The position numbers were made by a program, and so were the translations under genes. From Lunularia cruciata (Eukaryota > Streptophyta > Marchantiopsida > Lunulariales > Lunulariaceae), in NCBI GenBank assembly GCA_948567375.1, contig OX419760.1, forward strand, positions 62,740,911 through 62,804,910: a stretch of DNA of 64,000 nucleotides. The letters run 5' to 3'. Positions 1-64,000 of this stretch are shown in pieces. The stretch's first letter is position 1, and every line of letters starts with the position of its first letter. The notes beneath the pieces were generated by a model. The model saw only the letters and a program-made list of their open reading frames with translations, had not been told where the DNA came from and ran no database searches.

Positions 1-353
1 CTAGACTCTAACTTTTCCACTCTTTCCACATAGACTCTCACTTTCTCTCTATCTTGTTGCTTGAGAGAGGTTCCCTCACTCATCAATCTCTCATAACTCT
101 CATTTGGAAGAAAGTTCTCAACGAGTGCTGAAGTCAAACTCTCCCAAGACACTTCTTGCCCATCTCTCCTCTCTCACTTTTGGTATTCTGACTCATACCA
201 TGTATATACTGCATCCTCAAAGAAATTTGGTAATAATGAGGCCCACTCATCCTTTCTCCTCTCATTTTTTCCTATGCAAGCTCTCTTGAAGCCTATCACA
301 AAAGCCTCCACATCTTCTCTATCCTTGCCAAAGAAAGTTGGAAGTTTCCTCAT
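1..353 (-). pseudogene. gag: A1 gag, N-terminal part
   Basis: Reads from an ATG at 353 toward the window edge. It contains the tryptophan- and arginine-rich core typical of Retrotrans_gag capsid domains, including LLPNFFEDA, TWYESEY and ESYERLMSE, and later RVYVERVEKLES. Gag forms the particle that packages element RNA. A TGA interrupts the frame shortly after TWYESEY. The same protein is seen in A2 (from 18101) and A3 (from about 27677), so identity is secure. Only about 117 codons are inside the window. Confidence 0.8.
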
Positions 354-571
354 TTTAACCCCTCATTATCTTTCTTTTCTCTTTTTTTTTCTCTCACTCT
401 TTAACCAATAGATTATATATGCGACTAACACCATTTGAGAGTAATCCACCCTAGAGAACACAAAAGGTTTAGGTTGCTCCAAGATTTCTATAGCAACATC
501 AAATCCTAGAGTGCATATTAATTGAACCCTCATGGATAGTTTATCCATAAGTTGAAAGATTATCTCCATTA

Positions 572-1034
572 CTAATCTTGAGAACTAGCCAATGAAGGTA
601 GTAGTATTTCTATAGTTGTACTAAGACTCCCTCCAAGATTCTTCACCAAAGTTTCCAAATTTTTTTTTTGCTCCACTACACTCATGTCCTTTTGGAAGTC
701 AAACCTCATACAACTCCTTGGTCTTAGATCTTCTCCCTCCCAATCTTGGTGAAGAAGGTCCAACATGCAAACCCAAGTTAAGTAAGACTCTCCTTTCCCT
801 TAATCTCTTTCTCTCAAAGGTGAATGGACATGAACTTGCCTTATGTCCTTTCTCTCCATCTAGAAAGCACTTAGACTCACCTTTTCCTCCAAGTGGTGTA
901 GGTTTTTGGATCCTCTTAACACTCTCTTCAAATTCTATTCTAAACTCTTTCTTTCTCAAATCCACCCCTAAAATCACCTCAAACCCTTGGGGAACCTTCC
1001 ATATCCTTAATTTCCACTCTTGGTGACCCTCCAT
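572..1034 (-). pseudogene. A1 leader ORF (ORF0) with zinc-knuckle remnant
   Basis: A reading frame of roughly 150 codons between the primer site and gag, starting at an ATG (MEGHQEW) and ending ASSQD before a stop at the same place as in A2. It carries a CCHC-like stretch, CFLDGEKGHKASSC, in which the second cysteine codon is changed to Asp; A2 keeps the full CCHC. One frameshift is needed to read it through. Its function is unknown. CCHC knuckles normally bind nucleic acid and usually sit at the C-terminus of Gag, so a separate one upstream of gag is unusual. Some plant Tat/Ogre elements are known to have an extra ORF upstream of gag, which is the closest precedent. Confidence 0.55.
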
Positions 1035-1870
1035 GTTCCCAATATGAGTCCCAACACTCAAACATGCCTTTTATTGCTCTCACACTCCTCATGCATGAGA
1101 TCTAAACTCTATAGAATTGACACTTCCTCATAGTGTCATTCAGATATCTTTAAATTGTATGTCATAGTCCTTTGAAATGTTGCACACTTGACCACAACTC
1201 TAGGGCATCTCTCCTTGCAAAATTTCAGATCTTTTCATTGAGCCATTTGGCCTAAGCACCTTTCTATTCAACACACATATTTCAGATTTTGTTTGAAAAC
1301 CACCCCCTCACTTTAAAAACTCATAACTCTTTGTGCAAGAATGATCTCTCTCTAAATTGTGTGTCAAGTGGTGAGATACAATTAATTGAAGTTTCTTTGA
1401 AATTTTTAGAACAATCCGTTGAAAATTGAAGAAATGGTAAACTCTGTATAATTTTCCAAAGAGCATGCAATTGTTGGAGCAATTTACCCTATCAACTTCC
1501 AAAATTTTTAGCCTAATGTGCATAGTAGCTCACATAATAATTCCAAGTATTCTAATTGAAGGATAACACAAACTATCATGTGTAGAAATTTCAAATTCAA
1601 ATCTCAAACTTGAGATTTTACCCAAAATCACCTTAATCTCCTAAATATGCAATCCACCTCACACAATCTCTCCAAATCCTCTCATGTGTACAAGATGTAT
1701 AAAATCACCTCAAAGACATCATAATGAACTATAAGGTATAAAAATGGATCCAAGTTCTCTAACATAAGTTTAGCCATCTCCTCCCCTAAAGTTCTCTCCA
1801 AATGAGCTCTCATAGCCTTCTTCTGTCTAATATAGAATTGTACATAGAACATTATCTTGCATTTTAGAGA
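1035..1870 (-). other. A1 untranslated leader
   Basis: Between the primer site and ORF0 there is about 0.8 kb with no convincing reading frame. It aligns by eye with the A2 leader (18743-19540) and the A3 leader (35624-36290), so it is element sequence. The only open frames are short and not shared. Confidence 0.7.
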
Positions 1871-1890
1871 GGTCATGGCAACGGAACCAA
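1871..1890 (-). promoter_or_regulatory. Primer-binding site of A1
   Basis: On the minus strand, two bases after the LTR end, the sequence reads TTGGTTCCGTTGCC. This resembles the TGGCGCCGTTGCC primer site complementary to tRNA-Asp described for Athila/Tat-type plant elements, with two differences. This is the only A copy here that keeps this region; it is deleted in A2 and A3. Confidence 0.6.
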
Positions 1891-1892
1891 AA

Positions 1893-2584
1893 TGTTACCC
1901 GATCTGTTTCTCACTCAAGATGAACCTCTGATGGCTATTATGGTAGCGCACCATGGACTAAGAAGGCAAAGAACCCCAATTGTATCATACTCCTCCAAGG
2001 TTAACACTCCAAGACAAACACTCCAAGACTCAAGACATTGCTCACTAAAGAACTCAATGAGAAAGATAGTTGCAAATGAAAAGATGATGAGTACTTCCTC
2101 ACCCCGTGTTTATACACTTGTGAAATAGTTATGCACTAAAGTTACTATTTACCAAAATAACTCAAATTACTAGGCTAAAAGTCAAAAAGTATAAAGGAAT
2201 ATCCATCCACATGGGCATATTCCACTAAGCATGTGATCTTATCTTGACCAAACAACTAAGTCAAGGATTCCTTTTCATGGGCTATCCTTGGACTATAGAA
2301 GAATCCAAAACAAAAAGACTTGCGGGCCCAAGAGTTCTCAACTCTTTCCTCAAAACCAAACACCTAAGAATAGTACCAAGTCAACACATTAGAATCCAAA
2401 ATAGTAGTGCTCATCTTTTCCACTTCCTCTAAAGTAAGGTCCACTTTATCTTAGCTATGACTAAATTTAGCTAATCATGACTAATTTAGAACCTTCCTTT
2501 ATCTATATAAATAATATCTCTCAAGTACTTGTTATAGTAAGCTAAATATCACAATACCACACACATGCACAAATGGGTGTTATA
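1893..2584 (-). repeat. A1 5' LTR
   Basis: About 692 bp, starting TATAACACCC on the minus strand (other A copies start TGTAACACCC) and ending GGGTAACA just before the primer site. It aligns with LTRs at 12565-13246, 22148-22811 and 39298-39986. The family LTR has a TATATAA box about 475 bases in, best seen at 39774-39780. Confidence 0.85.
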
Positions 2585-2609
2585 GTACAAGTACAACACC
2601 AAGGAAGAA

Positions 2610-4270
2610 ATTTCTGACTAGGTTGTCTGACACTTTTGGGTAAGGCCACCAAGAATAGTCAGTCTCAAGATGAGAGGTTTATCGAGAAAGCATCCATAGA
2701 GCAAGCTTTGGAGAAAGACAAGTCTATTTTTGAGGTGTGGATCAAACCAGTTGTGCATAGAGGATCTAATGAGTTCAAAAGCCTCATCAAGCAATGGTTG
2801 ATTTGATAATCTAGGAGTTTTCATATGTGTTTCTAGATGATCTGCCAAAGAGATTATCCTTCAATCATGGTATGCCATTCAAGATTGAGTTATTGCCAAG
2901 AAGTACTCTAATGAGTCGACCAATCTATTTGCTCTCACCAAAGGAGTTGGATGAGCTCCAAACAATGTTGACAAAGTTGTTGTAGAAGGATCTCATACAA
3001 CATAGTACATCTCCTTGGGGAGCACTAGTACTATTTGTTCCAAAGAAGGATGGAAGACTTCACTTTTGTATTGATTATTGTGGCTCAATAAATAAATAAT
3101 GAAGAATGTATATTCTTTGTCTCAAATTGATGACTTGCTTGATCAATTGAGTAGTGCATGATACTTCACCAAGTTGTATCTTCAAAGAAACTATTGGTAG
3201 ATTCTCATTCATAGAGAAGATGTATAAATGACTACCTTTCACACAAGGTATAGATATTTTGAGTGGAGAGTTCTACCTTTTGGGCTTACTAATTCTCCAA
3301 TAGTTTTCATAGAACACATACATCAGGTGTTGGATGGGACATTGGATCAATATGTGGTGGTGTTCTTGGATGATATTTAATTTATAGTAATAAAGAGTCA
3401 AAACATGCAAACCATATGCGAGAAGTCCTAAGATGACCACGTGAATGGAATTTGACTGCAAGAAGTCAAAGTGTACCTTTTGGTAGAAGGAAGAAATTAC
3501 CTTCTTTGGTCACAAGGTCTATTGGAAAGGATCTAGATGGAAGAGGAGAAAATCAAAACCATTATTGATTGGCCTACTCCAAAGGATGCTATAAAAGTAC
3601 AAGTATTTAATAGATTGGCAAGTTTTTATTGGTGGTTCATCTACTATTATGCTCATGTGTCCGTACCATTGATTGACCTCTTGGAGAAGAATTTGAGCTT
3701 TGAGTGGACCACCAAGCATGAAGAAGCACTCCAGAAGCTAAAACATATGGTGTCTTCAAGACCAATTCTTCAACCATATGATCCTCAACTACCTTATGTG
3801 GTTGATTTAGATGCTTTTAACTTTGCTATTGGAGCAGTGTTGTAATAGGAATTTCCAAATGAGTTACATCCCATTGTCTTTGTGTCACACCACTAAACAC
3901 CAGAAAAAGGAATGAATTTGCTTGAGATTAGGAACACTTAGTGATGGTATCTACTACCAAGGTATGGAGCCATTATCTCTTGGGAAAGCAAATGACCATG
4001 GGAATTGATCACAAACCCTTGTTGTAGATATCACATTTTGAGCACATGAAGAATTTACATCATTGCTGGGAGGAACAATTGCAATTTTTTTAACCTCAAA
4101 CTTAAGAACAAACCCAATCGGGTTCCATATCATCCTTGATAACCTATCATAAAGACTTAACTTGAAGTTTCTTCCCCTCATCACGATGGCAATTATGACA
4201 ATGCAAATTGACTCCAAAACCCAAACCAAGTTTAGGACAACTTTACAATAGGACCTCTTCTTTCAAATGG
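2610..4270 (+). pseudogene. pol: B1 protease-end, reverse transcriptase and RNase H
   Basis: Fragments in all three frames read as gypsy pol: RT start with a match to [16 protein letters not shown] of B2 (about 3010-3060), the catalytic box YVVVFLDDI near 3352-3380, the RT connection in the open frame 3537-3845 (IIDWPTPKDA, PLIDLLEKN), an RNase H start PYVVDLDAFNFAIGAVL, and the RNase H tail near 4030. The product would copy element RNA to DNA. Many stops and frameshifts make it non-functional. The FLDD catalytic pair survives here but is deleted in B2. Confidence 0.8.
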
Positions 4271-4289
4271 TACAAGGCCATCTTGCATT

Positions 4290-5690
4290 ATGCAACAAGG
4301 GCTACAACAACTTCTCTTTCAAGGAAGGCCTTCTATTTGTGAGGACCAAATCTACGTTCCAACCAAGAGTGATCTACAACTTCTGTGCTTCCAAGAAGCC
4401 CATGATTTACTAGTTGCTAGTCACATGGGTGTGGACAAAGCCTTGGGTACCCGCCAATGCCAATGGTGGTGGCCCAAAATGGCACAAGGTGTTCAAAAGT
4501 TTGTTTGATCTTGTGAGAGCTACCAATACAATAAGACCAGCAACCAAAAACCAAGTGAATTTCTTCAACCAACCACTCCCCATTCCATCTGCTTATTGGG
4601 AACATGTGAGATTAGATCTCATCACATCCTTGCCCAAGACAAAGCAAGGTCACACAAAAATCATGATGTTTTTGGATAAGCTAAGTAAGAAAATCTATTT
4701 AATCTATACCAACCTTTGATCCCATGGATACTCCAACATTGGTGCATATCTACTTAGAAAATTTCTTCAAGCATCTTGGAGTACCTTGTGTAATCATCTC
4801 TAATCATGATCCTCAATTGGAAAATTTTGGCAAGCATTGTTCTAGATCTTTGGCACGAAGCTTACTTTGTTCATGGCTTAACATCCTCAAACTGATAGAC
4901 AAATTGAACATGCAAATCACACCTTGGAGAATATATTTTGTGTCTTTTTCAAAGTTCACCATACCAATTAGGATGAATGTCTTGCAATTGTTGAGTTTGA
5001 ACACAATAATTCTAAATCTCAAAGCACTTGATTTTCCCTTTCTTCTTGGCCAAGATCCACTTGTTCTAGAGTCAATTCTTGCTCTTCCTCCATCTCATGT
5101 CCCTCATACTTCTTCCTTCTTCACCACCATATGCCAATCACTCTAACAAGCCAAATTTCATGTCCTTGTTGCTCAAAATTGTCAAAAACAATTTGTAGAC
5201 CACCATCATAAAGACCTCATCTTTCAAGTTGGTGATAAGGTCATGTACTCAACTAGTAACCTACCCCTCCCATTTGATACACAAGTCAATAAACTTACTT
5301 CTAATTGGATAAGACCTTTTGATGTCATCCAAATCATTTTTCCTTTTGCTTATTGACTTGACTTGCCTTTCCTTATCATATGCACATCCACCCTATCTTT
5401 CATATTTTCAATTTGAAACCCTTTGTTCATAATCTATCTTTTTTTTCTTCTTGTCTCCAACCTCCTCTTGCTCCCATCCCTATCAATGATCATAAGGAGT
5501 ATGAAGTTGATTTTATCCTTGCACATTGCCACATTCAACAAGGCTATCAACAAGATATAGAGTACAAAGTCCTCTAGAAAGGGTATCCCTTTTATGATGC
5601 CACTTAGGAGCCTCTTTCTCATCTCTAGAATGCACAAATGGCCATATAAGATTTTGAAGCTTCAATGGAGACGAAGACATCACCAACTAG
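4290..5690 (+). pseudogene. int: B1 integrase with C-terminal chromodomain
   Basis: An integrase zinc-binding part (HDLLVASHMGVDKALG, near 4400-4450) leads into the catalytic core (LDLITSLPKTKQGHT near 4610-4655) and a segment keeping the glutamate of the family motif (RQIEHANHTLEN, near 4890-4930). The tail ends in a chromodomain: YEVDFILAH, then EYKVL, KGYP and EPLS, at about 5498-5610, with stops where tryptophans are expected. Chromodomains are thought to steer integration to particular chromatin. Frameshifted throughout. Confidence 0.8.
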
Positions 5691-5704
5691 CAATGGGAGG
5701 TATA

Positions 5705-6192
5705 TGTAACAATATGGAGTGTACTAATGAGTTAGTGAAGGCTAACAAAGTCACAAATAGGCTAAATTAGCCTAGAACATTCTAGAAGTATCTAGGAAGC
5801 TACTTGGTACTTTCCAAGTATTGAGTAATGTGCATGCCAAGTGGCAACTTCTAGGATGAAAGCTTCTTGGGAAGCTACTCGGTTAGCTTAGCTTGGATAA
5901 AAAATAGATAGCTTCTAAAAGAAAGCTTCTAGAAGCTTTCAATTAGCTTAGCTTGCATGCCAAGTAGGTGGCTTCTAGAAAGAAGCTTCTTGAGAAGTTT
6001 CTCAATTAACTTGTCTTGCACTCCAAGAAAATGGCTTAAGGAAGCTTCTTGAGAAGCTTCTCAAGAGCCTTGTATGCTCTCTGTAAATATCAAAGCCAAA
6101 ACTCATGTTAAGCATTCATAGTTTCTGGTATTCAAGTGTCCCAATATGATATTCTATTCTCATATTCCTCTCCTAAGTCTCAGTCTTTTACA
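5705..6192 (+). repeat. B1 3' LTR
   Basis: 488 bp from TGTAACAATATGG to TCTTTTACA. It matches both B2 LTRs and carries the same run of GAAGCTTC palindromes (about 5860-6070). Preceded by AATGGGAGGTATA, a purine-rich tract expected just before a 3' LTR. The first five flanking bases, ATTGG at 6193-6197, would be one target-duplication copy; the partner is outside the window. Confidence 0.85.
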
Positions 6193-7029
6193 ATTGGTCT
6201 GCATATTGCACCACCAATAATGACTCTAGAGTAAGCTATATACTTTATCTAGAGTAAGCTATACACTTTAATCCAAAATGTCCTAGCTCCTCATGAGCAT
6301 GACATATAAACTATGGTCCTTGAGATGGAAGTGGTACTACTTGCACTCTACCATCCTCCTATATATGAAGAAGATGTTTGTCCTCCAATATAAATTGCTT
6401 GGCTCATTGAAAAACATGGTCTCTCTCCTTGGCACCAATTGTGCTACCCACAACGCCAATGTGAAGGTAATACATCATTAAGACATCATCATGAATGTCA
6501 CACACACCTATACCAATATCTCCACCTCTTGTATCTATGACTTTAGCAATTTCTCCTATATAAGCTGAAAGAGATACCACCAAGACCTCAAAAAATATAC
6601 ATAAAAAGGTAGATGCATGCCAACTTGGCACCATCTCCTCATTTGTCTCACCATACCAACATGCTCCGGTTTGATTGTACTAGTTGGGACATGGGTTTCT
6701 ACTCAACCTATCTACATCATATTCACCACTCCAAGTCTATGATAATTGTGAAATCATACTCTTATAAAATCAGAGCCTATCATGCAAGCTTCCTTGAGAG
6801 CTTATCAAACTCCATCAACCACTTCATTAGTTGATGATCAATGATGAGAATGAAAGGGTTACCAAATAGATAACATCAGAAATATGCTACTATCCATATT
6901 GTTGCTAAACACTCTCCATCATATGAACTATACTTCACCTCCATTGAATTGTTGGAACAACTAGCATAGGCCATCATATACTCCTTCCTCTCATCATCCA
7001 ATTGGATGAGCATTGCTTCAAGCCCCAAC
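6193..7029 (-). pseudogene. pol: Element F: RNase H and integrase N-terminus
   Basis: Minus strand, read from 7029 leftward. RNase H is plain: LIQLDDERKEYMMAYAS, NNSMEVKYSSYDGECLA, FRYYLFGNPF, then IDHQLMKWLMEFDKLS. It is followed by a spacer and the integrase zinc-binding start CHAHEELGHFG near 6270-6300. Stops and shifts interrupt it. At 6192 it is cut by the B1 LTR; at 7029 by B2. The RT half of the same protein resumes at 11845 beyond B2. The SNN...YSSYDGECLA style of RNase H is known from gypsy elements of non-flowering land plants (from memory of the family; not searched). Confidence 0.8.
7025..7029. repeat. Target-site duplication of B2 (CCAAC), left copy
   Basis: CCAAC at 7025-7029 is repeated exactly at 11840-11844, directly outside the two B2 LTRs. 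Five bases is the usual gypsy duplication, so both element ends are fixed. Confidence 0.85.
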
Positions 7030-7455
7030 TTTAAAAGACCGAATCCGAGGAGAGAAATAGGAGAATGGAAACTCACATTCGGACACTTGAATGAGGGAAA
7101 ACTCCAAATGCCTAGCATGAGCTTTGGCTTTGGTATTTATAGGTAGCATACAAGGCCCTTGAGAAGCTTCTCAAGAAGCTTCCTCAAGCTGCTTTCTTAG
7201 AGTGCAAGCCAAGTTAACTAGGAAGGTTCTCAAGAAGCTTCCTTCTAGAAGCCGCCTACTTGAAGTGCAAGCTAAGCTAGTTGGAAGCTTCTGGAAGCTT
7301 CCTTCTAGAATCTACTTACTTAAGATGCAAGCTAAGCTAACCGGGAAGCTTCCCAAGAAGCTTCCTAGATTCTGCCGGAATATTCTAGGCTAATTTGTCT
7401 TATGTGTTACTTCGTGAGCCCAATTGACTTCGTCGCTAAACTCCATATTGTTACA
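7030..7455 (-). repeat. B2 3' LTR
   Basis: Starts TGTAACAATATGG (minus strand, from 7455) and ends TCTTTTAAA at 7030, the end base changed from the canonical TACA seen in the partner LTR at 11426. Carries the same TATA-like CTATAAATA (near 7134-7142) and the GAAGCTTC palindrome repeats. Confidence 0.9.
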
Positions 7456-7469
7456 TATTCCCCCGCCGC
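7456..7469 (-). other. B2 polypurine tract
   Basis: On the minus strand GCGGCGGGGGAATA directly precedes the 3' LTR. This is where plus-strand DNA synthesis is primed in LTR elements. Confidence 0.7.
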
Positions 7470-8030
7470 TAGTTGGTGACGTCCTCGTCGCCAGTGAAGC
7501 TTCAAATTCCTGGATGGCCGTCTGTGCATTTTGGAGGTGAGAAAGAGGTTCCCAGGTGGCATCATGAAGGGGATATCCTTTCCAAAGGACCTTGTACTCC
7601 GTATGTTGGTGACGGCCTCGTTGAATGTGGCGATGCGTAAGGATACGATCAACTTTGTACTCCTTATGATCATTGATAGGGATAGGAAGAGGGGGAGGTT
7701 GGACTCAAGAGGAAAAGGAAGAGGGATTAGGAACAAAGGGTTTCATCTTGGACACATGAAAGACAGGATGGATATGCATGTGACAAGGCAAGGCAAGACG
7801 ATAAGCAACAGGAGAGACAATTTGGGTGATATCAAAGGGTCCTATTCAATTAGGAGCAAGTTTACAAACTTGGGTATCAAGTGGGAGAGGGAGGTTACTA
7901 GAGGATAGCATGACTTTATCACCGACTTCAAAGGTGAGATCGCGATGATGGTGGTCTGCATATTGTTTTTGGTGATTTTGAGCAACAAGGAGGTGAGACT
8001 TGGCTTGTTGGAGAGATTGGGATATAATGG
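7470..8030 (-). pseudogene. int: B2 integrase C-terminus and chromodomain
   Basis: Read on the minus strand: a GPF/HVS-type integrase tail (about 7760-7930) followed by a clean chromodomain of about 50 residues, YKVDRILTHRHIQRG, EYKVLWKGYPLHDATWEP, then an acidic-basic tail ending close to the polypurine tract. All three aromatic cage-type positions (Y, W, W) are present. The linker before it has a TGA and a frame change. A 125-residue open frame on the plus strand here is only the antisense of this region. Confidence 0.8.
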
Positions 8031-8884
8031 TCAAGAATGTGGAAGTATGAGGAACCTGAGATGGAGAGGGAGCAAGAAGAGAATCTCAAACAAGCGGATC
8101 TTGGCCAAAATTGAGAAAGAAAGGAAAGAATCCGGTGCTTGCCTATTTGGAATTGTTGTAGGCAAATTCGACAGCGGCAAGACATTATCCCAATTGGTAT
8201 GGTGGACATTGACAAAAGCACGCAACATATCCTCCAATGTGCGATTTGCATGTTTGGTTTGTCCATCAGTTTGAGTATGATAGGCCATGGACAAAGCAAG
8301 CTTGGTGCCGAGTATCTGAAAGAGTGCTTGCCAAAACTTCTCGGTAAAGCAAGGATCACGGTCAAAGATGAGTATGCGTGGCATTCCATGATGCTTGAAG
8401 ACATTGTCAAAGTAGATTTGTGCTAAGGTTGGAGCATCTATGGTATCATAGGTTGGTGCCAAGTGGATTTGCTTACTAAGCTTATCCACAAACACCACGA
8501 TGGGGGTGTGTCCTTGTTTTGTCTTTGGCAAGGATGTGATGAGATCCAAGTTCACATGCTCCCAACGAGCTGATGGAATGGCAAGCGGTTGAAGGAGTCC
8601 ACTCGGTTGAAGGAGTCCACTCGGCGTCTGGTTGCTGGCCTTGTTACGTTGGCAGCTCTCACACAATCAGACAAATTCTCGAACATCTCGTGTCATGTTG
8701 GGTCACCACCATTGACATTGGAGGGTACCCAAGGTCTTGTCCACACCCATGTGACCAGCGATGGGTAAATCATGGGCTTCTTGAAGGTGCACAAGTCGAA
8801 GGTCACCTTTGGCTGGAACATAGATCCGGTCCGCATGGAATAGAAGGCCTTCCTTGAAGGAGAAGGTGTTGTACTCCTTGTCAC
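8031..8884 (-). pseudogene. int: B2 integrase
   Basis: Zinc-binding part with HDLPIAGHMGVDKTLG and CESCQRNKAS, then the core: WEHVNLDLITSLPKTKQG (first Asp), ILIFDRDPCF (second Asp), and GQTKHANRTLEDML. In this family the residue after GQT is the catalytic glutamate; here it is Lys (B1 keeps Glu), so the enzyme would be dead. The core reads open for about 211 codons (8031-8666). An 18-base tandem duplication at 8589-8624 doubles the residues SGLLQP. The zinc-binding part is in a different frame (8693-8884). Confidence 0.85.
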
Positions 8885-8909
8885 CTATTATTAGCCAACC
8901 ATGTACCAT

Positions 8910-9167
8910 TTAGAAGAAGGGATCTTGCTGTAGAGCTAACCAAAACTCATTATGAATCTTGGGATCAATTGACACCGTCGTAATTGCTGCCACAATGAGA
9001 GGAAGAGACTTGAAATCAGATCGTCGTGATAGAGCATTAGGGATGACATGGAACCGACCTGGTTTGTACTCAAGTTTGATGTCAAACAATTGGAGTTGCT
9101 CTTCCCGTTGATGATGTTGACTCTTCATGTGCTCTAGGTCTAAGGCTCTAGCTTGGAAAAGTAGCAT
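8910..9167 (-). pseudogene. pol: B2 RNase H C-terminal remnant after the internal deletion
   Basis: An 85-codon frame holding EHMKSQHHQREEQLQLFD, LEYKPGRFHVIPNALSRR and a spacer. This is the end of RNase H and the link to integrase. It joins RT sequence directly at about 9160. In B1 the same two points are about 860 bp apart (near 3172 and 4032), which measures the deletion. Confidence 0.8.
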
Positions 9168-10222
9168 GCTCCACTTAATTGATCAAGCAGGTCATCGATC
9201 CGAGGCAAGAGATATGCATTCTTCACGGTTTGCTTATTGAGCCCACGGTAATCAATACAAAAATGAAGTCCTCCATCCTTCTTTGGAACAAATAGTACCG
9301 GTGTTCCCCATGGAGAGGTACTATGTTGTATGAAATCCTTCTCCAACAACTCTGTAAGTGTTGTTTGCAACTCCTCCAACTCCTTTGGTGAGAGCCGATA
9401 GATTGGTCTACTCACTGGAGTACTCCTTGGCAATAACTTGATCTTGAAAGGCATACCTCGAGTAGAGGGTAATCCCTTTGGCAAATCATCCGGAAACACA
9501 TTTGCAAACTCTTGAACTATCCAATCAACCGTTGCTTGATGCGGCACTTGGCCCTCCTCAGATTGTTCTTGTGCAATCGGCTTGATCCACACCGCGAATA
9601 CAGACTTATCTTCCTCCAAAGCTTGCTCTATGGCTGCTTCATTAACAAAATTCCCTTCTAGGGATTCATCTCTTTTCCAAGCTTGCTCCATGGTTGCCTT
9701 CCTAGCAAACTTCCCATCTTGGGACTCATCTCCCTTCCAGATTTGCTCTATGGCTACCTTCTCAACAAACTTCCCATCTTGGGACTGATTATTCTTAGGT
9801 GTCTTACTCAGAGGTGCCAGACAACCTAATCGGAAATTCCTACCTTGGTGTTGTACTTGAATTTGACGTTGGGTCCAATCGAATTGAACCTTATGACGTT
9901 CAAGCCAAGGTAGACCCAAAATGATATCATAGTGTAGAGGTGCCACTACAAACCTCATACACTCCAAATACTCCTTCCCAATCTTGAAAGTAACAGGATG
10001 CGAGGTGCAGAATGCAGAACCTTTTCTACCATCCGCCATCATCAAACTACTTCCAATCACTGGCTTGATAGGAGTACCCAATTCCTTTACTACTTGCATA
10101 GACATGCAATTCTCTAAACTTCCAGAATCAACCAAAATCTTACAACCTCGATTAGATATCGTACCTTGCAAGTGAAGCAAACTTGCATAGGTCGAGCCTT
10201 CAATCCCATTGGAACTAATCAA
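9160..10222 (-). pseudogene. pol: B2 protease and truncated reverse transcriptase
   Basis: Open for about 350 codons. The aspartic protease has [13 protein letters not shown] (Asp-Ser-Gly at 10121-10129) and [18 protein letters not shown]. Three repeats of a sequence like [14 protein letters not shown] lie in the linker (about 9600-9790). RT begins with [33 protein letters not shown] and ends YFSKLEP: it is cut exactly at the first catalytic Asp (family FSKLD), so all catalytic Asp residues are lost. No stop breaks the frame before the junction. Confidence 0.88.
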
Positions 10223-10283
10223 GCTCCCAGTAGGCGGCTCAAAATCTCCTATTGGGATTCTTTGTTTCCTTGATCATTCTTTT

Positions 10284-11154
10284 CTACAAACTCCATCTGG
10301 GCAACTTGTCAAGATCGCCCATTCCTAAGTGGACATTCAGCAATGCAATGTCCAACTTGGCGACAATAAAAGCAACCTCCATTTTGTCATAATCTTTCTC
10401 TATCTGTTGTGCCAAGTGGTCTTTGTTGGATAGCATCAATCTCCATTGGTATCGGTTCTTCCACTCGTGCGTAGTGGACTGGTAGGCTTTGTGCAGGTCA
10501 AGGTCTAGACCAATTTGTTGCAACCAAGGAATCAAAACGCTCAGCCAATTGCATAGCTTCTTCTACGTTTTGTGGCTCCCGCATGGTCACATCCAATTTG
10601 GTTCGTGACTTTAATCCTTGCACAAATTGATCCAGAACTTCATCTTCTTGGATATCTGGAATTTGCATGATGATGTTCTGAAATTGTGTGATGTAGCTTC
10701 TCACTAAGCCAATCTGCCTCAACTCCGCCAATTTATCTTGTGCGGCTCGGGTGGCATTTATTGTTTGAAATCGACGAAGTATTGCATCTTTGAATTCTAC
10801 CCATGTCAAAAGCGGTGTAACAATTTGTCGTTCAGCTCTTTCTACTCGAACTTGCCACCAAAGTTTTGCCACGCCATCCAATTGGCTAGAAGCCATGAGA
10901 ATTTGTTTCCACTCGTCTTGAAGATTGGTGGCTTTAAAGTAACATTCGCAATCAAACACAAAATTCTCCACTGTGCTTGGAAGATTCTTGCCTTCAAACG
11001 CCTTGGGTTTTGGAAATTGAATGTGATCTTCTCTATCTCGAACTGGCGCTCTGTCTATCTATTCTTGTCGTTGTTGGTCTTGTTCATCCAACAATCGAGT
11101 AAGATGCTCGATTTGTTATTGCATTGCAAGGATAACATCCGGTATTGCCGCCAT
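10284..11154 (-). pseudogene. gag: B2 gag with CCHC zinc knuckle
   Basis: Starts at an ATG at 11154 (MAAIPDVILAMQ). It has a coiled N-terminus, then the Retrotrans_gag core (LDGVAKLWWQVRVERAE, FKDAILRRFQTI, QFVQGLKSRTKLDV, AMQLAERFDSLVA). The nucleocapsid knuckle CFYCRQVGHCIAEC is a perfect C-X2-C-X4-H-X4-C at 10333-10374. Two stops (TAA, TAG) interrupt the N-terminal 50 codons and a frameshift precedes the knuckle. Gag makes the particle shell and binds RNA. Confidence 0.85.
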
Positions 11155-11412
11155 CGCTACTACTCTATTCCACTACACTCAATTTATCTAGTTGATTAAC
11201 ACATAGATACAACACGTCAACCGTTCTCCATAAGTTACAACTAAAAGTATCAAGGGTTCCTTTGACACGGTGATCATATGTAGAAAATCCTGCCCAAAGC
11301 GCGAGGTGATGAATTGTGTGAAATGATGCTTTGGTAATATCTAGACATGAAAGTCCCAATGGTTTGGTGGAAGTGGATTTGGTGGTCCATAAATTCCATC
11401 TATCCCATTCCT

Positions 11413-11424
11413 GCTGTGATACCA
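11413..11424 (-). promoter_or_regulatory. B2 primer-binding site
   Basis: TGGTATCACAGC on the minus strand, one base after the 5' LTR. It differs by one base from the common plant tRNA-iMet site TGGTATCAGAGC. Confidence 0.85.
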
Positions 11425-11528
11425 ATGTAAAAGACCAAATCCGAGGAGAGAAATAGGAGAATGGAAACTCATATTGGGACACTTGAATGAGGGAAAACTC
11501 CGAATGCCTAGCATGAGCTTTGGCCTTG

Positions 11529-11537
11529 GTATTTATA
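11529..11537 (-). promoter_or_regulatory. TATA box of the B2 LTR promoter
   Basis: CTATAAATA on the minus strand, about 300 bases into the LTR and about 105 before its end, the usual place for the U3/R boundary. The same box is in the other B2 LTR. Confidence 0.6.
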
Positions 11538-11556
11538 GGTAGCATACAAGGCTCTT

Positions 11557-11755
11557 GAGAAGCTTCTCAAGAAGCTTCCTCAAGCCGCTTTCTTAGAGTG
11601 CAAGCCAAGTTAACTAGGAAGCTTCTCAAGAAGCTTCCTTCTAGAAGCCGCCTACTTGGCGTGCAAGCTAAGCTAGTTGGAAGCTTCTAGAAGCTTCCTT
11701 CTGGAAGCTACTTACTTAAGATGCAAGCTAAGCTAACCGGGAAGCTTCCTAGATA
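11557..11755 (-). repeat. Three and a part 60-bp repeats with GAAGCTTC palindromes
   Basis: Units begin at 11557-11559, 11618, 11680 and 11741. Each starts with GAAGCTTC, most followed by a second one in inverted arrangement (GAAGCTTCTCAAGAAGCTTC), then about 40 bases ending GCAAGC(C/T)AAG(T/C)TAAC or similar. They lie in U3, upstream of the TATA box. All B LTRs here have them. Confidence 0.85.
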
Positions 11756-11844
11756 CTTACGGAATAATCTAGGCTAATTTGTCTTATGTGTTACTTCGTG
11801 AGCCCAACTGACTTCGTCACTAAACTCCATATTGTTACACCAAC

Positions 11845-12559
11845 ATACTCCAATCAATATGAACTTAGAATGGTTGTTCTCTAATTGGTCTCTTTAGAAT
11901 AAGAGAAAATGTCAACATCTCTTTGAGCTCTATAAAAGCTCTCTCCTACTCATCTCCCCAACACCACTCTTGTGTAAGCTAGGTCAGGTTTGTCAAGGCC
12001 TTGGCAATGGCACTAAATCCTCTAATATATCAATGAAAAAAGTTTACCAACCCAAGGAATACTCATACTTTACTCACATCCATAAGCTAACAAATATGTG
12101 CAATAGCCCCCACCTTGGTCTACTAGACACCAACTCCTCCAAGGTAGATAGTATGACCCAAATACTCAACCTACACATCAAAGAATCTACACTTCCTAAG
12201 ATGTAATTTAAGGTCATAAGATCTCAACCTCTCAAACACCTCCACCAAATATCTCTCATGCTCATCCACAATAGTGTTGTAGACCAAATGTCATCAATAT
12301 AGTACAGAGCAATTTCTAATCCTACTAGGATCCTATCCATAATCCTTTGGAACTTGGCAAGAGAGGTCTTTAACCCAAATGATAAGAATCTCCATTGATA
12401 CATACATCCTTACCATGAGGATCAATAGCCTAAAATGTTGTCTTGGACTTGTCCTCCTCCTTGATTAATAATTGATGATATCATGCTCAAAGACCCAAAC
12501 TATTAAAGATCTTTACATGCCCAATTGCATCAAAGATCTTCTTTGATGTAGGCATGACA
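11845..12559 (-). pseudogene. pol: Element F: reverse transcriptase palm and connection
   Basis: Minus strand, from 12559 leftward: MPTSKKIFDAIG, YHQLLIKEEDKSKT, DPHGKDV, FQRIMDRILVGL, then the catalytic box ALYYIDDIW (YIDD at 12290-12301), LHLRKC-like and VEYLGH-like stretches, and the connection toward RNase H, which resumes at 7029 on the far side of B2. To the right, the preceding RT residues (KKD...INQHIRADM) are at 19601-19680, beyond A2. Stops and shifts throughout. Confidence 0.8.
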
Positions 12560-12564
12560 TATCG

Positions 12565-13246
12565 ATCTGTGAGCCGGCCTGTCTCTTGCTCAGGATGGCT
12601 ATTATGGTAGCACACCATTGACTAAGAAGGCAAAGAGTCCCAATTCCATCAAACTCCTCCAAGGCTAATGCTCCAAGACTCAAGATATTGTTCACTAGAG
12701 AACTCAATGAGAGAGAGATAGTTGCAAATCAAAGGATCCTAAGTATGTCCTTACCCTTAGTTATATACTTGTGAAATAGTTACGCACCAAAGTTACTAAT
12801 TATTGGAGTAACTCAAGTTACTAGGCTAAAATTCCAATTAAATCAAAAACCTAAAGGAATATCCATGATCATGGGAATATTCTCCTAAGCATGTGGTCTT
12901 ATCTTGACCCAACCACTAAGTCAAAGATTCCTTCACATGGACTATCCTTGGACTATAGAAGAATCTGAAACAAAAAGGCTTGTGGGTCCAAGAGTTCTCA
13001 ACTCTTTCCTCAAAGCCAAACACCTAGGAATAATATCAAGTCAACACACTAGAATCCAAAATAGTGATGCTCATCTTTTCCATTCCTTCTAAAGTAAGAT
13101 TCCCTCTATCTTAACTATGACTAACTTTAGCTAATCATGACTAAAGTAGAATAATCCTTTATCTCTATATAAATAATATCTCTAAATTACTTATAATAAT
13201 AAAGAAAATATCACAATACCACACATATGCACAAATGGGTGTTACA
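12565..13246 (-). repeat. A2 3' LTR
   Basis: Starts TGTAACACCCATTTGTGC (from 13246 leftward) and ends GCCGGCTCACA near 12568. It aligns with the other A LTRs. Confidence 0.85.
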
Positions 13247-13258
13247 TTTACCACCGGA

Positions 13259-14546
13259 CTAAGTTTTCACTTTGTCCTCAAAGTGAAGGTCTCTCAACCT
13301 TCTATGATACATCTTCAACATATCATGGTCAATCCTATTAGAGTGTCTTCCTCCCAACTCCTTGAGATCATAAGTGTAATTGCTCCACACCTTCTCCACT
13401 ATGAAAGGTCCAAAGAACTTAGGCAAAAACTTCTTTTGCACTCTCTTGAATTGACTAGAATCAAACAACATTACCCAATCACCTTCTTTGAAAGGATCCA
13501 CTTTCTTCTTGCCTTGCCTCTTGTCATAACTCTCCTTTTGTTTCCTTTGGGCTTGCTCCACTTGAACCATAACTACTGCTCTTGCTTCTTCCAATTCCAT
13601 GAGTTGATCCTTCCTTGACTTCTCTACATCACCTCCTTGTTCTTCTCCAATCTCCTATAAATGCTTTGGAAGATCAAAAGATCATAGTGAATAGGTAAGG
13701 TAGACTCAATACCATATACCAATTGAAATGGAGAATATTTGGTGAAAATCATCATGGTTATCCTATACTCCTACAAAACGACATGAATCCCCTTGTCCTA
13801 ATGATGTTTAGCCCTCTCCATTTTTGCATCTTTGGCCAACATCATGGACAAGGTCTGATTGGTTCTCTTTGCCAACCCGTTGGAATTTGGCTTATAAGAT
13901 GTAGTTACTATATATGTGATAGAGAAATGTTGTAGCATGGCTATAGTAATGCTTCTTGTAAAATCTCCTCCTCTATTAGAAACCAACTCCAAAAGGCATC
14001 CAAACCTAGTGATAATGCATTCATAAAAAAATCTCCCAAATTCATCTTCATTCTTGTCCCTCAATGTCTAGCCTTAGCCCACTTGGTGAGATAATTAGTA
14101 ACTACCACAATATACCAACTATTCCCTGGAGTTCTATTTAGAGGACCTACAAAATTTATTCCTCACTTCTTGAAAGGTCCTCGCAATAGAATTGATCTAA
14201 GTGGTGGAGTGGAAGTAGACTTTCTAGCAAAAGCTTGACAAACATGACATGTTTTGCAATAATAAATAAAATCTTTGAAAAACCCCATTCAATGGTAACC
14301 TACATCTAGAATCTTGAAAACAATCACCTTTCCTACAAAGTATCCTCCACACACTAAACTTTCATGAAACTCCTTTATGAGTAAGATGGACTCTTCTTTA
14401 CCCATTGCTCTTTGAAGTAGACCATCTGTTCCTTGGTGAAAAAGAATATCCTCCACCATTGTATAAGGTCTAGATCTTGCTGCAAGAGCCTTCCTCTTCC
14501 TAGCATGCATTCCTTCTGGATAGTTACCTCTTGTAACAAAGTCCAC
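13259..14546 (-). pseudogene. int: A2 integrase
   Basis: Zinc-binding part (ILLIKEFHESLVCGGYF, then a degraded C-X2-C), the core (KNEDEFGRFFYECIITRFG, VSNRGGDFTRSIT, KRTNQTLSMMLAKDA) and the C-terminal part (13259-13600: GDWVMLFDSSQFKRV, FLPKFFGPFIVEKVW, LGGRHSNRIDHDMLKMYHRR). The second catalytic Asp is Asn here (SNRG; A3 keeps SDRG). The frame ends at a stop 12 bases from the LTR, leaving no room for a chromodomain. Confidence 0.82.
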
Positions 14547-14559
14547 AATCTCCTTGTTA

Positions 14560-15990
14560 TTGGAGCCTCTTGAGAGATTGAGATTATTATGAGCTCCTCA
14601 TTTGGGAAGGAATCATGCACTAGCTCATCTCCATCATGATAATAGGCCATAGATAGCAAATCAACATTTGCATGTTTCTTCCCTAGCCTATCCTCAATGT
14701 TGTAGTCATACTCAAACAAGAGTCTCATCCATCTTGCTAGCCTCCCTTTGACATTAGGCTTGTTGAAGATGTACTTCAAAGCCTTGTGATCCAGTACAAT
14801 GGTGGCTTTCCCTCCAATCAAGTAGTGTCTAAACTTCTTGAGACCAAAGATCATTGTTAACCATTCTCTCTCCATGACAAATAGTTCTTTTTTGCTAAAA
14901 CCATCATGCCTACTAGCATAAGCTATTGGATGATCATGCCCATCTTGGTCTAACTGACTAAGACTGCATTCTAGAGCTACATTAGAAGCATCAATGTAGA
15001 GGATCAAAAGCTTACTCCAATCAAGTTTAGCACAAATTGGAGCTACAACAAGGGATTTCTTGAGCTCCTCAAAAGCTTTGAGAGCATCCGTGTCCTCCAA
15101 AATCACCATGTAATCCACACTCTTCTTCATATAGATGGTCAATGCATAACCCTTGTTAGAAAATGAGAAGATGAACCTCCTATAATACCCAACCATCTCC
15201 AAGAATTGGCATAACTTTATCAAACTTGAAGGGAATCGAAGATCTAAGATTTTTCTCACCTTCTCAAGATCAAATGTTAGTCCATCCTTTGAGATGATGT
15301 GCCCCATAAATAGACCTCAGCAAAAAATGCATTTCTCTGGGTTGAGTGATGCATTTGCTTCATCCAAATGTTGCAAGATCTTGATTAGGTGCTCAAAGTG
15401 CTCCTCATTGCTCCCATAGACACAAAAGTCATCAATGAAGTCTCTCACAAGTTTCTCAATGAAAGGTTCAAACACCTTGTTCATGAATTGTTGGAATGTG
15501 GCTGGAGCATTGCAAAGCCAAAAGGCATGACCTTAAAAGCATAAGTTCCCAAAGGTGTGGTGAATATGGTGAGTTGTTAATGCTCTAGTGCAATCTTGAT
15601 TTGGTTATACCCACTATAACTATTTGGAAAATTGTACCTCTCATGACCTACAACCTCCTCCAAGATCTCATCAATGAATGGCAATAGGTAGTAGTCCTTC
15701 TTGGTAACAACATTGAGCTTCTTCTAATCCATACATACTCAAAGCTTGCCATTCTTTTTCTTCACATTCACAATTGGAGACATCTATTTTGAATTCTCCA
15801 CCTCAAAGATAAATTCAGCTTCATTGAGTTTATCAATCTCCTCCTTCACAACCAAAGCTTTTGGTAGGCTAATGCAATGTTGCTTTTGGCGGATTGGTCT
15901 TGCATGTGACTCCACTTCTATCTTGTGTTCCTCCAAGGAGACTTCCTTTAGATCCTTGTAATTGAAAGCAAACACATGGATGAAATTGCA
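14560..15990 (-). pseudogene. pol: A2 reverse transcriptase and RNase H
   Basis: The RT core is at about 15300-15990 in broken frames, with RDFIDDFCVYG (catalytic pair kept, near 15419-15442). The connection and RNase H read open for about 310 codons (14375-15307): GHIISKDGLTFDLEKVRKI, YYRRFIFSFS, ILYIDASNVALECSLSQ, PIAYASR, DHKALKYIFNKPNVKGRLA. Gypsy order RT-RH-INT is clear. Confidence 0.85.
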
Positions 15991-16244
15991 AAAAATCTCC
16001 TCAAATCTTACCTTCTTCTCCTTGGTAACACTTAGACCATACTTGAGTATAGATAACCTCCTCTCTCTATCTCCTCAAGTGTCAATGGTGATTTATCTAG
16101 GTCCTCCAAAACCTTTGGTTTAGGTGAAAAATCCATAGCACAGAAGGGATACATATCTGAATCAGATTTAGATTCATCCTCCTCCATGGAAGTATCCTCT
16201 TCTATTCTTGTGTCGACACGTGAAGCTCTTTCTTCTTAATCTGA

Positions 16245-18101
16245 TTCTCAATAATCAAAAGATGGTGTATTTGAATGTGAAGCATTGGTGGTGTTAGTGA
16301 TTGGAATTGTGACTCTATGGTTTGATGGCCCAATCCTCAAGTACCCTTTATACCATCAATTAGTTGCATGTGATGCTCTCAACCATGGGCATCCAAGAAG
16401 CAAATCATAGCTTGAATCCTTCAAGACTTGGAAATTCATGAGATTTTGAAAACCTATAATTGAAACTACCACCTTATCCATCACCCTTCTTGGTCAAACT
16501 TGTTGCTTGTTTTCCATGCTCACCACAAATGTTGAAGGTCTAGAGGATATCATACCCAACTTCTTCATCAACCTTTCTTACATGGCATTCATTACTGATC
16601 TTCCATCAACAAGTTCATCCTTGATATTGTGACCATTCACTCTTACATCAATCTTGGAGGCATATATACAAGCCTTCCATGGTGCTGGTTTTGCATCCAC
16701 CACTCCCATTGATACTGAAGCTTTTGCCTTCTTCTTCCTCTTGCTCCTTGTAGAACTCAAACCACCTCTAAGCTCTTTTTTCAAGGTAGATTTCAAAGCA
16801 ATCACTTGGCCTATTGTGATGTCCGCCTTGTGATTACCAACATCCTCCAACACATTATCATTCCACTGTTGCTTGGAGATCAAGAAGTCTCCCACCCCCA
16901 ACTTCTTCCTTGGAGTTTTTGTTGTTGATGTTGTTGAGGTGCAAGTGCTCTTAGTAAACATAGGAATATCCTTGCTAAGAGTAAATCCCTGAGAAGAGTG
17001 TACATCCTTTGAAAAACACGCTCTTTTTTTTCTTGTGCCAAAAGCTCCAAATTAAGACCCTTGGAGTTTGAGTACTCTCCCTTCTCATGCTTGATCTCAA
17101 CCACATCTATGGATATTATCCCTTACCTTTGTTTGGATTAGGAGCCACTTGGGTGTCACTACCTCTCTCTTTCCCTCCATTAGCTCCCTCACAACCCCTT
17201 CCTCCATGGTAAGGGGAATTTGGGCGAGTCTTTTGGATGTGACCTCTTCCTCCACAACCAAAATAATTTCTATCATTGAGATTATTGGCTCGTTGGCCTC
17301 CTTTATATGGATATTTTCCATAACTCCTAGTCCCCCTCCCTCCATTCTTATCCACCTCTCTCTTCTCCCATAGTTGCACCACATTGATCTTGAGATCTGC
17401 AAGTTGTTCAATGATGGTTTGAAGTGGATCTTTTAGCAAAGGTGCAAGAACTAGAGTACTTGCTATTTGTGGTGCAACCCTTGCCACCAAAGTATCAGAA
17501 GTTCCACCATACTTGTAGCCTTGAGGAGGATGCACAACCTCCTTCACCACCAAATCACTCTCATCTTCTTCCAAACTCTCCTCCATACAAATTGCAATCT
17601 TGATAGCTTCAACCTTGGAAGAATATTTCTCCTACCTCACCTTGCTTCTTTTTTGTGATCTCAATCCACCCACAAAATTCTTGGTGATCATGGATCCTAT
17701 GCCAATCATAGTAGTCTCCACATCATCTCCACCCTTCCTTAACACTATGTGAAATCTAAACTCTAACTTCTCCACTCTTTCTACATAAACTCTCATTTTC
17801 TCTCCGTCTCCTTGTTTGAGAAAGGTCACCTTACTCATCAATCTCTCATAACTCTCATCTGAAAGAAAGTCCTTAATGAGTGTTGAAGTCAAACTCTCCC
17901 AAGAACCTTCTTGTCCATCTCTCTTCTCTCTCTTTTGGTACTCTCACTCATACCATGTAAGTGTTTGCATCCTCAAAGAAATCTGGTAATAATGAGGTCC
18001 ACTCATTCTTCTTCCTCTCATTGTTTCCTTTGCAAGCTCTCTTGAAGTTTCTCACAAAGGCCTCCACATGTTCTCCATTTGAACCCCTCATTATCTTTCT
18101 T
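16245..18101 (-). pseudogene. gag-pro: A2 gag and protease
   Basis: From an ATG at 18101: Retrotrans_gag core (LLPDFFEDA, WESLTSTLIKDFL, ESYERLMSKVTFLKQ, GGDDVETTMIGIGSM), a glycine-rich nucleocapsid with YFGCGGRGHIQKTRP (a CCHC knuckle whose first and last Cys are Tyr and Arg), then a basic linker with SKRKKKAK-type stretches, and the protease (KIDVRVNGHNIKDELVDGRS, Asp-Gly active site; later DLLLGCPWLRASHA near 16380). A TAG and several shifts interrupt it. Plants of the Athila/Tat group have a similar D-G-x-S protease motif. Confidence 0.8.
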
Positions 18102-18307
18102 CTCTCTCAATTCTTTTTCTTTTCTCACTCTATAACTAATAGAGTATGTACATGACTAACACCATTTGAGAGTACTCTACCCTAGGGAACACAAAAGGTT
18201 CAGGTTGCTCCAAGATTTCTATAGCAATATCACATTAAATCTTAGAGTGCATATTAATTGAAACCTCATGGATAGTTTATCCATAATTTGAAAGATTATC
18301 TCCATCA

Positions 18308-18742
18308 CTAATCTTGAGAAATAGCCAATGAAGGTGGTAGTATTTTTAAAGTTGTACTAAGACTCCCTCCAAGATCCTTTACCAAAGTCTCCAAAAGTGC
18401 TTTTAATCCACAAACCTTATACAACTCCTTGGTCTTAGATCTTCTCCCTTCCAACCTTGGTGAAGAAGGTCCAACATGCAACCCAAATCAAGTAATTATC
18501 TCTTTTCCCTCAATTTCTGCTCTCGAAGGTCAATGGACATGAACTTGCCATATGTCCCTTCTCTCCACATAGAAAGCATTTAGACTCACTCTTTCCGCCA
18601 AGTGGTGTATGTTTTTGGATCCTTTCAACACTCTCTTCAAATTTTATTTAAACTCTCTTTTCCTCAAATCCACCCCTATAGTCACCTCAAACCCTTGGGG
18701 AACCTTGGATAGCCTCAATTTCCACTCTTGGTGACCTTCCAT
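18308..18742 (-). pseudogene. A2 ORF0 with intact CCHC knuckle
   Basis: Starts MEGHQEWKLRL at 18742, includes KVPQGFEV and GVDLRKREFK, and ends AISQD-stop at 18308-18310. The knuckle CFLCGEKGHMASSC (18537-18578) is a perfect C-X2-C-X4-H-X4-C. One TAA and frame changes interrupt it. The same start, knuckle site and end are found in A1; A3 has them in worse repair. It is separate from gag, which starts about 200 bases downstream at 18101 and has its own knuckle. Role unknown; nucleic-acid binding is the natural guess. Confidence 0.65.
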
Positions 18743-19540
18743 GTTCCCAAGATGAGTCTAAACACTTAAATATGCTTTTTTTTGCTCTCACACTCCTCAT
18801 GCATGAGATCTCAACTCTACAAAATTGACCCTTCCTCACAATGTCACTCAAATCTCTCAATGGTACATCAGAGTCCTCTTAAATTTTCCATACTTAGATC
18901 ACAACTCCAAAGAATCCTCCGATGCAAAATTTAAGATATTTCTATTGAGCCATTTGGCCTAAGCACCTTTCTATTTAGTGCACATATTTCAAATTTGGTC
19001 TGAAAACCACCCCCTCACTTTAGAAACTCATAACTCTTTGCGCAAGAACTATCTCGTTCTAAATTTTGTGCCAAAAGGTAGGATACAATGCACTGAATTT
19101 TCTTTGAAAGTTTCAAAAAATCCACTAAAAATAGAAGTAATGGAAGACTATGTATAATTTTCCAGAGAGCATGCATTTGCGAGAGCAGTTTATCCTATCA
19201 ACTTTCAAAATTTATAGCTTAGTGTGCATAGTATCTCTCACAATAATTTCAAGAAAGATAACCCAAGATATCATGGGTAGAATTTCAAGTCTAGATCTCA
19301 AACTTGACATTTTCCCAAAATCACCGTAATCCCCAAAACCTGAAATCCACCTCACATAATCTCTCCAAATCCTCTCATGTGTACAAGATGTACAAAATCA
19401 CCTCAAAGATATCATTATGAACTATAGGGTATACAAATGGATCTTGGTTCTCTAACATAAGTTGAACCCTCCCCTCTCTTAATAATCTCTCCAAGTGAGC
19501 TCTCATAGCTTCTTTCAGTCTAATATAAAATTGTACGAAG
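18743..19540 (-). other. A2 leader
   Basis: Non-coding by inspection and alignable with the A1 leader. It stops about 45 bases short of where the primer site should be, at the deletion junction near 19540. Confidence 0.7.
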
Positions 19541-19595
19541 AGTAAATACTAAAGTAAATATCACAATACCACACACATGCAAAAATGGTGTTACA
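19541..19595 (-). repeat. A2 5' LTR stub
   Basis: Only the first 55 bases of the LTR (TGTAACACCATTTTTGCATG... on the minus strand) remain, joined straight to the leader. The primer site and about 620 bp of LTR are gone. Confidence 0.8.
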
Positions 19596-19600
19596 TATCA

Positions 19601-22147
19601 GCCCTAATATGTTGGTTGATAAGACAAATAATCTTCATATATCCACCATGCATATCCTTCTTGGCTAGCATCATTGTAGATGAAGCATACTCTACATGTG
19701 AAATCTACATCAAAGTAGTCTAAAATATGTCTCTACTTTGGCTCTAAATCAATACTCTCTCCATGTCACTTTATTTGTAAGGACATCAAAAAGTTGGTGT
19801 ATCACTAGTAAGCTCAATTCAAGTACAAAGTCCTTTCAAAGCACCCAAATCCTTCATACTAAAGGCAAAATAACTCATGTAGCTCCTAAAAAACCTCCAA
19901 ACTCTTCATCTTCCTCCTCTTGTAAGTTTGGATCCAATGTTTGGCTCCCAAGTATCCTTTGCAATTGATGTAGGAAAGGAAGCCACACTAACTTGCTGCT
20001 ATACCAAGCCATTGGGAGTAGTAATTTCATGCCTCCAACCACTAGAGTCCCCAACCTTAATGCATAAAACTCTTTGTGCTTTGGTTGCAAATTCCATATC
20101 TCCTCTAGTTGCATCCCAAGTAAACCAAGGGTGTAACCCAAGTAGACCATGCTCACTTAGATGGACCCCAAGTAGACTACTCTCATAATAGCCATTGGTT
20201 GTGTCTCAAGAATACCCTACCTACTTGGCCCATCACCACTAGCTTGTGCACAAATTGTCTTAAGAGGCATAGAGCTCACAAGTGTATGAGTGGTGATGTC
20301 TATCAAATGCATCCTATGTAGCTTTTGCCAAGTCAAGGCTCACAATCCAGGTCAAATAATTAAGGTCTATAACTAATAGGTGTTAGGTCCATAGCTCAAA
20401 TGCCTCTAACATTGTTGTAACAACAATAATACAAGTATGAAAACATGTTGCCTACTCCTCATCAATGTTGGGCTCCACCAACTATTGTAACTATGAGTTT
20501 CAAACAAGTCTAAGACCTCCCTCTCAAAAAGCATGCAAGGTTGGGAAACTCATAATGTGAGTAAAGTGGCTTTGGGTTATCCAACAAGGTCCACCACTAC
20601 CATAGGTGACCTATCAGCCACTACCACCATCTGAGACTGGTGCCCAAAATCCAAAATTTTATCAACAATAAGATAGTCTAGTCATTGAATCCGATCATAA
20701 GCCCACTGTAGAATCTCTTTAGGTAAAAGGTTCATCCACCAAAGACAAAGGCAATGAGCCCATGATCCTGTTCTTGCTACATCAAAAAACACAGCAAGTC
20801 CTATCGAAGAATGGACTTGATGTGTACTTGCCACCAATTGTGTATAAGAATCACCCATCAAAAGAACATTCTCCAAATGTTAGCTAGATAAATGGAGAGA
20901 TTTTGTAATATACATAACATCTCCCAAAACATACCAGAATGGGGATCTTGTAGACCTTGACCTTTACCTTGGCCAACATGGGTATGTCCCTAACATGGCC
21001 ATCCAAAAATCACCAAATGAATGGGACTATGTCTATCCAAATCATGCGCCCCTAACAAGAAAATGTCTATTGGTAGGATCTTTTGGTAACCTTTGATTTT
21101 TGACATAAAAAATAACTCAAGACACCGATGGGCCAAGCATGCCACATGATACAAAGAGACTTTCTTAGTAGTCCCATCTCTCTCCACATACAAGTACCTT
21201 TGTACTTGCATACTTGCATGTGGTATGACAACTAATCTAGTGTTAATGTCACCAAACAACTCCAAAAGACATACTCCCTCTATTAGGTACTACCAAGTAA
21301 CAAGTGTGGTATCCAAAGGTGACAAGGTAATAGACTCATGAGGCTCATCTTCATATTGGTCTCTTACAAAGGCTCCACTCCAAGCTTGTTGTACCAATTG
21401 ATCCGCATGTTGCTTCAATATCTTCTCAAAACTCTACAATGGAACATCCAAGGTGGATGGAACAATCCCACTCATACTCCAAGTCCAAGTGATCTCCTCT
21501 AGTACTAGAGTATCCTTTGAATGGGCATTCCTCTCCAATAAGTCATCATGCCAACCAATGAAATCACTAAATGTTGAAGCCATGGTCCTTGACTATAATG
21601 AACCAAGACTACCACTACTAAAGTGTATTGGTAGGTGTGTAGGTGACATACCAAACTCTCACCTGATTGCCAATCTGGTCCATAGGAGGTTGCTTCCTTC
21701 CGATGGTTAATATTAAACCCATAGGGTATAACATTGCTTCACCAACTGGCACATCATATGACTACTATTATTGCAATGGCTTGAGCTCTCATCACATAAC
21801 TATCAATCAGATGACCAGGCTAAATTTAGGCAATGAGCTCTCCACATGTGATGTACTATGTAGAACCACCCTTAAAGATGTTTGGACCTGAAATGCACAC
21901 CTCTCCACATAGATCTTCTGTAGCTTAAGACCAATAATTGCAACCTTCCCCAACATAAGGGACTTTGCATAGATTCTAATAGGACCCTCTATGGTGTATA
22001 GACCTTCCTTGAAGGTCCAACCAAATGGAAAATCCCCCTCTAGCTATCAAATATGACAACTCTAGGTCTAAATTGAGCTTGCTCATAGGTAAATCTAGTT
22101 TGTAACTCTTCCAACCTAATTGTTACTATCAGCATAAACCATTGGTA
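19601..22147 (-). pseudogene. Element F: RT start and unreadable upstream pol/gag
   Basis: The first 80 bases (read leftward into 19601) give the RT start of F: KKDMHGG, IICLINQHIRADM. Between there and 22147 I cannot recognise a domain. The longest frame is 91 codons at 20990-21265 and has no family resemblance I can name. By position it should hold protease and the gag-pol junction of F. It lies between A2 and A3. Confidence 0.5.
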
Positions 22148-22811
22148 TGTGAGTTGGTCTATCTCTCACTCGGGAAGAACCTTTGATGGCTATTATGGTA
22201 GCATATCATGGAGTAAGATAGCAAAGAGCCCCAATACCACCATACTCCTTCAAGGCTAACACTCCAAGACTCAAGACATTGTTCACTAGAGAACTCAATG
22301 AGAGAGAGATAGTTGCAAATGAAAGGATAGTGAGTATCTCCTTACCCTTAGTTATATACTTGTGAAATACGTACATACCAAAGTTACTTGGTTAAAAGCC
22401 AAAAAAGTCAAAATGCTAAAGGAATATCCATGCTCATGGAAATATTCTCCTAAGCATGTGGTCTTATCTTGACCCAACCACTAAGTCAAAGATTCCTTCA
22501 CATGGGCTATCCTTGGACTATAGAAGAATGTAAAACAAAAAGGCTTGTGGGTCCAAGAGCTCTTAACTCTTTCCTCAAAACCAAACACCTAAGAATAATA
22601 CCAAGTCAATACACTAGAATCCAAAATAGTGATGCTAATCTTTTCCATTCCTTCTAAAGTAAGATCCTCTCTATCTTAGCTATGACTAAATTTAGCTAAT
22701 CATGACTAAGGTAGAACAATCTTTTATCTCTATATAAATAATATCCCTACAATACTTATAATACTAAAGTAAATATCACAATACCACACACATGCACAAA
22801 TGGGTGTTACA
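22148..22811 (-). repeat. A3 3' LTR
   Basis: TGTAACACCCATTTGTGCATG (from 22811) to ACTCACA at 22148. About 664 bp, alignable with the other A LTRs. Confidence 0.85.
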
Positions 22812-22829
22812 TTTACCACCAGACTAAGT

Positions 22830-24069
22830 TTTCACTTTGTCCTCAAAGTGAAGGTCTCTCTATCTTCTATGATACATCTTCAAATTATCATGGTTAATCC
22901 TATCAAAGTTTTTTCTTCCTAACTCCTTGAGATTGTAGGTATAGTTGCTCCACACCTTCTCCACTATGAAAGGTCCAAAGTATTTAGGCAAAACTTTTTT
23001 TGTACTCTCTTGAATAGACTAGAATCAAACAACATTGCCCCAATCACCTTCTTTGAAAAGCTCCGCTTTATTCTTGCCTTGCCTCTTGTCATAGCTCTCC
23101 TTTTGTTTCCTTTAGGCTTGCTCCACTTGAACCATAGCTAATGCTCTTGCCTCTTCCAATTCCATGAGTTGATCCTTCCTTGACTTCTCTACATCACCTC
23201 CTTGTGCTTTCTTCAATCTCCTATGAATGCTTTGGAAGGTCAAACGATCATAGTGAATAGGTAAGGTAGACTCAATACCATAAACCAATTGAAATGGAGA
23301 GTATCCGGTGGAAGTCTTCACGGTTGTCCTATGCTCCCACAAAACAACATGAATCCTCTTGTCCCAATGATGTTTAGCCCTCTCTATTTTTGCATCTTTG
23401 GCCAACATCATGCACAAGGTCTGATTCGTTCTCTTTGCCAACCCATTGAAATTTGGCTTATAAGATGTAATTACTCTATGTGTGATAAAGAGGTATCGTA
23501 GCATGGCTATAGTAATGCTTCTTGTAAACTCTTCTCCTCTATCAGAAACCAAGGCATCCAAACCTAGTGATAATGCATTCATAAAAGAAATCTCCCAACT
23601 TCATCTTCATTCTTGTCCCTCAATGGTCTAGCCTCAACCCACTTGGTAAGATAATTGGTAACTACCCAATATACCAATTGTTCCTTGGGGTTCTATTAAG
23701 AGGACCTACAAAATAAATTCCTCACTTCTCAAAAAGTCCTAGCAATGGAATTGATTTAAGTGATGGAATGGAAGTAGATTTTCTAGTAAAGGCTTGACAC
23801 ACATGACAAGTTTTGCAATAATCAAGAAAATCCTTGAAAAACCCCCTCCAATGGTAACTTGCATCTAGAATCTTGAAAATAGTCACCTTTCTTGTAAAGT
23901 GTCCTCCGCACACTAAACCTTCATGAAACTCCTTGATGAGTAAGATAGACTCATCCTTACTCATTGCTCTTCGAAATAGACCATCTGCTCCTTGGTGAAA
24001 AAGAATATCTTCCACCGTTGTATAAGGTCTAGATCTTGCTGCAAGGGCCTTCCTCTCCCTAGCATGCAT
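22830..24069 (-). pseudogene. int: A3 integrase
   Basis: Zinc-binding part with HEGLVCGGHFTRK and CKTCHVCQ (H-H-C-C complete), open 23722-24069. The core is open 23112-23582: LVSDRGEEFTRSIT with the second Asp kept, GLAKRTNQTLCMMLAKDA, WEHRTTVKTSTGYSPFQLVYG, LPIHYDRLTFQSIHRR. The C-terminal part to 22830 is frameshifted. Better preserved than the A2 copy. Confidence 0.85.
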
Positions 24070-24074
24070 TCCTT

Positions 24075-25400
24075 CTAGATAGTTACCTCTTGTAACAAAT
24101 TCCAGAATCTCTTTGTAATTGGAACCTCTTGAGCAATTGAGATTGTTATGAGCTCCTCATTTGGAAAGGAATCATGTACTAGTTCATCTCCATCATGATC
24201 ATAGGCCCTAGATAACAAATCACCATCTGCAAGTTTCTTCCCTAGCCTATCCTTAATGGTGTAGTCATACTCAAACACGAGTATCATCCACCTTGCTAGA
24301 CTCCCTTTGACATTAGGCTTGTTGAAGATGTACTTCAAAGCCTTGTGATCTGTGACAATGGTGGGTTTCCCTCCAATCAAGTAGTTTATAAACTTCTTTA
24401 GACCAAAGATCACTACCAACCATTCTCTCTCCGTAATAGAGTAGTTCTTTTTTTCTAAAACCCATCTTCCTACTAGCATAAGCTATTGGATTATCATGCC
24501 CATCTTGGTCTAATTGACTAAGAGTGCATCCCATAGCTACATTGGAACATCAATGGAGAGGATGAAAAGCTTACTCCATCAGGTTTAGCAAGAATTGGAG
24601 CTACAACAAGGGATTGCTTGAGCTACTTAAAAGCTTTGAGAGCCTCCTTGTCCTCCAAAATCACCATGTAATCTACACTCTTCTTCATGTAGATGGTCAA
24701 TTCATAAGCCTTGTTGGAAAATGAGAAGATGAACCTCCTATAGTACCCAACCATCCACTCAAATTGGCGTAACTTTGTCAAACTTGAAGGGAATGGAAGG
24801 CCTGAGATTTTTTCCTCACCTTCTAACGATCAACTACTATTCCATCCTTGGAGATGTTGTGCCCCAAAAGTAGACCTTCTTCACAACCAAAAGTGCACTT
24901 CTTTGGGTTGAGTGATACATTTGCTTCATTCAAGCATTGCAAGACCTTGATCAGGTGCTCAAAGTGCTCCTCCTTGCTCCCATAGATACAAAATTCATCA
25001 ATGAAGTCTCTCACAAATTTCCCAATGAAAGGTTCAAACACCTTGTTCATGAACCATTGAAATGTGGCTGGAGCATTGCAAAGCCCAAAAGACATGACCT
25101 TGAAAGCATAAGTCCTCCAAGGTGGGGTGAATGTGGTGAGTTGTTGATGCTCTTGTGCAATCTTGATTTGGTTATACCCATTATAACCATCTCCAAAATT
25201 GTACCTCTCATGACCTGCAACCTCCTCCAAGATCTCATCAATGAATGAAAAAGGGTAATAGTCCTTCTTAGTAACAACATTAAGCTTCTTGTAATCTATA
25301 CATACCCAAAGCTTACCGTTATTTTTTTCACAATCACAATTGGAGACACCCATTCTGAATTCTCCACCTCAAAGATAAAGTGAATCTTCTTGAGCTTATC
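24075..25400 (-). pseudogene. pol: A3 reverse transcriptase and RNase H
   Basis: RT is open for 176 codons (24823-25353): KLWVCIDYKKLNVVTKKDYY, FIDEILEEVAGHERY, AFKVMSFGLCNAPATFQWFM, then VRDFIDEFCIYGS. The catalytic box is FIDE, Asp to Glu at the second Asp, where A2 has FIDD. RNase H at 24075-24534 has YASRKMG, ITEREWLVVIFGLKK, TDHKALKYIFNKPNVKGSLA. The RT-RNase H link near 24550-24820 is shifted. Confidence 0.85.
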
Positions 25401-25859
25401 AATCTCCTCCTTCACAACCAAAGATATTAGTAGACTAATGCAATGTTGCTTTTGGTGGACTGGTCTTGCATCCGACTCCACCTCAATCTTGTACTTCTCC
25501 AAGGTGACTTCCTTTAGATCCTTGTAATTGAAAGCAAACACACGGATGAACTTGCGGAAAATCTCCTCAAATCTTACCTTCTCCTCCTTGGTAACATTTG
25601 GACCATACTTGAGTGTAGATAACCTTCTCTCTATCTCCTCAAGTATCAATGGTGATTTATCTAGGTCATCCAAAACCTATGGCTTAGGTGAAAAATCCAT
25701 AGCACACAAGGGATACACATCTGAATTAGATTCAGATTCATCCTCCTCTATAGATGTCACTTCCTCCATGCTTGTGTCCTCATTTGAAGCTCCTTTCTTC
25801 TTTATTTGATTCCCAATAATCAGATGATGATGTATCTAAATGTGAAGTGTTGGTGGTGT

Positions 25860-27677
25860 TAGTGATTGGAATTGTGACTCTATAGTTTGATTGTCCAATC
25901 CTCAAGTACCCTTTGTACCATCAATTTGTTGTGCGTGCTACTTTCAACCATGGGCTCCCAAGAAGCAAATCATGACTTGAATCTTTCAAGACTTGGAAAG
26001 TCATGAGATTTTGAACACCCATAATTGAAACTACCATCTTATCCATCATCCCTACTATCAAACTTGTTGCTTTTTTGCCATGATCACCATAAATGTTGAA
26101 GGCTTGGAGGGTATCATACTTAACTTCTTCATCAATCTTTCTGATATGGCATTCACTGTTGATCTTCCATCAACAAGTGCATCCTTGATGTTGTGACCAT
26201 TCACTCTCACATCAATCTTGGAGGCATATTCACAAGCATCTTCCATGGTGTTGGTTAGGTATCCACCACCTCCATTGATATTGGATCTTTTGCCTTGTTA
26301 TTCCTCTTGCTCCTTATAGAACTGAAACCACCTCTAAATTCCTTTTTCAAGGTACGATTCAAAGCAATTAGTTGGCCCATTGTGATGTTAGCCTTATGAC
26401 TCCCAACATCTTCCAACACATTGTAGTTCTTTTGTTTCTTGGAGATCAAGAAGTCCTCCATCCCCAACTTTTTCTTTGGAATATTTTTTATTGATGGTGT
26501 TGAGGTGCAAGTGCTCCTAGTAGACATAAGAGTATCCTTGCTAGGAGTAAATCCTTGTGAAGAGTGTACATCCTTTACAAAACAAGCTCTCTTCTTCTCT
26601 TGTGCCAAAACATTCAAATTAAGACCTTTGGAGTTTGAGCACTCCCCCTTCTCATACTTACTCTCAACCACATCTATGGATGATATCCCCTTACCTTTGT
26701 TTGGATGAGGAGCCACTTGGGTTTCACTCCTTCACTCTTGCTTTCAGTTGGCTCTCTAATAACCCTTTCCTCCATGGTATGTGGAATTTGGGCAATTCTT
26801 TTAGATGTGACTTCTTCCTCTACAACCAAAATAATTATCATTGAAATTATTGGTTGGTTGAAGTACTCTATATGGATTGTTTCCATAAATTCTAGGTCCT
26901 CTCCCCACATTCTTATCCACCTCTCTCTTCTCCCATAGTTGCACTACATTGATCTTGAGATCTACAAGTTGTCCCGTGATGGTTTGAAGTGGATCTTTTG
27001 GTGGAGATGCAAGAATTGGAGTAACTATTACTTGTGGTGCAACCCTTTCCACCAAAGTATCAGAAGTTCTACCATACTTTTAGCCTTGGAGGTTGCACAA
27101 CCTCCTTCACCACCAAATCACTCGCATCCTCTTCCAAAGTCTCCTCCATACAAATTGCAATATTGATAGCTTCAACCTTGGAAGAATGTTTTTCATATCT
27201 CACCTTACTTTTGATATGTGGTCTCAACCCTCTCGCAAAATTCTTGGTGAGCATAGCTCCTATGCCAATCATAATAGTCTCCACATCATCCCCACCCTTC
27301 CTCAACACTATGCAAAATCTGGACTCTAACTTCTCCACTCTTTCTATATAAACTCTCACTTTCTCTCCATCTCCTTGTTTGATGAAGGTAACCTCACTCA
27401 TCAATCTCTCATAACTCTCATATGGAAGAAAATTCGCAATTAGTGCTGAATTTAAACTCTCCCAAGACTCTTCTTGTCCATCTCTCCTCTCTCTCTTTTG
27501 GTATTCTGATTCATACCATGTAAGTACTGCATCCTCAAAGAAATTTGGTAATAATGAGCTCCACTCATTCTTCTTCTTCTCATTGTTACCTATGTAAGCT
27601 CTCTTGAAGTCTCTCACAAAGGCCCCCATATTTTCTCCATCCTTGCCAAAGAAAACCAGAAGTTTCCCTATCTTAGC
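25860..27677 (-). pseudogene. gag-pro: A3 gag and protease
   Basis: The gag core is open for 186 codons (27069-27629): GAFVRDFKRAYIGN, LLPNFFEDAVLTWYESEYQ, ESWESLNSALIANFLP, KVRVYIERVEKLESRFC, TKNFARGLRPHIKSKVRYE. The family's start ATG is ATA here. The nucleocapsid keeps only NYFGCRGRSHI. The protease frame 26058-26246 holds KIDVRVNGHNIKDALVDGRS. ORFs of 153 and 84 codons lie between. Confidence 0.82.
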
Positions 27678-27739
27678 CCGTCACTATTTTTCTCTTTTCT
27701 CTCAAAATTTTTTCTTTTCTCTCACTCTATAACTAATAG

Positions 27740-28338
27740 AGTATTGTAATACTCTGAGGACAAGAGAATTCTCCAAGAGAGATACAAGAGAGAAAACACT
27801 CAATACTCTGATGCTCCAAAGGAGCATCTACTCTTTATTATATAGCAAAGAGGATCCCCTCAAAGAAAGCTTCACCCTTGGATCAGATACATGGATTGGT
27901 GACCTGTCAATGAGCTCCATCCTTGGATTAGTTGTTGGTATGGGTGACATGTCATTCCTTGTCCTATCTAGTTGGTCAAATGGGTTTGACCAAAGGGAAT
28001 CCTTAGGGAATCTTCCTTTTAGGGAGCTCAGAATTGCATGGTGAGGTATCTTTGGAAAGCTCTCAATGAGATGAATCATAAGGGGTGGAAGGCAAGCTCT
28101 TACTCCCTTGAGAGAACATAAAAATTTTATTTTTGAAGTCTAATTCATCCATTTGGGCCTCCAAAATTGGTACTTAAGTTTTAATGTTATTTTTGACTTT
28201 TACCCTATTAGTAGAAGTACTTTGTTGGTGACACCTCTGCCTGATCTACATAGCCCATTGTACACAATATCTTTCTAGATGTTAACAAGCCAATATTCAC
28301 CTCCAAATAATATGTCTAGTTACTTGTATTACAAGTAT
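27740..28338 (-). mobile_element. Solo LTR C2 with perfect target duplication
   Basis: 27745-28333 (589 bp) reads on the minus strand from TGTAATACAAGTAACTAG to GAGTATTACA and matches the C LTR end (CTCGGAGC... / GGAGCATC...TTATATAG region). It is flanked by AGTAT on both sides (27740-27744, 28334-28338). A2 has a single uninterrupted AGTAT at this site (near 18141). It carries one copy of a block that is doubled in the C LTRs. Confidence 0.88.
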
Positions 28339-28490
28339 ATACATGACTAACACCATTTGAGAGTAATACACCCTAGGGAACACAAAAGGTTCAGGTTGCT
28401 CCAAGATTTCTGAAGCAATATCAAATCCTAAAGTGCATATTAATCAAATCCTCATAGATAGTTTATCTATAAATTGAAAGATTATCTCCA

Positions 28491-28975
28491 TCAATAATCT
28501 TGAGAACTAGTTGATGAAGGTGGTAGTATTTCTATAGCTATACTAAGACTCTCTCCAATATCCTTCACCAAAGTTTCCAAAAGTGTTTTTACTCCATTAC
28601 ACTCATGTCTTTTTGGAAGTACTTCCACTCCACAAACCTCACACAACTCCTTGGTCTTAGATCTTCTCCCTTCCAATCTAAGTGAAGAAAGTTAGATATG
28701 CAAACCCAAGTCAAGTAAGCATCTCCTTTCTCTCAATCTCTTGCTCTCAAAGGTCAATGGAGATGAGCTTGCCTTATATCCCTTCATTCAACATAAAAAT
28801 CACTTAGATTCACCCTTTCCTCCAAGTGGTGTAGGTTTTTAGATCCTCTCAACACTCTCTTAAAATTTATTATTAAACTCTATTCCTCAAATCCACCCCT
28901 AAAATCATCTCAGACCCTTGGAGAACCTTGCATAGCCTCAATTTTCACTCTTGGTGAACCCTCTATGTTCCCAAG
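28491..28975 (-). pseudogene. A3 ORF0, degenerate
   Basis: The A-family leader reading frame: residues like KTKELCEVCGVEVLPKRHEC and LETLVKDIGESLS match A1 and A2. The knuckle is lost (first Cys codon is TGA; His is Tyr). The start ATG is ATA. Confidence 0.55.
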
Positions 28976-29013
28976 ATGAGTCCAAACACTCAAAAATGTT
29001 TTTTGTTGCTCTC

Positions 29014-29749
29014 TGTAATACCAAGAGTTAGCCATATGATCTAGATGTGAAATTCGGTTTGGTAATATCTAGAATGATGTTATACATGATGGTCAAAATA
29101 GATCAGATAGAAGTATCACCAAAAGAATACTTCTACTAATAGGGCAGAAACCAAAATAGACTTGAGAACCTTAGAACCAATAGCTAGACATATGATTTAA
29201 AGGTGAGAATTGGTTTGGTAACATCTGGAAGGATGTTACACACGATGGACTAAACAGATAAAAAAGAGGTATCACCAAAAGGGGACTTCTACTAATAGAG
29301 TAGGAACCAAAATATGCCTGAAATCTTTGAAGGTAATTTTGGAGGCCTAAACGGATGAATTATGCCTCAAAAATGTGCAGATTGCTCCCCCCAATGGAGG
29401 AAAGGTTGGCCTTCCTTCCCCCTTACTTTGTCTCATTGAGAGCTTTCCAATGGTACCTCACGTGATTCTGAGATTCCTACATGAAGATTCCCTAAAAGAT
29501 TCCCTCTGATCAAAGCTTGTTTGACCAACCAGATAGGACCTAGACCAGACATGTCACCCATCCAAGTAAGTAATCCAAGGGTGGAGCTTGCTGACATGTC
29601 ACCTATCTATGTCCCTAATCCTATGGTGGAGCTTCCTTGGAGGAGATCCTCTTTGCCTATATAATAAAGAGAATGTGCTCCTTTGGGGCATCAAATGTTT
29701 GAGCGTGCAATCTGTGTTTTCTCTCTTCTCTTGTCCTCGGAGCATTATA
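29014..29749 (+). repeat. C 5' LTR
   Basis: TGTAATACCAAGAG to GGAGCATTATA (the partner ends TTTACA). It has an internal duplication of about 156 bp: block 1 about 29014-29170, block 2 about 29170-29325. TATA box TATATAA at 29658-29664. Confidence 0.92.
29658..29664 (+). promoter_or_regulatory. TATA box in C 5' LTR
   Basis: TATATAA, about 645 bases into the LTR and about 85 before its end; repeated at the same place in the 3' LTR (near 35527). Confidence 0.6.
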
Positions 29750-29750
29750 A

Positions 29751-29762
29751 TGGTATCAGAGC
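29751..29762 (+). promoter_or_regulatory. C primer-binding site
   Basis: TGGTATCAGAGC, an exact match to the common plant initiator-tRNA-Met primer site, one base after the 5' LTR. Confidence 0.92.
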
Positions 29763-29890
29763 AAGTGTTTTAGTCCAAGAGAGTGGATCACCCCTCTTGG
29801 AATAGCACGAACTACTGAAACTGAGTAATTTGAGGAGGAGGACATAGAGTAATTGCTAGACTTAGGAATGACTTTAGAAGAGCGGATGGG

Positions 29891-31432
29891 ATGGATGCAC
29901 CGGGAGGACAATTTCCCGCACCTAGCTTTCTATTCTCAAACCCATTCCACATCAAGGTTATGTACATCCAGTGTGAGCAAATGAGGGTCTTGCTAGTTTA
30001 TCACTTTGGTGCAAAATTCATAGACAGAGTGATGAACTCACCAAACCCGGTGATTCTACCTGTGGCGATATATGACAGAGAGTGGGATTTGACAATCTAC
30101 ATTCTATTATGATAATATGGATATGAATGTCCCAAATCCTCTCTTTTTCAACATGCAAGTAGAAATCCGTTATGTAGTGAGACCGAAAGTGATGTTTAGA
30201 GATTTTGTGGTTAGGAATTTTGGTGAGGAGTATTATCAACAAGTGATAGCTTCTGAGGTCCCAATGGTAGTTCCGATAGTTCGTGCACTTTCCAGAGTGA
30301 TTATATTGACTATGTATTGAAGTAGACATTGGCAATTGAGTGTTGCAGGAACCATGGATCCGCAATTACAAGAGCTGGTGCAAGGAATGCAAGGGATGTT
30401 GAATGAATTTTGAGAGATTAAGATGACCATGGAGAAAGTCAAGTGCAGATCCTCAAGAACGATCAAGCCATGCAAGACGAAGAGCCATCTCAAAACCCAG
30501 TACCTGCGACTGAAGTACTTGTAGAGGCACCCGTGCCTACGAACCCTATCAACAATGAAGCCACATTGCTACTCCTGATGAAGAAGACCTGCAACATCGA
30601 GCCTTACAAGGGGCATCGTATGATGGGAGTAGTGGAAAATTGGATCTCGAGAATGAATTGATATTTCCGCTTGTTTTGGATAGAGATCACGGTGCATGCT
30701 GCAGTGTTTGCATGTGGGTACTTGACCGATAAAGCACTCACATGGTATGATGCTTGGGAACGATCCATGTTGGCAAAGAGAAGGGAGGTCACATGGATGG
30801 CAATGCAAGAAGGACTGCTGAAGAATTTCCAATTGGTGGATTCTGTGTAGATGGCTCAAACCCGACTATGGGGATTGAGATAGAAGAATAGCATACAAGA
30901 GTATGTGGAGGTATTTTTGGATCTACAAATTGCAATTACTGACATGAGTCCAACAGAGGCTCTCGACAATTTCAAACGAGGGTTGAAAGAGCGGATTCGC
31001 CAAGAAGTCATGGTGCAAAATCCTTGCACAGTATTTGAAGCCATTGCTTGTGCGTAGAGAATAGAAGGAGCATTAGGTGGAGGTGAAGGAGTAGTTCCAC
31101 CTCAACATTATCTGGAAAAAATGCCACACATGGGTGGACCAGTACCGATGGAATTGGGCAACCTTCGATTTTGGGATTGAGGAGCACGATCGCTTCAAGG
31201 AGAGCGGGGACGGGTAGAAGAACAAAGAGATGGAGTCCCACAAGGAGAAGGGACTCGAGGAGAACAACGCTGTTGTTACAATTGTGGCCGTATTGGACAC
31301 ATATCTACCAACTGTCGCACTCATTTCCCTAGAGGCCCTCGGCCTTTGTAAAGGCGATCTTTGAACAACATGGAGAGGCACATTGAAGAAGAGGAGGTAG
31401 AAATCACTTTGGAAAACAAAGATCACCAGTAA
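29891..31432 (+). pseudogene. gag: C gag
   Basis: Opens MDAPGGQFPAPSFLF at 29891, then several frames. The capsid core is readable: KALTWYDAWERSMLAKRREV (about 30735-30795), LLKNFQLVDSV, YVEVFLDLQIAITDMSP, LDNFKRGLKERIRQEV, and a knuckle CYNCGRIGHISTNC, perfect CCHC at 31274-31315. It ends at TAA 31430-31432. Many of the stops are TAG or TGA at places where CAG, CGA or TGG would fit. Pol starts in the -1 frame relative to the knuckle frame, which fits a gag-pol frameshift or simple decay. Confidence 0.8.
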
Positions 31433-31479
31433 ATGTACCTCGCGGCCTTACTGGCTCAATAAGGAAGTAGAGAAGCGAG

Positions 31480-34400
31480 GGAAGGAAGAAGAATAATGCA
31501 CAAAGATCCCGAAAGGCAACCTCACAATTGATTGTTGTGAATGGAATCCTAGAAGGTAATCAAGTGAGAGTATAAATAGATTCGGGAGCAACAGAGAATT
31601 TCTTGTCTTGCTCTATTGCAATAAAATTGGGAATGGATCTAGAGAGAGATGAGAGTGAAGAAGTAGAGTTACCTAATGGGAAAATAGAGAGGATTGAGTC
31701 ATTACCTAGACGGGTAACCCTCTTTGTAGGAGAATATCAAGAAGTAATTGAGTGGCGAGTGATACAGTTAGCTCGTTATGATGCAATTTTAGGCATGCCA
31801 TGGATGGAGCAGTATAACCCTATGGTGGATTGGAGGAAAAAAGTAGTGAGAACCCACCAATGGTCAATCATTGGGGTTAAAGAAAAATCACACAAGCAGA
31901 AACTACCTCTATATGTCATAGGGATGGCAACTATCTGTAAGACCAATAGATGTTTTATGGGTCTAATAAGAGAAGTCCAGAGTGCACAACTCGATGGACA
32001 AATTCCTGAGAAATTGAAGGATGTGGTGGATGAGTTTCAATATGTCTTTCTCGATGATCTACCCTTAGGATTACCACCAAAAAGGCGTGTAGATCACAAA
32101 ATTGAGACACTCCCGGGGAAGACACCTCCTTGTAAGGCCCCATATCGCCTATCACCTCATGAGTTGGAGGAGTGTAAGACTCAAATTGAGGAGATGCTAC
32201 AAAAAGGGTTCATCCAACCTAGCATATCACCATATGGGGCCCTTGTCTTGTTTGTGAAGAAGAAGGATGGTACAATACGCATGTGCATTGACTATCGGGG
32301 TCTCAATCAGCAAACAGTGAAGAACAAATACCTCTTACCTTGCATGGATGACCTGTTTGATCAACTCTATGGAGCGAGATACTTCACCAAACTGGACTTG
32401 CGGAGCGGTTACAATCAAATCCAAATTGTAGAGGAGGATGTGTACAAAACTACCTTTCAAACCAGGTATGGCCACTTTGAGTATCTTGTGATGCCTTTTG
32501 GCCTCACCAATGCACCTGCCACTTTCATGAGTCTAATGAATGATATATTTTGTCCATACTTGGATAAGTCTGTTATTGTTTTCTTGGATGATATCTTAGT
32601 ATATAGTAGCACGATGACAGAACACAAACAACATCTACGAGAGGACCTCCGGATTCTAAGACAGAATCAATTATATGCAAAAATCTCAAAGTGTGAGTTC
32701 GGCAAGTTTGAAGTAGACTACTTGGGGCATAGAGTAAGTGCAAAGGGCATTCAAGTATTGACGGATAAAATAGAGGTCATTCAAAAATGGAGTGCCCTAG
32801 AAGATCAGACTCAACTTAAGAGCTTCTTGGGGTTGACGGGATTCTATCGTAGATTTGTCAAGGACTTCTCCAAGGTTGCACAGCCTTTAATGGCACTACT
32901 TGGCAAGGGGAAGAAGTGGACATGGAGAACTGCACAAGAGTTGGCCTTTCAAGAATTGAAGGCCGCCTTGCTACATGCACCAATCTTGAAGTGGTATGAC
33001 CCAAAACATCCAATCTAGTTGGCTACAAATGCATCAGGCGTAGCAATAGGAGCAGTCCTACAACAAGAGTGGCATGATGGATGGCATCCAATTGCATATT
33101 TCTCTCAAAAGTTGTTACCGGCAGAGCGCAACTACCACACCACAGAACGAGAAGAGCTGGCCATCGTTCTAGCAACCAAGCATTGGAAGCACTATCTAGG
33201 CGAGAAGGCATTTGTAGTAGAGATAGACCACAAACCTCTAGTCTACCTTGAGACACAGAAGGATCTATCTCGTCGCCAAATTTGGTGGGCAGAGTGGCGA
33301 CAACGCTTCAACATGACAATCACCTACATGGAAGGTAAGAAGCAACTTGCAGATGCATTCACCCGCATGCCAATGGCAAACAACTTGGTGGCAGAGGTTA
33401 AGATTAACCTTGAATTCTGGCCAAAGATTCTTGCCAGAGATTCTGGCTGTTACAAAAACTAATCCACAGATTGTAGAAGTGCAATCATCCAAAGGTGTCA
33501 CCAGCACACAAGGACTCACCTTTTGGGATGGCAGATTATGGATCCCAAATGTCCCAAAATTACGCACCACCATTCTAGCGGAATGTCATGATTCGGCCAT
33601 TGCAGCTCATGTCGGAGTGGACAAGACCTTGGATGCAGTCAAGCACCATTACTATTGGCCCAAGATGAGCAATGACATGATGGACTACGTGCGGAGCTAC
33701 CTATTGTGTCAACAGAACAAAGCTTCTAATCAAGCTCTTGAGGGCTCCTTCAACCTCTCCCCACGCCTACCCAGCATTGGGAACAAGTGAGTATGGATCT
33801 CGTCTGTGAATTACCCAAGACCACTTTAGGGTTTGACTCCATCATGGTCTTTGTGGACCGGCTCAACAAAATGATTCATGTACACCCTACCACCAAGGAG
33901 GTGACCGTTCCACAACTAGCTCAATTATACTTAGATGCAGTCTTTGCTCACCACGGCTTGTCTAGAGTACTCATTACCGATAGAGGCACCCAATTCACCA
34001 GTTTGTTTTGGCGAACACTCTTTGGTTTCTTCAAAACCAAGTTGGCCATGTCCATAGATTACCACCCACAAATAGATGGCCAAATAGAGTGGGCTAATCG
34101 CACGATTGAAGACATGTTACGCGGCTTCACCTTAGAAGAGCAAGAGAGGTAGGACACCCTACTCCCGTTGGTGGAATTTGCTTACAACAATTCAGTGAAT
34201 GCATCTACCCAGGTCACTCCATTCTTCCTCATGTATGGTGAGCATCCCTTCACACCTTCTAGCTTGATGAAGATCCATCCAGTGACTACTAAGGTCGATG
34301 CAATCAACACATTTGTTTCTAGAATCCAACAAGGTGTGGAGAGCGCCAAGCACAGGTTATAGATTGCACAAAATCAAAAAAAGTTGTATGCTAATGCACA

Positions 34401-34869
34401 CCGTAGGGACATGGAGTTCATTGTTGGGGATCAAGTGTGGCTATCAACAACCAACCTCACATTAGTTGGACCTTGTAAGCTCAGACCTCGTTTTATTGGG
34501 CCTTTCTCGATTCTTCGTCGCATCGGCATTGTGGCCTATCACCTTGAGCTACCACCACACATGAAGATCCATCTAGTGTTCCATGTCTCCCTACTATGTA
34601 GATATGCTCCCCAATTAGGCCAGGGTCCTTCCACACAAGACATTCAACCTTGTCTGACACTCATTGATGGCATAGAGGAATATGAAGTGGAGCAGATTCT
34701 CCAAAAATGCATGTCTGGTACTCGCCATCCGCGGGTGGAATATCTAGTACAATTGAAAGGTTACCCCCTCTATGAAGCAACCTGGGAGCCTGCTACCAAT
34801 TTGGCACATGCACCCATGTTGGTGCAAGCATTTGAGCAACAATTGCACAACGAGGACGTTGCATCTTAA
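31480..34869 (+). pseudogene. pol: C pol: protease, RT, RNase H, integrase, chromodomain
   Basis: One frame carries almost all of it. Protease: [13 protein letters not shown] (Asp at 31579) with a TAA two codons before, and [80 protein letters not shown] (FLDD near 32580-32592). RNase H: LATNASGVAIGAVLQQ (first Asp is Asn), TTEREELAIVLATKHW, EIDHKPL. Integrase: MDLVCELPKTTLG, LITDRGTQF, GQIEWANRTIEDML (D, D, E all present); the zinc part has SYLLCQQNK with the first Cys now Tyr. Chromodomain at about 34675-34800: YEVEQILQK, VEYLVQLKGYPLYEATWEP. Stops: TAG at 33016, 34150, 34360, with a shifted stretch at about 33450-33770. Confidence 0.92.
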
Positions 34870-34880
34870 AAGGAGGGAGG
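34868..34880 (+). other. C polypurine tract
   Basis: AAAAGGAGGGAGG, two bases before the 3' LTR; primes plus-strand synthesis. Confidence 0.85.
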
Positions 34881-34882
34881 TC

Positions 34883-35618
34883 TGTAATACCAAGAGTTAG
34901 CCATATGATCTAGATGTGAAATTTGGTTTGGTAACATCTAGAATGATGTTATACATGATGGTCAAAATAGATTAGATAGAAGTACCACCAAAAGAGTACT
35001 TCTACTAATAAGGCAGAAACCAAAATAGACTTGAGAACCTTAGAACCAATAGCTAGACATATGATTTAAAGGTGAGAATTGGTTTGGTAATATCTGGAAG
35101 GATGTTACACATGATGGACTAAACTGATCAGAAAGAAGTATCACCAAAAGGGGACTTCTACTAATAGAGTAGGAACCAAAATATGCTTGAAATCTTTGAA
35201 GGCAATTTCGGAGGCCTAAACGGATGAAATAAGCCTCAAAAATGTGCAGATTGCTCCCCCCAATGGAGGAAAGGCTGGCCTTCCTTCCCCCTGCTTTGTC
35301 TCGTTGAGAGCTTTCCAACGGTATCTCACATGATTTTGAGATTCCTACAAGAAGATTCCCTAAAAGATTCCCTCCGGTCAAAGCTTGTTTATCAAACCAG
35401 ATAGGACTTAGACCAGACTTGTCACCCATCCAAGTAAGTAATCCAAGGGTGGAGCTTGCTGACATGTCACCTATCTATGTCCCTAATCCTATGGTGGAGC
35501 TTCCTTGGAGGAGATCCTCTTTGCCTATATAATAAAGAGAAGGTGCTCCTTTAGGGCATCAAATGTTTGAGCGTGCAATCTGTGTTTTGTCTCTTCTCTT
35601 GTCCTTGGAGCATTTACA
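34883..35618 (+). repeat. C 3' LTR
   Basis: TGTAATACCAAGAG to GGAGCATTTACA, 736 bp, the same length as the 5' LTR and with the same internal duplication. Confidence 0.93.
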
Positions 35619-35623
35619 CTTTC

Positions 35624-36383
35624 ACACTCCTCATGCACAAGACCTCAACTTTGTAGAATTGACATTCCTCACAATGTCATTATATTCTCTCAATTGGTAT
35701 GTCTTAGTCCTCTGAAATTTTTTCACAATTGATAAAAATTCCATGGTGTCTTTTTTTGCAAAATTTCAGATCTGTTCATTGAGCCATTTGGCCTAGACAT
35801 CTTTCTATTTAGCACATATATTTCAGAATTGGTCTGAAATCCCTCCCCCCTCCCCTTCACTTTAAAAGCTCATAACTCTTTGTGCAAGAATGATCTCACT
35901 TTAAAAGTTTTGTGCCAATGGTAAGATACAATGCACTGAATTTTCTCTGAAAGCTTCAAAACAATCCACTGAAAATAGAAGAAATAGCAGACTCTATACA
36001 ATTTTCCAGCAAGCATGTAGTTGAGGGAGTAGTTTACCTCATCAACTTTCAAAAATTCTAGCTCAGTGTGTACTAGCTCCCATAATAATTTCAAGTGTTC
36101 TAATTGAAGGTCAACCCAAGCTATCATGTGTAGAAATTTCAAGTCCAAATCCCAAACTTGAGATTTTGCCCAAAAGAATTGTAATCTAAAAATTCTGCAA
36201 CACCTCACACAATCTCTCCAAATCTTCTCATGTGTATAAGATGTACAAAATCAATTCAAAGACATCATAATGAACTACATGAAGTACATGATCCTTTATC
36301 TCTATATAAATAATATCTCTCAAGTACTTATAATACCAAACTAAATATCACAATACCACACACATGCACAAATGGGGGTTATA
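35624..36383 (-). repeat. A3 leader end and 5' LTR stub
   Basis: A leader resumes directly after the C target duplication. Near 36290 it joins the LTR start (about 95 bases; TATAACCCCCATTTGTGC from 36383). The primer site and about 590 bp of LTR are missing. Confidence 0.75.
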
Positions 36384-38219
36384 GGTTGTTGAGTGGACCC
36401 CATGCTCCCCAACCCAATCAGCTCTACTATCAACCACCTCTTGCTCTAAAAGTAGAAACTACATCCCTACTCTCACAAAGTGTAGCAGCCAACCAAAACA
36501 CTAGAGTTGGGTCAACTCTTAGTGTAAATATCATTGGCTAAGAACAAAGGGAAATGCATAATCAACCGAGCCACCCCCAACGTCATGCTCAACTCAATCT
36601 ATGTAGTAGTAGGTGGTTGACTAGCATCTAGTCCATCATGCATTCCCTCACCACTTACCACACTTGCATTAGGATATCTAAGAGCCATGGATGTTGTGTG
36701 TATTGCCACAAAGAATGTGAAAGTCTAGGGAAATTAGACTTATCTACCAACCTTTCCTTTCTATAAGTCCAACTCCATTGATGATCCTCTAGGCTATAGA
36801 GCATGTATTGCACTCATAGTCCCTATAGTAGATGCATCTACTATATGTATGATTCATCTATTATCTAGCTACCTATGATACTCTACACATAAAGTCCAAA
36901 ATGTCTCTATCACCAACATAAGAGATGGAAGCCTTAGCATCCAAATTTGATCTCATTTGAGCTATGGCCATGTTAACCAATATTTGCTTTGATTGCTCAA
37001 TTCAAGTAGCTATGGTTGTATCAAAAGCAAGGGCAAGTACTATGTCCTTACCAAGAGTGGGTCCTCTACCACCTACTATAGTAGCCCTATCACTCTGTAA
37101 CTTTGGGTCAAGGCCAGAACATCAATCACTAATGTGACCAAATTTGAGGCAATGGTCCCATTGTCTTTGTGTTAGCAATGATGCACCAAGGTATCATGTT
37201 TTTTGCTCTAAGTTCACTCTTTTGTGGTGAAGTCCACCACAAGTCCAACAAGCAACACCACCACTCATTGGTTATTATTGACTTGAAAATGAAGGTAAGG
37301 ATCTAGTTGCACTAGGCTCTCTACTCGCTCCATAAGATTGGGTTGTCCACTTTGCCCTAGGAAGCCAACATAGTGTGGCGCACTCTAGAAGAAATAATAG
37401 CTATGGATGAGGTCTCCCTACCAAATCTAGATGTCACCATTCTCTCTCCACCATGTTGAGCTCAATGCGCTCAACCAAACTAAAGACCACCACCAAAGTA
37501 GGTGAGGTAACCTATAATAACATAGCATCACTTACTCTATGTTGTAATTCTTTGTCCAAGATCCTATACCAAAACTAGAGTGGAACCGATTAGTTGTCTC
37601 ATGTGAGTGTATGCCTCATGTAGGCTCTCTCTAGCCTTTTGTTGGAACTCATGCCAACTTCTTAGCTTGACAATCCACACTCCCTAGTAATTCTAACTCA
37701 AGCATTGGAAGAACTCCACCACAAGGTTAAACCTTGGTACTACGCCTCCTCCTATAATGGTACCACCACTTGTAGTAGCACTATCTCCAACTAGTGCTCC
37801 TCCACTACATACACCAATGCAACTAGAGCTAGAACTCATAGGTATTGCCAATCTACCCTTAGCAACCAAGCTTGAAGTGACGGAGATGTAGTTTAAAGAC
37901 CAATACTCTCTCCATAGCTAGATCTCCTCCAAGTGAGCTCACTTGAACTCATGATATTCATCCATTGGAAGACCCTCCAAGTTTTGAAACAATCCTTTCC
38001 ATGCCATGAACAATGTTTAGTTCCGCATCTACTATCAAACTCTTGGATAAAGTCATCCAACTCAATGGTACCCATTATACCAAAATAACATTTGGATCCT
38101 TTGGAGGCTCTATAAATCTTATCCATATCCCACAACAACAATATGGACACATAAAGTGCACTCTCATTTAAATTAACTCTTGTATCAAACTCCATATCAA
38201 GGTCAATCTCCTCGCTCAT
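36384..38219 (-). pseudogene. gag: Element F: gag-like region
   Basis: Minus strand from 38219. N-terminus: MGTIELDDFIQEFDS (about 38080-38035). Around 37660-37580 a stretch reads ARESLHEAYTHMRQLIGSTL, typical of Retrotrans_gag. Near 37255 comes CWTCGGLHHKR, then WDHCLKFGHISD near 37150, both knuckle-like with missing residues, then CSGLDPKLQ and a helical tail to about 36900. Frames change several times and stops are common. Position and strand make it the gag of F, whose pol pieces lie further left. Confidence 0.6.
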
Positions 38220-38999
38220 TGGGACTTAAGATACTAGCTAATATTGAGTGCCACTTAGTGTAAACCGACTATGTACTTTAGAGATATCTCCTTTGGAATC
38301 CCCAAAGAATTCTATTATGATAACCATAACCACCACAAGTACCGCACCAAGAATTGTCACCAAATGCCACCACCAACTAAACACCACTCACTAATGTAGC
38401 TCTCACTACAAACCAACTACACAAGGGAAAGGAGTATTTGTAACCTACCATCACAACACCCAATCTCACAATTTGTAGTTCATCACTTTGTGCTTCATGG
38501 AGAGAAACATGGGTAGTTTTATTGTTCATCACTCTAACCTTACTATCAATAGCACACCACAAAAACCAATGCTCTAAAGTCAAAGCACCTCATGCAAATA
38601 TGGTGCACAAACATGAAGTAGAGAACAGAGGGGGTCCAATCACAAAAAGTCTTAACAAAACCTTCCATCTCATAAATCAACATCAAATTAACTCTACCAC
38701 TATTTGGCATTTTATATAAGAGGAGTGTCTATCTACTTCTAAGCTACCAAGATCACCAAGGATGGTATTAAACTACCTCTCCTAGCTAAAGCTACATGTG
38801 TATAGGTATTAATTGACCAATCACTGGAACAACAAGTGAAAGTAGACTTGTTGGCTAGGGCATCAATTTAGGAACTAGATATTTGGATTCAAAACTTGTT
38901 GTGCATACTCTAGAAGGGTGGACAAATTTGCCAAATGATAACCAAAATCTACCAAAGATTCATCTAAATTTTCTAGCCTTATGCTAACAAGCTGCCTTT
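38220..38999 (-). other. No recognisable gene; possible F leader
   Basis: AT-rich, with short open frames only (longest 68 codons, 38377-38583, minus). By position it could be the start of F gag, its leader or LTR, but I found no LTR ends or primer site. Confidence 0.35.
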
Positions 39000-39268
39000 C
39001 CAGGCCTTTATAGCCTCTCTAACCCATAGCCTTATGCCTCAAAGCTTCTAAATGCCAAATGAAGCTATTTTTCTTGCTAATTCAAACTCTCTCCAAATCT
39101 GACCAAGCTTCACCAACTCAAGCATTAACTACCTTTTAGGTTTTCATAGCCTCTTTAGCTCATAGCCCTATGCCTCAAAGCTTCTAGATGCCAAATGAGA
39201 CCATTCTTCTTGCTAATTCAAACCCTCTCCAAATTTGACCAAGCTTCACCAACTCAAGCATTAGCTAA
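39000..39268. repeat. Tandem duplication, unit 136 bp
   Basis: Two units, about 39000-39135 and 39136-39268. Shared words include ATGCCTCAAAGCTTCTA, TTCTTGCTAATTCAAAC and GACCAAGCTTCACCAACTCA. Ends about 30 bases before a solo LTR. Confidence 0.8.
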
Positions 39269-39297
39269 AGCAATTCAAGCAACCTCTAACTTTGGAT

Positions 39298-39986
39298 TGT
39301 AACACCCATGTGCAAGTATATGTCATTGTGATATTAAGTTTGGTATTGTAAGTACTTGAGAGATATTATCTATATAGAGATAAAGGATGGTTCTACATTA
39401 ATCATGATTAGCTAAAGTTAGTCATAGTTAAAATAGAGGGGACCTTACTTTGGAGGAAGTGGAAAAGATAAGCACCACTTATTTGAGTTCTAGTGTATTG
39501 ACTTGATATTATTCTTAGGTGTTTAACTTTGACGAAAGAGTTGAGAACTCTTGGACCCACAAGCCTTTTTGCTTTGGATTCTTCTATAGTCCAAGGATAG
39601 CCCATGTGAAAGATCTTGGACTTAATGGTTGGATCAAGATAAGACCACATGCTTAGGAAAATATTCTCATAAGTATGGATATTCCTTTAGACTTTTGATT
39701 TTATTTGAATTTTAGCCTAGTAACTTAAGCTACTCCAATAACTAGTAACTTTGGTGCATAATTATTTCACAAGTATATAAATTAGGGGTGAGGAGGTACT
39801 CATCATCCTTTCATTTGTAATTATCTCTCTCTCATTGAGTTCTCTAAGTGAGCAATGGTTTGAGTCTTGGAGTGTTAACCTTGGAGGAGTGTGATGGAGT
39901 TGGGATTCCTTGCCTTCTTAGTCCATGATGCGCTGCTATAATAATTATTGGAGGTTCATCTTGAATGAGAGACAAGCAGGCTCACA
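39298..39986 (+). mobile_element. Solo A LTR (A4), plus strand
   Basis: 689 bp, TGTAACACCCATGTGC to AGCAGGCTCACA, matching the A LTRs in the opposite orientation. No internal element sequence on either side. TATATAA at 39774-39780. Flanks TGGAT and AGATA do not match, so the target duplication is lost or the ends have shifted. Confidence 0.8.
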
Positions 39987-40825
39987 AGATAGCCTCCACA
40001 AACTTGACCTCTTAATCTGGACAACCTCTACCAATCTGACATTTTACAATTGGCTGATCACCAAATCCTCCACTAATTATCAAGTTGAGCCGAATTGAGA
40101 GGATATGGATCTCCAAATCCTAATTCAAGAGGATAAGTTCACAAATCCACGTCTAATTTTGCACTTGAGTCTCAATTTGCACCAAATCTACCTTTATTTC
40201 AACTCATTGGGCTCAAATCAAACACTAGCTATCTCAAATTGACTCAATTCTAAAAAATTTGGCTAGGGCTTCCTCACACCACTTGGTCCATTGCAAATCT
40301 ACATCAACTCAAACAAGACTTCCATACATGATCACTCTTAGGAAAATCTAGGACCACAATTGAATGTACCAATGATCAGCCAAACTTGGAAATACCACCA
40401 TTGCCCTCAATTCTTGCACCCAATTTCCCCTTAATTCTCACTTCTCTAATGTAATTAGTTCATTCTTCCACTCAAATCACATTCAAATCAAATTTGTACT
40501 CTATCATTCACTCAACATCTACCAACAATTGGCACTGATTATAATCAAACCACACCACTCTAGCTAAGATATTCCAAGTGATGCTCATTGGCCTTTATCC
40601 ACCATAGCCAAGAACTTGAAGGCTCAACATCAAAGAAGTGAGCTCTTTGGAGCTGCACTTCAAAAGTATACATTTTTGCTTGACCTAGGTCTCTGGCCCT
40701 AATTGTATTATTGATGGTGCAAATGGTGCAAATGAAAATGGGTCCCACCATGTGATCAGTAGTCCTTACATGAAATTTGACCACAAACCAGTAGTCCAGG
40801 AGTAACTACCAAAATAATTATGATT
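39987..40825. other. No gene seen
   Basis: AT-rich sequence with many short CAAAT/CACCA words. The longest frame, 74 codons on minus (40560-40784), shows no domain I know. Confidence 0.4.
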
Positions 40826-41216
40826 GTCAATGTGGTGCTCACATTTTTTGTTTTTTTCAAAATAAAGGAGAAGAAGTGTATAGAGAAGTCAGATTGCGCC
40901 TGTATGGCTGAAGAAGGCGAAGAAAATTGTCTTTGGGATGAAACCCGAAATAAAGTGACTTCGGGTCATAAGGCGAAGTACTCGGAAATGCCCTGTCAGC
41001 ATACAATACGAAGTAAATTGTCTTCGTATCGGGGGGAGCTCAACCCGAGGCAAAGACAGTCTAACAACCTTTTGTCGGGGCGAGAAATTCAAGAAGGGGC
41101 CATTTCAAAACTGGCGGCTCATACGCGCAAAGGTTGATTGACAGTGACAGGTGCATGCCGGAGGTGTGATTTCTTGGTAGAAACTCAAAGTGACGGAAGA
41201 CAAAGAAGTGCAACTC

Positions 41217-41224
41217 TATAAAAA
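41217..41224 (+). promoter_or_regulatory. TATA box of unit E
   Basis: TATAAAAA, 20 bases upstream of the ATG at 41244. If used, transcription would start at or after that ATG, so a downstream ATG (for example MGGGKKN at about 41380) may be the real start. Confidence 0.45.
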
Positions 41225-41243
41225 TTGAAACTACAACGACAAA

Positions 41244-43817
41244 ATGTTGAGCAATTTTCCTTTGCCGTTGAGGAGTTGTCTTGCAGGTGATAGGGGAAAG
41301 GGAAATAGAGTTGGACTCGGGTTAGTGCGCAAGGGAGAAGTCGTGAGAGAGAAATCGAGAGACAGTAAGAAAGTAGAAGAGATGGGAGGAGGGAAGAAAA
41401 ACTCCGAATTTGTAGTGAGAAATCATGCAATTCGGAGATTAGATGTAGTAGCAAGGATCAAAGTCTTGAGCCGACTTCGGATCACCTTTCTGGCATGGAA
41501 CTGGAATGTAAGTTTTCCAGGATTCATGACAGAAATCATCGAGAGTAAGTGTCTCAATGGTCCCGAGGAAGAAGGGAAGAGAGGAAATCCGGCTCGTTGG
41601 ATAGAGTCGGATTGGAGACTCGTACTCGGGAAGGAGGCGGGTTCGGAGCAGGAAGCCATGTTCTTGGGGAAAGGAGAGATAGCCCAAGAAACGCAAGAGG
41701 TGAGAGATGCCTTCTTGTCAAAGAGAACAAAGAATGGGTACAAAGTTGAGAGCTACAAAGACCCTGTGAAGAGAGGAATTGTGAGTGCACTGATGGCCAT
41801 CTTGAAGCCGGAGAGAACCACTTATGTGATGAAACACCAAGCGGTGTTCTTTCACAAGCTATTTACAAGAGAACCGATCAATTGGGCAAGATGTTTTCAC
41901 GAGAGAATGAGGCAGATGGTGTGGAATCTGCCGGATAAGTCGCCTCCACACTACATCGTGCCATTTGCAGCACATTTCTACCTCGGGTTGAATTTGCTCA
42001 ATTTGGTGGAGCGCAATAGAATGGTGTCTCATTTCCATCCTGACTTGAGAAGAGAAGTCGATGCGGAGGAGCAGCAATACATTCTCCAAATCCGGAGCAC
42101 GGACGACTACTATGCAAAGACAGGGAAAAACATGGAGGTCGTGGTAAGTACCCCGACGAAGAAGAGGACTTGGCACGCAGAAGCCGAAGAAAACAAGAAA
42201 CCTCAGAAGATGCAGAAACATAACCCGAGGCGAGGAATGGTGGTGATTGAGTCAGAAGATGAAGACTCAGAAGGCGAGGCTGAGCTCAAGATGGAGGACT
42301 CAGAACATGAGGAGGAACCTGATCTAACACTACATAGCAGAGTTACTAGCAGTGACAGTGAAGACGGTGGAGAAATGACCTCGGCACCAATGGCTGAAGA
42401 ATACGAAGAAGAAGTGCAAGCCGAAGTAGAAGCCGAAGACAATGCGGCGTTGGAAGACGAAGTACCGGTGCTCGAGGAGAAGAAGATCGCAGTATAGCAA
42501 GGAGTTTGCTCAAGACGTAAGGCAAAGTGTGCGGCGGGGCCGAGTAAAGTGAAGGAAGAGGCAGAAGATAGCACGAGTAGTGAGGCATCAATCCCGATAA
42601 GAAGACTTCAGAGAAGAAGGTGCATGTCAGGAGAACACGAGGAGAGACAAGAAATTACTCCGCGGGAGGAAGAAGTTGCCAATGAGGGAGTAGAGTACCT
42701 GCGAGAGGTAGTGTGCACGCTGTTGGTAAAGTTGGAGCAAAAGAAGAAGGAGATGCAGTCGACTTGTCCAGAGGTAAAGACTGTACTGCACGTGGTAGCA
42801 AGATTAGAAGAGGAGAACTCGGAGTTGAAGAGGAGTATCACCCAAGGTGAGAAGGAGAGAGAAGTACTGCGAGCGGAAGCAATAGAGAGAAGTCAGGTAA
42901 TCGAAGACCTAAAGAGAGAAGTGAGCTATCGAGAGGATCTTGCGAGGAAGAGTGACATCGCAAGGGAGAGACAGGTAGCGGAGTATGAAATCTTGAAGCA
43001 GCAGTTTGCTGATTCAAGAGTAGAGCTTATCCATGCTATGGCAAGGGTAGCATCAAAGGAACAAGAGCTCGATTGAGTGATGGAGAGTATGGAGGAGAAG
43101 AAGCAACTCTGGCAATGAGAGTTGGCTGCGAGGTATAGAGAAGAAGAGAGATTACGAGAGTTACTTCGTAATCAGGAAGAGAAAGTTGTACAGAAGGAGA
43201 AAGAGAAGGAAGCGGTGAAAGTCGAGTTCGAGGAAGAGTTGGCGATGTACAGAGAGGAATGGCTTGCAGATCGGGAACGAGAACAAAAGACAAGATTGGA
43301 GCCATTGAAGGAGATAGTCCTCTGAGTGAACGCAATGTTAAGTACAGAAGCCAACGTTCAAATTGAAGAAGCACGACTGCACGAGTTGAAGCTGTTGGTG
43401 CAGGAGACGAGGCGAAGGCAAGCAAAGGATACAGATATGAATGCCTTGTTGATTAAACTAAGAACTCGTGTAGATACAAAGGTGTTAGAAGTAGAGGATA
43501 ACATCTCAATTAGATTAGACTTAGTGAAAATAGAGTTAGAAAAGCTTCGGAAAGATGTTAAGGCAAAACCCGAAGTAGATAACATAGGAGTGCAAATGTC
43601 TTCGGAGTTGCCCTCAGAGACATTAGAGAAGAGTGGGTCGAAAGATGAAGAGTTAGATAGATTACCCACTAGTGCAATTTCAGATCAGGAAAGAGAATTG
43701 CTGGATCTGGTTGAAGAAGTAGAAGATGTGAAACCCGAGGAAGATGTAGTAGGAAGTAAGATTACTTCGGGTTTGGGTTTGAAAGCCGAGGAAGAAGTAG
43801 ACATCGGATCGGATTAG
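41244..43817 (+). pseudogene. E protein: globular N-terminal domain, acidic middle, coiled-coil C-terminus
   Basis: A single frame of 858 codons with four in-frame stops (TAG 42495; TGA 43074, 43116, 43323) and a double stop TAG-TAA at the end. Residues about 45-300 look globular: RRLDVVARIKVLSRLRITFL, WNWNVSFPGFMTEIIESK, KHQAVFFHKLFTREPINWA, RMRQMVWNLPDKSPPHYIVP. About 310-415 is very acidic (ESEDEDSEGEAE). From about 430 to the end it is Glu/Lys/Arg-rich with heptad-like spacing, so a long coiled coil. The N-terminal part reminds me of the helical plant transposon-protein domain found with retroelements, but I cannot confirm it. No zinc knuckle, RT or transposase motif is seen. Confidence 0.6.
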
Positions 43818-44609
43818 TAACCGATTTGAGATTTGAAGGGGCAGATATGAAGAGGTGCATTGTCATTTTGGATCTGCAGGTTAGAACAGTTGTGGTAGAA
43901 CGGTATAGTTGTTAGAACTGTCAATTGTTTCACTACTTAAGAGTGGCATTCGCAGGAAATTGTTGTTCAATGCTCATTATTTCTGAGAATAGATAAAGCA
44001 AAGTGCTGTGAAGTAGTGCTTGTCGCTTGAGCTTGATTCCGAGTATCAATTTTGCAATTGTGTTTGTGAGTGTTTGGAGAAATTCAAAGTGCAAGTCAGA
44101 GTGCTTGTTGGATGTTGGATTCCACAGCCTTGATCTTCATTCTGTGTGTTTGATCCTGAGTGAAGTGCAATCGGAGCAATGCCTTGATAGATCTGAGAGG
44201 AATTGTAGTGTTGGTAGTATTCTGCATTTGGGAGTGTAGTGCGAAGTTGATGTGAAGCAATTTGATCGAGGAAGTTGTGCCTTCAATGGAGGGGTGGAAC
44301 ACAATTCTGAGGCAAAGTCGTTTTGCAGTGAAGTGCCATTTTCGAGAGAGCCTGAATCATCACAATCAAGATTGTTTGGAAAGAATTGAAGGAGTTGTGA
44401 TTAAGATGTGTGAATTCGTGACAAGATTGCGAATCAGTGCTTGTTACTCTCTTCTGGGTGTGGTTTCTACCTGAGAGACTAAAGAAGAACTCAAGAAGAA
44501 CTGAAATTGTTACTTTGCTTTGTATTTGACCAATTCTGACTCGTATCTCTACGGGAACAAACTTTACTTACTTGATTACCACAAAAGTGATATTTGCCGG
44601 GTTGTCACA
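43818..44609 (+). other. E 3' untranslated tail
   Basis: About 0.8 kb without a convincing frame. A purine-rich stretch, TTTGAAGGGGCAGATATGAAGAGG at about 43833-43856 (24 bases, given here as position and type: G/A-rich), sits 16 bases after the stop codons and resembles a polypurine tract. If so, an LTR of about 760 bp could run from 43848 to 44609, but no partner is visible at the 5' end. Confidence 0.4.
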
Positions 44610-44674
44610 GTCAACACTACCACTCTAGCGTCTTAGCAAACTAGCTTTGGTGCTACAAATGTTGTGATAGATTA

Positions 44675-45058
44675 GTGCTTGAGCATGAGAGTAGATTGGA
44701 GAGCTTAAAGGAGCAAGATAGACAATTGTTCGAGAGAAAAAGACTCCTTTGTGAGCAAGAAGATACACTTGCTGCAAAGGAAGAGATACATTTGACCTTT
44801 ACTAGCAATGAGATGGAGAGAGAGCAAAGGTTGGCTCACTTGGACTTGGATATCCTAGGTGTTGCTACCATGCTTGAGGTTTATAGGGTCCAATATAGGT
44901 TACCATTTGCTATGGAGAGGTTAGAGAATGCACATGTTCAAGTAAAGGAGAGTGAAAGTAGTCTAGCTCAAATGAGGCTCATGGCTTATCTTGGACCAAC
45001 ACTCCATGCAATTGCTAGCCCGCCCCGCATTTGGCCCTCACAAGAAACTGAAACCTAG
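44675..45058 (+). CDS. Short coiled-coil reading frame, unrecognised
   Basis: 127 codons starting MLEHESRLESLKEQDRQLFE. Rich in Glu, Arg and Leu (RKRLLCEQEDTLAAKEE, EREQRLAHLDLD), so a coiled coil is likely; it ends in a proline-containing tail. It starts 61 bases after E. No ATG context, promoter or partner exon is evident, and further frames to 45352 do not clearly continue it. It may be a fragment of an older element's gag or of a gene. Confidence 0.3.
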   Translation: MLEHESRLESLKEQDRQLFERKRLLCEQEDTLAAKEEIHLTFTSNEMEREQRLAHLDLDILGVATMLEVYRVQYRLPFAMERLENAHVQVKESESSLAQMRLMAYLGPTLHAIASPPRIWPSQETET

Positions 45059-46879
45059 ACATATGTACCATGTGTTATCTTGTAGTCTTGTGACTCAAAG
45101 ACCCAAACTTTTGCCTCCCATGTCTTGCCTTATATTGTGGTGATTGAGGAGACTCAAACTACCTTCCATTCATTACCTCATAATGTGGTGACTCAAGAGA
45201 TCCAACTGAGTTTAGAGGGAAGCTTTGTCTTTCAAGATAGTATATTCTATGTTATTCTCTTCCCAAGATTCCTACAAAAGAAAATAATTTTTCCGGATGT
45301 TACTTGTTTGGCCTTGTTATGGCATCATGGTAGCACTATTTATGGTTTGTAGGAGAGCTTGACCATTAGGCATGGCTGGTGCTCTCACACACAATCAGGG
45401 CTCGTAGGATGGGTAGCACATCTTGGTGTTAACCATTTCATTCAATTTTGTTTGTTGTGCTTTGAGGTTATCTTGCGGATAGATCTCCCATCTGATGGAG
45501 TTGAGCTTTTTCAACAAATCATATGACAATGTTCAAAGCTCTTAGAGAGGGTATTTCATATTGGATGTTGGCTCATGGCCTATTTGTCTTTTGTTGATGT
45601 CCAAAGAGATGAGTTTAGAGGACTTAGAGCTAGATCCTATGAACATCACTTCATTAGGTTTGCTTCTTTGTGGTCTTTTGTTCCTAGATAGTAATGCACT
45701 CTTCTACTATAGGAACCATCCACATGGTGCAATCCATCCTCCCTACTTCCATCCTTACAAGGTAGAGAGATCATCATACACTTGGATACATTTGTCCATG
45801 ATGATCAACCTACTATTAGTTAAGCCAAAGAGGAGAGGACATTTGGTAGACTGAGTTCATGTAGTAGTGATCCATATGACCTTCTAGCAAGCTATATCAT
45901 GCATTGACCCTTGGATGAGAGCAAATTGTACCTTTGGTGGTCATCGAATCTATTTACAATTAGACAATGTATATCAATGTAGACTTGAGGATGTAGTTGC
46001 ACGTAAACTCCATGTTGCATCTCCCTCATCTTCTTCACCTCCTTCTCCTGCAACATAGGGACTAGCCTTAGGGACCACACATTTATACACATCATATGTA
46101 TCATATTCATGATTCCACATTTATTTCTATTTTCACTTTGCCTCACTCTCATACCTCATATCATGTGAATGTGAATCTTTCAAACTACATTCATTTATTC
46201 ACTATGCATAAGCACCACTTTGCACCCTCAAGGGCCAGCCACACATGAAAAGCACCATTGTGTGCCTTCCTTATCCAATTAGCATCATTGGGTGCCATCA
46301 AGCACCTTTTACATTCTTGGTTAGGTGTTAGCAAGCGTCTTTTGTTGATGGAGCACTGGCAAGTGCCAATGCATGCCATTTTGGGGATTGGTTGGATGTG
46401 GTAGAGGTTTTCTCAGGCACCTTCTGGCTGTTTTAGGTGCTAATAGGCATCTCCAAGCAGCTCTTTTGTTCCAATATCAAGTGTGTTTTTGGAGTGGCTT
46501 TTTGGACTTTTTAGAGTTTGATAAGAGTTCTTGTCAATCCTTGTTTTAGAAATCTCTAGCACTTATACAAAAATCTAAAATCTCATGCACTTAAGCACAA
46601 TACACTTATAAAAAATCAATATACATTTGATTACATAGTAGGTTGACAATCAAACAACATTAATTATAAACATGAAAGTGCATTTTGTGGTGTCATATTT
46701 GCTATCACTAGAGTATGAGTTTGGAACATGATTTTTTGGATCAAGATTGTAACATGTAGCAAAAGGCTTGATTTCTTTATGAATTTGAGTAAGAACTTGA
46801 AATATTGACTTATATCCTTGGGAGATTTTCCTCCTCTCAAGAGATTCATTTTGATTCATGAGTACACTTCATCTTTAGA
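45059..46879. other. No gene seen
   Basis: Short frames only (75 and 97 codons on plus at 45125-45352 and 45561-45854), without motifs. The stretch 46190-46450 repeats loose words such as AGCACC(A/T)TT and GGTGCC, not a clean array. Confidence 0.35.
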
Positions 46880-47935
46880 CTTGTCTCTTTGGACCAGTTT
46901 CTGTCTGCCCTAGCTTTCCTTTTATCAACACTCAATCTCTTCTCAATCTCAACTTTCATCTTCTTGGTCTCTAATCTAACATGCTTAGCTTCCATTTTCA
47001 TCAATGTTTTATCTCTTTTCCTCATGTAAGTGGCTTTTAGTTCAGCTCATTGTAACTTCTCCCTAGATTCTATAGTGTTTGCCTTCAACATGGTGATTTT
47101 TGCTGAATAGTGAGACAATGACATACTTGGTGACATTTTGGATACTTAACTTGTACAATGCTCCATCTTTTCTCCTGTTTGGGTCATGTTCTACTTCTTT
47201 GTCAAGGAAAGTGCACTCCAACACATCTCTTATAGAAGCTAGTGGAGGTGGTGTAATGACAAGTGGCTCTTCTACTAGTGCAACAAAATGTGACTCCTCA
47301 AGTGTGTGTGTGCCTACTTGGATTCCATTCTCCATGCTCTCCATGTAAACACTATCTAAGCTTCCCACCCCTAGGGAATTTGGGACAAACTGGAGGTACA
47401 AGTTGAAGAGCACCACCTTTGGAGGAGATGGGAATTGAGAGCTTATCAAGATGGTTTCTTCACATTTAGGGACCTCCTCGGCCTCAACTTCACATGAATT
47501 AGGATTTAAATCTATCAAACTTACCATAGCAAGTGGAGTTATGTTGGCTTGATTCCAAAACATAGCTTCCATCCTAGAAAAATGTGGGCACATTCTATTC
47601 AGTTTCTTATCTATGGTTCTCCATCCTTTGCCATGTTCATTTTTGGTGAGCCATTTTCCAATTGACTTTTCTTTCAACTCTCAAGCTTCTTTGTATGATT
47701 TCATATATCTTAACCATTTCTTGTACAATCTATCACCTGCCATATAAGTAGGAAATCCTTGCCTCACTCGAACCAAAAATGTGGCCATGAAACTAAAAGT
47801 AGTGGATTTTTGAATGTGCTTTTTGCAATTCACACCATGAATCTGTGCAAAATGATTGAGGTCTTCCATATAATCCAAAATTTGGCCATAATGGTGGTGG
47901 TTACAATCCAAAACTGTTCATCCTCCTTTGTTTTG
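46880..47935 (-). pseudogene. Family X protein, copy 1
   Basis: Read leftward from about 47935. HHHYGQILDYMEDLNHFAQ, then KKHIQKSTTFSFMATF, GDRLYKKWLRYMKSYKEA, a TGA at 47678-47680, KSIGKWLTKN, GWRTIDKKLNRMCPHFSRME, QANITPL, a variable acidic middle (47063-47500), and, past a stop near 47063, a Lys/Arg/Glu-rich tail (MEAKHVRLETKKMKVEIEKR near 46990-46930). Two frames in register, one of 204 codons. The same order is found on the plus strand at 59660-60981. I do not recognise the family. Possible roles, from layout only: a Gag-like protein or a nucleic-acid-binding host protein. Confidence 0.55.
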
Positions 47936-49076
47936 CTTGGAATGGAAGACACCATCCTCAACAATTCTCCAAACTTTCCTAATGATTGTATGATTGTGAA
48001 TCCAAATGTGAATCTAAAGGTCTTGGTTCTACATCCAAATGTGGGCCTACAATGCAATAGGGTACTTGATCTTCCATTGCATAATTTTTTATGCCCTTTT
48101 ATAGTAAAATTTCTTGACCCTCAATCAATTTGTTGGTTGCCCTCGGGCAGCAGGGATAATTTTCCATAACTCTTGATCTCCCTTGCCGCACTAATCTATT
48201 GAAAAGAACCATCACAATTTGGAACTACTAAACCCACCGCTTAATTTATTGACAGGTGACAAGAGTATTAGCACACGAATGGTTCATCTAGTTTGAATAG
48301 TTACGGGGAGGGAGGCATGTTTGGAGCATGTAGGTATCTGCCAAAAATTCTCACAAATCACCCTCCAAAAAACATGGCAACCCGATCAATAAGCATCGCT
48401 AGCTCTTTTGACTAACATTTATTTAGATATGGCACACCTAAACATCCATAACAGCTTGCCTATTTTCGCAAATGCACGCATGTTGCACTAATTATCCGTT
48501 ACAGCACTTTAGGAGGTTCAGGTATTAGCCCTTCATCACGTTCCAGAGTTCACTCAAATTAGTGATGAAGTTTGCTATTTATCTCGTAGACATGGTAGAC
48601 ATCCGTCAAATCAATTTTTGGAAACCCCTAATGTTCACATTGCATCTTGGAGCCAATGTTTTGCCTAACAAGAAGTTTCGAAAATATACTGCGGTTCAGG
48701 GAAGATAATGTAATTGATAATACGTACTTTTCTTCGATACTTAACATTCTATACACGCACAGGTTTTCCTAGTACGTATGCGTCCTTGCATCATATATCC
48801 AGATGCGGCTGGCAACTACACAAACCCGCATTTTAATCAGAGACATGTTATTTCCATCACACTTTTTGCTATATCCATCACATTTAACCCCAGACCCAGC
48901 ACTGAGATTAGTTTAGAGTCAATTAATTTACAGTGTTGTGTGGAAATAGCACGTCCCTTTTATTGATGCCTTACTGCTGCAGTAGGGAATGTTTCTCCAC
49001 TTTTGCAACCTTCTGGGTTCCTCAACGCGATTCTAAGATGTTATTGAAAATGGTTTTATTTCGGGATGTACTGCAG

Positions 49077-49226
49077 GTACTTCCAAATCTCGACCAGTCC
49101 TTCACAGGAGCAGTTAACATGACCTCGTGGTCAAATTGTGCTCATCTAGAAACTACGAATAAATTTTCTGTTATTGTTGACAACCCTACCTTCTCGATAT
49201 TGCGGACCAGAAGCATTCTTTGTCAG
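49077..49226 (+). CDS. Possible exon, 50 codons
   Basis: Bounded by CTGCAG before and CAG|GTGCC after, open for exactly 150 bases: VLPNLDQSFTGAVNMTSW, then NCAHLETTNKFSVIVDNP and FSILRTRSILCQ. A further open piece with a CTGCAG upstream border (about 48980-49045, PLLQPSGFLNAILRCY) precedes it. Phase and length are plausible for an exon, but the frame also stays open into the intron side, so the evidence is thin. Protein family unknown. Confidence 0.25.
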
Positions 49227-49623
49227 GTGCCATCATTTTCGCTTTTTCTTTTCTTCCGCAATCGATTTTCTGTCCATATCGTTGGCAGAACGTAACTGCC
49301 ACTGACTGCGTCCAAAAGAAACTAAGATTTCATCTGGATTCTGGGTAAGAGTGCGCTGTACTGCACTTTTGATCACGCAGAGAATGAACGATCTGAAGTG
49401 AACTAGTGTATGCATAGCATAAGGAACAGTAGGCTAGCTGTAGCACATACGAATTGACCGTATCGTAATCTCATTTACAACACACTGTATGCGAGTTGTC
49501 CTTTTTAAGATTTGGACATTTTAAGGGAAGGGAAAGACTGGCGTATCTCCTAGTCTCCTTCAATAAAGAACAAACATGCGGTAAACAGTGTACCACATGT
49601 TGAAGGTAGTATTCACCGACTTC

Positions 49624-49989
49624 TTAACATCGCGGATTTAATATTCTGTTTGTCGATCTAGTTAACAGTTCTCTCACATATCCATTCTTTGTTAATTGCA
49701 TTGCATTTGGCTGTGGGTCCCAGAGAACCACACTTTTTAGTGTGCCCAAATTCTGTGCCGGATAAGAACATTTATTTCCAATACCTCCTACTACGTCGTT
49801 ACTGGACCGAAGGGTAAACTTAAGACGCTGATATCCACGCATTGAAGGGGCCCACGACCCGAGACCTGTCTCTTTAAGTAGCGTTCGTACTCCGAGACTT
49901 GCTTCTTCAAACTGATTGAACTCTGTTGAGTTTAGACTTAACTCTTGAATGCCAACAAATGCTCGTGAATTTACTAGGACTGATAACAC
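49624..49989 (-). CDS. 121-codon frame, unrecognised
   Basis: The longest minus-strand frame in the less repetitive stretch: begins MLSVLVNSRAFVGIQELS, has GLGSWAPSMRGYQRLKF and YVRELLTRSTNRILNPRC. No motif, signal or membrane segment is apparent, and no upstream promoter is recognised. It may be chance. Confidence 0.2.
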   Translation of the reverse strand: MLSVLVNSRAFVGIQELSLNSTEFNQFEEASLGVRTLLKETGLGSWAPSMRGYQRLKFTLRSSNDVVGGIGNKCSYPAQNLGTLKSVVLWDPQPNAMQLTKNGYVRELLTRSTNRILNPRC

Positions 49990-50008
49990 GAAGAGATACT
50001 GATCAGTC

Positions 50009-50063
50009 GCTCGTCTTTACGTGCACAACAACGTTTGACTTGATTATATGCGTAAAGACGAGC
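50009..50063. repeat. 13-bp perfect inverted repeat
   Basis: GCTCGTCTTTACG (50009-50021) and its reverse complement CGTAAAGACGAGC (50051-50063), with a 29-base loop. It could form a hairpin. No T-run or gene end nearby. Confidence 0.6.
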
Positions 50064-50101
50064 CATGACTCTTTTCCCGGTCGAAATTACTGCGAGGTAA
50101 A

Positions 50102-50329
50102 AGAAATCGGGATTTGTCTAACTTCGACCGATAAGTGAGATCTCTACCAAGTTTCAATGTCCATCAGGAGTCCTGCCAATATATAGATTCTTGAATTGCG
50201 ATGTCCGCATACTTTCACGTTTCATCATTTCTGGCCTGATGTAGAAGAGCTCGACTGCTCATCAACCCCGTTTGTTGCATTGCTTAGTGCATGGTGCTGT
50301 CTTTACAACTTCACAGACTGCTTAACCTG
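50102..50329 (+). repeat. Direct duplication, copy 1
   Basis: 228 bp from AAGAAATCGGGATTTG to CTGCTTAACCTG. Copy 2 at 50707-50929 differs by a handful of substitutions and one short indel. Both contain GAAGAGCTCGACTGCTCATC. Confidence 0.9.
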
Positions 50330-50367
50330 CAGTCGTTTAGATTTATCTCGTTTGATCCTTTTTGCAG

Positions 50368-50456
50368 ATTAGATGCCTACCTCACCTTTTGTCTTGTCAA
50401 TCGGAAGAAGATGACCGGAATCTTCATATACTGTCGTTGCAATGTCTAGATGCCAG
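50368..50456 (+). CDS. Possible small exon
   Basis: 89 bases between TTTTTGCAG and CCAG|GTGCA with one frame open (CLPHLLSCQSEEDDRNLHIL). It lies between the two copies of the direct duplication. A pyrimidine tract precedes the acceptor. No family recognised. Confidence 0.25.
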
Positions 50457-50706
50457 GTGCATACATTAACATCGGAATGGCGGCTAAGCTAAGCAAATGC
50501 TTTCAGCAAATTTTATGGCTTACTCCCGAGAAGAACAACTTAATTAGCGGTAAATGTATGCATCAGATTCTACAGTCCAGTCGTGCAGGTATTTCTAGAA
50601 CATAGGATCTTCAAGTTGCATGCTATAACAGTTCATGCCTTCGCATTACTCCACACGATGACGTCCTGATTCCAAGTCCTGAATTAAGTTCAAAATATGC
50701 ATGAAC

Positions 50707-50929
50707 AAGAAATCGGGATTTGTCTAACTTCGACCGAGAAGTGAGATCTCTACCAAGTTTCAATGTCCAACAGGAGTCCTACCAATATATAGATTCTTGA
50801 ATTGCAATGTCTGCATACTTTCACGTTTCATCATTGCTGGCCTGATGTAGAAGAGCTCGACTGCTCATCGATTGTGGCATTGCTTAGTGCATGGTGCTGT
50901 CTTTACAACTTCACAGACTGCTTAACCTG
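50707..50929 (+). repeat. Direct duplication, copy 2
   Basis: 223 bp, 605 bases downstream of copy 1. An open frame of 72 codons (50802-51020) crosses its right border and ends VQMLERYRISATDTVKSE; it could be a C-terminal exon. Confidence 0.9.
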
Positions 50930-51189
50930 TTCGAATGAAGGGAGGCAGTTATATTTGAGCATCGTCCAAATGTTGGAGAGGTATAGAATATCTGCTACTG
51001 ATACAGTGAAAAGTGAATAGAGATGGTAGAAGACAGGGTTTAGGTCCTCGCTCGCCCCCCAAAGGCGATTCAATTCTCTGCCTTTGAACTGAATCGACTC
51101 TCCGTTTCATGCATTTGGGTTTTGCTCTGTCTTCTGAAAGAAAAAGGAGACCACATAGAACACATGAAAGAGGGGAAGATCCCATCAAG

Positions 51190-53540
51190 ACAAAAGAAGT
51201 AAAATGGGGTTAGGTCCCAATAGCATCAATATGAGAAATCTGCTCTATCGAACCTTAAGATATCCAAGCTATGCAAGTTGTAAGGTCTACAAACTACATG
51301 AGCATCTAACTAAGCATCACCTAGAGTGATTGCTCGCCTATGGATTGCATCAGCCAATGCTCTTTGTAGAGCAATGGACACATGCTGTCTAAAATATATT
51401 ATAAAGCATGAGATAAGAGTGATACCCCTTGGCGTCTAATATGATAAGCTCTCACACACTCCCTTACAAATGTATTGAAAGATGTGTTCATCATTCCATT
51501 TAACTCCAAGGTTGGAGAGCCGGAGGAACAAAGAGGAGATCTCATTGCATACCCCTATACTTGGAGACCTTGAGTGTTGTTGCTCTGCTTGCCACCCATC
51601 CAAGAGGATGAGTAATCATTCCTTCCAAAACTACATCATGCATAGGGTCTGTAACCACAACATCCGCTACTATCACCTAATCATTTTGGACCAAGTAGAA
51701 GTTTGGACCAAGTAGAAGTCATTTTGGACCAAGTCTGCTCTAACATGTGTCCTCTATAAAGAATATGAACGTTCCTTCCAAGCAAAGTATCCACTCTCTC
51801 ATGCAATAACAAACACAATATCCCTCATGGCATCATGGGTAGCTATCCTCTATCCTCCAAAGGAACGATGTGTCATATGGACCGTTGCTACATCTAGTGT
51901 AGAACCACACTCACAAGTGAGTAACAAAGATGCATAAGGATGGATCAACCCTAGGCGGAACCTCATTGCAGTAGAGAAGGTGGTTAGTGTGAGTCAAAAT
52001 GCCCTAATGCACGGTCAAGCTAGGATCCAAGAGCCTACACCCCTGTCAGAGTAAGAGAAAAGATATGCTCTAGTGGCTCAAGGAATGGATTAGTCAACTA
52101 AGAGAGAATGTAGCATATGTTAACATTATCTCTCCATCAAGGAAGATTGCAAACCTCTAGTCCAATCTGAAAATAGTGAAGCAAAGGATGGAAGGTCCTC
52201 CCATGCCCATGGGGATAGACCATCTCTCATTTGCTGCAATAATACATAAAGAGAAAAGGATCCCTCCTCCACCTCGGTCACACATGTCTCCAAAACAGGC
52301 CTATGAGTAATCACAAAATGGAAAGAAAGTATGGGAATCAAAAGAGCATAACTACACAAAAATATTATAGGTGACATTCTTCTCCATAGATAATAGGCAT
52401 ACCCCTCCAAACAAGATTAGTACAGATGTCTATCTATGTGCCAAACCCCCCATCACACACTCAAATGTCCTTGGTTTGATGATATCACCAAAGACTCCCA
52501 TAATCCTCCTATCAAAAGCTCTCAGATTTGATAGAAATATCAATGAAGGGAAAATAGTGCGGAGAAGGTAAGTAGGTTGACATGCAATACTAAAGGAGAG
52601 TATACCAAACTCCACATGTGGATCTCCTAGTAGAGTAAGGTCATCCACATGGAGAATATCCTATGCAAGTGTAGCAGCTAAAAAGCATGTGATAGAATCG
52701 TTGTATCCTATTGGCACTCCAAGAATACATAGTCCATATGTAGATATGACACACCTCTTTGGAACTCAAGGTAGGGAGGGATACTTGAAGGGACCATGCT
52801 CTCCACTTTGACACCTTGACTATCAAGCCTACAAGATGTAACTTGGTAGTCAAGTAATCAAAGGCTTGCCTAATTCAATCTATGGGGCCCACAACGTGTG
52901 TATCATCTACTGAAGAGAGAAATACATACCCTGGCATGGCCAAAGTAGTAGATAAGAGAGCTCTGAAGTGAGCCATGGCAAAAAAAGGTCCCCATAAAGA
53001 TCTCCCTATTGTGTACCGGCATTTGACTCCAAGACAATGACTCCCTCTTATGACCACCCATGTTGGTAGTAAGGGGAAGTAGGAGAGCCATAGAATGATT
53101 GCACAAAAGGAATGAGACTCCCCAAGGATCCACAGGCTTCACTAAGGTCTCTAAAGATAGATGCACTAGAGACTATTAAAAGCATTCTCAACATCCACTC
53201 ATAGGACAACCCACTCTGGTTGGATATCTAGGATTGCTTTGAGCCCTAGGGAAATAGCCTCACAATCTCCAAGTGTAGCTACTTGAAACTGATGTGGGCT
53301 GAGGTGCTCTCGAAAGTGAGATTGATGTTGAAGGATAATGGTAGGACTAACCAAACGCAAAATGATATTTCTAATAGCAATTTTTTTAGTGCCCCTTGTG
53401 CACTTCTCCATCCTGAGAAGTCAACTAGTCCCTAACACTTGACTAATTGGCATAGTAATATCTACCCTTGCTACCACTATAGCCATACAAAACAGCTTGG
53501 TATATCCATTAGAACGATCATCTACCTAAAAGCAATCTCT
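51190..53540 (-). pseudogene. LINE-type reverse transcriptase relic
   Basis: Minus strand, from 53540 leftward. Finger region with LSPHQFQVATLGDCEAISLG, then VDVENAFNSL (first catalytic Asp), GPFFAMAHFRALL, then the catalytic box SSVDDTHVVGPID near 52880-52915, AFDYLTTKLHLVGLIVKVSK, and further left LLGDPHVEFGILSFSIA with PTYLLRTIFPS. This is the arrangement of a non-LTR RT known in non-flowering plants; DD in the VDDTH box is intact. Stops and shifts break it everywhere. I see no endonuclease upstream and no poly-A end. Confidence 0.75.
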
Positions 53541-54159
53541 AAGATGCTCATATATCATCCTTGAATAGCCTCTAGAGGAGAGGCAAATGGTAGTCTAGAG
53601 GAGAGGCGAACAATAATGCACAACGCTTATGCAAAAAGTGACCTATCTAACCATAAAAGTTACTCCATTTGATAATCTAAAATTTATAATGGTACTCCCT
53701 CTCCTGCCATAGGATGTAAAGAGCATAGGGAAGAGATAGTTTTATCAATGAGACTAGCCATAGACAAAGGGTGTAACACTTGTGCTACTCTACTAAACTC
53801 TTACGCCTAACTCAATGTCATAATCAAGTGGACTCTATGGTATCTTGTGGTAGAACTTATCTCCTAAAACATGTAACCCTAATTGACTTCTATAGGCCAA
53901 CCCAATCCTTCACACAGAATTGACAAAATCTAGCAACCACTTCTCTATGCCTCGCATGTCCACCTCTAACATAACTAAAACACTATCAAAAGAGTAAGAA
54001 GAACAAAAACCATACTAACTCATCCAAGTGATCACGTGCCAAAAAATCAAGTGATAGACTAAAAATCTATCTAGTCTAATCACAAAGTGTACGAGATAGC
54101 CTATTGGATAGACATGTACATGAAAAATTAATCTCAAATAATTACAAAATACAACCCGA
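53541..54159. other. No gene seen
   Basis: AT-rich; near 53570-53615 the words TAGAGGAGAGGC are doubled. It could include the eroded 5' part of the LINE. Confidence 0.35.
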
Positions 54160-54164
54160 TTCGC

Positions 54165-54640
54165 TAATCACTCTCGTGCCTTGATCAGGATCAATTTATC
54201 TACTAATGTTCCTTCACGGTGTCTATTATGTTAAGCCCTCACGGTTTCAAATGCGATCTGCACTCCCGAGTAAATAATTCCAAAATACGCCTTTGATGCT
54301 AATCACTCTCACGCCCTTGATCAGTATCAATCAATCCACTAATGTTCTTTCACGGTGTCTACTATGTTAGGCCCTCACAGTTTCAAATGTGATCTGCACT
54401 CCTGGTTTCAAATGCGAACTCGTACACTTTGGCACTAAGGCAAGATGTACTTACGAGGCAATGCTTTCCTATTTCTTTCATTCTTGTACAAGGTGTCTCT
54501 CTTCATACTATGTTAAGCCCTCACAGTTTCAAATGCGATCTGCACTCCCGGTTTCAAATGCGAACTCGTACACTTTAGCACTAAGGCAAGATGTACTTAC
54601 GAGGCAATGCTTTCCTATTTATTTCATTCTTGTACAAGGT
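54165..54640. repeat. Compound tandem array
   Basis: A first pair of units about 129 bp apart (GCTAATCACTCTC at 54166 and 54295) overlaps a second pair exactly 146 bp apart (CTATGTTA(G/A)GCCCTCAC at 54362 and 54508). The word GCCCTCAC(G/A)GTTTCAAATG occurs three times and CGAACTCGTACACTTT twice. The two 146-bp units are almost identical. A 118-codon open frame over them is in different frames in each unit, so not coding. Confidence 0.85.
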
Positions 54641-57480
54641 GCTCTCTACAGGCCAAGAGCTTGTCAATACACTAGACTAGAAACCTCGTGCGCTTGCGGA
54701 GTAAACTCAAACCTGTGTGGTGACGCGATGTCGACTGTAGATTGACAGCTGATTCATTTGCAGCATCTTCTTAGGGAGGTGTCTTTCAGAACACATACTT
54801 ATAAAACTGGATGCTTTGATGCATCACTCAATCTCAAATAGATGCCACTTTGTCCCAAATTTGAGGGGCATTGGCCATCCGTCTCCAACTTATTGTTCAA
54901 CATCTCAAACACAGCCGTCTCCACCCTGCTTGTCACATTTTCTTTATGTACAGTCCAGACCTTGATCTGTTACTATTTACAACTCTTTGCTAAAATGAGT
55001 AATACCCACACTATCTCTTTATGCAGTCAATGTCTGAAGTATCTGCTTCAACCAGAATACTATACATGCGTAGGGTGGATTTAAGGAAGTAAAGCTGGGT
55101 ATAAGCTGAGCATTTCACAGGGATGGAACCAAATGCATACCTCTTACAAGCACTTTGAGGTGACTAAACAGAATTCCAAGTTGTCCGCTGTTCTCAAGGT
55201 CAAGTAATCTTCGGTAGCACCAGTACTTTCAGCAATCTGCTACCTAACTTTTGGGTATTCATGTGACATGTCAACTGCAGGTCTTCGGCAATAACTTAAG
55301 ACGATGTACCAGACCTATTTCCAGTTCTTTTCTGAATCAGTAACCTAACTGTCAAGTTTGCCTCAATTTCAATTGAGTTGGCAGTTCACATGAAGACTAG
55401 CTCGGAGAAAGTCCAATTCCGGACCAGATCAAACTGTTCTCCATCAATCCCAGAGTCTCTACCCGACCATAAAACCAGATCATATGCATTCTAGTGAAAA
55501 GCTACAACAGCAGCACACATCATATCCCGGTCAAGGAACGTAATCGATATTGCGACATTGAACCAAAGCAGCAGACCGCTTAGGGGTGAATTCGCAAAGA
55601 TCATCGGGTGCAGCGTGCCTATTCTCTAAACTAGCGAAAAATAATAAATGTACAGCTGAATGTAGAGATCTCAAAACCATGTTCCCATGAGAAACTGGTG
55701 GGCGAATAGAGTTCGATAATTGTCTCATCTTACTCGTTCCACCCCACCATTAATTACTGACAACTGAAACTGATCTGGAAAGTAAATAAGTATGTACATT
55801 GATTCCACCCTAACCAGATTCTACCGCATAGTTAATTTCTTTCTTTGTTCTGTGCAAGAAATACGGTAAGGTCATGCAACTAATCTGAGGACCTCAAGAA
55901 AGAATTGGCACTTCGAGAACTCAAACCTCTGAAGAAAGTCAAGAGGCACAGCAGCCCGGTCGTGAAGGAATGTCCGGAGAAGATGTTTGTAACGACCCAT
56001 GGGATTTCAACACCGTACAATACTATCAGACTTTCTCTCATGAAGGACAGGTGAGGAAGGTCAAGAAATCTGTCAACTGAAATACTTCCACCGATTCTCC
56101 TCGAAGTTTCCAAGGCTCAATAATGCAAGCGACTTGCTTCATGATTTGCACAGAAAATTAATCAAGTATTTATCCACGAAATATAATAGCTTATTTGAAG
56201 TAATCTGTCAGGAACTGGATTTAGGATTCTGTGGTGCTGAATGGAACATTGAACAAAGAATATCAATCATGTTTGAACCACCACCATTCAAGGAATAACA
56301 AGAAACTAGAGCGAATCATAATAAGGAGCGCGGTGTGACGTTTGGATGAGTCATTCATGCAATCTTATTGAGACGGTTTGTCATTCCTTTTCAGAGGGCC
56401 CTGCATCCATGTTCTTTGTCATTCTTTTCGATATGGTAGTACGCCTGGTACTCTTTCCTTCACTTCGGAAGAATCCATATCTAATCACTTTTCATTTCAA
56501 GGAAACATTTGTGTTAGTGGAAATCTTTTTTACCGAAACCTTACGAGAAGCCTGACTAAGGCATGTCAATAAGTCATGGGCCTTGTCAAGTACAAAAACA
56601 TATTTGACGTTCGGTTAAGCAACTAACCCGGTCACAACATTATAAACATTTGAAGATAAAATTCAGGTTGTTTAAATTTGCCACTGAAGTATTCAATCTT
56701 ATTATGACATTACTATATTCTTAAGTTGAAATCAACTACTGTATTAATTATATAATTATTTTATGGTTGTGTTGATGAAAAAGTTAAACAAGTGTAAGCT
56801 ACTTTATAGAAGAAAACCATTTGCAAGAAGTCATATGCAATTGATAGATTCATTTTCCTATTATAAATATTAATCGTTAGAATTATTGAGAATTTTATCT
56901 CTGAAGTGCATATGCTAGATTTACTATTCAAACCATTTGGAAATGTTGAGGGAAGATATTCTTTAACTTCATTTAGTGTGGAAAATTGTTATTGGTAAAG
57001 ATGTGATAGGCAAAGGAAAGATATGTCCATACTATCTAACCTTCCAGTATCTCTGGAAGGAAATCCCATATCTACAGAACATCTTAACTGTCAAAGAAGT
57101 TTGGGATAGTGTCACCAGCAAATAGAGAAGAAATTGGATCGATTGAAAATTACTCTTATGATGATAGTTAACTCTTGTTAACAACCGGGTATCTTGTTAA
57201 CTCTTATTAGGTTGAAAGAATGATCCTCCATTGCTAATATCTTACATAGAACTATTGAGAAGGTATTCTACGTTATAAATGAGGAACTTCCAAGGCATGA
57301 CTTTAAAAATATCGGACTGAGTTTGTGAGTGAAACAAGAATTGGGTTCTATTGGAACATTTGATAATAATAATTGATAGTAATATATTCAGTAAAATGTA
57401 AGTTTTAATGGGTATAATAGTATTGATTGAAATCTTACACAAAGAAGTAAAATGTTGTGTCATTTGATATATGGAAATAG
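54641..57480. other. No firm gene; a few open pieces
   Basis: A plus-strand frame of 80 codons (54842-55084, MPLCPKFEGHWPSVSNLLFN) follows a TTTGCAG acceptor-like site at 54753-54759; a minus-strand frame of 65 codons lies at 55531-55728; 77 codons lie at 55880-56113 (minus). None shows a known domain. From 56640 on the sequence is very AT-rich. Confidence 0.35.
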
Positions 57481-57990
57481 TCAAATTATGGAACAAATAA
57501 TATCTGTTGCAATCAAGTTATACCAAATATTTAATTTATGATGAATTGGTATATAATTGAGATATGAGAGTATAATATGTCAAATTATGGAATATAAACA
57601 CAAGTTGCAACCAATTTATAGTGAATATTAATCTTATGATGAATTTGTATGTAATTGAGACCAGAGCAATGGTTAGACTCTATAATGGCAAGAGTATAAT
57701 GCATCATTGGGTATTTGAGAATACATCAGGTCATGGAACAAATAAATTTTACACAAATAAATTAGTGAATAAGATATACTTATGTTACAATAAATGTTAA
57801 TTTCACAATAAGTTGGGATGTCAATACGGAAGGGAGCAAGGATTCGATAATATGGTAACAAGAGTTCGATGAAATTCTCTAGAACACATGCAATCATAAC
57901 ACTATTAATTCACTTACTTACAATAATCAATGAAGTATCAATTTACATATAAGAATATATCAAGCCATAGAATAAATAGTTCTCTCTTAT
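57481..57990. repeat. AT-rich diverged tandem repeat, about 99 bp
   Basis: TCAAATTATGGAA starts at 57481 and 57580; weaker units with ATCAGGTCATGGAACAAATAAA (near 57727) and ATCAAGCCATAGAATAAATA (near 57960) follow. Shared parts include TATGATGAATT and TATAATTGAGA. Confidence 0.6.
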
Positions 57991-58394
57991 ATATAAAGAT
58001 CATGTTCCTTAATGCACTAAATTTATGATAAGGTGGTAAATAAGATGGAAATGAGTGGTACTTAAATAAATTTCAAGAATAAATCTTAAGAAGAGGTAAG
58101 AACGTGTACAATTTAAAACTCCACAAAAAAACTAGCAATTTGTGCAATATACAACGAGCAAAAAGAGACATCAATAAATAAAAGAAGACCAAAAAATATA
58201 CCAGTTTGAAAAAGAGTAGAATTTTAAACCAAAATATAGCATGTTCTATACCAACCAAATATTTCCCGTAACTAGAGTTCATCCATTCAAACTATATTTA
58301 CAACTATATCTATTATCTATGATAAAATTGGCAAAATTTGCAATAGATACCTTGTGTTCAGGCAAGTTGAAAATCCTGTGACACAAGTGACAAT

Positions 58395-58690
58395 CTTTGT
58401 CGGTCACCTTGACAAGGTTATACTTTTAGTTACAACAATCACTCACTCCTTGATACTCAAATTAGTAAACTCACTCCTAATTTAATTTGCACTTTATTTA
58501 CTTTTAAAGTTGTCTCTAACCTCACTTATCAAGAAAATCTTCCCTATATATGTATTTATCTTATCTTCCACATTTCTAAACTAAAAGTATTTCATGTCCA
58601 ACCTATTTTCTTTTTATCACCAAGATCAACTTCCATTACCTACTACCAATATTAAGTACAACAATCATGAGGAGTATGAAATACATTAAG
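58395..58690 (+). pseudogene. Old chromovirus tail (integrase C-terminus to chromodomain start)
   Basis: Aligns by eye with B1 5221-5510: GTCAATAAACTTACTTC / ATTAGTAAACTCACTCC, CATATTTTCAATTTGAAA / CACATTTCTAAACTAAAA, and CATAAGGAGTATGAAG / CATGAGGAGTATGAAA. Much older than B1 and without LTRs nearby. No open frame. Confidence 0.6.
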
Positions 58691-58783
58691 CCATTCAAAT
58701 GTAAATTTTATAGTTCTTTATGAAGTCTGATATACATTAAGGTGTTTCAAATGTAAACTTTATAATTATTTATGAAGTCTGTC
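58682..58783. repeat. Tandem duplication, about 51 bp
   Basis: TACATTAAG...TTCAAATGTAAA(T/C)TTTATA...TTATGAAGTCTG occurs at 58682-58732 and 58733-58783. A second small one (about 28 bp, GATTTTAT(G/A)GGTAGTGGCTG) is at 58844-58900. Confidence 0.75.
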
Positions 58784-59327
58784 AATTAAAATTTTTTATA
58801 GGTACTTGTAAAAAAAGTGATCAAAAGTGGAACATCCGTATAGGATTTTATGGGTAGTGGCTGTGTTTACAAGATTTTATAGGTAGTGGCTGCATTTACG
58901 AATAGTTTCAGATTCCCCTCTAGATAGCCTATGGGAGGAGGATTATGAGTGTATTAGCTGACAATAGGAATAAAGATATTCTTAATTGAACATTTGATGG
59001 GTTAAAGTAAATAATTGAGCATGTGATGAATTAAAATATATCTGACACAAGGAAGGATGTGCACATTAGACAAAAATATAATGCATGTTTACTATGAGAG
59101 AGACTGTTCACATTTGAATTCCCCTCTTTGATGAAATTATACTCCTTTGTTTTTCATAAGTTTGTCTTGATTAGAGTTCACCAAGTAAAAGTGAAGAGAA
59201 GCACGATAGATGAATATGAGATAAATATGAACAAGGTTTTTATGTAATCTCTTGGCAGATGTTGACTCTTTGAGTGAATTAAGTGCGCTAACTTTAAGAA
59301 TTAAAGGTTTAAGAAGGATGGAGCGAG

Positions 59328-59567
59328 TCAAAGTCCAAATGAGATTGAACACAGATCTATTTGGCCCCAGTCAAGTGATATTGTTGCAATTTCTTGTTAA
59401 ATCCAATTAGATTTCAAGACCTATTGGAGATTGTATCCACAAGATCTTCAAAGTCCAAATGAGATTGAACACAGATCTATTTGGCCCCAGTCAAGTGATA
59501 TTGTTGCAATTTCTTGTTAAATCCAATTAGATTTCAAGACCTATTGTAGATAGTATCCACAAGATCT
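59328..59567. repeat. Near-perfect 120-bp tandem duplication
   Basis: Units 59328-59447 and 59448-59567 start TCAAAGTCCAAATGAGATTG and end CACAAGATCT. I see two mismatches (TTGGAGATTG versus TTGTAGATAG). Confidence 0.92.
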
Positions 59568-59659
59568 TCAATTGGTGCAAAACTCAAAGGAGACTCCACT
59601 AAGAGCATAAGCAATGTAGAATTAGGAACAAAAGGACGGGGGGAGTCAATGGGGAGCAA

Positions 59660-60981
59660 GGGAAAGAGGAGGATTAGAATGGTTTAGAGGTTTAGAATGA
59701 TCCCTTCCCATTATGCTCAGACATAGATAACTTGGAATATTTCAAACAAATTCATTGCGGTAGCACCAAGAAACTTGTACAAAAGAGCATTGCATTTGGC
59801 CTCTAAGCACTTACTTGGTGAAGTTCCAAAAAGGATTCTTGGAGTCTATGAATGGTGAGAAATTATACAAGAAATTTGCAAAGTACATGATTTCATACAA
59901 GTCCACTAGGGAATGGAAAGACAAATTCACCAAAGGAGATTTGAACAAAGAGTGAGTTGAAAGGAGATGAAGAACAATTGATCACAAATTGAATAAAAAT
60001 TGTCCATATTTTGAAAGGATGGACTTGATGTCTGGAGTGCAGGCCAATATCTCTCCCCTGCATTGGTAAGTTAGGTGTGTGAAACTATAGGAAAGATTAT
60101 ATTTTGGCTGGCCAAGAAGATGAAATGGGTATTATCCGTGAGGAGGAGGAAATGATAGAAGATGCTACGCCTTTGTCCTCAAGAATTATATTCCACGTGA
60201 CAATTCCTAGTATGCAAGACCCATATGTCATATGTTTACAAGGTGTAGAATTATTGACTTATCCAAGAATATCCAATTATTGATTTGCTTGATTTGCAAA
60301 AAGAAGAAAGTAGATCTCATTCCTTTATTACACCATATAGATCACATTTTGACCATGTTAAAGAATTGCAAGTGCAAGTGCAATCTGAGTATGTTCCAAT
60401 TTTTTTGAGTACACTCAAAACAATTTCCATCCTCACATTTTTCTCATGAGATTCCACTTGCAAAAGAGACACCCATGGAAGAGGATATGCAAGGAGCTAA
60501 AGCAGCACACAACATTGAGGAAGAAAGAACATGTGACAAAGAGGCACATGCCGCCAAGGAGGAAAGTGTAGGTGAAAAAGACAAAGAGGATGTTGATAAA
60601 GCGAGAGAACCAGAATGTAATTTGAGGAAGAGGAGAAGTGTTGGTAGAGTGAAGATTACTCCGTCACCCATCCTAGTTGCATTCTCCCATGATCTATCAA
60701 ACCATACAAGACTAAGTAGTGCATCTCTAGAAGCCAAGGAAAGATGTAGAATGGCTAAAATTGAAACGCAACATACCACAAAGATAGAGAAAGTTAGAGT
60801 AAAAGCTGAAATGGAAAAAAAATTTAGAGGCAAGAAATTGAGATCAAAGATAAAGAAGTTGCAAATAAAAGAGAGATACACAATGAACTCAATATCCAAA
60901 TTTTGTTACAATTATTTATCTCTTGGTCTATCTTCTTTTCTATCCTCAATATTTTGTGGATTATTATCATTTCTGGGATAA
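59660..60981 (+). pseudogene. Family X protein, copy 2
   Basis: The plus-strand counterpart of 46880-47935. SHYAQ, DNLEYFKQIHCGSTKK, VQKSIAF, then after a shift SMNGEKLYKKFAKYMISYKS, WKDKFTKGDLNKE, a TGA, RTIDHKLNKNCPYFERMD, QANISPL; next an acidic middle (DEMGIIREEEEMIEDA). The C-terminal frame 60475-60981 (168 codons) is Glu/Lys-rich, with KRRSVGRVKITPSPILVAFS and a basic coiled coil (EKVRVKAEMEKKFRGKKLRS). The last 30 residues are hydrophobic and probably run into non-coding sequence. Several frames; inactive. Confidence 0.55.
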
Positions 60982-63900
60982 GTCAATGCATTTGATGATT
61001 GTTTCTGGTTAGAAACAAAGAAAGAATAAATATAAAGATACTCAAAATAAATAATTTGGAGATTAATTAATTCATAGTAATTAGTCTTTTTTCTATCAAT
61101 CTTGGATTAGCTTCTTTAATTTGTAATATATTTAATCGTTAATATCATTAATATATATGAGATATATTTAATATTGGATAATTACATGTAGTATTAAATT
61201 CTTATTATGTTATCTTACTAAATAGAAGTTCTTATAAAGAAAATACTTTCTCATCTTATTGAGTAAAAAGCTTTAGCTATAGATCTTTTTTGCATGTGTT
61301 TTAAACTTACATATAATTGATACTTATCTGTCAAGGTTTATAAAATAATAATTTATAATCAAGAGATGTTTGAATCTTTATTTGAGTAATGACTTAGTCT
61401 AATTCTAAAATCTTATTCTAAAATCTTATTCAATTTAGCTATTTTTAATTATTAGAGTATATTTGCCTTTGAATAGATTAATTCATACTTAATGATGAAG
61501 AAATGATAGATTTTTATATAAATAAAAATTAATTAATAAGGGAGTTACTGTAAAATGGATAGAACTATTATTCAACCAATCAGACTAAATTACATATTGA
61601 TAATCAGTAAAATATTGGTATGATTATATATATAAGCTATTACTGAGTTCATGTTCACTCTTCTATAGTTATTCTTCCCATATTGTATGATTTGAAATAC
61701 CATGATCTGGACTACCGGATTCAGATATAGATTCATTATCATAGATAACAAGCTTATGTATTGAAATCATAAATACATATCCACTTTTAGATGTCTAATT
61801 TTTCTCAATCAAATTTTTTTTCTCATTTGCAAATGTCAACATTAGAAAGGTAAAAGTTTAAAATTTTTGGAAGAATCTACGTTTAGTGAATAGATTGACA
61901 AAGAAAAAGTGCTAAAAGTAGACATTTTGTCAATTCTTTCAAAATTAATTCTATACTAAATTTCAAACCCTAAACCCTGAGCTTTTCTAAATCTTTTTTT
62001 TTTAACATTTAGAATAAAAAAATAGAAGCTCCTGTGTATTAGATTCCTTTCTCAAGTTTTGTTTTGAAAAATCTTGATTAAACCCGTGAGAACGTACCTA
62101 GATTGGTTCAGTAAGATCAACCCACCAACTTTAAATAACACTTTCTCGGTCTCCTCACTATCGTCAGGCATAATATCAGACATCCATTGCAAGTAATGCA
62201 TTTCGACTCACCTATTATGAAGTTGCGACCCCAGCTGAGGACAGGCTATTCAAATGCAATATCCAAATTGACATTCATGTTCTGACCGTGTTTTGTGGTA
62301 CATGTAGTTCGAGTTTCATTCAAACACAAGAATTTCTTCCCACTAAGTCAACATCAAAAAAGCCTACTGGACTTGGAATGGAAATGAATGTAAAGAGTAA
62401 AATTATTTTCTCCTTCAACATTTATCGTTTTCCGTTCTTTGGTGCAAAGTTGGGAATAATAACTCCATAGTTGACTACTGTATAGAAATATTTTGTTCTT
62501 TTAGTAGATTATCAAACTTATTTGAGTTGGTAGTGAAAAAGGAGATTGCCCTCTACATTCATTCATGACATAAATTCATTATTCGTTCATGACATAAGTA
62601 AGATACCCAGGCATGTAACTTTCTTCGATGAGAGAACCAATTCCAAATTGTGAATAAAGACCTTCACCTTTCATTCGAAAAATGCTGGCGCAGTTGGACT
62701 AATCTACCGTTGATGTTGAAAGACATTCTTGAAATTGGTTAGCTTCCGGATGGATGTTTTGATTGTGCTTTCTTGCCTTTGACTGTTAGAGACAGGGATT
62801 TCAAACCCTGGACAAAAGTTCCTGATAGTATTCCTGATAATGGAATTTATGGGGTAACATGAAGGATGGCATTCAATTTTATATCTATTGTCTCCTCCAA
62901 ATGATGGTCATTCGTTTGTCTATTGTACCTTGTGATAAAACTTTTTTGCTCAATATGTTATTTGCTTAAACGAGAGTGTGAGAAGATAAGATTGTGTCGG
63001 TAGAGATTTACAATTGGTAATGATTGTGAGTGGATATAGGAATTAGTACGATAATGAATAACTTCATAATATTTGAAATGTATCCGTTCACTTCTGAGGT
63101 ATGAGGAGAAATTAGTTTCACTCTTCGATTATTTCTTTGATCCTAGTTTCGTGAAATACGATTCTTGTTAGATTTTGGTTTACATTTTCTACATGATAGA
63201 AATGAACCACTATGAGAAATTATTATCGTTTTCTTGGAGAGAATCCGATTGATTCGGATCCCTTCTTAGGTCATGTTTTATGTATACTCCAGTTAGAAGA
63301 AAAAACATTGAATATTTAGATTATTGTTCACCAAGTTAAAAGACACTAACAGTAGTTGCAAGGAAAAAGGCGACCACATAGAACACATGAAGGATTTGTT
63401 CCCATCCTTCAAGTAATTACAAGTCGGGACAGATAACGGGGTGTAGTATGGCAAATTTTTCATATCGATACTATTATATAGTATAATGTATTCAATTTAC
63501 CTCTTATCCTTGTACGGCTTGACGGGTCTTCGCATCCTTCATGTTATCCTGCACTGTCGCCTTGCCTAGAAAACTGATCAGCTTCGTAAGTTAGTGAGCC
63601 CCAGATACAGCTGCCACTAGATTTGCGCCAAATTTAGCAAGAATGTTGGCCACCGCTGAACTTTCCCAGTGTTTGGATGCTGCTCTTCTTCGCCATTGCA
63701 GCAGCAAAGGCAACTAGAGATAGACCTCGGAATTCACAGAATGGGGAGAAGGTAGCGATATCAACGTTGAGTCCAAATGCATTATGGAATCGAATGTACT
63801 CATGGAGGGGAGTAGTCTAATTTCTGCATGCTGAGATTGGTGCAGGGTTTGAGCATTTACTGTTGAGAGGTTGGAATGACATGTTTGGATGAATAGGTGC

Positions 63901-64000
63901 GAGTGATTGAGGAAGTGGAGCATTTTATCTCAAGCTCGGTAAAGCAGCAGGGAGGATCGAGATGGCAGATTGGCAGGGCCTAGCAGTGGGAACTGTGGCA
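60982..64000. other. AT-rich, no gene seen
   Basis: Frames are short (60 and 69 codons at most). 63500-64000 is more GC-rich and could be near a gene outside the window, but no exon can be supported. A short stretch, GACCACATAGAACACATGAA, at about 63372-63391 also occurs at about 51152-51171. Confidence 0.35.

Follow-up and report, generated by a model that had tools for sequence, protein, structure and literature searches.

Canonical PIF/Harbinger transposons produce TWA target-site duplications, encode an ORF1 protein of the Myb/SANT type (PMC4482050) and need both ORF1 and the transposase for mobilization (PMC2836001). Pangu (Harbinger2 in Repbase), within the PHIS superfamily, is described as having ANT duplications, terminal inverted repeats (TIRs) of 11–40 bp starting with AG or GG, a DDE transposase without other domains and another ORF for which the 2015 PHIS paper gives no known motif (PMC4482050). 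Pangu elements average 3.5 kb and most have two ORFs, although this is not a strict criterion; the hosts named there as of 2015 are animals, fungi, a heterokont and two algae (PMC4482050). In Ectocarpus, all autonomous Harbinger elements, including the ANT (Pangu-like) ones, have two genes arranged tail to tail (PMC12477816). PHISTA, a PHIS group from rust fungi, is reported to encode three proteins, the third of which is without Myb/SANT, to produce TA duplications and to carry a TET/JBP dioxygenase (PMC12730594). A literature search by title or abstract found no Pangu or Harbinger2 element from a land plant, and the matches to 'pangu' listed for PMC12222929 refer to a species name.

The window, by which we mean the entire 64,000-nucleotide stretch of DNA analysed, contains two relics of a protein family, here called X (Table 1). 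A sequence-only reading had taken them to be divergent copies of one family on opposite strands, and this is borne out by tblastx (46.5% identity over 86 residues; E = 1.4e-23 as a two-sequence comparison and 3.9e-22 for the same match in the whole window), by a colinear block of 25 residues upstream of that match and by blastn (72% over 109 bp, E = 3e-8). The motif blocks listed in that reading (HYGQ/HYAQ, KK..QKS, G-D/E-R/K-LYKK, YM-SYK, RTID-KLN and QANI-PL) are present in the read frames, as are the acidic middle and the basic tail in both copies. Both are damaged: copy 1 has a single TGA in frame and changes frame ahead of its tail, and copy 2 has two TGA codons and frame changes. The copy 1 gene reaches beyond the limits first assigned to it, with an upstream part from near 48077; by eye, this part resembles the start of intact copies.

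Within the 86-codon block, third positions carry 46 substitutions compared with 29 at first and 31 at second positions, in line with the earlier impression that most third positions differ. The pN/pS ratio between the copies is 0.48, whereas a null in which the identical base changes were moved to random sites of copy 1 has a mean of 0.89, with none of 2000 replicates as low. Since the observed ratio lies below the whole of this null, X was once a selected protein, as had been proposed. The view that the 12 kb spacing between the copies is meaningful found no support: X copies split into two deep clades, with copy 1 in clade I and copy 2 in the older clade II. The two therefore look like separate old insertions; both are dead, and each derives from a different lineage of the X transposon family.

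Table 1. Features identified in the window (A and B are the two complete copies of the transposon described in the text)
Feature	Position	Strand	Basis
Family X relic, copy 1 (clade I)	46780..48077 (ends approximate)	minus	tblastx/blastn to copy 2, A, B, L033; frame reading; intact relatives
Family X relic, copy 2 (clade II)	59690..60970 (ends approximate)	plus	tblastx/blastn to copy 1; clade placement
Transposon relic holding copy 1	44610 (approximate)..48629	minus	terminal-string match and blastn to A, B, L033
5' terminus of copy 1 transposon	48595..48629	minus	flank ACATT, then AGGGGTTTCC...
Y, coiled-coil-rich second ORF, broken	44666..46047	plus (X on other strand)	blastn to A, B, L033
Other inserted repeat, probably LTR element, with acidic/coiled-coil ORFs	41229..44609	plus	match to L033

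The genome searched comprises 566 Mb in 74 contigs, and all X and transposase matches listed lie on eight of these. A search with copy 1 gave at least 137 scored loci in this genome from 3803 first-look candidates, the window copy included, and a search with copy 2 gave at least 150 matches from 2342 candidates, overlapping the copy 1 list; 91 further loci were picked by eye from these 150. Homologues thus exist well beyond this locus, and the suggestion of a mobile and amplified gene holds. More than 200 dispersed copies are present, many with stops. Among 16 loci selected because their frames are long, six have frames of at least 440 codons, and intact relatives reach up to 443 codons. The comparison of open homologues that the sequence-only reading had called for gave dN/dS values of 0.33–0.86 in 45 pairs of ten open clade I copies, and the same ratio for open clade I copies against window copy 1 was 0.33–0.43. 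Purifying selection acts on X.

Counted from the first methionine, X is about 435 residues long. A conserved N-terminal part is followed by a middle rich in acidic residues and proline, then by an RRK basic patch and a coiled-coil-like tail that is likewise basic. That it could not be matched to a known family was upheld: searches of NCBIfam and the PDB gave no match above noise, and Pfam gave weak matches to Dishevelled (three of ten X members, best E = 0.0008) and DUF5787 (six of ten, best E = 0.0049). Myb/SANT families were not among the matches listed for the ten members at E ≤ 1, and at the same threshold no Pfam family was matched in the three X-strand frames around either window copy. 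Among 5.8 billion proteins, read-through copy 1 as query gave 688 candidates with none at E ≤ 0.01, and alignment A2 gave 7995 scored sequences with none at E ≤ 0.001; distant relatives may be missed by this search because it requires exact shared words. Pattern searches of viral and bacterial contigs returned 140 and 70 stretches, respectively, and X was confirmed in none of them. A PDB match to RNase H (E = 0.035) did not recur with deeper alignments and was taken as chance. X gave no sign of a DNA-binding fold; the AlphaFold model (A1) is a poor, all-helical sketch of low confidence (pLDDT 45), and a fold-level match to Myb/SANT may yet exist. X may resemble trihelix-like proteins of oomycetes and rust fungi.

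Two complete copies of the element that carries X, A (9369 bp) and B (9366 bp), have inverted ends and the same gene order, in which X faces Y and a DDE transposase encoded by the opposite strand. Both ends of A show the terminus AGGGG(G)TTTCAGAAATAG; the outermost bases are diverged in B, the 3' terminus of which reads ...CCTCCAGT. Compared with the terminal string, the distal inverted terminus of A agrees at all 17 bases and that of B at 18 of 19. Similarity between A and B ends at 9464/9406 and the inverted terminus three bases further, at 9467/9409. Upstream of X the same terminus is present in 27 of 30 loci (the exceptions being L010, L014 and L025), and the flanks outside it are unrelated from locus to locus. 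Seven of 12 stretches at the expected far ends match distal A, five of them reaching the terminus (L054, L056, L057, L060 and L063), and the other five have no match. The TIR starts with AG, one of the two starts given for the 11–40 bp TIRs of Pangu/Harbinger2. An LTR retrotransposon or virus-like element was considered and rejected, given the inverted ends of A and B and the lack of Pfam matches at E ≤ 1 near the window copies of X. A subterminal motif picked post hoc, ACTTYGTAA, occurs two or three times per end in A and B compared with 0.1–0.2 times in shuffled sequences, and because of its post hoc choice is a lead at most.

The transposase of A matches DDE_Tnp_4 (E = 8.1e-15) and Plant_tran (E = 2.1e-5), the sole families above cut-offs, and its D, D and E motifs align with those of four homologues. 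Its closest database match is a DDE protein from Riccia sorocarpa (41%, E = 2.5e-70), followed by unnamed proteins and one from Phytophthora. Together with the eight large contigs that hold the listed matches, this points tentatively to a liverwort as host. Its only stops are two in a GT...AG stretch between two open parts; as this stretch holds both stops and is also found in B, it is probably an intron. The B transposase has frame changes.

A listed transposase lies within 25 kb of at least 56 of the 137 X loci from the copy 1 search. It is downstream and on the opposite strand in at least 55 of these, with one case of another arrangement, compared with a random mean of 1.9 for any arrangement, and 35 of the 55 are spaced 6.5–7.3 kb (between listed low coordinates). 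The same arrangement, and no other, recurs in at least 18 of the 91 further loci from the copy 2 search (random 1.1); seen from the transposase side, at least 73 of 145 listed transposases have X. These counts are lower bounds, made after one duplicate row had been dropped from the X list and one from the transposase list. For 82 of the 137 loci no transposase in that arrangement was found within 25 kb among the matches listed, and many X copies may truly be without one.

Six of seven two-ended copies are bordered by matching 3 bp AWT duplications, AAT/AAT in A and L028 and ATT/ATT in B, L009, L010 and L017; in L012 (L012/L060) the duplication is mismatched. Those of B and L010 are less secure because B has a diverged 3' terminus and L010 carries a deletion immediately inward of its 5' end. 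For B, the ATT reading hinges on where the boundary is placed. By automatic parse, 15 of 30 left flanks end in AAT or ATT, eight of 30 as parsed end in AAT before AGGGG, and eight of 30 read ACAWT; right flanks read AWTGT in six of the seven copies and ATTCA in B. Taken together, right and left flanks suggest that the preferred target may be the palindrome ACAWTGT. In clade II, an AGGG terminus after ACAAT precedes X in three of ten distinct loci (L072, L076 and L073). The AWT duplication fits Pangu (ANT) and does not fit TWA.

The element that held copy 1 can be traced in the window from 48629 through X and Y to 44666. Its 5' terminus matches the terminal string at 88% over 34 bases (48628–48595), and the Y relic gives blastn matches of 72–77% to A, B and L033 with order kept and shows codon-position bias in some 150 nt bins, the frame changing. 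The adjoining repeat matches L033 (44609–43568 to 4833–5878, 87.6%) and is absent from A and B. In both the window and L033 it starts TGT(G/C)ACAACCC (at 44609 in the window, TGTGACAACCC), a start sequence from which it is probably an LTR element; its limit at 41229 in Table 1 is the start of its first ORF and not a mapped repeat edge. A and B lack this repeat, which interrupts L033, and it is therefore a separate insertion that does not belong to the transposon. The 1.9 kb insert of L033 was rejected as a candidate part of the transposon because it starts like an LTR and is missing from A and B. The copy 1 element is truncated, cut by another repeat: no distal part with a transposase was found for it in the window, nor any match to the 3' terminus with up to three mismatches. 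For copy 2, no transposase was found in the window or in the 8 kb that follow it.

X is a conserved gene of a transposon of about 9.37 kb, the gene arrangement of which is repeated at dozens of loci. Very probably it is an accessory gene of a cut-and-paste transposon of the PIF/Harbinger class, the features of which are closest to Pangu (Harbinger2). By analogy with ORF1 in PIF/Harbinger (PMC2836001), the transposase would need X as a partner. The N-terminal domain of X would bind element DNA near the ends and its basic coiled-coil tail would oligomerize or recruit the transposase, such that X would bring the transposase to the element ends.

The partner role has a less likely competitor in which X travels with the transposon as a passenger, or serves as a regulator such as an anti-silencing factor, and is dispensable for transposition, with Y perhaps the real partner of the transposase. 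The element does carry two ORFs of unknown kind, X has no recognized DNA-binding domain and some PHIS relatives are reported to encode extra noncatalytic proteins (PMC12730594); purifying selection on X, however, argues against dispensability, and so does the presence of X in both deep clades, with the AGGG terminus in three of ten clade II loci, as expected for a core gene. Somewhat less probable again is a canonical TWA element in which X is a very diverged Myb/SANT ORF1. The transposase class is identical, and the low-confidence predicted all-helical model might suit such a protein, but six of seven copies have AWT duplications, the eight of 30 left flanks ending in AAT cannot be TWA if the repeat begins at the first G, and Myb/SANT appears in none of ten X members at E ≤ 1.

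That X is a host gene family lying by chance in or beside transposons is highly improbable: its fixed arrangement with the transposase argues strongly against this, as do the dispersal of the family in more than 200 copies, of which many contain stops, and the element terminus common to 27 of 30 loci. In its favour stands one locus, L073.

L073 has an intact X frame of 521 codons (452 from the first ATG) and no transposase or 3' end detected in the 21 kb read, about 17.7 kb of it downstream of the ORF. L073 is single-copy, no other genome match exceeding 56% identity among the matches listed, and its relatives L078 and L079 are both broken. The dN/dS of open clade I copies against the L073 ORF is 0.23–0.35 where computable, with dS near saturation. 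L073 keeps a TIR-like terminus. This pattern resembles that of a recruited gene, and L073 may have been domesticated as a host gene; it could also be a low-copy insertion of recent origin or an element that has been truncated. The broader proposal that X is a new kind of accessory protein, replacing the Myb/SANT ORF1 in an amplified Pangu-type lineage, with L073 domesticated, is one that we offer tentatively and consider rather doubtful.

If the broader proposal is true, a Pangu-type lineage has multiplied to hundreds of copies in what is probably a land plant. A partner role for X is now directly testable, as X is present in high copy number with open copies that are aligned and under selection. 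A family that has no named Pfam domain, and that a word-based search did not find among 5.8 billion proteins, can reach hundreds of genomic copies, and in genome annotation X could be masked as a transposon rather than named as genes.

The X-bearing transposon is a known kind of element. With PHISTA (PMC12730594) it shares three encoded proteins, whereas the TET/JBP dioxygenase of PHISTA was not found among the nine ORFs scanned here. Canonical PIF/Harbinger elements such as Ping/Pong resemble it in the class of transposase and in keeping the accessory ORF separate, but they have TWA duplications and Myb/SANT, in contrast to AWT and no detected Myb/SANT here. It differs from Pangu in its size and coding capacity (∼9.4 kb and three coding regions, Y being the third, compared with 3.5 kb and two ORFs) and in its host, probably a land plant, a group that does not appear among the 2015 Pangu hosts. 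The tail-to-tail layout of Harbinger elements in Ectocarpus is that of X and the transposase here (PMC12477816), and the AWT duplication, the short TIR starting with AG, the single-domain DDE transposase and the motif-less ORF all resemble Pangu as characterized in the 2015 paper (PMC4482050).

The intact open reading frame of X, the accessory family of a PIF/Harbinger-class transposon, at locus L073 is a candidate for domestication. All other matches listed from the rest of the genome share at most 56% identity with it, and no transposase was found nearby in the 21 kb read. The frame contains a 148-bp tandem duplication (92%).

The intron-like stretch in the transposase of element A, the full transposon copy at L031, is also present in B, a second full copy. 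Self-complementary simple repeats occupy one position common to three element copies.

Features of the window and of related X loci
Feature	Location	Strand	Remarks
Intact X ORF, 521 codons	L073:7677-9239 = genome C2:56438376-56439938	minus	
Intron-like stretch, GT...AG ends	element A, L031 about 7795-7895	minus	splits the transposase into two open parts
Self-complementary simple repeat	L031 4575-4620; L032 4473-4550; L033 4635-4690		
Three acidic, coiled-coil-like ORFs	window 41229-43817	plus	inside repeat interrupting copy 1 (broken X relic)
Direct repeat, 229 bp, 94% identity	window 50101-50329 and 50707-50929		about 600 bp apart
146-bp tandem repeat, two copies, 95% matches	window 54136-54650		within longer degenerate repeat
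Tandem duplication of 120-bp unit, 98%	window 59328-59571		immediately upstream of copy 2 (broken X relic)

Window 1-42000 consists mostly of Ty3/gypsy-type LTR elements, with RVT_1, RNase H and protease matches among the scanned ORFs and numerous repeats spaced about 9.56 kb apart (83-92% identity). A Pfam scan of the three acidic ORFs gave nothing above cut-off; L033 and L052 contain relatives of the third. Of the 120-bp unit that precedes copy 2, a 69-bp portion matches L066 at 75%.
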